Assembly: GCA_017538365.1 (NCBI GenBank)
Contig: JAFYIZ010000018.1
Coordinates: 1-39,262 of the forward strand
Direction: 5' to 3'
Source of the DNA: a bacterium
GTDB lineage: Bacteria; UBP6; UBA1177
Length of the DNA stretch: 39,262 nucleotides
In this document: in pieces, positions 1 through 39,262 of the stretch
How positions within the stretch are numbered: position 1 is the stretch's first letter
Layout: every line of letters starts with the position of its first letter
Translations under genes and position numbers: made by a program
Notes under the pieces: model-generated
Told to the model about the DNA's origin: nothing
Databases searched by the model: none
What the model saw: only the letters and a program-made list of their open reading frames with translations

Positions 1-17
1 GAAGCATAAGGGACAAA

Positions 18-911
18 ATGGAAAGTGAGATATTAACACCGCAAATAAAAATCGAAGACAAAATCCTGATAATTCGCGGTCAGCAAGTGATGATTGACCG
101 CGATCTTGCAAAATTTTATAGAGTGGAAACAAAAGTTCTGAACCAAGCCGTAAAAAGAAACATCGAAAGATTTCCTGAAGATTTTATGTTTGTGCTTACC
201 CAATCTGAAAAAGAAGAACTGGTCACAAATTGTGACCGGTTCAATATCCTAAAACATTCCACGACTTCACCTTATGCCTTTACCGAACAAGGTGTGGCAA
301 TGCTGGCATCAGTTTTGAAAAGTGAAGTTGCTGTCGAAGCAAATATTCGAATCATGCGTGCATTTGTCGCCGTACGCCGATTTCTGCAAAGTAATTACAA
401 ACTTTTTGCTGAAATCGATTCAATCAAGAAGCATCAGTTGGAACACGATATTCATCTGATCGAATCCGATAAACGCATTGATGAACTTTTCGACAAAATG
501 GACAGATACAAGATCGAATACAGGCAGGGAATCTTTTTCAAAGGGCAGATTTTTGATGCCTACGCAAAATTAGAGTCATTTATCGCGGAAGCCGAGAAAG
601 AGATTGTTTTGATTGACAACTATGTTGATCTGTCTGTTTTGGAAAGGCTCACTAAAAAGCAAAAAGATGTAAAAGTTACGATTTATACCCATCAGAAAAC
701 TGAAATATCGGCTTTGGATATTCAAAAATTTAACCAACAATATCCGTTGGTTATGCTCAAATATACAGAAAATATTCATGACAGATTTTTGATAATAGAC
801 AGTAAGATTCTTTATCATATCGGAGCATCGCTAAAGGATCTCGGCAAAAAATGCTTTGGTTTTGAGATCATGGATTCGTCGTGGATCGCGGAAATTCTAC
901 GGAATTTGTGA
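18..911 (+). CDS. ORF6N-domain protein with C-terminal PLD-like segment
   Basis: The N-terminal ~120 residues match the ORF6N (KilA-N-related) DNA-binding domain: a start like IRGQQVMIDRDLAKFY, then NIERFPEDFMF, and YAFTEQGVAMLASVL followed by an RIMRAFV helix. Proteins of this type occur in phages, mobile islands and bacterial genomes and are thought to bind DNA; their cellular role is unsettled. A short coiled-coil stretch (about 130-165) links to a C-terminal region (about 175-297) that carries HDRFLIID followed by GASLKDLGKK. This resembles one degenerate phospholipase-D HKD half-site, in which Arg replaces Lys. The ATG is preceded by AAGGGA. The gene is AT-rich and has no obvious operon partner. 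The ORF6N call is firm; the PLD-like call is an inference from one motif. Confidence 0.85.
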   Translation: MESEILTPQIKIEDKILIIRGQQVMIDRDLAKFYRVETKVLNQAVKRNIERFPEDFMFVLTQSEKEELVTNCDRFNILKHSTTSPYAFTEQGVAMLASVLKSEVAVEANIRIMRAFVAVRRFLQSNYKLFAEIDSIKKHQLEHDIHLIESDKRIDELFDKMDRYKIEYRQGIFFKGQIFDAYAKLESFIAEAEKEIVLIDNYVDLSVLERLTKKQKDVKVTIYTHQKTEISALDIQKFNQQYPLVMLKYTENIHDRFLIIDSKILYHIGASLKDLGKKCFGFEIMDSSWIAEILRNL

Positions 912-922
912 TTTCGCCTCTT

Positions 923-1033
923 TTAAAAAATACTGCTCCCGTCACGGTGAACGCGCAGATTCAGATTTTTCACCTTTTTGCGGGTAAAATCGTATTTGAG
1001 GATCCTGCCGGATATTTCGAGCTCTCTAATCAT
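923..1033 (-). pseudogene. N-terminal remnant of a YgjP-like (DUF45) metallopeptidase
   Basis: On the minus strand an ATG at 1033 opens a 36-codon frame reading MIRELEISGRILKYDFTRKK, then VKNLNLRVHRDGS, and stopping at a TAA (925-923). The pattern of a hydrophobic strand, then RKKVKNLNLRVHRDGS, is how YgjP/DUF45 (M48-like zinc metallopeptidase) proteins begin. The catalytic HExxH part is absent because the frame stops after GSSIF and runs into the 3' end of the ORF6N gene. I read it as the stump of a gene whose remainder was lost when the ORF6N gene arrived or by deletion. It is too short for certainty. Confidence 0.5.
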
Positions 1034-1054
1034 TTTGAGTTCTAAAAACCTCCT

Positions 1055-2383
1055 CTAATACCCGTATTTTTTCCGTTTTGCTGCCAGAAACGAAAGTGTA
1101 ACTACACCGGCGACAAATTCAGCGGCGACAAGTGAGAACCAGACGCCGTTCACGCCGAAAAGAAGCGGCAGGAGAAGGACTGCGGCGGTTTCAAAGACTA
1201 CTGTGCGCAGAAACGATATCGCAGCCGAGACGAAGCCGTCATTGAGCGCGGTGAAAAATGAGGAACCGTAGATCGGAACTGCGGCAAAGAGGAAACTGAA
1301 GGAAAATATCCTGAAACCCTGCACTGTGAGGGCTGTGAGTCCTGCGTCGTAGCCTACAAATATCATCGCCATCGGTTTGGACAAAAGCTCTCCGGCAAGA
1401 AACATTGAAAGAGCGGAAACGGCTAAAATCTTTGCGCTTTTTCTGAGAACATTTTTCAATTCAGGATAGTTTTTTGCTCCAAGATGGAAGCTCACGATCG
1501 GCGCGGTTCCGACCGCATAACCTATGAATATCGAAAGGAAAAGGAAGTTTACATACATCAGGACGCCGTAAGCCGCGACACCGTTTTCGCCGGCATATTT
1601 CATGAGCTGCATGTTGTAGAGCATGGCTACCAGCGACATTGAAACGCCCGAAACAAATTCCGACGAGCCGTTCGTGCAGGTTTTAAACAGTGCTCTTCCG
1701 TCAAATTCGGTTTTTCCGAGTTTAAGCAGGCTCGTGTTTCTGCGGGCAAAATAAACTATCGGGACCATTCCGCCTACGATCTGGCTTGCGACAGTCGCCA
1801 ACGCCGCGCCGACTATGCCGAAAGGGAATAACGCGACCAGCAGGAAATCAAAGATCATGTTTGTGAAACCGGCGGCGATCGTTACCCAGAAACCGAGTTT
1901 GGGCTTTTCGGCAACTACATAAAAACTGTGAAATTCAAACTGGAGCATGACGACCGGAAGCCCCAGCAGAACGAGCCTTCCGTAAAGCACACAGTCGGCA
2001 AGCATCGCTTCGTCAGCCCCGAGAAGACGCGCCACTGGTTCCATTACGATGCAGCCAATAATCGCTACGACGATACCGGTAAAAGCCGTGATATAGACTA
2101 AAAACGAGAAAACGGAATTTGCCTTTCCGCGCTTTCCTTCGCCTAAAAGTTTGCCGATGAGAGCGCTTCCGCCTGTGCCGAAGATAAAGCCGAAAACCCC
2201 TAAAATCATTAGAAAAGGATAAATCAGATTTATTGCTGCAAAAGGAGTTTTTCCGACAAAATTCGAGATGAAAAATCCGTCCACCATGCCGTAGATGGAA
2301 GTGAAGATTATCATCATTATGGTCGGAAGGGCGAAACGGATCAGCCTGCCGTATGAAAAATGGTCGGAAAGTTTTATCTCCAC
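1055..2383 (-). CDS. MATE family efflux transporter
   Basis: The product is a 442-residue polytopic membrane protein with about 12 hydrophobic segments in two similar halves, the normal size and organisation of MATE (MepA/DinF-type) drug/Na+ or drug/H+ antiporters. The first segment, RLIRFALPTIMMIIFTSIYG followed by MVDGFFISNFVG, is the characteristic N-terminal MATE pattern, and a GTGGSALIGKLLGEGKR loop follows the second helix. It acts in the inner membrane to export cationic or toxic compounds; the substrate cannot be read from sequence. The start is a GTG at 2383 preceded by TTAGAGGTGAC, a good ribosome site. It is divergent from the dehydrogenase at 2506 and stands alone. Confidence 0.9.
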   Translation of the reverse strand: MEIKLSDHFSYGRLIRFALPTIMMIIFTSIYGMVDGFFISNFVGKTPFAAINLIYPFLMILGVFGFIFGTGGSALIGKLLGEGKRGKANSVFSFLVYITAFTGIVVAIIGCIVMEPVARLLGADEAMLADCVLYGRLVLLGLPVVMLQFEFHSFYVVAEKPKLGFWVTIAAGFTNMIFDFLLVALFPFGIVGAALATVASQIVGGMVPIVYFARRNTSLLKLGKTEFDGRALFKTCTNGSSEFVSGVSMSLVAMLYNMQLMKYAGENGVAAYGVLMYVNFLFLSIFIGYAVGTAPIVSFHLGAKNYPELKNVLRKSAKILAVSALSMFLAGELLSKPMAMIFVGYDAGLTALTVQGFRIFSFSFLFAAVPIYGSSFFTALNDGFVSAAISFLRTVVFETAAVLLLPLLFGVNGVWFSLVAAEFVAGVVTLSFLAAKRKKYGY

Positions 2384-2451
2384 GCGTCACCTCTAACAAA
2401 AAGCAGCCCAATATAGCCGAAAACGAAAGATTTGCGATAAAAAGCCGCATA

Positions 2452-2479
2452 TTGACCAAAAAAACCGCGCGGCTATAAT
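2452..2479 (+). promoter_or_regulatory. sigma-70-type promoter of the 2-hydroxyacid dehydrogenase gene
   Basis: TTGACC (2452-2457), a 16-bp spacer and a perfect TATAAT (2474-2479), followed immediately by TCCGCGG. The predicted start lies about 20 bases before the coding region. Confidence 0.7.
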
Positions 2480-2505
2480 TCCGCGGACTTTTTTTGGAGG
2501 AGAAA

Positions 2506-3462
2506 ATGAAAAAAATCGTAATAACCTGCAAACTTCCGGGCAAAAGATATGAAAATCTGCTTGCCGACAAAAATTTCGAGACGATCGTTCTGAATGATGA
2601 GGAGCACAAAAATCTTGCTTTAACTCTTGAAAAAATCTCGCCCGACGGCCTGATTTCGATGCTTTCGGACAAAATAAATGCTGAACTGCTTGCAAAAATG
2701 CCGAATCTGAAAGTCGTTTCGAACTATGCGGTAGGTTTCAACAATATTGATCTCGCTTACTGCCGCGAACACGGTATCACCGTAACGAATACGCCTGGAG
2801 TTCTCACTGATTCAACTGCCGATATCGCTATTTTGCTGCTTCTCATGGCTTCAAGACGCGCGGTCGAAGCTGAAAAATATGCCCGCGAAGGCAAATTCAG
2901 AGGTTGGGCACCCGAACTTTTTAACGGAGTATCGCTTGACGGCAAAAAATTCGGTGTTTTAGGCATGGGTCGTATCGGTTTTGCCACGGCGAAAAGGGCA
3001 AAGGCCTTCGGGCTCGACATAATTTACTGGAGCAGGCGCAGAAACGAAGAGGCAGAGAAAAAACTCGGCGCGAAATACCTCGAACTTGACGAAGTTTTGA
3101 AAGAGTGCGACTTCCTTTCTCTGCATCTGCCCTACGTCCCCGAACTTCACCACATGATCGACGCTGCAAAACTCAAGACCATGAAGAAAAGCGCGATAAT
3201 CATCAACACCGCCCGTGGTCAGCTCATTGACGAAGCGGCTCTTGCTGACGCGCTTGAGAAAAGAGAAATCTATGCCGCAGGATTCGATGTTTACGAATTC
3301 GAGCCGAAGATAAACGAAAAACTTATGACTCTTGAAAATGCCGTTCTTCTGCCTCACATCGGAAGTGCAGCCGAAGAGACCCGTTCCGAAATGGCAAGAA
3401 TGGTAATTGATGACTGCTGCGCCGTTTTAAACGGAAAAAATCCTGAAAATCCGGTGAAATAA
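2506..3462 (+). CDS. D-isomer-specific 2-hydroxyacid dehydrogenase (glyoxylate/hydroxypyruvate reductase-like)
   Basis: The 318-residue protein has the family's two-domain plan. The NAD(P)-binding Rossmann motif VLGMGRIGFATAKRAKAFG lies near residue 150 and is followed by YWSRR, an Arg-rich cofactor loop that often goes with NADPH use. The three catalytic residues sit in their expected contexts: Arg in INTARGQLIDEAAL, Glu in DVYEFEP and His in LLPHIGSA. The N-terminal substrate domain has SNYAVGFNNID and NTPGVLTDSTADIA, as in glyoxylate reductase (GyaR). It should interconvert a 2-oxoacid and a D-2-hydroxyacid in the cytoplasm; the exact substrate is not resolved. I chose the ATG at 2506 because GGAGGAG stands just before it; a TTG at 2494 would place the ribosome site inside the gene. 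It converges on the barrel gene with a 3-bp gap. Confidence 0.93.
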   Translation: MKKIVITCKLPGKRYENLLADKNFETIVLNDEEHKNLALTLEKISPDGLISMLSDKINAELLAKMPNLKVVSNYAVGFNNIDLAYCREHGITVTNTPGVLTDSTADIAILLLLMASRRAVEAEKYAREGKFRGWAPELFNGVSLDGKKFGVLGMGRIGFATAKRAKAFGLDIIYWSRRRNEEAEKKLGAKYLELDEVLKECDFLSLHLPYVPELHHMIDAAKLKTMKKSAIIINTARGQLIDEAALADALEKREIYAAGFDVYEFEPKINEKLMTLENAVLLPHIGSAAEETRSEMARMVIDDCCAVLNGKNPENPVK

Positions 3463-3465
3463 TTC

Positions 3466-5313
3466 TTAGAATCTTCCTTCTACAAGGAACATAAGTCCGT
3501 GAACATCCATAACTTCGATGACGTCGGATTCGCTTTTGTACGTGCCGTCTTCCTGTGCGACCATTCTCTGACGGTTGTGGTCGCGGGTGAAGGAGTATTC
3601 AAGCATCGCGGTGAATGAATCGCTGAACTGATATTTGATGTCGGCTTTGACAAAGAAAATGTCAAGCGCGTTTCTGCCGGTCGGGAGCATTTCTCTCGTT
3701 CTGTCGAAAGCCGTGCTGACTGCGTCTGTCGAAAGTCTTTCGCGGATGACCATCGTGTTTTTGCGGCCGTTTTCGTCTTTGACGGTGTAGGTTGCCGGAA
3801 TTTTGTAGCCGAAACTTGCGCCGAACCAGAAGTTCCATACAAAGTAGTCAGCCGAAACGGTGAACATGTGTTCCGGAGTCTGTTTTGCTTCGCTCGGGAT
3901 TGTTGTCCACGGGTTTACGCCGGGAGCGTCGAAAGTCATGAAGGAAAGGTCTCGGTAGCTGTAGAGGAACATGGTTCTGAGTCCTTTAAAGCGGAAGCCG
4001 AGGTCAACTGCCGCGCCGTGAGCGAAGTAATCGTCGGTTATGGGCTGAGCCTTGTTTTTTGCCGATGCCAGATAGTCCGCATTCTGAAGACGTTCGTTCT
4101 GGAAAAGGTATTCGCCGCGGATTCTCCACGAAATGTCTGTCGTGTAGTCCGGACGTATCCAGGTTCCGTCGGAATATGAGTTGATTCCGAGCGGATCGCC
4201 GAATTTCGAGCCGTTGTTATATTCGAGATATGCGTCAATGCCGTAAGATTTGATGGTGTCATCTCCCGGTTTTTTAAGCAGAGAATCGGAAATGTTTACG
4301 TTGTCGCCTTTGTCGATGAAGGCACCCTGCAGGCTTGCCTTGAGACCGAGCGGCTTGTTGTTGTAAGTGAGACCGCCGAAAAATCCGTAAACAGTCTCTT
4401 TCGGAACGATTTCGGTCGAAAGTTTGTCGGTTTTAGACTGTGCGTGAGCTTTGAAACCGAAGTATATCGAAAAATCGGAATAGCCGTAAAGAACCTGAAA
4501 TCCCGGAACAGGCGAAGAATCGCTCTGCGGCCATACCGAAGCGTTTCCTCCCCAGCGCAGACCGCGCAGAGTACCGATCGCGATATTGTCCGCATTGTAC
4601 GGATAAAGGGTGATGTTGAATCTGTGGCTTGTCGGGTGACGGAAGTCGATTTCAAGGAAAGAACGGTCTTCTTTGAGTGACGTGATCAGCTTGTCGGACA
4701 TTGCGTCAACAGCGTTGTACATTGCGAAAGAAAGCGACATTCTCGCCGTGAGGTAGGGGAGAAATCCTTTCTCTTCATGGAAAAGCGAAAGTTTGGTCGA
4801 GCTTTTCACGTTGTTGGAATATCCGTAAACTCTGTCTGCAAAATCTTCGTATTCGTATCTTGAACCAATATCCCATTTCGGAGAATACTGCGAATTGTCG
4901 CGGAGGTTGTCGTCGCCCATGATGAACGCGATGCTGCTTTTGGTGTAGCTCGTCTGAATGAGGCCGTTCGTGTCTTCCGTGCCGTGGATTTCTTTCTTTT
5001 CCTCAGCCTTTTCTTCCGTTTTTTCAGCTTCTTCAGGTTTTGCTTCAGCCTGCGCCGTCACGGTTTCTTCGCTTTTTGTTTCGGCTTCCTTTTTTTCAGC
5101 CTCTTTTTTTGCCATTTCTTCAGCAACAGCTTCCCTGACGAGTTTTGCGAGCTCTTCCTTCGAGACCGTTATTTTGTCGTTGTCAGCTTTTGCCGGAGCG
5201 GCTTCGGCAGCTTCTTCAACAGGAGCTTCGGTTTCGTTTTCTTCAGGCTCAGCCTCCTGAGCGAAAAGCGAAAAAACAAAGAGGAGAGAAATCAAAAAAA
5301 TAACTTTTTTCAT
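3466..5313 (-). CDS. large outer-membrane beta-barrel protein with charged N-terminal coiled coil
   Basis: This 615-residue exported protein begins with a Sec signal (MKKVIFLISLLFVFSLFA, cleavage near AQ). A highly charged Glu/Ala/Lys region (about 20-110) follows, containing ISKEELAKLVREAVAEEMAK-type heptads that look coiled-coil and may trimerise or bind peptidoglycan, as in some porins. From about 120 on, alternating aromatic/polar strands and Asp/Asn-rich turns suggest 14-16 beta strands, and the chain ends in FLVEGRF with a terminal Phe, the usual BAM insertion signal. I do not recognise a specific family; a porin or substrate channel is likely. It lies 15 bp behind the lipoprotein gene at 5329-6495, so the two are probably co-transcribed, as in lipoprotein/channel pairs. 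Start ATG at 5313 follows CGGAGAA. Confidence 0.75.
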   Translation of the reverse strand: MKKVIFLISLLFVFSLFAQEAEPEENETEAPVEEAAEAAPAKADNDKITVSKEELAKLVREAVAEEMAKKEAEKKEAETKSEETVTAQAEAKPEEAEKTEEKAEEKKEIHGTEDTNGLIQTSYTKSSIAFIMGDDNLRDNSQYSPKWDIGSRYEYEDFADRVYGYSNNVKSSTKLSLFHEEKGFLPYLTARMSLSFAMYNAVDAMSDKLITSLKEDRSFLEIDFRHPTSHRFNITLYPYNADNIAIGTLRGLRWGGNASVWPQSDSSPVPGFQVLYGYSDFSIYFGFKAHAQSKTDKLSTEIVPKETVYGFFGGLTYNNKPLGLKASLQGAFIDKGDNVNISDSLLKKPGDDTIKSYGIDAYLEYNNGSKFGDPLGINSYSDGTWIRPDYTTDISWRIRGEYLFQNERLQNADYLASAKNKAQPITDDYFAHGAAVDLGFRFKGLRTMFLYSYRDLSFMTFDAPGVNPWTTIPSEAKQTPEHMFTVSADYFVWNFWFGASFGYKIPATYTVKDENGRKNTMVIRERLSTDAVSTAFDRTREMLPTGRNALDIFFVKADIKYQFSDSFTAMLEYSFTRDHNRQRMVAQEDGTYKSESDVIEVMDVHGLMFLVEGRF

Positions 5314-5328
5314 AACAATTCTCCGAAA

Positions 5329-6495
5329 TTATTCACAATCCAAACATTCAATATCGTTCATGTCGCGCGGAACCAGAATCCACATCGACGGTCTCGCACT
5401 CGTGTGCTGCTTCAAAATTCCTGTGAAATTGTAGTGATGCGATGTCTTTCCATCGGCCGGTTTTTCTGCGACTGCGTTGAAAAGCGGCGCGGTATAGAGC
5501 GTTTGTGCCATTATCGGCTTTCCGTCCGAAGTTTCGAGCGGGAACTGAGAGTATTCGATATACGACGAATCTTCCTCGTTGAACCATGCAACCGTAACGT
5601 TTTCGACCGTAATGAGTGAAGCCTCGTGTTTTTCCATTTCTTCGTTGTCTGTAAGAATATCGTTTATATTTTTTGGTTCCGGAATGAGCGATTTATCGAT
5701 TTTCAGCTCTTTTTTGCCGTTTTTGTTGACATAGACAGGTTTGAAGGTCGGAAAACTCATTTCAGTGAATCCGAAAAACTCGAAAACCGAGCCGTTCGCG
5801 CTTTCGATCAGAGTGCCGACCGGCAGGAACATGCTCTCTTCCCTGTTGTCGTCAACGTAAGGAGTCGAATAGGTGTACATGTAAACCGAAGAATAATCTT
5901 CCGCGCCTACTTCATGCAGATAGAAACCGCCTTCTATAACGGCGATAACGACCATTTCACGGTCTTTCAGCGTCAGGTTGCGGTTGTTGAAAGCAGAGGA
6001 ATGCCCTTTATCGCCCTTTGTCGTGCCCTGAATTGCGGAAATCGTTGCAACTTCGGTGTAAAAAACGGGTGAAACGCCCATTTTTCCTGTCGGAGAGTAA
6101 GTTTCTTCGCCTTCGTGTTTTTTGACTTCCTGTACGACAACTCTGTCGTTGTCGAGGCAGTATCTCATTTTCACTTCGACATTTCCGGCATATCCGTTTT
6201 CCATCGTTATTCTCGAAACAGCCGCGTTTTCACCGTAAAGCATGCCGATTTCGACTTCTCCGTTGAATTTGGTGTAGGGTTTTTTGTTGTAACCGAGCGC
6301 GGTGATGTTTATCGTCGTGACGATGCCGCCTTCAGGATTTTCGATTCTGTTTTCGGGGCTTCCCAAATCGAAGTCTTCGGCAAATTCTACGGCAAAGCCG
6401 GCAAGCCCTCTGTTTTTCGGCTCGACACCTGTTGTTTCGCCGCACGAAACAATCAGAAAAATGAGAAATATGAGAGAAAAAATCATCTTTTTCAT
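5329..6495 (-). CDS. lipoprotein with probable C-terminal OB-fold-like domain
   Basis: The product has 388 residues and a lipoprotein signal ending in LIFLIVSC, so it should be diacyl-glyceryl modified at that Cys and anchored in the envelope. The middle contains beta-rich segments (ITALGYNKKPYTKFNGEVEI, then YCLDNDRVVVQEVKKH) that look like Ig or OB sandwiches. The C-terminus, FTGILKQHTSARPSMWILVP then RDMNDIECL, resembles the closing strands of OB-fold domains found in secreted nuclease-associated lipoproteins (YhcR/DUF5689 type). This is an inference from pattern only. I chose the ATG at 6495 because AGAGG lies 8 bases upstream; a GTG at 6504 overlaps that site. It is the first gene of a two-gene unit with the barrel at 3466-5313. 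Confidence 0.65.
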   Translation of the reverse strand: MKKMIFSLIFLIFLIVSCGETTGVEPKNRGLAGFAVEFAEDFDLGSPENRIENPEGGIVTTINITALGYNKKPYTKFNGEVEIGMLYGENAAVSRITMENGYAGNVEVKMRYCLDNDRVVVQEVKKHEGEETYSPTGKMGVSPVFYTEVATISAIQGTTKGDKGHSSAFNNRNLTLKDREMVVIAVIEGGFYLHEVGAEDYSSVYMYTYSTPYVDDNREESMFLPVGTLIESANGSVFEFFGFTEMSFPTFKPVYVNKNGKKELKIDKSLIPEPKNINDILTDNEEMEKHEASLITVENVTVAWFNEEDSSYIEYSQFPLETSDGKPIMAQTLYTAPLFNAVAEKPADGKTSHHYNFTGILKQHTSARPSMWILVPRDMNDIECLDCE

Positions 6496-6531
6496 AACGA
6501 ACACCTCTAATCACCAAACACAAAGCGGGTT

Positions 6532-6559
6532 ATTTTATTGTTTATCAAGAAAAATTCAA
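6532..6559 (-). promoter_or_regulatory. promoter of the lipoprotein/outer-membrane pair
   Basis: On the minus strand TTGAAT (6559-6554), a 16-bp spacer and TAAAAT (6537-6532), followed by AACCCGC. Position and spacing fit a sigma-70-type promoter for the gene starting at 6495. Confidence 0.5.
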
Positions 6560-6602
6560 TTTAAGAATAAGGATTTTTTAAAATTTTTTCTGGAACTCGG
6601 GT

Positions 6603-7043
6603 TTACAGCATTTTCAGTTTGACTTTGTCGCCGGGAAGCACCGATTTTCCGGATTCCCAGTTCACTTCGAGGACGTATCTCACCGGTTTTACGCTGGGAA
6701 TAGTAGTTTTGCTGAGCGGAACGCCGCGGCGCACCGAAACGACGTTGAAATCTCGGTCGATGAATATTACGGCAAGTTCTATGGTTGTATTTTTCATCCA
6801 GAAAAAACGCTGCCGGTCATTATCAAAAATAAAGAAAAGTCCTTGATTTTTCTCCATTTTTCTGCAGTACATAAGCCCTTTTTCGTGCAATGCGTCAGTT
6901 TCGGCGATACCGACTGAAAAGAATTTTTTTTCGCCTGTAGCCGAAGTCACTTCAACTGTCGCATCTTTGGGGTAACCGCAGATATTTTCAGCCGAAATGA
7001 GAAAAAAGCTTAATTGAATCAGCGTCAACAACGCGGTTTTCAT
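6603..7043 (-). CDS. DUF192 family exported protein
   Basis: The family signature is plain: GLMYCRKMEKNQGLFFIFDN, then RFFWMKNTTIELAVIFID, then VSVRRGVPL and YVLEVNWESGKSVLPGDKV. DUF192 proteins are small (about 130-160 residues), usually exported, with no settled biochemical role. The 146-residue chain starts with a signal peptide (MKTALLTLIQLSFFLISAE). The ATG at 7043 has no good ribosome site, and its first ~56 bases are the same DNA as the 3' end of a thiL copy read in another frame: the old thiL stop lies inside the signal-peptide region. This indicates that the gene originally overlapped thiL and was translated by coupling to it. A TTG at 7055 is a weaker alternative start. Confidence 0.85.
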   Translation of the reverse strand: MKTALLTLIQLSFFLISAENICGYPKDATVEVTSATGEKKFFSVGIAETDALHEKGLMYCRKMEKNQGLFFIFDNDRQRFFWMKNTTIELAVIFIDRDFNVVSVRRGVPLSKTTIPSVKPVRYVLEVNWESGKSVLPGDKVKLKML

Positions 7044-7079
7044 AAATAATTTCAAGTTTTTGCCCCGGTTTGTCAGTAA
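6985..7079 (-). repeat. 95-bp direct repeat, copy A (displaced thiL 3' end)
   Basis: This stretch aligns without gaps to 8096-8190 with 8 mismatches in 95 positions. In the thiL frame it still reads TDKPGQKLEIIYENRVVDAD then SIKLFSHFG and a stop, that is, the C-terminus of ThiL without the rest of the gene. It also contains the start of the DUF192 gene. Confidence 0.85.
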
Positions 7080-7093
7080 AATTCCTATTGTAA

Positions 7094-8014
7094 TTAAAAT
7101 CCTGCTATCGTTTCGATGTCCTCGGGACAGTCAATTTCTCTGAAGCTTTCAGAATCATAACAGAAGATCGATTGATAGACCTGCATATTGATCTCATCAG
7201 TATCTGCGGTCAGATGCAGATCAAATGCTATTTTGAAGTTTTCTCCCACGTCAAATGTCGAATTTTCATCATAGGAAAGCTGCATTCTTCCTTCTGAATA
7301 ACCTGTAAAATCTGGATTCGTTTCAGATGGTACACCTACGGCAATGAATTTGTCATAAACGAAGCCTTCTTCGCTAAAGTTTTTAGTTTTGTAGATAATC
7401 GCCTTGGGGGCAAAGTCTATTTCATCCTCATACCCCAGATCTTCGGCAAAATCACGAATTGTTCTAAGATTTTTTTGTGATAAATAGAAAGTCATTGACA
7501 AAAATACATCGTTTTCTTCATCAATAAGTTTGCTGCTTCCGATCATTATATTACCATTGTATACAGATGCCACAATTTCTTCAAAATCACGATATGTTTC
7601 GTCATAGATGACAATTTCCAACTCTACTGTGTTGTCTGGGTTTAAGTCTTCGGCTTCTTCGTCCTGAAGAACAGTCTCACCTTTAAAGAGAACATAGTTG
7701 TCATAATTCGATTGCTTGTAGCCTTCTTTAAAATCTTCCGGTTCGGAGTCGCCACCGTCATCGTTGTCACCGTCGGGTGCAGTATCCGTTTCATCTGAAG
7801 TTTTGTCTTCATCTTTGTTGTCGTTTACGGCATTATCTTTGATGCAGGTGTTATACTCATTATCACAGACAAGCCCGCTGTCGCAGGTTCCGTCAGGATA
7901 ACACTCGTTGTAAAGTGAGCCCGTTTCCGACGAGTCGTTTGTTTCTCCGTTATCGGAAGAACTGCATCCGACTGCCAAAAGAAGAATAATCAAAAAAAAC
8001 AAACCTTTTTTCAT
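7094..8014 (-). CDS. acidic Cys-rich lipoprotein, probable insertion between thiL and DUF192
   Basis: The 306-residue product has a clear lipobox (LLLAVGC). A small Cys module (CYPDGTCDSGLVCDNEYNTC) follows, like the short disulfide repeats common in lipoproteins of myxobacteria-like lineages. Next comes an Asp/Glu/Asn-rich linker (about 60-100) and a folded beta-rich domain of about 200 residues that I do not recognise. The ATG at 8014 follows a strong GGAGG. The gene is more AT-rich than thiL and is bracketed by the 95-bp duplication, so it appears to have been inserted into an older thiL-DUF192 operon. Its function is unknown; it is likely a surface or periplasmic lipoprotein. Confidence 0.8.
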   Translation of the reverse strand: MKKGLFFLIILLLAVGCSSSDNGETNDSSETGSLYNECYPDGTCDSGLVCDNEYNTCIKDNAVNDNKDEDKTSDETDTAPDGDNDDGGDSEPEDFKEGYKQSNYDNYVLFKGETVLQDEEAEDLNPDNTVELEIVIYDETYRDFEEIVASVYNGNIMIGSSKLIDEENDVFLSMTFYLSQKNLRTIRDFAEDLGYEDEIDFAPKAIIYKTKNFSEEGFVYDKFIAVGVPSETNPDFTGYSEGRMQLSYDENSTFDVGENFKIAFDLHLTADTDEINMQVYQSIFCYDSESFREIDCPEDIETIAGF

Positions 8015-8095
8015 AACTCAACCTCCTTAAAAATCGTAAAACGCAAACATTTATTTTTTTTTCAAAAAATCAACTCACCGTTTCTGTCCTGTTTG

Positions 8096-8190
8096 TTTTC
8101 AGCCGAAATGAGAAAAAAGCTTGATGGAATCAGCATTAACAACGCTGTTTTTATAAATAATTTCAAGCTTTTGTCCCGGTTTGTCAGTAA
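8096..8190 (-). repeat. 95-bp direct repeat, copy B (3' end of intact thiL)
   Basis: This is the partner of 6985-7079. Here the sequence is the functional end of thiL. The position corresponding to the DUF192 ATG reads ATA, so the DUF192 start has decayed in this copy. Confidence 0.85.
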
Positions 8191-9004
8191 CTCTGCCTAT
8201 TTCAAAAGCACCTTCTATTTTGTGATCTGCGCTGAAGAGCATGATGAACTCTTCACCGCTTCCGAAAAGTAAATTCAAAAGCGGTATCGAAAAAATCTCG
8301 CTTCCAAGCGCCACTTCTTCATGCACCGGAATTTTGTCGGCATTGATAGTTATCGAAACATTTGAAAGTGCACAAAGGAGCCTGAGCTCGCTCAAGAGTG
8401 AATCGCTTATGTCGATTGCGGCATTCAACTCATTGATTTTATTCGGAATGTACAAAAACGGATCTGGATATAGAAAGCGCTCTTTCGATTTTTCAAAACC
8501 ATTGACACCTTTTTTCAGAGCCTTATAACCACAGAGAGAAAGGCCCGTTTCGCTAGCGAGATAGACAAAATCGCCCGGTCTTGCAGCACTTCTGAGCAGC
8601 GGCTTTTCAGGCTTGTCTCCGAACATCGTGACACCTAAAGTGAATTTTTCCGCCGCAGTCGTGTCGCCTCCCAAAAGCGCGATCCCGTATTTTTCTGCAA
8701 AATCATGGATCCCGCTGATCATTTTTTTCGCGTTTTCAAAGCCGCCATCAGAAACCGCGATATTCAGAAGATAGTGCGTCGGTCTTGACCCCATCGAGAT
8801 AACGTCACTCGCATTCGCCGCCATGAGCCGCCAGCCCACAGCTTCAGCCGGCATAAAGGAAAGGTCAAAATGGATATTTTCGCAGAAATGATCGGTAGTT
8901 ACGACAAGATCTTTCTCGTCCCACACCGCGCAGTCATCTCCGATGAACTGATTTTTATCGCCTTTTGCGAAATTTATGAGCTCCCATTCTCTGTTGTTCA
9001 GCAT
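8099..9004 (-). CDS. thiL: thiamine-monophosphate kinase
   Basis: ThiL phosphorylates thiamine monophosphate with ATP to give thiamine diphosphate, the last step of cofactor synthesis, in the cytoplasm. The 301-residue protein is near the family's usual length and shows its motifs in order: IGDDCAVWD near the N-terminus, TTDHFCENIHFD for phosphate/Mg binding, LMAANASDVISMGSRPTH, GIALLGGDTTAAEKF, AAIDISDSLLSEL and FGSGEEFIMLFS. No other thiamine gene is in the window. The ATG at 9004 is preceded by CGGAGGA. The 3' end is duplicated downstream (6985-7079), showing that thiL once directly overlapped the DUF192 gene. Confidence 0.95.
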   Translation of the reverse strand: MLNNREWELINFAKGDKNQFIGDDCAVWDEKDLVVTTDHFCENIHFDLSFMPAEAVGWRLMAANASDVISMGSRPTHYLLNIAVSDGGFENAKKMISGIHDFAEKYGIALLGGDTTAAEKFTLGVTMFGDKPEKPLLRSAARPGDFVYLASETGLSLCGYKALKKGVNGFEKSKERFLYPDPFLYIPNKINELNAAIDISDSLLSELRLLCALSNVSITINADKIPVHEEVALGSEIFSIPLLNLLFGSGEEFIMLFSADHKIEGAFEIGRVTDKPGQKLEIIYKNSVVNADSIKLFSHFG

Positions 9005-9028
9005 CGATTCCTCCGAAAAAAGCGGATC

Positions 9029-9056
9029 ATCTTACAAAAACGGGCTTTTAAATCAA
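9029..9056 (-). promoter_or_regulatory. promoter of thiL
   Basis: On the minus strand TTGATT (9056-9051), a 16-bp spacer and TAAGAT (9034-9029), followed by GATCCGC. It gives a short leader to the GGAGGA site. Confidence 0.5.
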
Positions 9057-9108
9057 GAACGTGGGTATTGACTATAAGTTATTTTGTAACAAAGCTGAAA
9101 TTTCTATA

Positions 9109-9128
9109 TATCGCAGAATATAGCGATA
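9109..9128. promoter_or_regulatory. inverted repeat, candidate operator of the toxin-antitoxin pair
   Basis: TATCGC (9109-9114) and GCGATA (9123-9128) form a perfect 6-bp inverted repeat with an 8-bp spacer, ending four bases before the -35 of the toxin-antitoxin promoter. Phd/RelB-type antitoxins normally autoregulate through such palindromes. Confidence 0.4.
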
Positions 9129-9131
9129 AAT

Positions 9132-9160
9132 TTGACAATAAATAAACTATTATATATACT
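9132..9160 (+). promoter_or_regulatory. strong promoter of the toxin-antitoxin operon
   Basis: Consensus TTGACA (9132-9137), a 17-bp spacer and TATACT (9155-9160). It is the best consensus promoter in the window. Confidence 0.75.
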
Positions 9161-9188
9161 GATAAATGAATTGGTTCTGGAGGTAAAG

Positions 9189-9512
9189 ATGAACGTATTA
9201 AACACAGTCAACGTTCTTGATTCGATTGTTCCGATCAGTCGGTTCAACAAGGGCGAGGCAAACAAAATTTTTTCCGATGTAAAAAAATCGGGCATCAGTA
9301 TCGTTGTGAAAAACAATGTTCCCGAGTGCATTCTGATGAGTCCGCAAAGTTACCGCGAAATGATGGAAGAGTATGAAGACGCGCTTCTCGCTGCGGAAGC
9401 GGCAAAACGGCTTTCCCAGAAAACTGAATACGCGGATCACGAAGATGTGATGAAAAAATTAGGGCTTTCGGAAGCAGATCTGGATGATGTCGAAGTGAAT
9501 CTGGAGCAGTAA
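9189..9512 (+). CDS. type II antitoxin, Phd/YefM (RelB-like) family
   Basis: The small 107-residue protein contains DSIVPISRFNKGEANKIFSD, then KKSGISIVVKNNVPECILMS and SYREMMEEYED. This is the standard Phd/YefM fold, in which the N-terminal part dimerises on DNA and the acidic C-terminal tail (SEADLDDVEVNLEQ) wraps the toxin. The ATG at 9189 is chosen because GGAGG sits 6-7 bases upstream; a frame extension to 9132 would run through the promoter. Its stop overlaps the toxin start by one base (TAATG), the usual coupling in such operons. It should neutralise the following RelE-like protein and repress the promoter at 9132. Confidence 0.9.
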   Translation: MNVLNTVNVLDSIVPISRFNKGEANKIFSDVKKSGISIVVKNNVPECILMSPQSYREMMEEYEDALLAAEAAKRLSQKTEYADHEDVMKKLGLSEADLDDVEVNLEQ

Positions 9513-9835
9513 TGGATTGGAAAATCAAATATCATCCTTTTGCCGCGGAAGAACTCGCGAAACTCGACGGTTCTGTCCGTAAAATCGTGCTGAAAGGAAT
9601 CTTGAAAGTCGCTCAAAACCCGAGACCGCAGAGTGAAGGCGGTTACGGCAAACCTCTGGGAAACAAAGGCGGAAACGATCTGACTGGACTCCTGAAAATA
9701 AAGTATCGCGATATCGGAATCCGCGTCGTCTACAAGCTTGTCGAAGACGAACTCACTCACGAAATGTTCGTTCTGGTGATTTCAGCCAGAGCCGATAACG
9801 AAGTTTACGATATTGCAGGAAAAAGAAAGCCATAG
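9512..9835 (+). CDS. type II toxin, RelE/ParE superfamily
   Basis: The 107-residue basic protein begins WKIKYHPFAAEELAKLDGSV and continues with NDLTGLLKIKYRDIGIRVVY, KL and FVLVISARADNEVYDIAGKR. This is the RelE/StbE pattern, including the LTGLxKIKYRxxGIRVVYK core strand and the C-terminal basic/aromatic residues implicated in ribosome-dependent mRNA cleavage by RelE. A gyrase-acting ParE-like activity cannot be excluded from sequence. It is translationally coupled to the antitoxin. Confidence 0.9.
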   Translation: MDWKIKYHPFAAEELAKLDGSVRKIVLKGILKVAQNPRPQSEGGYGKPLGNKGGNDLTGLLKIKYRDIGIRVVYKLVEDELTHEMFVLVISARADNEVYDIAGKRKP

Positions 9836-9916
9836 AAAAACTCTCAAAAAAATGAAATAAATTTGTAACTTTCCGGCACTTTTCAGGTCGTATCCGTGTT
9901 GTTTTGTGAGGTTGAC

Positions 9917-10498
9917 ATGGAAGAATACAGCAAGTTGTTGAAATCCTACAAGAAATCTGATGACGAAATCACCGAGGAATTTCAGAAAAGAATCAATGCA
10001 AGGCTTGAAGAAATTGCCGCGCAAAAGCGCAGAAAAGCAAAATTTATCGCGTTTTCGAAGTATGTTTCAGCTGCTGCTGCTGCAATTTTTGTAATAATTT
10101 TCGCAGTTTTGTTTTCAAGGCCTGTTGAGAGCGAGACGGGTGAAAAAATTTCGGAATCGATAGTTGCAAAAGGTGATCCAGTCACAATAAATCTGGTTTA
10201 CGATGCCGCAGAAGACCTTGAAAATGTTAAGTTTTCCATTGATCTTGGAGATGGCGTCACTTTTCTTTCATCGAACGAAAAAATCAGAAAAACCCGCACT
10301 CACGAGTGGACGGGAAGCCTGAAAAAAGGAAAAAATTCAATTCCTTTCGTCGTCAAAACAGAGCGTGACGGCAGAATGGAGATCAATACTTCCGCCGAAT
10401 ACGGCAATTATTCACACAAGCACAAAATAGTTCTTGACGCGCAGAAAAATGACATTAAAGTTTCGATGTTCGTTTTTGATCCGTCACCTTTGAACTAG
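9917..10498 (+). CDS. single-pass membrane protein, anti-sigma-factor-like layout
   Basis: The 193-residue protein has a charged cytoplasmic N-terminus with helical heptads (residues 1-45), one membrane segment (about 48-66, YVSAAAAAIFVIIFAVLFS) and a beta-rich extracytoplasmic domain that looks Ig-like (INLVYDAAEDLENVKFSIDL near its start). This layout is typical of anti-sigma or envelope-sensor proteins, but there is no sigma-factor gene next to it and no zinc-binding HxxxCxxC motif, so the role is open. I chose the ATG at 9917 because GAGG lies 5 bases before it. The stop is separated by one base from the ATG of the next gene, so the two are translationally coupled. Confidence 0.6.
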   Translation: MEEYSKLLKSYKKSDDEITEEFQKRINARLEEIAAQKRRKAKFIAFSKYVSAAAAAIFVIIFAVLFSRPVESETGEKISESIVAKGDPVTINLVYDAAEDLENVKFSIDLGDGVTFLSSNEKIRKTRTHEWTGSLKKGKNSIPFVVKTERDGRMEINTSAEYGNYSHKHKIVLDAQKNDIKVSMFVFDPSPLN

Positions 10499-10499
10499 G

Positions 10500-11408
10500 A
10501 TGCTTGTGCATTTTCAAATATTTGTTTTTATTACTCTTTTTTTAATTCAAAATATTTTTGCCAGTGATGGTGAAAAGCCTTTTGAGCTCACGGTAGAGAT
10601 AAGTGAAGGTGCGAATGCGCAGGGCTGGGAAAGCAAGGTTTTCGCCGATCTTGAAAAAGATGAGGAAAAAGAGGAAAAATCAGCCGTTGCCGAAGAAAAA
10701 GAGAGCAAAAACAAAGAAAAAAAGAAAAAAGAAAGTGAAAAAACGCAGGAAATAGGTGACACAAGCGAAGCGGAAAAAGCTGAGCCCGAAGTTCCAGAAA
10801 CTAAAGAAACTGCGGAAAAAGAGCAGAAAGAGGAATATACGCCCTCTTCAAAAAACTGGGGCGAATACTACGGAACGACTCCGCGATACGACTATCCGAT
10901 ATATGAAAAAGAAGAGAAAAAGGAAAAATCAGCCGTAGTCACAAAAGAAAAAGAGCCTGAAATCATTAAAGAAGATGATTCATCGTCACTTTCAGTCGAT
11001 CTCATCTTGCAGACTCAGCACGATACGGCATTCGATCCGATGTTAAGCACTGGAGTCCGGCTCAATTTTGCAAACATTTATTCAACTCTTTCGGTGGGAA
11101 CTGACTACAGCACTTCCTCGCAGCGGGCTTATTCGCTCGGGATAACGGCGGGCGGATTCTACAGAATAAGTGATTTTGCCCTGAAAGCGGGTCTTGGTTA
11201 CAAAAAGATCTGGGATAACACCGAACATTCAAACTTCAACGACTGGTCACTGGGCATCGAAGCGGGCGGAAGTTACAGTGTTTTCAGCTGGTTCGCTCTC
11301 GGAGCCGGCATCGGGATGAACTACAGTGTTCTAAAAGATTCTGGTTTTACCGACGGCAGATTCGTGCCGACATTTTTCGCCGATTTCGAATTCAGCCTTA
11401 TAAAATAG
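10500..11408 (+). CDS. exported protein with Lys/Glu linker and C-terminal beta-barrel
   Basis: The 302-residue product begins with a signal peptide (MLVHFQIFVFITLFLIQNIF then A-S). A very charged Glu/Lys linker (about 50-160) follows and contains a recurring EKEEKSAV-like element. From about 160 comes a barrel-like domain with SVDLILQTQHDTAFDPMLST, SLGITAGGFYRISDFALKAG and similar strands. It ends in FADFEFSLIK, less canonical for BAM than the GYRF endings elsewhere. The layout (signal, charged linker, small barrel) matches the tandem family at 31.4-39 kb, so it may be a distant relative. It is coupled to the membrane protein upstream. Confidence 0.6.
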   Translation: MLVHFQIFVFITLFLIQNIFASDGEKPFELTVEISEGANAQGWESKVFADLEKDEEKEEKSAVAEEKESKNKEKKKKESEKTQEIGDTSEAEKAEPEVPETKETAEKEQKEEYTPSSKNWGEYYGTTPRYDYPIYEKEEKKEKSAVVTKEKEPEIIKEDDSSSLSVDLILQTQHDTAFDPMLSTGVRLNFANIYSTLSVGTDYSTSSQRAYSLGITAGGFYRISDFALKAGLGYKKIWDNTEHSNFNDWSLGIEAGGSYSVFSWFALGAGIGMNYSVLKDSGFTDGRFVPTFFADFEFSLIK

Positions 11409-12284
11409 CTATTTCTTCGAGCCGGGGTGAGCTTTTCTGTAAACTTTTGTGAGTTCTTCGATCGAAAGGTGTGTGTAAATTTCTGTCGTTGAAAGGTTGC
11501 TGTGACCCAAAAGAGCCTGCAAGTACCTGAGATTCATGCCGTTTTCCAAAAAATGGGTCGCAAAGCTGTGACGCAGCATGTGTGGAGTGATTTTGCGGTA
11601 AATCCCGCAGTTTCTCGCTAAAGTATCGATGATGTACTGCACGCCGCGCTCGGTGAGCGGTTCGCCTTTGAGATTGCAGAAAATTATAGAATCCTTATCT
11701 TTGCCAGTAGGGCGTTTCATAAGATAATTCTCAATAGAATCAATAGCTTGACTTGTCACCGGAAGCAGCCTTTCCTTTTTGCCTTTTCCCAGAACATTGA
11801 CGGTTTTTCCTTTGAAATCCAAGTCTTTTATTTTGAGCGAAATGAGCTCTCCGACACGGACTCCGCTGCTGTAAAGCATTTCTATTATCGCTCTGTCGCG
11901 CAGACCCTTTAAATTCTGCGGATAGTTGTATTCGATGAGCCGGGTCATTTCTTCGCGGGTCAAAGCTCCCGGAAGAACGCCGTCTTTTTTAGGGCCTGTA
12001 AGCGTAAGTGTCGGATTATCTTCAATAATTTTACGCTTGTGCAGAAGAAGGTAAAACTGCCTTATCGCTACGATTTTGCGCCTGAGTGACGACGCTTTGA
12101 CCTCGGAATAAATCGCTCCAAGGTAATCTTTTATGTCATCTTTATCGAGTTCGGTGAGATCGAGATCAAGTTCCGAAAAATAGCGCTGCATAAGTTCGAT
12201 ATCCAGGCAGTAGGAATCCGCCGTATGAATCGAATAACGCTTTTCGTGAAGCAGATAATCCCTGAAAATCTTAATGGTATCCAT
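11409..12284 (-). CDS. tyrosine recombinase of the XerC/XerD type
   Basis: The 291-residue protein has the SAM-like N-terminal DNA-binding domain (1-95) and the catalytic domain with all residues in place: Arg143 (SSGVRVGEL), Lys167 (LGKGKKERLLP), His235 and Arg238 (TPHMLRHSFATH), His261 (LLGHSNLSTTEIYTH) and the nucleophile Tyr270. Xer proteins resolve chromosome dimers at dif by cutting and rejoining DNA. Length and motifs fit a housekeeping XerC/D rather than a phage integrase, and no attachment site or phage gene is near. The ATG overlaps the stop of the S9 peptidase (TAATG), implying translational coupling. Whether it is XerC or XerD cannot be decided here. Confidence 0.92.
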   Translation of the reverse strand: MDTIKIFRDYLLHEKRYSIHTADSYCLDIELMQRYFSELDLDLTELDKDDIKDYLGAIYSEVKASSLRRKIVAIRQFYLLLHKRKIIEDNPTLTLTGPKKDGVLPGALTREEMTRLIEYNYPQNLKGLRDRAIIEMLYSSGVRVGELISLKIKDLDFKGKTVNVLGKGKKERLLPVTSQAIDSIENYLMKRPTGKDKDSIIFCNLKGEPLTERGVQYIIDTLARNCGIYRKITPHMLRHSFATHFLENGMNLRYLQALLGHSNLSTTEIYTHLSIEELTKVYRKAHPGSKK

Positions 12285-14146
12285 TAGTTATCCTTTGCAC
12301 AGCTTTCGATGAATTCGGCACTTTTCTGAAAGTAGATATTCCGGTTTTCTTTTTTGCGGTAGCCGTGCCCTTCGTCTTCAAAAACGTGTTTCTGCACTTT
12401 TTTGCCCGCTTTTTTGAGCTTGTCGATAAGAATGTATGCGTCGCTCACCGGAACTCTCGGATCGTTTGCGCCGTGGAAAACAAAAAGCTCGCCGTTTATT
12501 TTTTCAGCCATGTTCGTGGGAGAAATCGAAGCCAGAAATTCTCGGTCGGTAAGCGGACCGTATTCGGCTTCGCGCAGATGACGCCTGTAATTCGAAGTGT
12601 TTTCAAGGAAGTTGATAAGGTCGACGACTCCGACATTGTCGATTCCGCAGATGTAGTCGTCTGCAAACTGCGCCATTGATGCGACTGTCATGAATCCGCC
12701 GTAACTTCCGCCGCTTGCAATGAATTTTTTCGGCTTGGAAATGCCGTTTTTGACTAAATCTTCGAGTATCGCGCCGCCGTCACGCACTGCATTCATGCGG
12801 AGTTTATAGTTGTCTAAATCCATGTATCTTTTGCCGTAGCCCGATGAGCCGCGGACATTCGGAGCGACAACGGCGATTCCTTTTGAAAGGTAGTATTGGA
12901 ACTGCGCTGCGAATCCCGGTCTGAACTGGCCTTCGGGGCCTCCGTGGAAATATACGATTGTCGGGTAGGGCGCGCTTCCGGTTTTCGGAAGATAGAGGAA
13001 GTAGGGGATTTCTTCGCCGTCGAAACTTTTTATCTTTCTGAGTTCCGGCGTTGCAAAGAGCGTTACATCGATTCCGTTGTCTTTTGAATACCCGAAAACT
13101 TCTGATTTTTTTGTAGTTAAATCAATGGCTTGTAATTTGGGGAGTTCGCTGTCCTTCGAAATTTTTACAACTGCTCTGCCGTTTTTGAGGGAACTTACCG
13201 AAACAAGCGATTTGCCGAAATCAAGCGGTTCGATTTGAGTGTCGTGATAGTAAAAACAGCGGCTGTAACCTTCTTCATTCGTGCAGAAAAGTGCCGAACT
13301 GCGGTTTGTTCTGTCAACTGCGACAGTTTCGACTTCCCACTTGTCTTCAAAAAGAATTTTCTTTGAATTTTCTTTAATGATTTCAAGATATTCCATATCT
13401 TTTGTTTCGTTTGTCTTCATCAGAATTCCGCCTTCGAAAAAGGCAATCGGGAAGTATCTTTTGTTTTCGTCGCTTACCTTGATTTTATGCGCTTTTCCGC
13501 TGTGGAAGTGATAAGGAACGGTTTTGTAGTTGCTTTCGTAAGTGTAGAAAAGGAATTCGTCTTTTGACAAGGCGTCGCTGATATTATTGTAGCCTTTCTT
13601 TTCGACTAAAAGAGTCTTCTTTTTGGCAGCAATATCAAAATGATAGATGTAAAAATCCTTGCCGTTCGCCTCGTTTGAAGCAAAGAGAAATTCGTTTTCG
13701 TTTATCCAGGTCGGGTCTTCATAGCGGACTGCGTCATCGGCGAGAAGAGCCTCGTATTTGCCGCTTTCAAAAGAGTAAAGATAAAAATCGTACTGCTCGT
13801 TTCCCCCTTTTGAAGTGATGAAGATGAGCTGCGATTCTTCTGGGCTCACTCTGTAGCCGTCAACTGCGTCACTTAAAAAAGTGAGCTGCTTAGTCTCTTT
13901 TCCGTCGGCAGATTCGATGTAAAGCTGCGCCGCGTTTTCAATTCTGGCAAGATAAAGTTTTCTGCCGTCTTTCATCACGAAACCCGAATGGGAAGTTTCG
14001 ATTCCGGTGTAATCGAGTATCGTTTTCGCCTTTTCTGCAGGCAGAGCTTCCTCTTTTTTTGTTTCAGCGGCTGCTTTTTCAGGTTTGGAAGTACAGGAAA
14101 CAATGCAAAACAGAATCGTAAGGGAGATAAACAGGATTTTTTTCAT
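12284..14146 (-). CDS. S9 family (prolyl oligopeptidase-like) lipoprotein peptidase
   Basis: The 620-residue protein has a lipobox (ILFCIVSC), a beta-propeller-like region (about 45-370, with repeated blades such as VRYEDPTWINENEFLF) and a C-terminal alpha/beta-hydrolase domain. The hydrolase shows YFHGGPEGQF (oxyanion region), the Ser nucleophile in ASGGSYGGFM (about residue 480), Asp in GANDPRVP (about 564) and His in DEGHGY (about 594), a complete catalytic triad. It should cleave short peptides in the periplasm or at the envelope. It follows the HD gene by 40 bp and overlaps xer by one base, so a three-gene unit is likely. Confidence 0.92.
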   Translation of the reverse strand: MKKILFISLTILFCIVSCTSKPEKAAAETKKEEALPAEKAKTILDYTGIETSHSGFVMKDGRKLYLARIENAAQLYIESADGKETKQLTFLSDAVDGYRVSPEESQLIFITSKGGNEQYDFYLYSFESGKYEALLADDAVRYEDPTWINENEFLFASNEANGKDFYIYHFDIAAKKKTLLVEKKGYNNISDALSKDEFLFYTYESNYKTVPYHFHSGKAHKIKVSDENKRYFPIAFFEGGILMKTNETKDMEYLEIIKENSKKILFEDKWEVETVAVDRTNRSSALFCTNEEGYSRCFYYHDTQIEPLDFGKSLVSVSSLKNGRAVVKISKDSELPKLQAIDLTTKKSEVFGYSKDNGIDVTLFATPELRKIKSFDGEEIPYFLYLPKTGSAPYPTIVYFHGGPEGQFRPGFAAQFQYYLSKGIAVVAPNVRGSSGYGKRYMDLDNYKLRMNAVRDGGAILEDLVKNGISKPKKFIASGGSYGGFMTVASMAQFADDYICGIDNVGVVDLINFLENTSNYRRHLREAEYGPLTDREFLASISPTNMAEKINGELFVFHGANDPRVPVSDAYILIDKLKKAGKKVQKHVFEDEGHGYRKKENRNIYFQKSAEFIESCAKDN

Positions 14147-14186
14147 AACAACTCCGAAAATGATGTGATTTTTAAAAAAGGCGGGA

Positions 14187-15110
14187 TCAAAGTTTTTCGA
14201 CTATATTGTCGCGTCTCAAAAACTCTCTGTGATGACCGGGATGTTCTGCAAGGATCTTGGTCAAATATGCGAGATTGCTGTCCATTCCTTTGCGATAAAG
14301 GTCTTCGTTGATGTCGTATCTTTTCCGGAAATGAAGAATAAGATGCGCATTCACTCCCTCGAGGTCGCTTGCGAGACGGTTTTCCATGATTTTGAAAAAA
14401 CCTATCGTTTTGGTCAGAAGATCGGCTTCCGACGAATAGAACGGGATTTTTCCCATTTCAAATTCGCGGTAGAGGAAAAGAAGTTTTTCAAGATAAATTC
14501 TGTCGGCCATCTGTCCGATAAGGTCTGCCGAAGCGAGGATTTTCGCGAATCTTTCGGTTTCGGCGTCAATAAATTTTATGTCGGCAAGTTTTACGCTGAG
14601 ATCGGTGAGCAGAATCATCTGTTTTGTTTTTTCGATATCATCAGCGGAATAACCTTTTTTCGACATATATTTTTCTGCGAAAACCATGCTGCGTCTTACA
14701 TGAGTCGAAGTGTAGACGGCACCGTTTTCAACAGGATCGTTAATCTCCGGAATGTAGCCGGTATCATGGAACACGGCAGCGATTCCTACGAGAAAAATAT
14801 TGTTTTTCGTGAACTTTTCCCCGTTCAGCATCAGCGAATCGGTAATACGGAGTGAAGCCAAAGTTACGTCGATGACATGTCTGAAATCGTGATATTCGGT
14901 GTCGCACGATTTGTATCCTTCGTATCTGCCGGTGTAAAGGCGGTGAACATCGTCGAAAATGCCGAGAGCCTTTTTTATGAGCTCTTCGTCAAGGCCGGTC
15001 ACCTTCATCAGACGGAAAAATACATCTCTGCATTCTTCGACATTCCGCGTATCTGCCAGCCTTGCAAGCTGAATAGGAAAAGCTAAATTGTTGATCGTAA
15101 ATTCACTCAT
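14187..15110 (-). CDS. HD-domain phosphohydrolase, PDEase-like
   Basis: The 307-residue cytoplasmic protein carries a full HD metal site: EYHDFRHVIDV (His74/His78), VFHDTGYI (His115-Asp116), a downstream His in STHVRRS (137) and a later Asp in ASADLIGQMADR. The YHxFRHxxDV opening is the form seen in 3',5'-cyclic nucleotide phosphodiesterase-like HD proteins, so cyclic-nucleotide hydrolysis is plausible, though many HD proteins act on other phosphoesters. The ATG has no Shine-Dalgarno sequence and lies at the expected transcription start of the promoter at 15119-15146, so the message may be leaderless. Confidence 0.8.
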   Translation of the reverse strand: MSEFTINNLAFPIQLARLADTRNVEECRDVFFRLMKVTGLDEELIKKALGIFDDVHRLYTGRYEGYKSCDTEYHDFRHVIDVTLASLRITDSLMLNGEKFTKNNIFLVGIAAVFHDTGYIPEINDPVENGAVYTSTHVRRSMVFAEKYMSKKGYSADDIEKTKQMILLTDLSVKLADIKFIDAETERFAKILASADLIGQMADRIYLEKLLFLYREFEMGKIPFYSSEADLLTKTIGFFKIMENRLASDLEGVNAHLILHFRKRYDINEDLYRKGMDSNLAYLTKILAEHPGHHREFLRRDNIVEKL

Positions 15111-15118
15111 GGCTCAAT

Positions 15119-15146
15119 ATTGTATAAATAATTTATTGCTTGTCAA
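15119..15146 (-). promoter_or_regulatory. consensus promoter of the HD/S9/xer unit, nearly leaderless
   Basis: On the minus strand TTGACA (15146-15141), a 16-bp spacer and TACAAT (15124-15119). Transcription should begin within about two bases of the ATG at 15110. Confidence 0.7.
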
Positions 15147-15164
15147 ATGATTTTTTCCTACCTT

Positions 15165-16394
15165 TTATTTCAGCGTTACAGGATCAGGGGAGAAAATCGT
15201 CGCAGCGTTATTTACGATGTACGCACAGTCGCTTCCTTCCGGAATTTTGAACTGCTCGATGAAGTTGAAAGGACCGGTAAAGCCAGGCTGTTTCGAGCTG
15301 TTCTGCTGCAAATTCTGGGCACCGCTTTTAAGGAGTTGGTTTACACCTTCAACTACAAGAATTTTCTGCTCGTCCGTCCAGTCAACCAAAGCGTTGATCT
15401 GCAGACCGTTTTTAGAAATCAGACCTGTGTGAATTTTGGAAGATGACTTCTCGATCATGCCCATTGAAGCGTTTCCGCCGAGCGTTCCTTTTGCGATGAC
15501 GGTAAGTCCGGGCAGACTGTCGTTGTCCCAGTTCTGAACACACTGATCATCTTTGTTTTCCGGAAGAGTATATTCTGCCGGATTTTCGCCGTAACATGCA
15601 GGATCGATTCCTCGGATTTCCCAGAAAACGTCCTGATTGAATCCGAAAGTACCGTCGTCATTTTTAACAATGACGGATTCTTTGCCGGCTGTTCCCAAAG
15701 CCTCTGCGAATGAATCTGGCATTACAATTGCAAGCAAATCGCTTTTGTCGTTGTCGATTTTGATGTTGCAGTATGTAGCCTTGATGTGGACTTTATCCTG
15801 TTCCTGTTCCTGAACAATGTGGAAATAAGTTCTTGTCCAGCCTTCAGCGCCGTCTATGCTGTAAAGTTTCGATACCGAAGTGAACCACATTTTCTGTGCG
15901 TATGTTCCGCATACTTTTGGGTAATCGCCGGGATCGCACAGAATGCATGTTCCTTCAATGTCGGCCCAGCTGCCGTTTTCACATTTCTGATGAAGTTTTC
16001 CTTTAGGGTTGTCCGGGCATGCGGTGTCGCCGACTCTGACATCACCTTCCTGACATTTGCAGACGTAGCCTGCTTCCGCTGTAGCGTCAGCCATGCAGGT
16101 TTCATTTGCTTCGCATGGATTTGCTGCACACGGATCTGACGGATCGGTCGGTTCTTCCTGTGTTGGTTCGTTTGTCGGTTCTGTATCTGTGTTTGTGTCG
16201 GTATCGGTGTCAGTTGCCGTATCCGGAGTTTCTGCACCTGTATCACTGTCCGATGTGTCGGTATCGGTGTCAGCCGGTTTTTCATTGTTTGTGTCTGTAT
16301 CTCCGCTGTCAGCCGGTTCATCGTTGCCGCCGCCGCATGAAACAACAAAGAGAGCCATTACGAAAACTGCTAAAATTACTACAAATTTTTTCAT
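15165..16394 (-). CDS. Cys-rich lipoprotein with Asp/Thr spacer and EGF-like module
   Basis: The 409-residue product has a lipobox (MALFVVSC) and a long spacer of Asp-Thr, Ser and Pro-Thr repeats (about 25-90) that should act as an extended surface stalk. A Cys module begins CAANPCEANETCMADATAEA and continues GYVCKCQEGD, close to EGF-like repeats. A C-terminal domain of about 230 residues that I do not recognise follows. The ATG at 16394 is chosen because AAAGGAG lies 6 bases upstream. It begins 11 bp after the FadL-like barrel gene and shares its operon, so a surface lipoprotein working with that barrel is plausible but not shown. Confidence 0.75.
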   Translation of the reverse strand: MKKFVVILAVFVMALFVVSCGGGNDEPADSGDTDTNNEKPADTDTDTSDSDTGAETPDTATDTDTDTNTDTEPTNEPTQEEPTDPSDPCAANPCEANETCMADATAEAGYVCKCQEGDVRVGDTACPDNPKGKLHQKCENGSWADIEGTCILCDPGDYPKVCGTYAQKMWFTSVSKLYSIDGAEGWTRTYFHIVQEQEQDKVHIKATYCNIKIDNDKSDLLAIVMPDSFAEALGTAGKESVIVKNDDGTFGFNQDVFWEIRGIDPACYGENPAEYTLPENKDDQCVQNWDNDSLPGLTVIAKGTLGGNASMGMIEKSSSKIHTGLISKNGLQINALVDWTDEQKILVVEGVNQLLKSGAQNLQQNSSKQPGFTGPFNFIEQFKIPEGSDCAYIVNNAATIFSPDPVTLK

Positions 16395-16405
16395 TTTATC
16401 CTCCT

Positions 16406-18010
16406 TTAAAAGTAAAGTGTAAGCCATAAGCCGCCTGTGAAAATCTGGCCGCTGCTCTTATATCCCGGATAACCGGGGTTGTTTGTCTGAAAACCTTCTG
16501 ATTCAGCGATAGGAGTTCCTTTCGGACAGCTCGGGTCGAAACCGTCGCAGACCGAATCTGGGAACTCGTCAACGATTTTTCCGTCTTTGCCGACCGAATT
16601 TGCCTCGCCTTCAGCCTTTCTCGTTGTTCTTTCAAGCATTATGTGCGCCTGAAAGTTGCCGCCGAGTTCAAGCTGCATATTTTCGGGCAGATCCCAAGTG
16701 TAGCTGAAACCCGCCGCGATGCTCATTCTGTCGTTGTCGACATAGTTTGTTCTTCCATCCTGTTTGGGAACAGGTGACATAAAATATCCGAGATCAAGAC
16801 CTGTTTTTATAGCGTGGTATTTGAAATTTGTGCCGAGAGTAAATTCCCAGGTGTCTTTCCATTTGTATTTTTTCACATATTCGGAATTCCAGTCGCCGAC
16901 TTTCGTAATATTGCCGTTTTCGTCTTTTTCCTGAATAGTGCTGTCCCAGTAGACGTTGAATTCAGGACTTTCGTTGTAGCGGTTTTTGTATTTCGACCAC
17001 TGCCGCCAGATTGCGGTGAAACCTATATTCATTTCAAGATCGTTGTCGAATTTCCAGTCAACAATGGCGATTGACGGAGAGAGTGCAAGCGGTCTGAAAG
17101 CGTAAGCGACATGAACCCTGTTTCTGTTGATTTCAGCTTCAGCCTCGCGGTCGATATACCAGAAAGTGATTTTTGTATCGACGTCTATATCTGTTTTTGC
17201 GGGAAGATGAGCCGTAAAACCGAGCTGGATCGGTCCCCACGGTCTGATTATAAGTCCGAAATGGGGAACGAGTTTCGGTTTGATTTCAGCGAATGTGCCG
17301 ATTTTATTTTCGTTTTTGCCTGCATCGGGAGTGAATATCGGGGCCTGGACATTTGCTTCAGCAGTGATATTGACACCGACACCGGCATAAACCCATTTAT
17401 AACCGCCGGCAAGGGCAAGCGAAAGATTGAAAGAGGTCATTCTGTCGTCGTAAAGCTCGTAGTGGAGTGAATTCGAGAAGTTTGCCTCTCTCTCGTCGGC
17501 GAAGAACGACTGTTCCTTCATCAGTGAAGTGACCGGAATCATGCCGTAGAAACCAAGCGCGATATAGTCTTTCCAAATCGGAAGAACCAATCCGACAGCA
17601 CCGTAAAGGTTGCCTTCTTTCGAGGAATCGTTACCTCTTTCATCAAGATCGGCTGTGGGACGGGTCTTGTACGGAAGGTTTGTTTCAAGAGGATCTTTTC
17701 CTACCTGATTTGCACCATAAATTCCGGTTCCGTCGGTGACGCTGCCTATAACATTAAGCGATTCGGGACGGTCAAAAAGGGTTATGTCGAGATTACGGTA
17801 GCTGTAAAAAAGATTGAGCGTGAAACTTCTTTTCGTTTTCGGCAGCAGAGCGGGGTTGAAATAAGTCGCTTCGGCACCTGCCGCAAACATTCTCGCACTG
17901 AAGGGATTGACTGTGCCTGTTGCGCCGAGTGTTTCAGTTACAGTTGATGCGTAAAGTCCGCTAAAAGCAAAAAATGTCAATAAAAACAATAACTTACTTC
18001 TAAGTTTCAT
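16406..18010 (-). CDS. FadL/OmpP1-like outer-membrane transport protein
   Basis: The 534-residue protein has a signal peptide (SKLLFLLTFFAFSGLYAS), then VTETLGATGTVNPFSARMFA and AAGAEATYFNPALLP. This N-terminal stretch with its AxxAxxYFNPA motif is typical of the FadL family, whose plug leads hydrophobic compounds into a 14-strand barrel. Strand-like segments fill the rest and the chain ends in LWLTLYF, an aromatic BAM signal. It probably imports hydrophobic substrates such as fatty acids or aromatics. I chose the ATG at 18010 because GGAG lies just upstream and a signal peptide follows at once; the open frame extends to 18085 but without a ribosome site. Confidence 0.8.
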   Translation of the reverse strand: MKLRSKLLFLLTFFAFSGLYASTVTETLGATGTVNPFSARMFAAGAEATYFNPALLPKTKRSFTLNLFYSYRNLDITLFDRPESLNVIGSVTDGTGIYGANQVGKDPLETNLPYKTRPTADLDERGNDSSKEGNLYGAVGLVLPIWKDYIALGFYGMIPVTSLMKEQSFFADEREANFSNSLHYELYDDRMTSFNLSLALAGGYKWVYAGVGVNITAEANVQAPIFTPDAGKNENKIGTFAEIKPKLVPHFGLIIRPWGPIQLGFTAHLPAKTDIDVDTKITFWYIDREAEAEINRNRVHVAYAFRPLALSPSIAIVDWKFDNDLEMNIGFTAIWRQWSKYKNRYNESPEFNVYWDSTIQEKDENGNITKVGDWNSEYVKKYKWKDTWEFTLGTNFKYHAIKTGLDLGYFMSPVPKQDGRTNYVDNDRMSIAAGFSYTWDLPENMQLELGGNFQAHIMLERTTRKAEGEANSVGKDGKIVDEFPDSVCDGFDPSCPKGTPIAESEGFQTNNPGYPGYKSSGQIFTGGLWLTLYF

Positions 18011-18093
18011 ATATCTGCTCCAATTAAAATCACAATAAACACGATTAAAACGCGCGAATTTATTAAAAATTTTATTTAAAATCAAGAAATAAT

Positions 18094-18099
18094 TATAAT
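18094..18099 (+). promoter_or_regulatory. -10 box of a probable promoter for the small lipoprotein gene
   Basis: TATAAT followed by GCCGCGG, the same TATAATnCCGCGG string as in the dehydrogenase promoter at 2474. The -35 region (TTTATT, 18071-18076) is weak. The leader to the gene at 18236 would contain the repeat at 18166-18221. Confidence 0.45.
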
Positions 18100-18165
18100 G
18101 CCGCGGTTTGACCTCACTTGAATTTGTTCCTTTCGCCTGAATTTACCCCTTTCGCTGTATTTTAT

Positions 18166-18221
18166 CCCTCGCCACAATGGAGAGGGATCAAGGGTGAGGT
18201 CAGAGAGGGTCAGGGTGAGGT
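18166..18221. repeat. dispersed-repeat-like element (GAGGG/CCCTC hairpin, AGGGTGAGGT repeats)
   Basis: CCCTC (18166-18170) pairs with GAGGG (18182-18186), and AGGGTGAGGT occurs twice (18191-18200 and 18212-18221). This wording resembles purine-rich intergenic repeats scattered through many bacterial genomes. It lies between a -10 box and the ribosome site of the next gene. Confidence 0.5.
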
Positions 18222-18235
18222 TTACGGAGGAGAAA

Positions 18236-18511
18236 ATGCGTTGGTTTTTTGTCGTTTTTTCAGTTTTGTTTCTGATGATGCTGACAGGCTGCGAGGTCGA
18301 GCCGAAGCTTCCCGAAAACGCGCTCGTGCTTGACCAGGTGATTTATGTTGACGAAGTGCAGGAAGGTGTTCCGCAGACTGTTCAAATGCCGAACGGAAAA
18401 GTCGTCACTTACAAAATGCCGATGAAACTCAAGGACAAGCAGCTTATCAAAATCAGGGAAGTCGAAGGCGAGCCGCCTTATTACATCCGTGTTTTTCTGA
18501 GAGAGCGCTGA
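18236..18511 (+). CDS. small lipoprotein with DnaJ C-terminal-domain-like sequence
   Basis: The 91-residue product has a lipobox (FLMMLTGC). The mature part reads VQEGVPQTVQMPNGKVVTYK, then MPMKLKDKQLIKIREVEGE and YYIRVFLRER. The order of a hydrophobic strand, a polar PxGxxxxxxxP turn, LKDxQxIKIR and a final YYIRVxL strand resembles the C-terminal peptide-binding domain of DnaJ/Hsp40 (VxIPxGxxxGxxIRLxGxGxxGDLYVxIxV). This is pattern recognition only. The ATG at 18236 has a strong GGAGGAG. It is convergent and adjacent to the next gene. Confidence 0.6.
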   Translation: MRWFFVVFSVLFLMMLTGCEVEPKLPENALVLDQVIYVDEVQEGVPQTVQMPNGKVVTYKMPMKLKDKQLIKIREVEGEPPYYIRVFLRER

Positions 18512-19003
18512 TCATTCGTCTCTCACGCAGCGGACATACCTCAAGATATCCGAAAGATGATTTTTAATTTCTTCGCAATGTGTGGTTGATTGAAGCTCGC
18601 CATATGGTTCCGGAGCAAATATATTTTCGCAGGACGAACTCCTGCAGGAGATCCCATCCAATTCGCTGTCCGTCGGCAGCCGCCATCCGTGACCGCCTGC
18701 CTCGTAAAGGTTGTCGCAGTAGGTGACCGCCTTCCCGCAACGTTTTCTCCAGCCTCCGAGAGATGACCATCTGAGCCCGGTCTCGGGATCTTTCCAAGTG
18801 TTGCACTTGCCTGTTTTAAGGTTGCAGCCACGATCGAGGCATTGTTCGAAAAGCATCATTTTTTCAGGGCATCCCCCTTCGTCATTATCGCAGTAGTAAT
18901 CACCCATGTGATATGAATCCCCGTTCCGGCATTCGTACTGCTCGCAACCCGCAGCGGCAAGAAGGATTAAAAAAAGTGTCGTAAAAGGAAAAAATCTTTT
19001 CAT
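18512..19003 (-). CDS. Cys-rich lipoprotein with DUF1566/Fib_succ_major-like domain
   Basis: The 163-residue product has a lipobox (LILLAAAGC), a short Cys-rich section with about six Cys in the first 60 mature residues, and then WKDPETGLRWSSLGG, YCDNLYEAGGHGWRLPTDSE and LRYVRCVRDE. The pattern DPxTGLxW...A..YC..L...G..GWRLPTxxEL...RCVR defines the DUF1566/Fib_succ_major group of surface proteins related to C-type-lectin/FGE-like folds. Its ligand is unknown. The chain is short for the family. ATG at 19003. Confidence 0.8.
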   Translation of the reverse strand: MKRFFPFTTLFLILLAAAGCEQYECRNGDSYHMGDYYCDNDEGGCPEKMMLFEQCLDRGCNLKTGKCNTWKDPETGLRWSSLGGWRKRCGKAVTYCDNLYEAGGHGWRLPTDSELDGISCRSSSCENIFAPEPYGELQSTTHCEEIKNHLSDILRYVRCVRDE

Positions 19004-19070
19004 TTTGCTTCGAACAGTCTCAAAAAACGGAAAATTTTAAATAAAGCGGCAAATAATGCAAGTGTTTGAT

Positions 19071-19098
19071 TTGCTCAAAAAAAATAGCTGCCTATAAT
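19071..19098 (+). promoter_or_regulatory. promoter of coaE
   Basis: TTGCTC (19071-19076), a 16-bp spacer and TATAAT (19093-19098), followed by GCCGG. Confidence 0.55.
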
Positions 19099-19126
19099 GC
19101 CGGAAGTTTGTTTTTGGGAGACTGCC

Positions 19127-19723
19127 ATGAACAGTAAAAGCAGAGTTGTTGCAGCGCTGACAGGTTCCATCGCGACGGGAAAAACGGTCGTTCTCGACTA
19201 TTTCCGCGATAATCTCGGTTTTAAAGTCGTTTCAGCCGATTCAGTCGGGCATGAAATTCTTAAAAACGCAGAAATCATCGAAAAAATCGGCAGAACTTTC
19301 GGTGCGGAAGTCATAAAAAACGGTAGTATTGACCGCAAAACTTTAGGAAAAATTGTTTTTGCCGACAAAGCGCAACTCGCAAAACTTAATGAAATCACCC
19401 ATCCTGCGATTCTGCAGAAAACTTTTGAAATTATTGATGAATTGTCTCAGAGTTCGCCGGTAATTTTAGAAGCGGCAATCCTTATCGAAGCGGGCTGGCA
19501 CAAATATTTCGACACAGTCATGCTTACATGGTGCAAGCCGGAGATCCAGCTTAACCGCCTGATGACGCGGGATAACATCAGCGAGGAAGAAGCAAAAATC
19601 AGGATTGCGAGTCAGATGAGTTTCGAAGCGAAAAAGCCTTTCGCAACGCATATAATCGATACATCCTACGGAATCGAAGTGACGAGATTCACACTGGAAA
19701 AAATTGCTAGGGAAATTCTGTAG
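19127..19723 (+). CDS. coaE: dephospho-CoA kinase
   Basis: CoaE phosphorylates the 3'-hydroxyl of dephospho-CoA with ATP, the last step of coenzyme A synthesis. The 198-residue protein has a P-loop (GSIATGKT, residues 13-20), the VVSADSVGHEIL segment with the catalytic Asp, NEITHPAI, and ILEAAILIEAGWHKYFD, as in CoaE from many bacteria; the lid carries LNRLMTRDNISEEEAKIRIA. I chose the ATG at 19127, which follows GGGAG; an upstream ATG at 19097 lies within the -10 box. The stop codon coincides with the edge of the dispersed repeat at 19722-19813. Confidence 0.92.
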   Translation: MNSKSRVVAALTGSIATGKTVVLDYFRDNLGFKVVSADSVGHEILKNAEIIEKIGRTFGAEVIKNGSIDRKTLGKIVFADKAQLAKLNEITHPAILQKTFEIIDELSQSSPVILEAAILIEAGWHKYFDTVMLTWCKPEIQLNRLMTRDNISEEEAKIRIASQMSFEAKKPFATHIIDTSYGIEVTRFTLEKIAREIL

Positions 19724-19813
19724 ATTCTTCGCTTTGCTCAGAATGACAAGTTTTCCCGTCATGTTGAGCGAATGCGAAACATCTAAAAGATTCTTCGCTA
19801 TGCTCAGAATGAC
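19722..19813. repeat. three-copy palindromic dispersed repeat
   Basis: A ~26-bp unit of the form AGATTCTTCGCTxTGCTCAG plus AATGAC occurs at 19722-19747 and 19788-19813, with an inverted, more diverged copy between them (19758-19784, GTCATGTTGAGCGAATGCGA plus AACATCT). This arrangement can fold into alternative hairpins. Similar GTCATTCTGAGCGAAGCGAA strings are scattered in many bacterial genomes. It fills the whole gap between coaE and the next convergent gene. Confidence 0.8.
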
Positions 19814-19821
19814 GCTAAAAT

Positions 19822-20745
19822 TTAGATGAACAGCATCGAGCAGCCGTCGGATTTGCTTTCTTCTTTTTCACCGGTGGTCTCAGCGCCGTCAGTCGGAGCA
19901 TCGGCATCATCGGTCGGAGCTGCTGAGCCGTCGCCGTTATCAACTGCGCCGTCGGTCGGAACTTCGGTGTCACCTGCATCAGCATCGCCGTCTTCCGGAG
20001 CCGGAGCGATAACTTCGTCGCCGTCTTCTTTCTCGTTTGACTCTTCGAGAACGAAAACATTGCAGGATTCGCAGCAATCTTTGTTTTCGCAGCTTTCTAC
20101 AGCTTCGAGACATTCAAAAGAGGTCTTGAACTCGTCTCTGTACTCTTCGTCCTGACAGCAGATAGCAAGAACAGCGGTCGTGTCGTTGGTTTCTGCCGGA
20201 AGGTCGAGAGCTGCTTCCATTTCTTCATCGGTAAGCGGCTCGTAGCATGCCTCAGTGAAACTTTTTGCATAGGTCAGGCATACTTCGAAGATTTCGGAAT
20301 CGGTGCATATTGTTTTTGCCGTTGCCGGCTCGGTTCCGCAGTGTTCTACGAGAGCGGCATTGCATCCCTCTTCACTGAAAACGCCGTTGCCGGTATTGGA
20401 TCCTTCAATTCCTCTACACCAGCATCTGTAATCACCGTTTTGTTCCATTTTGCAGTCACCGGCTTCGTTTTCACAAAGGATATCCGCATCACCGCAGACA
20501 TCTTGAAGTTCTGCTTCACACTCTTCTTTTGTCGGGAGAGTCGATTCCGGTGTCCCTTCTTCTGAGGGAAGTTCAGCTTCGCCGATTCCGCTGCCGTCGC
20601 GGCATGTGCAGTCTTTGCTGAATAAATCAGATGTAAGTTCATAAGTGCATTTTCCAAGGTCAGATTCGCATGAAATGGTGTTGTCTTCCGCAAAAAGTGT
20701 AGTTGCAATTGCAAGCATTGCAATAAGAATCAATGATTTTTTCAT
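19822..20745 (-). CDS. exported Cys-rich acidic protein
   Basis: The 307-residue product has a Sec signal (LILIAMLAIATTLFA, cleaved before EDN) and no lipobox. About 24 Cys residues are spaced along residues 25-245 in repeated patterns such as CENEAGDC and CENKDCCESC, suggesting a disulfide-rich fold. An Asp/Ala/Pro/Thr spacer (about 250-300) follows, and the chain ends abruptly with SDGCSMLFI. The GCS followed by the first residues of a hydrophobic stretch looks like the start of a C-terminal sorting tail (GCS-type, as in MYXO- or Synerg-CTERM proteins) that is cut off eight bases from the dispersed repeat. The ATG at 20745 follows GGAGG. I do not recognise the Cys-rich domain. Confidence 0.7.
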   Translation of the reverse strand: MKKSLILIAMLAIATTLFAEDNTISCESDLGKCTYELTSDLFSKDCTCRDGSGIGEAELPSEEGTPESTLPTKEECEAELQDVCGDADILCENEAGDCKMEQNGDYRCWCRGIEGSNTGNGVFSEEGCNAALVEHCGTEPATAKTICTDSEIFEVCLTYAKSFTEACYEPLTDEEMEAALDLPAETNDTTAVLAICCQDEEYRDEFKTSFECLEAVESCENKDCCESCNVFVLEESNEKEDGDEVIAPAPEDGDADAGDTEVPTDGAVDNGDGSAAPTDDADAPTDGAETTGEKEESKSDGCSMLFI

Positions 20746-20774
20746 AATAGCCTCCATAATTTTAAAAATAATCA

Positions 20775-20789
20775 GGCAGATCATCTGCC
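20775..20789. terminator. short perfect hairpin upstream of the Cys-rich gene
   Basis: GGCAGA TCA TCTGCC. Read on the minus strand it follows the membrane-protein gene and precedes TGATTATTTTT, so it may be a weak terminator of the operon at 20876-26091. It could instead be a protein-binding palindrome for the gene at 19822-20745. Confidence 0.35.
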
Positions 20790-20875
20790 GCACATCTGTT
20801 TAGTTCCATAAAGTTCCGCTTTTTATTGAAAAAAAGATGAAAAAACGACAATTTTTCGGATTTTATTGGCATTTT

Positions 20876-22162
20876 TTACCAGAACAACCGGCAGAAAAAT
20901 ACCGCCGCCATAATGCCCGCAAAATCGGCGCAAAGTGCCGCGGGAAGGGCGTGACGGCTGTTTTTTATGCTCACCGCGCCGAAGTAAAGCGCCAAGACGT
21001 AAAAAGTCGTTTCAGTCGAGCCCTGCATTACCGAAACTAAGAACGAAAGGAAAGAATCGGGCTCGTTTCCTACGATCTGGCTCATTATTCCGAAAGCACC
21101 GCTACCCGAAAGAGGCCGCATGAGCGCCATCGGAAGGGCTTCAGCAGGAAGACCGACCAAACTGGTGACAGGATTGAGGGCGCGGATCATGATGTCCATT
21201 GCGCCGCTTGCCTTGAACATTCCGACTGCCGCGAAAATAGCGACCATGAAAGGAATGATTCGCACTGCGGTGTTGAAGCCTTCTTTCGCGCCGCTGCACA
21301 AGGTTTCATAGATCTTTACGTTTTTCAGATATCCGAAAACGAGTATCGCTCCTACTATCATCGGGATTAACCAGTCAGAAACAGCCTTTGTCACTCTCGT
21401 GAAATTGAGTGCGCTCAGATCAGATGTGGCAATCTGGTAGATCATGCCTGCAAAAATGAGAAGCATAAAGACTGAAGCTGTGATTTTTTTGCCGATCGAA
21501 GCCTTTTTTTCCCTGACTTCGGGTTCTTTTTCTTCGATTTCAGCCGGAGTTTCGCTTATTACGCAGTCGGGAGTTCCTCTCTGCATGAGCTTGGTCGCTA
21601 TGATTGCAACTGTCGTCGAAACGATTGTCGCCAGAAGTGACGGAATAAGTATCGAAGCGGGTTCTTTTGCTCCTGCCGCCGCGCGGATCGTGATTACGCC
21701 GAGCGGAAGAAGTGTCACGCTTGAAGTGTTTATCGCGAGAAATAGGCACATCGCATTCGTCGCGCGCCCTTTTTCGCCGTTTAATTTGTCAAGCTCCTGC
21801 ATCGCGTTGATTCCGAAAGGAGTTGCCGCGTTTCCCATGCCTAGCATGTTAGCCGACATGTTCATCACTATCGCGCCGATTGCAGGGTGCTCTTTCGGGA
21901 TTTCGGGAAAAAGTTTTGACATTACCGGGCGCACTATTTTTGCGATGATCTTAAGTGCGCCTGCAGCTTCGAGAACCTTCATCATGCCGAGCCAGAAAGC
22001 CATTGAGCCGATGAGTCCGATTGCGAGCATTACAGCAGCTTTCGACTCTTCGAAAAGGGCGAGAGTGACTTCGCTCATTTTGCCGAGCCATGCGGCCGAG
22101 GCTATCGAAATAAGGATTATCGAAAACCAGATGATGTTGATTGCTGAAGCTTTTTCTTTCAT
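20876..22162 (-). CDS. nucleoside-recognition (Gate) domain membrane protein, fused SpmA/SpmB type
   Basis: The 428-residue polytopic inner-membrane protein consists of two Gate domains. The first half, FWLGMMKVLEAAGALKIIAK and then MNMSANMLGMGNAATPFGIN and AMQELDKLN, is SpmA-like; the second half (from about 235), IIPFMVAIFAAVGMFKASGA and MSQIVGNEPDSFLSFLVSVM then QGSTETTFYV, is SpmB-like. A charged linker (about 205-230) joins them. Spm proteins are known from spore maturation in Firmicutes, but fused forms are common in non-sporulating Gram-negatives and belong to the same clan as nucleoside transporters. Its ATG overlaps the nucleotidase stop by one base, so the two are coupled; this supports, without proving, a role in nucleoside movement. 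Confidence 0.88.
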   Translation of the reverse strand: MKEKASAINIIWFSIILISIASAAWLGKMSEVTLALFEESKAAVMLAIGLIGSMAFWLGMMKVLEAAGALKIIAKIVRPVMSKLFPEIPKEHPAIGAIVMNMSANMLGMGNAATPFGINAMQELDKLNGEKGRATNAMCLFLAINTSSVTLLPLGVITIRAAAGAKEPASILIPSLLATIVSTTVAIIATKLMQRGTPDCVISETPAEIEEKEPEVREKKASIGKKITASVFMLLIFAGMIYQIATSDLSALNFTRVTKAVSDWLIPMIVGAILVFGYLKNVKIYETLCSGAKEGFNTAVRIIPFMVAIFAAVGMFKASGAMDIMIRALNPVTSLVGLPAEALPMALMRPLSGSGAFGIMSQIVGNEPDSFLSFLVSVMQGSTETTFYVLALYFGAVSIKNSRHALPAALCADFAGIMAAVFFCRLFW

Positions 22163-24489
22163 TAGTTAAGCATCAAAATGCGTTTGCCGCGTCCGCATTC
22201 ATTCGGTTTGGTCTGATTCTGAGACCATAACATCGGATCGAGCTCGACAACCTGGTCAAAGAAATCAATGACCGCATCACGGAGCGAAACCGAAGTATCA
22301 AGTCTTGTCGTGTTTGCTTCGAGCATGTAGAAACCGCTGCCGCCGTGCCCCATGTAGTCGTTTGTCGCCATTTTGAAAAGCAGGTTGGGCTGCAGCACTT
22401 CGTAGTTGTCGATAACTACGGTGTTGCCTATCTGCAGGCACTTTGTCAAAGCGTAGGAATTGTACTTTTTCTGCAGCTCTTCGCTTGGATTGCAGTCAAG
22501 TTCAACGCCGATTCCGGCAACCTGGACCTGTGTTTTGCATCCGCGCGTCGCCGACTTTCTTGCAACGAAATCGAAAAGCGTTTTCAGCTCGTTTCCGCTT
22601 AAGTACATCGTAGTAATCGAGTTTTCAAACGGGAAAACTTCGTAAAGTTTTTCAAGAGTTATGTCTCCTGTAGGGATGTCTGCCCTGATTCCCATCGAGT
22701 TCGTTACGCAGAACTGGGCTTTCGCAAGTTCGTGGTTCATCATCGCGTCGGTAACGATATTTCCGAGCGGACTGTCGCCGTTTGCAGGATCGTTTCTCAC
22801 AATCGTCGAAGTTGCGTATCCGACCTTTTTCTGGAGATACTGCGAATAGTCGAGACCCTGGATATAAGGCTTCAGCATGTTCGCGAAATCGCCGTTTTCA
22901 GCGATTTTTTCGGTGATTGCGTGAGTCGTGTATTTGTGCCAGACGATACGCTTGTTCTGAACTGCGATCTCGAATTCACCTACTGATTTCAGGTTGACAC
23001 CGCTGTGGATAACGATGACATCTCTTCCGTCAGGACCTTTGAGAACTTTCGGCGGATCGAGGATAACATGGTGATGACCGCCGAAAATAAGATCAACACC
23101 CTTGACGTTTTCCGCAATTTTGTAGTCGCCGTCAAGCCCCTGATGCGAAAGAACGACAACAATGTCAACGAGCGGACGCAGGCTGTTTACGTAACTCTGT
23201 GTCGTTTCGATCGGATCAAGGAAGTTGAATCCCGTGCTGCCGCCTATCTGATAGCCTGAATTTATCGAGCTGTCGTTTGCAACACCGACGATACCTACAG
23301 TGATTCCGCCTGCAAAAACAATGAGATAAGGCGAAGAAATGTCCATCAAACCTTTGTGGCCGTCAGGATCGAAAAGGTAGTTCGATGCCAGAAGCGGGAA
23401 TCCGCCAGACTTTTTGTAAGCCGAAACGAGACCGCCTGTGCCGTTATCGAATTCGTGGTTGCCGATAACCATCGCGTCTACGCCCAGTTTCTGCATCGAA
23501 AGCATTTCGACATCCCCTTTGTAGAGGTTGAACTCAGGTGCGCCCTGAAAAGTGTCGCCGCTGTCGAGATAAAGCACGGGAATGTTGTCGCGCTCGTGTT
23601 TCGCTCTGATTTCATCTATCAGAGTTTTCGCTCTTGCGATGCCGCCTGTATTGACAAGACCGGGACGGTAGTCGCTGTAGTCGCACTTTCCGTCGCGGTT
23701 GATGTCTTCACTTTCCTTTTCGGCAGTTACCATCGCCTGATTGTACGAACTGTCGTCATCGAAATGCTTGCGTAGTATCAGTTTCCCGTTTTCGTCACGC
23801 CACGTTCTTCTGAGGGAATCGTAGGGATAATCGCACTTTCCGTTGAAATTGCGGTCGTAAACAAGTGCGCAGTCGTCAACATTGCACCAGTTGTCGAGGT
23901 TTATATCCTCGTTTCTGTCGCATTTTCCGTTTCCGTTTTTATCCCAGCATGTGAGAGCAGTGCCTGATTCAAAGCAGTCACGGGAATCGCATCCGCTGGT
24001 GCCGTCGACATCTTCTTCTGGGTCGCAGATATTGTTGTGGTTTTTGTCCCAGCATCTCTGGCAGTCGAGCACGTCGCATCTGCCGTCTTCGTTGATATCT
24101 TCGATGACAAGCTTGTTTTCGATCGAATCTGCGGCGTAGTAGCCTTTTTCGATGAGCTCTTCTTTCGTGTAGTAAACATACTTCCCGCTTTCATAAACCT
24201 GATACTTTCCGGTGTTGGCGTTGTATGCACCGTTGCAGTACGAGCCGCCGCCGCTGTAGTCAAGATCCCAGCACGGCGGATTGCCCGACTGAAGCCCCAT
24301 GTTGCGATCGAACATGTTGGGTTCCATCCAAAAGGGAAGATACTTTCCGTGAGTGTCGGTAGTGTGGATAAAAACAAGTTTCTGCGGAAGACCTTCGTCT
24401 ACCGGGGCACCGCCGTAGCTGTTGTCAAAGCACGAAGTTAAGAGGAAACACGAAAAAAAAAAGGGAACTAAGATTTTGAAAGATTTCAT
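22162..24489 (-). CDS. 5'-nucleotidase/UshA-family lipoprotein with inserted Ca-binding-loop region
   Basis: The 775-residue protein has a lipobox (FLLTSC, Cys20). The metallophosphatase domain shows D45-x-H47 (IHTTDTHGKY), GD311-312 (LDSGDTFQG), GNHE343-346 (IGNHEFDNG), LSHQG and FGGHHH, all needed for the two-metal centre. The C-terminal substrate domain has NSMGIRADIPTGDITLEKLY, VFPFENSITTMYLSGNEL and NDYMGHGGSGFYML. Between D45-H47 and G311 lie about 145 extra residues (131-275) with at least five DxNxDGxCD-like loops and many Cys, resembling EF-hand, dockerin or thrombospondin-3 calcium loops. It should release phosphate from extracellular nucleotides. It is probably co-transcribed with its neighbours on both sides. 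Confidence 0.93.
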   Translation of the reverse strand: MKSFKILVPFFFSCFLLTSCFDNSYGGAPVDEGLPQKLVFIHTTDTHGKYLPFWMEPNMFDRNMGLQSGNPPCWDLDYSGGGSYCNGAYNANTGKYQVYESGKYVYYTKEELIEKGYYAADSIENKLVIEDINEDGRCDVLDCQRCWDKNHNNICDPEEDVDGTSGCDSRDCFESGTALTCWDKNGNGKCDRNEDINLDNWCNVDDCALVYDRNFNGKCDYPYDSLRRTWRDENGKLILRKHFDDDSSYNQAMVTAEKESEDINRDGKCDYSDYRPGLVNTGGIARAKTLIDEIRAKHERDNIPVLYLDSGDTFQGAPEFNLYKGDVEMLSMQKLGVDAMVIGNHEFDNGTGGLVSAYKKSGGFPLLASNYLFDPDGHKGLMDISSPYLIVFAGGITVGIVGVANDSSINSGYQIGGSTGFNFLDPIETTQSYVNSLRPLVDIVVVLSHQGLDGDYKIAENVKGVDLIFGGHHHVILDPPKVLKGPDGRDVIVIHSGVNLKSVGEFEIAVQNKRIVWHKYTTHAITEKIAENGDFANMLKPYIQGLDYSQYLQKKVGYATSTIVRNDPANGDSPLGNIVTDAMMNHELAKAQFCVTNSMGIRADIPTGDITLEKLYEVFPFENSITTMYLSGNELKTLFDFVARKSATRGCKTQVQVAGIGVELDCNPSEELQKKYNSYALTKCLQIGNTVVIDNYEVLQPNLLFKMATNDYMGHGGSGFYMLEANTTRLDTSVSLRDAVIDFFDQVVELDPMLWSQNQTKPNECGRGKRILMLN

Positions 24490-24504
24490 AAAATCTCCGA
24501 AAAG

Positions 24505-26091
24505 TTATTTTGTAACGTCGTTTGCGTCAACTATAACAAGACCAGGAGTAGAGAATGTGTTGTCGTAAATACCTTTAACCTTGGAAACGGTGTCTCCCGC
24601 TTTGAGCGAAAGATTGATTTTGAAAGTATTCGGTTTGATTACCAGACCGTTTGTAAAGGTAACATCTTTGTGGTCAGCATCAACAGATTCGACTGTCAGA
24701 TTTGTGTCAGTCAATTCGATGTAGGTGCCTTTATCTTTTTCTGTGAGGTCAGCATAAGCCTTTTTGACGATTGCAGGAACTGTTCCTGTTCCTGTTTTTG
24801 TCATTGTACATGTAACATGATCTTTGCTTCCAATTTCCCACTGGCTGCCGCCATAGAAAAGGACTTTGCCTTCAATTGTAACTTTGTCGCCTTTTGCCGG
24901 AGCAGCTTCGGCAGTTGCCAGATAAATGTAAAGACCGCTGTAGTCGCCGGTATTTCCGTCGGAAACATAGAAAGAATATCCTGTTCCGCCTTCACTGAAA
25001 TTTTTCGAAATAGCAGGGCTGATAACAATTGCGTTTTCAATTTTGACAGCAGTTTCTTTTTCTACTTTGCCGCTCTGGACATCTTTGATTGTAGTGGCTA
25101 CAGTATCACCAGTATCTGGATCAGTATCGGTATCGGTGTCAGTATCAGTATCGGTGTCTCCTGTGTCGCCCTCAACAAAATCATCCTCTGCTCTCGGAGC
25201 AAGTCTGAATGCATCGTAGGAGTAAATCAAAATTCCCTGGATCGATTCGAATTCTCTTCCTTCAGTTCTTTTATTCTTCGGGTAATAGTAGAAAGTTTTG
25301 TCAATTGCGAGATTGCCGGTAACTTCGAATGTTCCGTGGGTATCCAAAGCGGTATTTGTGATTTTGACATTATTTACTTTGACAAGAACACTCTCATAAG
25401 CTTCAGCGTCTGCGCCGTGGTTTGCCGTTGGATTGCCGTCCTCAAAAGGAGTTGCGATTTTTGTCGTGTCTTCGATTTCTGCCGGAGCCGGGACATCTGT
25501 GGTGCCGAGTTTTTTGATTTCTGCCGCTTCGATCTGCGAGCTTTCGTAGTATTCGGTATATTTTCCGCTTACTTCAAGTTTGTCGCCGATTGCATAATCG
25601 TCGAGCGCCGCGGTCTCTTTTATGAAAACATAGATTCCGGAGTAGGGCTGAGCCGTTTTGATGAGTTCCGAAACATAGAGACCTTGAATAGCCGTGTTTT
25701 CGTGGGTGTCTTTGTCCTGCTTGTAGAGAATAGCAGTAACTACACACTCAGGAACCGTAACGTCGGCGTTGAGTGCGACTTCGCCTTTCTGGATCTTCGT
25801 GATTATGCCTTGGGTGTCACAGTCATCGCAGGTGTCGCCAGTGTCAGGCTGGGTGTCACAGTCATCGCAGGTGTCGCCAGTGTCAGGCTGAGTGTCGCCG
25901 GTGTCAGGCTGAGTGTCGCCAGTGTCAGGCTGAGTATCGCCAGTGTCGGGCTGAGTGTCGCCAGTGTCAGGCTCAGTGTCACACTCTTCCTCATCTGGAT
26001 TGCAGGCAATTTCACCTTCACCCGGGTCGTTGCATGCGATCGTGAACAGGCACAAAGCCAAAACGATCAATGAAATCAAGAATTTTTTCAT
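24505..26091 (-). CDS. lipoprotein with Asp-Thr repeat stalk and two OB-fold-like domains
   Basis: The 528-residue product has a lipobox (LCLFTIAC). A stalk of seven-residue QPDTGDT repeats and two CDDCDT elements follows. Next come two similar domains: one with KGEVALNADVTVPECVVTAI, AIGDKLEVSGKYTEYYESSQ and EAAEIKKLG (about 105-200), the second with SGKVEKETAVKIENAIVISP, GDKVTIEGKVLFYGGSQWEI (about 345-450). A Thr-Asp run (about 310-335) separates them. This pattern is that of OB-fold domains found alone or joined to secreted nucleases (YhcR/DUF5689 type); no nuclease domain is visible here. ATG at 26091 follows GGAG; the frame upstream lacks a better site. Likely first gene of the salvage-like unit. 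Confidence 0.7.
   Translation of the reverse strand: MKKFLISLIVLALCLFTIACNDPGEGEIACNPDEEECDTEPDTGDTQPDTGDTQPDTGDTQPDTGDTQPDTGDTCDDCDTQPDTGDTCDDCDTQGIITKIQKGEVALNADVTVPECVVTAILYKQDKDTHENTAIQGLYVSELIKTAQPYSGIYVFIKETAALDDYAIGDKLEVSGKYTEYYESSQIEAAEIKKLGTTDVPAPAEIEDTTKIATPFEDGNPTANHGADAEAYESVLVKVNNVKITNTALDTHGTFEVTGNLAIDKTFYYYPKNKRTEGREFESIQGILIYSYDAFRLAPRAEDDFVEGDTGDTDTDTDTDTDTDPDTGDTVATTIKDVQSGKVEKETAVKIENAIVISPAISKNFSEGGTGYSFYVSDGNTGDYSGLYIYLATAEAAPAKGDKVTIEGKVLFYGGSQWEIGSKDHVTCTMTKTGTGTVPAIVKKAYADLTEKDKGTYIELTDTNLTVESVDADHKDVTFTNGLVIKPNTFKINLSLKAGDTVSKVKGIYDNTFSTPGLVIVDANDVTK
25812..25980. repeat. in-frame tandem repeats in the lipoprotein stalk
   Basis: Two identical 39-bp units (25812-25850 and 25851-25889) are followed by several 21-bp units coding QPDTGDT. 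All unit lengths are multiples of three, so copy-number change would alter stalk length without breaking the frame. Confidence 0.8.
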
Positions 26092-26147
26092 TTTTTTCTC
26101 CATCAAAAATTATTAAGAAGTTTAAAACCTCAAACAGCAAACGCGCG

Positions 26148-26153
26148 ATTATA
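26148..26153 (-). promoter_or_regulatory. -10 box upstream of the OB-fold lipoprotein
   Basis: TATAAT on the minus strand, followed directly by CGCGCG. No convincing -35 is visible; the region is a run of A/T. Confidence 0.5.
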
Positions 26154-26226
26154 CACAAAATCAAAATTTTTAAAAGGAAATTTTATTTGTAGAAACGTGA
26201 ACTGACACGTCTCAGAAAAGAGTGTG

Positions 26227-28503
26227 TTATTTGCAGTCGGTGGAATAAGTTACGCCGGTTGCAGTGCCGTTAAGACCATTGGGAGACGAATCTTCGGCGT
26301 TCCCGTTGAAATCCCAGAAAGCGATAGTGTCATCACCGCCGAGAGAGAGTTTTGCCGGAGTGAAGTCCGCTGTGTATTTTGCGGTATTGGAAATCTTTAT
26401 TGCGTCGATAAGGCCTTTGAAATAAAAATCTCCGCCACTGAAAATGCTTGAGTCATAATAATATCCTATGACAAGTGCCTTGCTGACTGTTATCGGAGTC
26501 CGCTCGCTGCTGTTGGTTTTTTCTCCTGCCAGTTTTCCGTTTATGTAAAGACGAAGATGAGAAGTTCCGTTATCTACATTGTAAGAAAGCGCAATATGGT
26601 TCCAGCCTTCTTCGACGGGTGAAGCAGCATCTGTATTCTGGTATTTGATTTCAGCAGTAAGATCTGCGGAGCCGGTATAATAAAAACCGCCGTACATGTT
26701 GTAATAAGTGTTTGAATCCGCCGTTGTTTTGTAAAAACCGGTCAGAAAATATCCGTCACCTTTTCTTAAAATCGGGGTTTTTTTATAACTTTCTGTCGGA
26801 AGATTGCCCATATCCTGTTTTGTCCAGGCTTCGATCGTCCAGGCCTGTCCGAGATTCAGCAGATCGTTGTTTGCAACTTCTATTTTCGCACTTCCGTTAA
26901 AAACTGCCGAACAAATAAGTTTGCACTCGTTACCTTCCGGGCCGTCAGGACGGGCGTTTGAAGCACATTTATACTGGCAAGGCTCAGGAACTCCCTCTCC
27001 GTAGTGTGTTGTATATGCAGGTCCAGGCATCCATGCTCCTGCTTCAACATCGTAATATACGTCGTAGCTCGAATCACCGTTCCATTCGGAATTCGCAGGT
27101 TTGGCATCACATTTCTTTGTTTTATAGCAGTTTTGTGCTGAAGAATCCCAAGTTCCGCCTGCTTCGACACATTTTTCCTCGTCAGAAAGAGGTGTCTGAT
27201 CATCGTCATTCACCGGGTTTTCAGAATCTAAATCGTCGTCAATATCGGTATCTGTTGTATCTTCATCGGGAATCGTGGTCGGCTCTGTCGGTTCTGTAGG
27301 CTCGGTAGGTTCCGTCGGATCTGTTTGGTTCGTCGAACCGTTGACAAGCGTCGTTACGAAATCCTTACCTGCCTGCTGCATCCTTGGGAAATCGTCACCT
27401 AAAGATGTCGTGCAGTCAAGAACGAGCATTATAAGCGCGCTGTTCTTATCCTCCGTGATAGTGCTTGAACTTGCCGGGTTGAACTCTGACTCTTTGTCCC
27501 AGCCGCCTGTGCTGGTCTCTTTCCATAGCATTATTCTGCTGATATCGGCATCCGATATCGGGGTGTTGCCGTCGTCGTATTTAAGGTCTTCAAACACGAA
27601 ATGGTAGTATGCACCGTCAGGAGAACCGGTCGATACTGTAGTCTGGCTGGTTAAACCGTGGTATGCGATTTCCTCAAGAGTTCTTCCCTCGGAGCGGCGG
27701 AAGGTGGCTTCAATGTAGAGGTTGGAATCCGTAGCCGTTTCTGAATTGTCGAATGTGAAGCGCAGATGCTGACCGTCGTCGTATCCGCCGGGCACTTTGA
27801 TATCAAGGTTTACCGTTTTGGAGACTGAATAGAGGGCTTCGGCGATAGCCTTGAAATGCTCCATAGCTTCATCCATGTCGGAAACCTGAAAAACATTTTC
27901 GTCGCTGCTTGCCAGCTTTTTCAGTGTTTCTTCAAATGCTGTTTCGTCGGTGACATCTTTGCCTTTAAGGCCGATCGTGTAGGCCGCCGTGTGTAGTCCG
28001 TGGATTTTATCTTTGGCAATCATGTCGTGAAGTGCGTCTCTGTATGCGGCAGTGCTGTTGTAGTTTCCGGGATTATAGTCGTCGTTTGCAAGCGATATGT
28101 TGTCGAGTCCGTCGGTAAATGTTACCAGAGCCACATTTTTCAGCTTTTCGGGAGCAGGATAGCTGCGCATCATTTCCAGCGCGGTGTAGTCTGCAAAATA
28201 GAGAGCTGTGCCGTCGCCGGAAGCGAGGTCGTCGATAAAACTTTTGTAATTCTCTTCAGTTGAAGTGTTCAAAAGACCTATTTCCTTGGTGTATTGGGCT
28301 TCGTTGAACCCGATGATACCGAAGTAGACACCTTCGTTTCCCGCAGCCGTATCGCCCGTGTCGGGTGCTTCGGTGTCATCAGCGTCATTATCGGTTGCCG
28401 TGTCGCCGGTGTCGGTGTCATCATCGGTTTTCTTCGAGCCGCCGCACGAAACAACGAAGGTCAGTGCTGCGAAACAGCAAAAAAATACGAAAAATTTTTT
28501 CAT
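26227..28503 (-). CDS. lipoprotein with vWA-like and LamG-like domains
   Basis: The 758-residue product has a lipobox (LTFVVSC, Cys20) and an Asp/Thr stalk. A vWA-like region (about 58-240) with VALVTFTDGLDNISLANDDY comes next, but without the usual DxSxS at its first strand. A beta-sandwich (about 245-370) follows, then ALIMLVLDCTTSLGDDFPRM, which does carry DxTxS. After a Thr-Glu-Pro linker and a Cys-rich module (about 445-550), the C-terminus is a LamG/concanavalin-like domain (AWTIEAWTKQ, GWNHIALSYN, HLRLYINGKLAGEKT, GLIDAIKISNTAKYTADFTP). It is probably a surface adhesin. It starts 2 bp after the hisS stop with its GGGAGA site inside hisS, so it depends on hisS transcription. Confidence 0.8.
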   Translation of the reverse strand: MKKFFVFFCCFAALTFVVSCGGSKKTDDDTDTGDTATDNDADDTEAPDTGDTAAGNEGVYFGIIGFNEAQYTKEIGLLNTSTEENYKSFIDDLASGDGTALYFADYTALEMMRSYPAPEKLKNVALVTFTDGLDNISLANDDYNPGNYNSTAAYRDALHDMIAKDKIHGLHTAAYTIGLKGKDVTDETAFEETLKKLASSDENVFQVSDMDEAMEHFKAIAEALYSVSKTVNLDIKVPGGYDDGQHLRFTFDNSETATDSNLYIEATFRRSEGRTLEEIAYHGLTSQTTVSTGSPDGAYYHFVFEDLKYDDGNTPISDADISRIMLWKETSTGGWDKESEFNPASSSTITEDKNSALIMLVLDCTTSLGDDFPRMQQAGKDFVTTLVNGSTNQTDPTEPTEPTEPTEPTTIPDEDTTDTDIDDDLDSENPVNDDDQTPLSDEEKCVEAGGTWDSSAQNCYKTKKCDAKPANSEWNGDSSYDVYYDVEAGAWMPGPAYTTHYGEGVPEPCQYKCASNARPDGPEGNECKLICSAVFNGSAKIEVANNDLLNLGQAWTIEAWTKQDMGNLPTESYKKTPILRKGDGYFLTGFYKTTADSNTYYNMYGGFYYTGSADLTAEIKYQNTDAASPVEEGWNHIALSYNVDNGTSHLRLYINGKLAGEKTNSSERTPITVSKALVIGYYYDSSIFSGGDFYFKGLIDAIKISNTAKYTADFTPAKLSLGGDDTIAFWDFNGNAEDSSPNGLNGTATGVTYSTDCK

Positions 28504-28505
28504 TT

Positions 28506-29765
28506 TTATCTCCCTTGTGTAGCCGTGATTGCTGAAATTATCCCGGAAATATCGTCTTTATCGAAAAGAGTCTGCTCGCGAGTCGCCATGTTTTTCATGA
28601 GGATTTTGCCGTTCGCCGCTTCGTCTTCGCCGATTACGAAAACGAATGATGCATTGGTTTTTTCGGCTTTCTGAAGGGCTTTTTTGAGTTTTTTGGGTTT
28701 GTAGTCGGCAAGAAATCTGACATTTTCTTTCGACATTTTTCTGGTGAATTCGACAAGCTGCAGAACTGCTTCATCGCAGAGCGCGTATCCGGCGGAAAGA
28801 GGTTCTTCCTTGTAAAAATCTTCGGGAATGAGATCGAAAAGTCTTTCCAGACCCATTGCAAAACCTGTTGCCGGAGTGTCGCTTCCGCCGATATCGCTTA
28901 CCAGGTTGTCGTATCTGCCGCCGCCAGCTACTGCATTCTGCGAGCCGCCTGTTTTTGCGACGATTTCAAACGCGGTTTTGGTGTAGTAGTCAAGTCCGCG
29001 GACGATGAAAGGATCGAGAACAAAAGGCACTCCGAAAGCCTTAAGCGCTTTCTGAAGCTCTTCAAAGTGGTTTTTGCAGTCTTCGCAGAGATAGTCGGTC
29101 ATTTTAGGAACATCGGCGCAGTTTGCCTTCGGGTCGCACGCCTTGCAGTCAAGAAGGCGCAGCGGGTTCGCTTCAAGTCTTGTTCTGCAGTCTTCGCAGA
29201 GATGTTCCTTTTTTGCCGAGAAGTATTCGATCAGTTTTTCGCGGTAAGCGGCGCGGCACTCTTTGCAGCCGATAGAATTGAGGTGGATTTCGTAATCAAT
29301 TCCGAAGTGTTCGAGCACTCTTGAAGCTGTGAAAATCATTTCGGCATCCATTTGCGGAGTTTCGTCACCGAAAATCTCGACTCCGAACTGGTGGAACTGG
29401 CGGAAACGCCCTTTCTGCGGACGCTCGTATCTGAAAAACGGCGCAATGTAGAACGCTTTGAAAGGGGAGGGATAGTTGATTCCGATTCCGTGCTCGACAA
29501 AAGCCCTTACGACGCTTGCCGTTCCTTCCGGCCTCATCGCAACATGTCTTCCTTTTTTGTCGAGGAAGTCGTACATTTCCTTTTTAACGACATCGGTGGT
29601 CTCGCCGACACCGCGCTTGAAAAGGGCGATTTCTTCCAGGATCGGAGTTCTGAATTCGCCGAAATCAGCAGCCGCCATCATCTTTTTTATATCTTCTTCC
29701 ATCTTTCCCCAGCGGAAAGCCTTTTCGCCGAAGAGATCGTTCATACCTTTGATTGCTGAAATCAT
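28506..29765 (-). CDS. hisS: histidyl-tRNA synthetase
   Basis: HisRS charges tRNA-His with histidine using ATP. The 419-residue protein is normal length and shows the class II motifs: motif 2 FRYERPQKGRFRQFHQFGVE, the HisRS-specific RPEGTASVVRAFVEHG, GLDYYTKTAFEI with the catalytic Arg region before it, GGGRYDNLVSDIGG, and motif 3 ATGFAMGLERLFDL. A Cys-rich insertion (CKECRAAYREKL, CEDCRTRLEANP and CEDCKNHF) is of the kind present in many bacterial HisRS. I chose the ATG at 29765, which has GGAGAAA 4 bases upstream; the longer open frame to 29810 has no ribosome site. Confidence 0.96.
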   Translation of the reverse strand: MISAIKGMNDLFGEKAFRWGKMEEDIKKMMAAADFGEFRTPILEEIALFKRGVGETTDVVKKEMYDFLDKKGRHVAMRPEGTASVVRAFVEHGIGINYPSPFKAFYIAPFFRYERPQKGRFRQFHQFGVEIFGDETPQMDAEMIFTASRVLEHFGIDYEIHLNSIGCKECRAAYREKLIEYFSAKKEHLCEDCRTRLEANPLRLLDCKACDPKANCADVPKMTDYLCEDCKNHFEELQKALKAFGVPFVLDPFIVRGLDYYTKTAFEIVAKTGGSQNAVAGGGRYDNLVSDIGGSDTPATGFAMGLERLFDLIPEDFYKEEPLSAGYALCDEAVLQLVEFTRKMSKENVRFLADYKPKKLKKALQKAEKTNASFVFVIGEDEAANGKILMKNMATREQTLFDKDDISGIISAITATQGR

Positions 29766-29798
29766 TGTGTTTCTCCAATTAAACAACAAAAACGGGCG

Positions 29799-29826
29799 AT
29801 GGTAGCACAAAAACCTAAATTTTCAA
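29799..29826 (-). promoter_or_regulatory. promoter of hisS
   Basis: On the minus strand TTGAAA (29826-29821), a 16-bp spacer and TACCAT (29804-29799), followed by CGCCCG. It ends at the border of the AAGGACT repeats. Confidence 0.6.
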
Positions 29827-29828
29827 TG

Positions 29829-29906
29829 TTAAGGATTAAGGATTAAGGTCTAAAGTCCCTAATGTCCTTAAAGTCCTTAAGGACCCTAAGGACTCTAAGG
29901 ACTCTA
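29829..29906. repeat. AAGGAT/AAGGACT palindromic repeat cluster
   Basis: Direct and inverted copies of a 7-8-base word fill the gap between hisS and the next gene: AAGGATTAAGGATTAAGG, then GTCCTTAAGGAC (29873-29884, perfect palindrome) and CTAAGGACT repeats. AGTCCTTA pairs with TAAGGACT across a 7-base loop. It reaches the stop codon (TAG, 29906-29904) of the nucleotidase-like gene, and the hisS promoter abuts its other edge. Probably a mobile or slippage-derived intergenic repeat; it could also act as a terminator. Confidence 0.65.
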
Positions 29907-31322
29907 CTCCCTAACAAGTTTTTCGCAGGCTTTTTCCAGATTCCACCCTTTTTTCGATGATTCGATGAGATAATTTTCAAGCGGAGTCCGCCAGCTGACG
30001 CTTGTCGTTATGCCCTGCGAATCTGTGAATCTGTAGCCGTCACCGCCCTGATAGACGAAATCGGTCGTGACGATTTTATAGGTTTTAGATTTGTCGATCT
30101 CTTCGTTTCCGACAAACCACTTTTTATTCTTTTTTGTTACGCCGCAGTAGGCGTTTTCCGATTTTTCGATGTCGAAAATGAGGTCTTCGCCCTGAACTGT
30201 CGCGGTAACGATGAAGTTGTCGAACGGAAAGATCGAAAGAATGTCGCTTTTTTTAACGTCTCCCGCTTTTATCGAGTCCCGGAATCCTCCGGGGTTGCTG
30301 AACGCAGCGTCGTATTCAGGGAAAGATCTCAGCATAGAGCATGCGAAAAGCTTCTGCAAAGCTGGCGTTTTAAGCGGTTTTCCGGCCGAAATGAGCGTTT
30401 GCCCCGTCTCTTTTTCAAGAAGAGCCAGATATTTGTCGATAGTTTTCTTCATTTCGAGTGAGCCTGTTGATTTCAGTTCGATTTCCCTTTTCAAAGGAAC
30501 GATCTCCGCATGCATGACTTTTGAATTTTTCCCCTTTTTTTCGATCAGAACTTTTGCGTAACTCGGCAGGTATCCTGCATTCTGGATGAAAAGTACGCCG
30601 TTTTCCTCTGAATGCGCCTCTTTATGGTCGTGAGCTGTGAAAACTATGAGAGGCTTTTGAGGAAGCGACGACACCCATGTTTTCGCCTCTTTATGCGATT
30701 CGTGAGCAACTATGATATTGAGATCGGCATTTTCTTTGGCAATAGCGTTCGGAACAGTGTTTTCCGGTTTTGCGATCGTTGATTCGACGAAAGGTTGCGC
30801 CATGCTTATTCTTTTCACTTCTTCGGTTATTGCCGAAACAAAAAGGATTTTTTCGTTTCCGGCGTAGATAACCGTGCTGGGATCAAAAAGATTTTTCATC
30901 TCCTTCGATACGACATTCGAGCTGATGTACTGCATGTTTGCGGTTTTGGCGTTGTTTTTGAGTTCTCTCTCTCCGAAATCGAATTCATGGTTTCCGAGTG
31001 CCGAGACTCTGTAGCCCAGAAGCCCCATGACTTCAGCCGTTGAAACTCCTTTGAAAAAGGTCGAAACGGCGGTTCCCGTGTAGTTGTCGCCGCCCGAAAG
31101 TTTGACGACAGCGCAGTTTTTGCAGTTTTTTTCCTCATCTTCCCACATTTCGTAAAGTGCGACCGCTTTGTACCAGCCGTCGTTTTCGTAGATGTGACCG
31201 TGCTCGTCGTTTGTGTAGAGAAGAAGGATCGTCGAAGTCTCTTCTTCATGAAAGAATCCTTCGATCTGCGCGCATCCTGCAAAAATGAAAACCAAAAATA
31301 AAAACCAGTATTTTTTAACCAT
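29904..31322 (-). CDS. second 5'-nucleotidase-like lipoprotein
   Basis: The 472-residue product has a lipobox (FLVFIFAGC). The calcineurin-like phosphatase motifs are LLYTNDEHGHIYEN (DxH), KLSGGDNYTG, SALGNHEFDFGER, IVAHESHKE and VFTAHDHKEAHS. The C-terminal 5'-nucleotidase domain reads SNPGGFRDSIKAGDVKKSDI, LSIFPFDNFIVTATVQGEDL and TTDFVYQGGDGYRF. It is therefore an independent relative of the 22162-24489 protein, but shorter and without the Ca-loop insertion. It should hydrolyse extracellular nucleotides or similar phosphoesters. ATG at 31322 follows AAGGAG; the longer frame upstream to 31346 lacks one. It appears to be a single-gene unit, reading away from the tandem barrel array. Confidence 0.9.
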   Translation of the reverse strand: MVKKYWFLFLVFIFAGCAQIEGFFHEEETSTILLLYTNDEHGHIYENDGWYKAVALYEMWEDEEKNCKNCAVVKLSGGDNYTGTAVSTFFKGVSTAEVMGLLGYRVSALGNHEFDFGERELKNNAKTANMQYISSNVVSKEMKNLFDPSTVIYAGNEKILFVSAITEEVKRISMAQPFVESTIAKPENTVPNAIAKENADLNIIVAHESHKEAKTWVSSLPQKPLIVFTAHDHKEAHSEENGVLFIQNAGYLPSYAKVLIEKKGKNSKVMHAEIVPLKREIELKSTGSLEMKKTIDKYLALLEKETGQTLISAGKPLKTPALQKLFACSMLRSFPEYDAAFSNPGGFRDSIKAGDVKKSDILSIFPFDNFIVTATVQGEDLIFDIEKSENAYCGVTKKNKKWFVGNEEIDKSKTYKIVTTDFVYQGGDGYRFTDSQGITTSVSWRTPLENYLIESSKKGWNLEKACEKLVRE

Positions 31323-31391
31323 CGGAAACTCCTTATAAAAACTCAAAACAGGAGATCATACCCGAAATCGGCGATATGTAAAATCATCAAC

Positions 31392-31419
31392 TTGAATTTT
31401 CATGCGATTCGTGTATAAA
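31392..31419 (+). promoter_or_regulatory. promoter of the tandem outer-membrane array
   Basis: TTGAAT (31392-31397), a 16-bp spacer and TATAAA (31414-31419). Its wording (TTGAATTTT, CATG, GATT, TGTATAAAAA) recurs at 37673-37699 before the second gene group. Confidence 0.6.
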
Positions 31420-31467
31420 AACTATGCCGTTTAGATTGTTGGATAAAGAGAAATTTTGGAGGTTACT

Positions 31468-32298
31468 ATGAAAAAATTCTTTCTGTTTTTTGTAATTTTT
31501 ATGCTGTTCGGCGTTCTTTCGGCGCAGGAAGCTCAGAGCTCGGAACAGAACGAACCTGCAGCTGCTGCCGAAGAAGTCAAAGAAAACGGCGAAGCTGCTC
31601 CGGTAGAAGTTCCGGCTGCGGAAAATCAGGAAAGTGAAGCGCAGAACACTCCGCAGGAAGAGGAAAAAACGCCCGAAACAGCGGAAAAACCAGAGGCACC
31701 GGAGCCTGAAGAGACAAAAAAGGAAGCTCCTGCTCCTGCGGAAACAGTGAAGGAAGAACCTGCCCGGCCTGAAACGGCGCCGCAACCGGCATCCGAACCT
31801 GTTGTTAAAGAGGAAAAACCTTCAAAAATGTTCTATAATCCTTCTGCCGGTCTCGGAATAGGCGCTTCAATATTCAGCTTCAGAATCAACAACGATTTCG
31901 ATTTTCTTCTGAAACATACGCAAAGCGGCACCGATGTCTACCTCGGGCTTGAGATCGATTTCAGATACAGTCCTTATATCGACGATCATTCCATTTACGA
32001 GATTCCTCTCCAGCTGAATTTTCTTTTCGATTTTCCGCTGAACAACAAGAACGTCAAACGCCTTGCTCTGTGGTTCTCGGGCGGTATCGACCTCGCTATC
32101 GGTTATCTTTCCTACTATGATTACGATGACGACTATGATGATGAAGGCAAAGACCGAGACTCGCGCTTCAAGATCATGGCGGCATGGGGCATGGGTGTCA
32201 GTATGCTCTTTCATAACGATGTCACTCTGAAACTCGGTTTCGACAGTTTCTACGGCAAATATCCCGATCTGGTCTGTGCTGCAGGTTACAGATTCTAA
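31468..32298 (+). CDS. array gene 1: small outer-membrane barrel with long Glu/Pro/Ala linker
   Basis: First and longest member (276 residues) of the eleven-gene tandem family. After a Sec signal (MKKFFLFFVIFMLFGVLSA) comes a ~95-residue linker of Glu, Ala, Pro and Lys, then a ~160-residue barrel domain: MFYNPSAGLGIGASIFSFRI, YLGLEIDFRYSPYID, EIPLQLNFLFDF, WFSGGIDLAIGY, a very acidic loop (YDYDDDYDDEG) likely facing outside, AWGMGVSMLFHNDVTLKLGF and the terminal AAGYRF. Eight strands and an aromatic end fit an OmpW/OmpX-sized porin-like fold. It lacks the EVQVGEY cassette. ATG at 31468 follows TTGGAGG. No family name is recognisable; function unknown. Confidence 0.75.
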   Translation: MKKFFLFFVIFMLFGVLSAQEAQSSEQNEPAAAAEEVKENGEAAPVEVPAAENQESEAQNTPQEEEKTPETAEKPEAPEPEETKKEAPAPAETVKEEPARPETAPQPASEPVVKEEKPSKMFYNPSAGLGIGASIFSFRINNDFDFLLKHTQSGTDVYLGLEIDFRYSPYIDDHSIYEIPLQLNFLFDFPLNNKNVKRLALWFSGGIDLAIGYLSYYDYDDDYDDEGKDRDSRFKIMAAWGMGVSMLFHNDVTLKLGFDSFYGKYPDLVCAAGYRF

Positions 32299-32307
32299 AG
32301 GGTCTTT

Positions 32308-32991
32308 ATGAAAAAGCCGCTTCTCTTTTTCGCAGTTTTTCTCTTTTTTTCTTTTTTGACTGCTGAAGAAGTGCAGGTCGGCGAATACACCATTGAAGAT
32401 GTCACGATAACTCTGTTTGAAGAAAGGGAAATGGAGCCTGAACCCGAGCCCGAACCGGAAGTCGGAAAACAGCCTGAACCTGAACTGAACACGGAAGGAA
32501 TGGTTTGCTGCTGCGATGTTTTCAACTATGGCAACATTGATCCGAAAAAATTTTATGTCCAGCCTGCTCTCGGTGTAGGCACGGGGTTTTCCCTGTATCG
32601 TGTCAATTTCTCTTTAGATGCCGATGTTCTCGTTGCCAGAACGAAAAAAGTCAATTATTACATCGGCTTGGATATCGATGCAAGGACCTCGGCACTTTGG
32701 GGTCTTGAACCGAGAGAGCTAGCTCTTCAGTTAAACGGTGTCTTTGATTTTATACAGGAAGGTGTGCCGGAACTGATTTTGGCCAGCTTATGGATTTCTG
32801 CCGGAATAGACCTGTTTTTGATCAGAGGCACGATGGACGGAGATCTGACGGAACATCATTTCGAGTACAGTCAGGCATGGGGCTTCGGAGTTGATCTGGT
32901 TTTTAAAAACTATGTGATTTTGAGATTAGGGCTTGAAGGGATCACAGGAATATGGCCCGATCTGACGATAGCACTGGGCTACAGGTTTTGA
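32308..32991 (+). CDS. array gene 2: cassette-type outer-membrane barrel
   Basis: 227 residues. It opens with the shared 5' cassette: signal peptide (residues 1-19) and mature EVQVGEYTIEDVTITLFEE, then a Glu-Pro repeat (EPEPEPEPE) and a CCC triplet (MVCCCDVFNYG) just before the barrel. The barrel starts KFYVQPALGVGTGFSLYRVN and runs to IWPDLTIALGYRF. The three adjacent Cys are unusual in the family and could form disulfides or bind metal. Nine bases separate it from gene 1, so it is co-transcribed. Function unknown. Confidence 0.75.
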   Translation: MKKPLLFFAVFLFFSFLTAEEVQVGEYTIEDVTITLFEEREMEPEPEPEPEVGKQPEPELNTEGMVCCCDVFNYGNIDPKKFYVQPALGVGTGFSLYRVNFSLDADVLVARTKKVNYYIGLDIDARTSALWGLEPRELALQLNGVFDFIQEGVPELILASLWISAGIDLFLIRGTMDGDLTEHHFEYSQAWGFGVDLVFKNYVILRLGLEGITGIWPDLTIALGYRF

Positions 32992-33008
32992 TAATGCGTG
33001 AAGTTGTA

Positions 33009-33629
33009 ATGAAAAAAATACTTCTTTTTTTCGCGGTATTTTTTATTTTTTCCGCACTTTCGGCTGAAGAAATACCGTCTGAAAACAAAGAAAACTCCGA
33101 AATTTCCGAAAACACGGCTTCATGTGCATGTAACGAATATAAAAAAGACAATGAAATCAAAAAGATATATTACTCGTTATATTGGGTGTTCGAACCTCCA
33201 TGGACAACACACATCGGTCTTGATGTCGATTTCCTTTTGACGCATACAAAGAGGGAAAACAATATTTACATGGGGTTGACTTTCAATCCGGGATATTCGT
33301 TCGGGCAGTATAGTCTTTATAATGTTTTTCAACTCCCGTTCCAGCTGAATATGGCTTTTGATTTCAAGCAGCAGAACTGTGTTGTCGACTATATTTCCCT
33401 GCGGCTTTCAGGCGGAGTAAATCTGCTTTTCGGACGGCCTGAAAGCAGTGGTTACCATGACACGACTTATAACGGGCTGAGCAAAGTTGTTGCAGCGGCC
33501 GAGATAAGTTTTGATCTTATATTCGTCAACAATATGGTTTTCCGCTTAGGCATGAATATGGTAAATCACGGATTGCTGCTTGAAAGTTATCTGCCGCTCC
33601 CGATTGTCGGACTGGGTTACCGGTTTTAG
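33009..33629 (+). CDS. array gene 3: non-cassette barrel with CxC motif
   Basis: 206 residues: signal (MKKILLFFAVFFIFSALSA), a short Glu/Asn/Ser linker ending in SCACNEYKKDN, then the barrel (HTKRENNIYMGLTFNPGYSF, LPFQLNMAFDFK, LRLSGGVNLLFG, DLIFVNNMVFRLGMN and VGLGYRF). The first strand is less like the family pattern (YYSLYWVFEPPW). The CxC next to a KK/DN-rich patch is shared with gene 11. The ATG at 33009 is preferred because the signal peptide begins there; an in-frame ATG at 32994 would add MREVV and overlaps the region right after the preceding stop. The ribosome site is weak (GTGAAG). Confidence 0.7.
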   Translation: MKKILLFFAVFFIFSALSAEEIPSENKENSEISENTASCACNEYKKDNEIKKIYYSLYWVFEPPWTTHIGLDVDFLLTHTKRENNIYMGLTFNPGYSFGQYSLYNVFQLPFQLNMAFDFKQQNCVVDYISLRLSGGVNLLFGRPESSGYHDTTYNGLSKVVAAAEISFDLIFVNNMVFRLGMNMVNHGLLLESYLPLPIVGLGYRF

Positions 33630-33636
33630 GTGAACT

Positions 33637-34344
33637 ATGAAAAAACTGCTTCTCTTTCTCACAGTTTTTTTCTTTTTCGGTTTTGTGATTGCGGAAGAAG
33701 TGCAGGTCGGCGAATACACCATTGAAGATGTTACGATAACATTGTTTGAAGAAAGGGAACCGGAACCGAAGCCGGAGCCTGAACCTGAAAAAGAGCAGAG
33801 GAAAGAAGCTGCTGAAAAAACTGAAAAAGGAGATCCCGCTCATGATATTTCGGGTGAACCTGACAAAGAACCGGAGAAATTCTTTTTTCAGGCGGCTGCA
33901 GGGGTGCTGACCGGCATCAATTTCAATCTGGCTGCCAATTTTGATTTCGGTTTTCTCGTTTTTCACTCTCCGGCGGGACACAATCTCTATCTCGGGTTTG
34001 AGACCGATTTCAGATATGCTATGAAAAACTGGATGGTTGACAGTTACGATGACTACGATATTTGCGAAATTCCTTTCCAGGCGCATCTGACAGTCGATTT
34101 TAAAAACAAAAATCCGTTTGTTCCATACCTTTCGATGTGGTTTTCGATAGGTGCGGAAGTTTTGCTGGAAAACGAAGCGGATAGTCCGTACGACACAAAG
34201 AAGTTCAAGGGGGCGAGAGCGGCGGCGGCATGGGGAACAGGACTCAACCTTGTGCTTAAAAACAGCATTGTTTTCAAAACCGGAATAGAAGGATATCAAG
34301 GAAAGTATCCGGTCCTGCTTTTTGCTTTGGGTTACAGATTTTAG
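33637..34344 (+). CDS. array gene 4: cassette-type outer-membrane barrel
   Basis: 235 residues, the longest cassette member. The signal peptide and EVQVGEYTIEDVTITLFEE match the other cassettes, the linker (EPEPKPEPEPEKEQ then Lys/Glu/Ala) is longer, and the barrel begins EKFFFQAAAGVLTGINFNLA. Strands include LYLGFETDFRYAM, CEIPFQAHLTVDFKNKN, WFSIGAEVLLENEA and AWGTGLNLVLKNSIVFKTGI, ending in ALGYRF. The start (ATG 33637) lies 7 bases after the previous stop and the joint is TTTTAGGTGAACTATG, a sequence repeated at other cassette genes. Confidence 0.75.
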   Translation: MKKLLLFLTVFFFFGFVIAEEVQVGEYTIEDVTITLFEEREPEPKPEPEPEKEQRKEAAEKTEKGDPAHDISGEPDKEPEKFFFQAAAGVLTGINFNLAANFDFGFLVFHSPAGHNLYLGFETDFRYAMKNWMVDSYDDYDICEIPFQAHLTVDFKNKNPFVPYLSMWFSIGAEVLLENEADSPYDTKKFKGARAAAAWGTGLNLVLKNSIVFKTGIEGYQGKYPVLLFALGYRF

Positions 34345-34360
34345 AGGTTTCGGAGTTTTT

Positions 34361-34933
34361 ATGAGAAAAGTTCTCGTTTTTGCAGCCATATTTTTTGTTT
34401 TCGGCACGTTTTTCGCGGAAACCGGAACAAATGAGAGCAAAACAACAGAACCTGATCAGTTCTATATCCAGCCTGTTTTGGCGGCCGGCGTGATATTCGG
34501 CGGCGAGCGTTATGTTTCAGGCTCATTCAATGCCTCGCTCAAGACGGAATTCCTCGTTTCAAAGCCCGGCAGGATAACTTCTATCTATGTGGGAGCCGAT
34601 ATCGGATTCAAGTACAACAACTCACTTTATCAGACTTGGGATGTGCCTGTACTTTTCAATGTCGTATTTGACTTCATGACCGATTCCAAAGACGGAATTC
34701 CCGAGCATGTCGGCTTCTGGATAGCACTCGGGATGGCGTGCGGAAAATATGATGAGGATTCGGTTTTTGATTATGATCCCGGCGATCCGGATGATCCTTA
34801 TGTTCAGTTCGACTTCGCATGGGCGTTCGGTCTGGAGGCGAAATTCAGGAACCGCATCGTTGTTCAGCTTTCGGCGAGGAGTTTTGCCGCGGGCAAAGTT
34901 GCTCCTATGATCGGTATGGGTTACAGGTTTTAG
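34361..34933 (+). CDS. array gene 5: short non-cassette outer-membrane barrel
   Basis: 190 residues. A signal peptide (VLVFAAIFFVFGTFFAE) is followed by hardly any linker (TGTNESKTTEPDQ) before the first strand FYIQPVLAAGVIFGGERYVS. The barrel shows SIYVGADIGFKYN, WDVPVLFNVVFDFMTDSKDG, FWIALGMACGKYDED, a loop of Asp/Pro residues (YDPGDPDDPYVQF), AWAFGLEAKFRNRIVVQLSA and IGMGYRF. Its body resembles gene 7 most closely (both have FDF followed by a DG-loop and FW-LALG), although gene 7 has the cassette. ATG at 34361 follows GGAG. Confidence 0.7.
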   Translation: MRKVLVFAAIFFVFGTFFAETGTNESKTTEPDQFYIQPVLAAGVIFGGERYVSGSFNASLKTEFLVSKPGRITSIYVGADIGFKYNNSLYQTWDVPVLFNVVFDFMTDSKDGIPEHVGFWIALGMACGKYDEDSVFDYDPGDPDDPYVQFDFAWAFGLEAKFRNRIVVQLSARSFAAGKVAPMIGMGYRF

Positions 34934-34945
34934 GCGGAGAGTTTT

Positions 34946-35518
34946 ATGAAAAAACTGCAACTCTTTTTTGCTATGATATTTTTCACAGTTGCTCTGAGCG
35001 CTGCCGATGACAAACCTGTTACGGCGGTCATCGCGGAAAAACCTGTGAATCCGGTCTATTTTCAGGGAACTCTCGGTTTTGCGACAGGCTCTTCGTTATT
35101 TTCTTTGAGCACAGATTTCAACCTCGGTTTTCTTGTGGCGCACACCAAGAGAGAAAACAACATCTACATCGGGATAGACGCCGACTTCAGATACAATCCC
35201 TACAAGGAGCACGAACATTCGATAGAAGTGCCGCTGCAGCTCAATTTTGCGGTCGATTTCAAGATGAAAAATGTCGGACTTAGATATTCGGGATTCTGGA
35301 TCTCAGGCGGAGTCGATCTCACTTACGGGGTTGATTGCGCTACCGACAGCCATTACCGCACGGTTTCGCCTTCGTGGCAGAAAGAATTCAGGCTTAAACC
35401 GGCATGGGCTGCCGGCGGAAACTTTGTTTTCAAGTACAATATAGTTTTGAGAACAGCGGTTTACGGATTTTACGGGAAATATCCGAATGTTCTTGTGTCC
35501 GCAGGCTACCGCTTTTAG
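34946..35518 (+). CDS. array gene 6: short non-cassette outer-membrane barrel
   Basis: 190 residues with signal MKKLQLFFAMIFFTVALSA and a short linker (ADDKPVTAVIAEKPVN). The barrel reads YFQGTLGFATGSSLFSLSTD, VAHTKRENNIYIGIDADFRY, EVPLQLNFAVDFKM, FWISGGVDLTYGVD and NFVFKYNIVLRTAVYGF, ending SAGYRF. The HTKRENNIY element is identical to that in gene 3, suggesting a recent common ancestor or conversion. ATG 34946 follows GGCGGAG. Confidence 0.7.
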   Translation: MKKLQLFFAMIFFTVALSAADDKPVTAVIAEKPVNPVYFQGTLGFATGSSLFSLSTDFNLGFLVAHTKRENNIYIGIDADFRYNPYKEHEHSIEVPLQLNFAVDFKMKNVGLRYSGFWISGGVDLTYGVDCATDSHYRTVSPSWQKEFRLKPAWAAGGNFVFKYNIVLRTAVYGFYGKYPNVLVSAGYRF

Positions 35519-35525
35519 GTGATTT

Positions 35526-36206
35526 ATGAAAAAGCCGCTTCTCTTTCTCACAGTTTTTTTCTTTTTTTCTTTTGTGACTGCGGAAGAAGTGCAGGTCGGC
35601 GAATACACCATTGAAGATGTCACGATAACCTTGTTTGAAGAACGGGATCCTGAGCCGGAACCTGAACCGGAACCAGAGCCTGAACCTGAGCCGGAAAGTC
35701 CGCTTGAAAATAAAGCGAAAGGGCCGAAACCGTTTTATATCCAGCCTATGGGTGTTTTCGGGATTTCTTGCGGAGGATATTACGCGATTGTCTATGCAGT
35801 TATTGACACAAATGTCGATTTTGCTTTGCATCTCGCAGAGACAAGTCGGGGAGACAACATCTATCTCGGATTTAATTTGGGTGTAAAATACTCAACATTT
35901 TACCATACTGTCGAAATACCGGTTCAGTCCAAACTTGCTTTTGATTTCAAGACGAATTCGCCTGACGGAACTCCTGAATATGCAAGTTTTTGGCTTGCTC
36001 TGGGTGGCGGCGCAGGACTTTATGATTCATCCTATGTTTTTCTGTTTTATCCAAGTGAAGATTTGAGGCTGAATTGGGAGATGATCTTTTCGTGGGGAAT
36101 AGGGACCGATCTCACTTTTGCGAACGGGGTCGTTTTGCAGGTCGCTATAAAAAGTTTTGTTAATTTTTACCCGGTTCCGTCTTTTGGTTTGGGCTACAGG
36201 TTTTAG
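35526..36206 (+). CDS. array gene 7: cassette-type barrel with the longest Glu-Pro repeat
   Basis: 226 residues. The cassette begins after the TTTTAGGTGATTTATG joint. The linker is a pure run of Glu-Pro (EPEPEPEPEPEPEPE), coded by six-base units that vary between CCGGAA, CCTGAA, CCAGAG and CCTGAG. The barrel starts KPFYIQPMGVFGISCGGYYA and includes NIYLGFNLGVKYST, VEIPVQSKLAFDFKTNSPDG, WLALGGGAGLYDS, WGIGTDLTFANGVVLQVAIK and FGLGYRF. Its body is similar to gene 5 while its N-terminus matches the other cassette members, a mosaic. Confidence 0.75.
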   Translation: MKKPLLFLTVFFFFSFVTAEEVQVGEYTIEDVTITLFEERDPEPEPEPEPEPEPEPESPLENKAKGPKPFYIQPMGVFGISCGGYYAIVYAVIDTNVDFALHLAETSRGDNIYLGFNLGVKYSTFYHTVEIPVQSKLAFDFKTNSPDGTPEYASFWLALGGGAGLYDSSYVFLFYPSEDLRLNWEMIFSWGIGTDLTFANGVVLQVAIKSFVNFYPVPSFGLGYRF

Positions 36207-36215
36207 GGAAAATTT

Positions 36216-36818
36216 ATGAAAAAAAAGGTCATATTTCTCGCGATAATGCTTGTTTTCGGGCTTTTGGGCGCCGAAGAGATGCAGAAAGAGACCCCTTCTC
36301 CCGATACTGAAACTGCAACCGTGGAAAAAAACGGTGAAAAACCGAAATTTTTCTATATCCAGCCTGCTTTGGGTCTCTCTTCCGGATTCATGGAATTTTC
36401 CGTCATGGCAGATATAGATGCCGGATTCCTTGTCAAACACACCGGAAAAGGAAGCAATATTTATCTTGGTCTTGATCTTGATTTCAGATACAGTCCGATC
36501 CCTGGTGTATTCGAAGAAGAGGAGATTAGAAACATTCTGGAATTCCCGATACAGGCAAATCTTACCATTGATTTTAAAAACAGAAACCGGCTCGCGCCTC
36601 ATATTGCGTTTATATCTGTCTGGGGTTCTCTCGGAATAAATCTTTTCATTGAACAGGATAATTACGATTATGTCTATACCGGAGGACTTAAAGAAGGAGT
36701 GGCCTGGGGCACGGGTTTCAGCATCCTTTTTAAAAGCAATATGGTCTTCAAAACGGGAATATCGGCGTTCCGCGGTCGCTATCCGCAGGTTTTCCTGCTG
36801 ATCGGTTATAGGTTTTAG
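36216..36818 (+). CDS. array gene 8: non-cassette outer-membrane barrel
   Basis: 200 residues with signal peptide KKVIFLAIMLVFGLLGAEE, a short linker (MQKETPSPDTETATVEKN) and a barrel that starts KPKFFYIQPALGLSSGFMEF. Further strands are NIYLGLDLDFRYSPI, LEFPIQANLTIDFKNRN, VWGSLGINLFIEQDN, AWGTGFSILFKSNMVFKTGI and LIGYRF, close to the family average. A charged loop (PGVFEEEEIRN) sits between the third and fourth strands. It follows gene 7 by 9 bases. Confidence 0.7.
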   Translation: MKKKVIFLAIMLVFGLLGAEEMQKETPSPDTETATVEKNGEKPKFFYIQPALGLSSGFMEFSVMADIDAGFLVKHTGKGSNIYLGLDLDFRYSPIPGVFEEEEIRNILEFPIQANLTIDFKNRNRLAPHIAFISVWGSLGINLFIEQDNYDYVYTGGLKEGVAWGTGFSILFKSNMVFKTGISAFRGRYPQVFLLIGYRF

Positions 36819-36825
36819 GTGATCT

Positions 36826-37488
36826 ATGAAAAAAACGCTTCTCTTTCTCACAGTTTTTTTCTTTTTCGGTTTTTTGATCGCGGAAGAAGTGCAGGTCGGC
36901 GAATACACCATTGAAGATGTCACGATAACCTTGTTTGAAGATAGAAAACCCGAGCCGGAGCCTGAGCCGGAAAAGGAGCCTGAAGTCGAAAAACAGAAAG
37001 AAGAAGTTGAACCGGAAACTAAGGAAAAACCTGAATTCTTCTATGTTCAGCCGATTGCTGGAATAGGGGTAATGATGGAGCATTTAAGCTTCACCGTGGC
37101 ATTGGATTCCTATTTCCTGCTGAATCCTCAGGGCAGAAAAATGAATTTTTATTTAGGAACAGAAATCGGGTTCAGATATACTCCGTATATTGATTATAAT
37201 ACCTCATTTATCGAAGGGCGTATTTTTGAAGTTCCGATTCAGGCACTTTTTGTTTTTGATGCACAAATCAATCCTCAATATTCGACCCGTTTAGGCGGTT
37301 GGTTTTCGTTTGGACCGAACTTGATATGGGAAAACAACCTCCAGGAAACAAACACAATGGAATATTATACCTGGTTAGCATGGAGTACAGGTGCAAATAT
37401 CACTATGAACAATGTTGTCATAAGATTCGGAGTAACTGGTTATTATACTTTCTTTGATTTCATTCTTGCCGTCGGTTACCGGTTTTAA
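36826..37488 (+). CDS. array gene 9: cassette-type outer-membrane barrel
   Basis: 220 residues, last of the first transcription group. The cassette (joint TTTTAGGTGATCTATG) is followed by the linker EPEPEPEKEPEVEKQKEEVE and then PETKEKPEFFYVQP, which is shared with gene 10, so these two are probably the youngest pair. The barrel differs in its loops: NFYLGTEIGFRYTPYID, FEVPIQALFVFDAQ, WFSFGPNLIWENN and WSTGANITMNNVVIRFGVTG, ending AVGYRF. After the stop lies the 198-bp repeated spacer. Confidence 0.75.
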   Translation: MKKTLLFLTVFFFFGFLIAEEVQVGEYTIEDVTITLFEDRKPEPEPEPEKEPEVEKQKEEVEPETKEKPEFFYVQPIAGIGVMMEHLSFTVALDSYFLLNPQGRKMNFYLGTEIGFRYTPYIDYNTSFIEGRIFEVPIQALFVFDAQINPQYSTRLGGWFSFGPNLIWENNLQETNTMEYYTWLAWSTGANITMNNVVIRFGVTGYYTFFDFILAVGYRF

Positions 37489-37684
37489 AACTCGCTCATT
37501 TTTTTGTAAATTTTGTAAAAAAGTCACTCGTCTTTTGCTGAATTTTCTTGAAAACTCGCTCATTTTTTTGTAAATTTTGTAAAAAAGCGTAATAAAATCA
37601 ATGTTTTTGAAAAAATGGTGATTTTTTATCGGTTTTTGACTTTGTTTGCGCACTCTTTCAGCCCAAAAATCCTTGAATTTTATC
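37487..37684 (+). repeat. ~200-bp intergenic repeat, copy 1, with promoter
   Basis: This block fills most of the only gap in the array and recurs at 39064-39262; the last ~145 bases are identical except for one T in a run (7 versus 8). Inside it a 37-bp word, AAAACTCGCTCATTTTTTTG onward, occurs twice (37487-37523 and 37551-37587). It spans the end of gene 9 to the -35 of the next promoter; the T-runs could end transcription. Confidence 0.9.
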
Positions 37685-37699
37685 ATGATTATGTATAAA
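37673..37699 (+). promoter_or_regulatory. promoter of the second array group
   Basis: TTGAAT (37673-37678), a 15-bp spacer and TATAAA (37694-37699). The -35 and the first bases after it are part of the repeat; the wording resembles the promoter at 31392-31419. Confidence 0.6.
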
Positions 37700-37731
37700 A
37701 AATCTGTTCAATAGGTAGTTGCAGGTGAACT

Positions 37732-38412
37732 ATGAAAAAACTGCTTCTCTTTCTCTTAGTTTTTTTCTTTTTCGGTTTTCTGATTGCGGAAGAAGTGCAG
37801 GTCGGCGAATACACCATTGAAGATGTCACGATAACACTGTTTGAAGAAAGGGATCCTGAGCCAGAACCTGAAAAAGAACCTGAACCTGAACTGGAAAAAG
37901 AAGCGGAAGTTGAGAAACAGGAAGAGGAAGTTGCGCCGGAAACTAAGGAAAAACCGAAATTCTTCTATGTTCAGCCGACTGTAGGTATGGGAACGGGGAT
38001 ATCATTCTATCGTTTTACTGTTGCTTTGGATGCCGATTTTCTGATTGGTCACACTCCGTCGGTCAATTTTTATGTCGGACTTGATCTCGATTGCAGAAAA
38101 CCGACATTTGCCTATGAGCTTTTGAATCCGATAGTGGATTTTGCCGTTCAGAGTAACGGGGTCGTTGACATTGTGATAGGTGGATCGGAACTAAAATCAT
38201 TCGGTATATGGACATCGCTCGGTTTGAATATAACTTACGGTCAGAGATGCCACAAGGATGAGGGATGTGAACCGACTGCTTTCACATATATGCCGGGCTG
38301 GGGAACGGGGTTTGATTTTGTGTTCGACAACAATATCGTTCTTAAAATCGGAATAGACGGATTCCTGGGTATTTACCCTGACATTACGCTTCTTGTCGGT
38401 TACAGGTTTTAA
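37732..38412 (+). CDS. array gene 10: cassette-type outer-membrane barrel
   Basis: 226 residues. It has its own promoter and the full cassette (joint TTGCAGGTGAACTATG, here without a preceding stop codon). The linker alternates Glu-Pro and Glu/Lys/Val and ends PETKEKPKFFYVQP, as in gene 9. The barrel reads PTVGMGTGISFYRFTVALDA, NFYVGLDLDCRKPTFAYEL, VDFAVQSNGVVDIV, IWTSLGLNITYGQ, a short loop with two Cys (RCHKDEGCEP), WGTGFDFVFDNNIVLKIGID and LVGYRF. Its body is closest to gene 2 (VNFYVGLDLDxR, NGVxD). Confidence 0.75.
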   Translation: MKKLLLFLLVFFFFGFLIAEEVQVGEYTIEDVTITLFEERDPEPEPEKEPEPELEKEAEVEKQEEEVAPETKEKPKFFYVQPTVGMGTGISFYRFTVALDADFLIGHTPSVNFYVGLDLDCRKPTFAYELLNPIVDFAVQSNGVVDIVIGGSELKSFGIWTSLGLNITYGQRCHKDEGCEPTAFTYMPGWGTGFDFVFDNNIVLKIGIDGFLGIYPDITLLVGYRF

Positions 38413-38428
38413 TGTGCGGGGATTGATG

Positions 38429-39064
38429 ATGAAAAAAACTTTTATCTTTTCTGCTCTGTTTTTTTTAATTTTCTCCCTGGCAGCTGAAGAGGCTCCCGAA
38501 ACAGCAGAAGAAAATCATGAAAATCAGACGAAAAGTTGCAGCTGCAGCAAAGAAAAGAATGATAAAAAGCCTGATTTTTTCTATTTTGAACCTTCCATAG
38601 GAATAAAAACCGGACTTCCGATATTGTTAAGCGCAGTTCTCGATATGAGTTTCAATTTTCTCGTTTACAGCAGAGAGCAGACGCCAAATATTTATCTTGG
38701 ACTGAATTTAGGTTTAAGGTATTCTCCCTTTGGAGAGGAACTTAATGATACTGAAGATAAGAATAGATTGGATTTTCCTTTTCAGGCAAAGATTTCTTTT
38801 GATTTCAAACGTAACAGACGCCATGTCGATTATGTGTCATTCTGGCTTTCCGGGGGAGCTAATCTGATGTGGTGGCAGGGAACACACTGGATTCGGGAAA
38901 GCAATGATTACGTAAAAATAACGGAATCTTCATGGAAATTTACGGCTGCCTATGGATTCGGACTCGATCTGCTGTTTAAAAACAATGTCGTTCTGAAATT
39001 CGGATTTGATTCAGTCAGAGGGATCTGGCCTGAGCCGGTTGTCGCCGTCGGTTACCGCTTCTAA
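38429..39064 (+). CDS. array gene 11: non-cassette barrel with CxC motif
   Basis: 211 residues: signal (KKTFIFSALFFLIFSLAAEE), a short linker ending in SCSCSKEKNDKKPDFFYFEP, then the barrel (IYLGLNLGLRYSPFG, LDFPFQAKISFDFKRN, FWLSGGANLMWWQ, AYGFGLDLLFKNNVVLKFGF and AVGYRF). The CxC plus Lys/Asp patch parallels gene 3. The ATG at 38429 gives GGGG a 7-base spacing; the ATG at 38426 three bases earlier is equally possible. It follows gene 10 by 16 bases and is followed directly by the second copy of the repeated spacer. Confidence 0.72.
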   Translation: MKKTFIFSALFFLIFSLAAEEAPETAEENHENQTKSCSCSKEKNDKKPDFFYFEPSIGIKTGLPILLSAVLDMSFNFLVYSREQTPNIYLGLNLGLRYSPFGEELNDTEDKNRLDFPFQAKISFDFKRNRRHVDYVSFWLSGGANLMWWQGTHWIRESNDYVKITESSWKFTAAYGFGLDLLFKNNVVLKFGFDSVRGIWPEPVVAVGYRF

Positions 39065-39262
39065 AAACTCGCTCATTTTTTTGTGAATTTTTGCAAAAAG
39101 TCGCTCATCTTTTGCTGAATTTTCTTGAAAACTCGCTCATTTTTTTTGTAAATTTTGTAAAAAAGCGTAATAAAATCAATGTTTTTGAAAAAATGGTGAT
39201 TTTTTATCGGTTTTTGACTTTGTTTGCGCACTCTTTCAGCCCAAAAATCCTTGAATTTTATC
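39064..39262 (+). repeat. ~200-bp intergenic repeat, copy 2, cut by the window edge
   Basis: It matches 37487-37684 and ends in CTTGAATTTTATC at the last base, exactly where copy 1 leads into a promoter and array gene 10. A further gene group very probably follows outside the window. Confidence 0.9.

Follow-up and report, generated by a model that had tools for sequence, protein, structure and literature searches.

A modular array of small eight-stranded outer-membrane barrels, probably exchanged between species of rumen UBP6 bacteria

A rumen bacterium of the candidate phylum UBP6, genus UBA1177, encodes a tandem array of small eight-stranded outer-membrane barrels, which is probably a modular repertoire exchanged between species and working as a swappable surface display. 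Comparing the sequences of related genomes shows the module structure and the breakpoints at a 5' cassette and indicates the transfer between species; a swappable surface repertoire is the function that we infer. The genome is a 2.32-Mb assembly of 49 contigs, and the window, by which we mean the whole stretch of 39,262 nucleotides that was analysed, begins at base 1 of contig C17. UBP6 is known here from metagenome assemblies (MAGs) alone. UBP6 MAGs of genus UBA1177 have been reported from the rumen (PMC7820578), and the related named contigs belong to rumen or gut MAGs (bacterium UBP6_UBA1177 and MAGs from goat, yak, reindeer and red deer).

The array in the window consists of eleven intact, adjacent open reading frames on the + strand (Table 1). 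The sequence-only reading had described them as spaced by 7-17 bp with one gap of 243 bp, and the same gaps were measured here. All eleven proteins have a signal peptide and end in GYRF, as that reading also held; the signal peptide begins M(K/R)K, and between it and the GYRF end lie a tail and an eight-strand barrel of about 150 aa. It further spoke of alternating N-terminal types. The difference is real, and is explained as a 5' DNA cassette of about 120 bp found in seven genes. The cassette comprises a ribosome-binding site, a signal peptide and the motif GEYxxxDVTVTLFEE.

Table 1. Features of the array and its spacers (positions in the window)
Feature	Position	Strand	Description
Putative array promoter	31387..31427	+	CTTGAATTTT...GTGTATAAAA; by-eye alignment; layout in common with the spacer's promoter-like end
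Gene 1, orthogroup A	31468..32298	+	Long acidic/Pro-rich tail, no cassette
Gene 2 5' cassette	32299..32424	+	Ribosome-binding site, signal peptide, GEYTIEDVTITLFEE
Gene 2, orthogroup E	32308..32991	+	Cassette type 1; head of module E-I
Gene 3, orthogroup I	33009..33629	+	Private 5' end; module E-I
Gene 4 5' cassette	33628..33753	+	
Gene 4, orthogroup J	33637..34344	+	Cassette type 1; head of module J-K-L
Gene 5, orthogroup K	34361..34933	+	Module J-K-L; AlphaFold2 model is an 8-strand barrel
Gene 6, orthogroup L	34946..35518	+	Module J-K-L
Gene 7 5' cassette	35517..35642	+	
Gene 7, orthogroup M	35526..36206	+	Cassette type 1; head of module M-N
Gene 8, orthogroup N	36216..36818	+	Module M-N
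Gene 9 5' cassette	36817..36942	+	
Gene 9, orthogroup W	36826..37488	+	Cassette type 1
243-bp spacer	37489..37731	+	AAAACTCGCTCATTTTTTTGT-type repeats, then promoter-like CTTGAATTTTATCATGATTATGTATAAAA
Gene 10 5' cassette	37723..37848	+	
Gene 10, orthogroup B	37732..38412	+	Cassette type 1; head of module B-R
Gene 11, orthogroup R	38429..39064	+	Module B-R
Second 243-bp spacer copy	39065..39262	+	Cut off by the contig end

Two divergent members, the products of genes 10 and 5, were modelled with AlphaFold2, and both came out as eight-strand barrels, the pLDDT being 80-98 for most barrel residues, which bears out the earlier proposal of small barrels. In the model of gene 10 the tail is disordered and the barrel spans residues 78-224, and in that of gene 5 the eight strands likewise follow a disordered tail. 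The nearest solved folds found by Foldseek are Ail, NspA, OmpA, OprF, OmpX and PagL, with E-values of about 1e-4 to 1e-5. The array barrels thus share the eight-strand fold with OmpX/Ail, NspA, the OmpA transmembrane domain and PagL by structure match, but they have no sequence family match to these proteins, are only 9-18% identical to them in structural alignments, and carry long Pro/Glu-rich N-terminal tails. The strands, the signal peptide and the C-terminal aromatic residue are those of the class of eight-strand outer-membrane barrels, and the barrels are predicted to be located in the outer membrane. In the usual topology of such barrels both ends are periplasmic; the tail and the cassette peptide would therefore lie in the periplasm, where they may form a shared handle. 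Variation within the barrel, in both sequence and length, is greatest in loops L2 and L3, which the same topology places outside. The only invariant barrel columns are Y, G, R and F, while the near-invariant ones are mostly structural, and no conserved His or Ser pair of a PagL/PagP-type catalytic set is found among the barrel alignment columns. The barrels are under purifying selection (pN/pS 0.17). Their point changes give no indication of positive selection, and hence no direct sign of immune-type pressure.

Scans against Pfam and PHROGs assigned no family to any array gene, and describing the family fills an annotation gap for UBP6. NCBIfam gave weak matches only. Among 61 members, 12 match NF047328 (TP0733 spirochaete barrels) weakly (best E 6e-6), five match PF13505 (OMP_b-brl) below the curated cut-off (best E 0.0053), and one matches PF13568 (OMP_b-brl_2) at E 0.03, a profile that finds nothing in the genome. 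PF01617 (Surface_Ag_2) has no match in the genome and, up to E 0.1, is absent from the Pfam matches of the 61 members. Assignments to Trypan_PARP, EF0750_LPXTG and Presenilin were rejected since these matches stem from the Pro/Glu-rich tail or the signal peptide. An origin from phage Lom-type barrels was set aside as well; the gene 10 barrel has no match in viral contigs or phage records, and PHROGs gave none. Each of the 15 genomes of the genus has the family, with 5-29 profile matches per genome, and at the syntenic locus the copy number ranges from 1 to about 22. Other genera of the same taxonomic family have one to three distant matches each, and no members were found in 42 more distant genomes. 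The profile search and copy count called for by the sequence-only reading thus agree with its view of a lineage-specific family.

The array extends beyond the window. Both the window and contig C17 end within the second copy of the spacer, directly 3' of gene 11, and contig C20 starts in the same spacer repeat with an exact 24-bp overlap with the C17 end. A profile built from the eleven proteins and run against the genome contigs found nine more tandem copies in the same orientation at the C20 end, besides solo relatives on contigs C40, C37 and, weakly, C45. Given the shared repeat and this overlap of the two contig ends, the array probably holds 20 genes; the join, being 24 bp inside a repeat, is likely rather than proven. 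The joined array is flanked on the left by a gene for a 5'-nucleotidase-type lipoprotein and on the right by a methylpurine-DNA glycosylase gene (mpg) followed by that of adenylate kinase (adk).

Promoters were called solely by comparing spacers. Near-identical copies of the 243-bp spacer also occur within the arrays of G012 and G001. A scan with consensus promoters and terminators performed no better than on shuffled sequence and did not recover the putative array promoter, and an Rfam scan of the window gave no match. Promoter-like ends upstream of gene A and in the spacers before the B modules suggest three transcription units, in which case many of the barrels would probably be expressed together.

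When the barrels are sorted into orthogroups, about 20 in number, fixed modules of two or three genes appear: E-I, J-K-L, M-N, C-D, F-G and O-P, and in the window B-R, each module being headed by the cassette. Species differ at the syntenic locus in which modules they have and in what order, but the modules themselves stay whole (Table 2).

Table 2. Order of orthogroups in five genomes (a number after a letter gives the cassette type; genes without one have no full cassette)
Genome	Order
Window genome (C17 + C20)	A / E1 I / J1 K L / M1 N / W1 / spacer B1 R / spacer B1 O P / S3 Q / F G / C1 D
G014	e f A / C1 D / C2 D / E2 I / J2 K L / M2 N / B2 psi / F G / C2 D / Q2
G012	A / T1 d / C1 D / B2 V / B1 O P / spacer F G / E2 I / M2 N / S2 Q
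G004	A C D J K L
G008	A C1 D

The 5'-end class of each gene was set by comparing its first 111 bp with the paralogs of its own genome, which gives an independent mark. Genes with private 5' ends keep their upstream neighbour in 66 of 75 comparisons and cassette-headed genes, the 5' ends of which are homogenised, in 3 of 57. Although these comparisons lack independence, so large a contrast puts the breakpoints at the cassettes. All genomes are metagenome assemblies, and chimeric joins at repeated cassettes could mimic some of the reordering. That it is partly an artefact of short-read contigs switching strains at the repeats is nevertheless quite improbable. The window itself does break at a repeat and its cassettes are highly similar, but independent studies and animals (goat, yak, reindeer, red deer, UBA) have yielded contigs in which the same modules recur undivided, and in G014, G012 and G004 both flanks of the array are on one contig.

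In the seven genes, which have only distantly related barrels, the cassettes are about 90-94% identical. Their identity is 86.3% within a genome between different barrels, compared with 79.7% between genomes for the same barrel; cassette similarity tracks the genome and not the barrel type. Where the barrels of head genes are 0.96-0.998 identical between species, the 5' ends are often only 0.70-0.90 identical, while own-genome cassettes match at 0.92-0.99 (p 0.001 for the contrast between head and private 5' ends). The switch point is seen directly in orthogroup M of G012 and G014 (barrel 0.998, 5' end 0.901) and in C of G000 and G014 (0.967 and 0.757). The mature part of the cassette is under purifying selection (pN/pS 0.29), so that its peptide is also a protein feature. 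The C and J orthologs of G004 have no cassette, which makes it an optional add-on, and the small cassette-free arrays of some species, such as that of G004, imply that it is dispensable for holding or inheriting modules.

The sequence-only reading explained the array as a family expanded by duplication. The larger number of copies is confirmed, but local duplication was rejected as the main route. Barrels within a genome average about 34-35% identity (34% for cassette genes), far above chance, whereas orthologs in other species are up to 100% identical, and the best match lies in another species for 19 of the 20 barrels of the window genome and for all 18 of G012. Grouping the three G014 copies of C, or of D, in a single clade is rejected by AU tests (p 7e-30 and 9e-5, respectively); they fall in different clades common to other species. 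A gene tree of the 5'-nucleotidase rejects the grouping of G014 with G012, G008 or G001. In the pair G012-G014, identity at 4-fold silent sites is 0.60 for hisS, 0.58 for the 5'-nucleotidase-like gene (22162-24489) and 0.56 for array gene A, but 0.82-1.00 for the module genes C, D, E, F, G, I, M and N. Several orthogroups show a similar excess in G012-G001, G014-G001 and G014-G008, and across pairs the module barrels lie at 0.82-1.00 and hisS and the 5'-nucleotidase gene at 0.50-0.68. With these few core genes as the background, module silent-site identity is so far above it that the modules appear to cross between species. The mpg and adk genes adjoining the array have raised identity in some pairs, as may be expected if transferred tracts reach into the flank, although adk may simply be slow. 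The array thus seems to have grown mostly by acquisition and reshuffling of modules that had already diverged, and not by duplication in place.

Two other histories were weighed against this. Plain local expansion, in which each lineage duplicates genes in tandem, lets them diverge and converts their 5' ends, would fit the same-strand tandem layout, the 93.96% identity of D copies inside G014, and the degenerate copies in G014 and G001, which suggest birth and death. It is improbable in view of the best matches in other species, the AU tests and the silent-site identity of modules, higher than in the core genes tested. Very improbable is an ancient array inherited vertically within the genus and shaped by differential loss and rearrangement with no transfer between species. 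The roughly 20 orthogroups are indeed old and common to species, the locus is syntenic, and G000 and G014 agree in the order of the block E-I-J-K-L-M-N; vertical descent nevertheless leaves unexplained a silent identity of 0.9-1.0 where hisS and the 5'-nucleotidase sit at 0.5-0.65. Codon constraint is an unlikely cause, as the same orthogroups diverge strongly in other pairs (in G000-G014, E at 0.33 and I at 0.43).

For exchange between species, the likely mechanism is as follows. The unit would be a module made up of a cassette-bearing head gene and one or two partners whose 5' ends are private. Homologous recombination between cassettes, either inside the genome or with DNA from a related species, would insert, delete, reorder and swap whole modules, and the same process would homogenise the cassettes of one genome but leave its barrels distinct. 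Each barrel would be kept functional, selection acting on which set of loops a cell displays, and the displayed loops may meet phage, protozoan, host or substrate, or else provide changing binding functions. Antigenic diversity and a mixed surface may be what the array serves; a surface layer, which the sequence-only reading also suggested, found no support. More tentatively, and with some doubt, the exchange might be genus-wide, the cassette being kept for two roles, as a handle on the protein and as a docking site in the DNA, through which any species draws modules of two or three genes from a shared pool by homologous recombination. This would be similar to the swapping of cassettes in integrons, but without a dedicated recombinase.

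The exchange would make a fixed multi-gene module, passed between species, the unit of evolution at a surface-protein locus, and it points to a possible route to an altered outer surface that needs neither point mutation nor a silent-copy system. Each species would obtain its own set of surface proteins. The proposed tie between a leader-peptide cassette and recombination breakpoints is testable.

That tandem arrays of this length could not be assigned, as was first stated, is too strong, since long tandem arrays of outer-membrane paralogs are known in Ehrlichia (PMC7789307). The Omp-1/P28 (Map1) locus of Ehrlichia has 14-23 tandem paralogs at one syntenic site with lineage-specific gains and losses (PMC7789307), described as "tandemly arranged full copies" (PMC4534519). 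It is the closest architecture, though of a different family: more than ten full-length tandem paralogs in variable number are also found here (11 in the window, probably 20 in all, 1 to about 22 in relatives), but with no PF01617, with eight-strand barrels of about 150 aa, fixed modules of two or three genes, a homogenised 5' cassette and module transfer between species. The Opa proteins of Neisseria are small barrels with variable surface loops, encoded by complete copies that vary by recombination and horizontal transfer; there are about 11 genes in one genome, switched on and off via CTCTT repeats in the signal-peptide sequence (PMC4534519). The array resembles them in logic but is operon-like, no CTCTT-like repeats were noticed in it, and its transfer was seen between species. 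In Anaplasma Msp2/P44, the variable segments lie between conserved ends, which work as anchors for recombination (PMC4534519). Conserved sequence may serve as an anchor here too, but no silent copies or single expression site were seen, and whole intact genes move as modules. The array differs from these systems in that its units are fixed multi-gene modules, which pass between species, and its breakpoints lie at the cassettes.

An alternative to surface display as the function, and one compatible with the exchange mechanism, is a division of labour in uptake or binding, with one ligand per barrel, so that exchange moves niche functions and not disguise. This appears rather unlikely, yet it draws some weight from the purifying selection on each barrel, from the inheritance of modules as fixed sets, which suggests cooperating partners, and from the porin activity of Ehrlichia P28 and Omp-1F, which differ in diffusion rate (PMC7789307). 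No conserved polar set of the kind that an enzyme or shared binding site would need is evident in the barrels beyond structural Gly and aromatic residues, which speaks against it. The eight-strand barrels of known structure, such as OmpA and OmpX, also have no open pore.

Within the surface repertoire, gene A is the probable founder, since it is alone on its retrieved stretch in G003, G007 and G013, where the species have a single copy, and lies at or near the array start in most others. A reading of EDVTITLF in the cassette-bearing tails as a TonB box was set aside, the motif being confined to the array within this genome and an eight-strand barrel having no room for a plug. The genome encodes TonB-like proteins and one plug-domain receptor.

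Broken copies of barrel genes are found in two of the compared UBA1177 genomes, G001 and G014, and these indicate that birth and death take place within the arrays. In G014 the array also contains an AAA_14/DUF4143 ATPase gene, which is an insertion, and it is preceded by AAAACTCGCTCATTTTT repeats, the same as those in the spacer of the window's array. Within this spacer (37489-37731, and 39065-39262 for the copy cut off by the contig end) AAAACTCGCTCATTTTTTTGTAAATTTTGTAAAAAAG-like units are repeated, and a search with the spacer against the window's genome gave no matches outside the array.

Location of broken barrel genes, the inserted gene and the genes next to the array
Feature	Location	Remark
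Broken barrel gene copy, G001	locus L059, 5310-5855 (locus coordinates)	reverse strand
Broken barrel gene copy, G014	locus L062, 15093-15670	
AAA_14/DUF4143 ATPase gene, 450 aa	G014, roughly 18254-19777 of contig C37 (loci L062 and L063 joined)	in spacer upstream of last array gene
Two 5'-nucleotidase-type proteins, nucleoside-recognition (Gate) membrane protein, hisS, Laminin_G_3 lectin-like protein	window 20876-31307	left of array

More distant barrels are found in open frames of ~440-500 aa in G003, G004, G007, G012, and G014, where E-values against the barrel family profile lie around 1e-14 to 1e-20, and they suggest a larger related family that would carry an extra region. When it comes to the genes left of the array, a putative link between the array and nucleotide use is possible.
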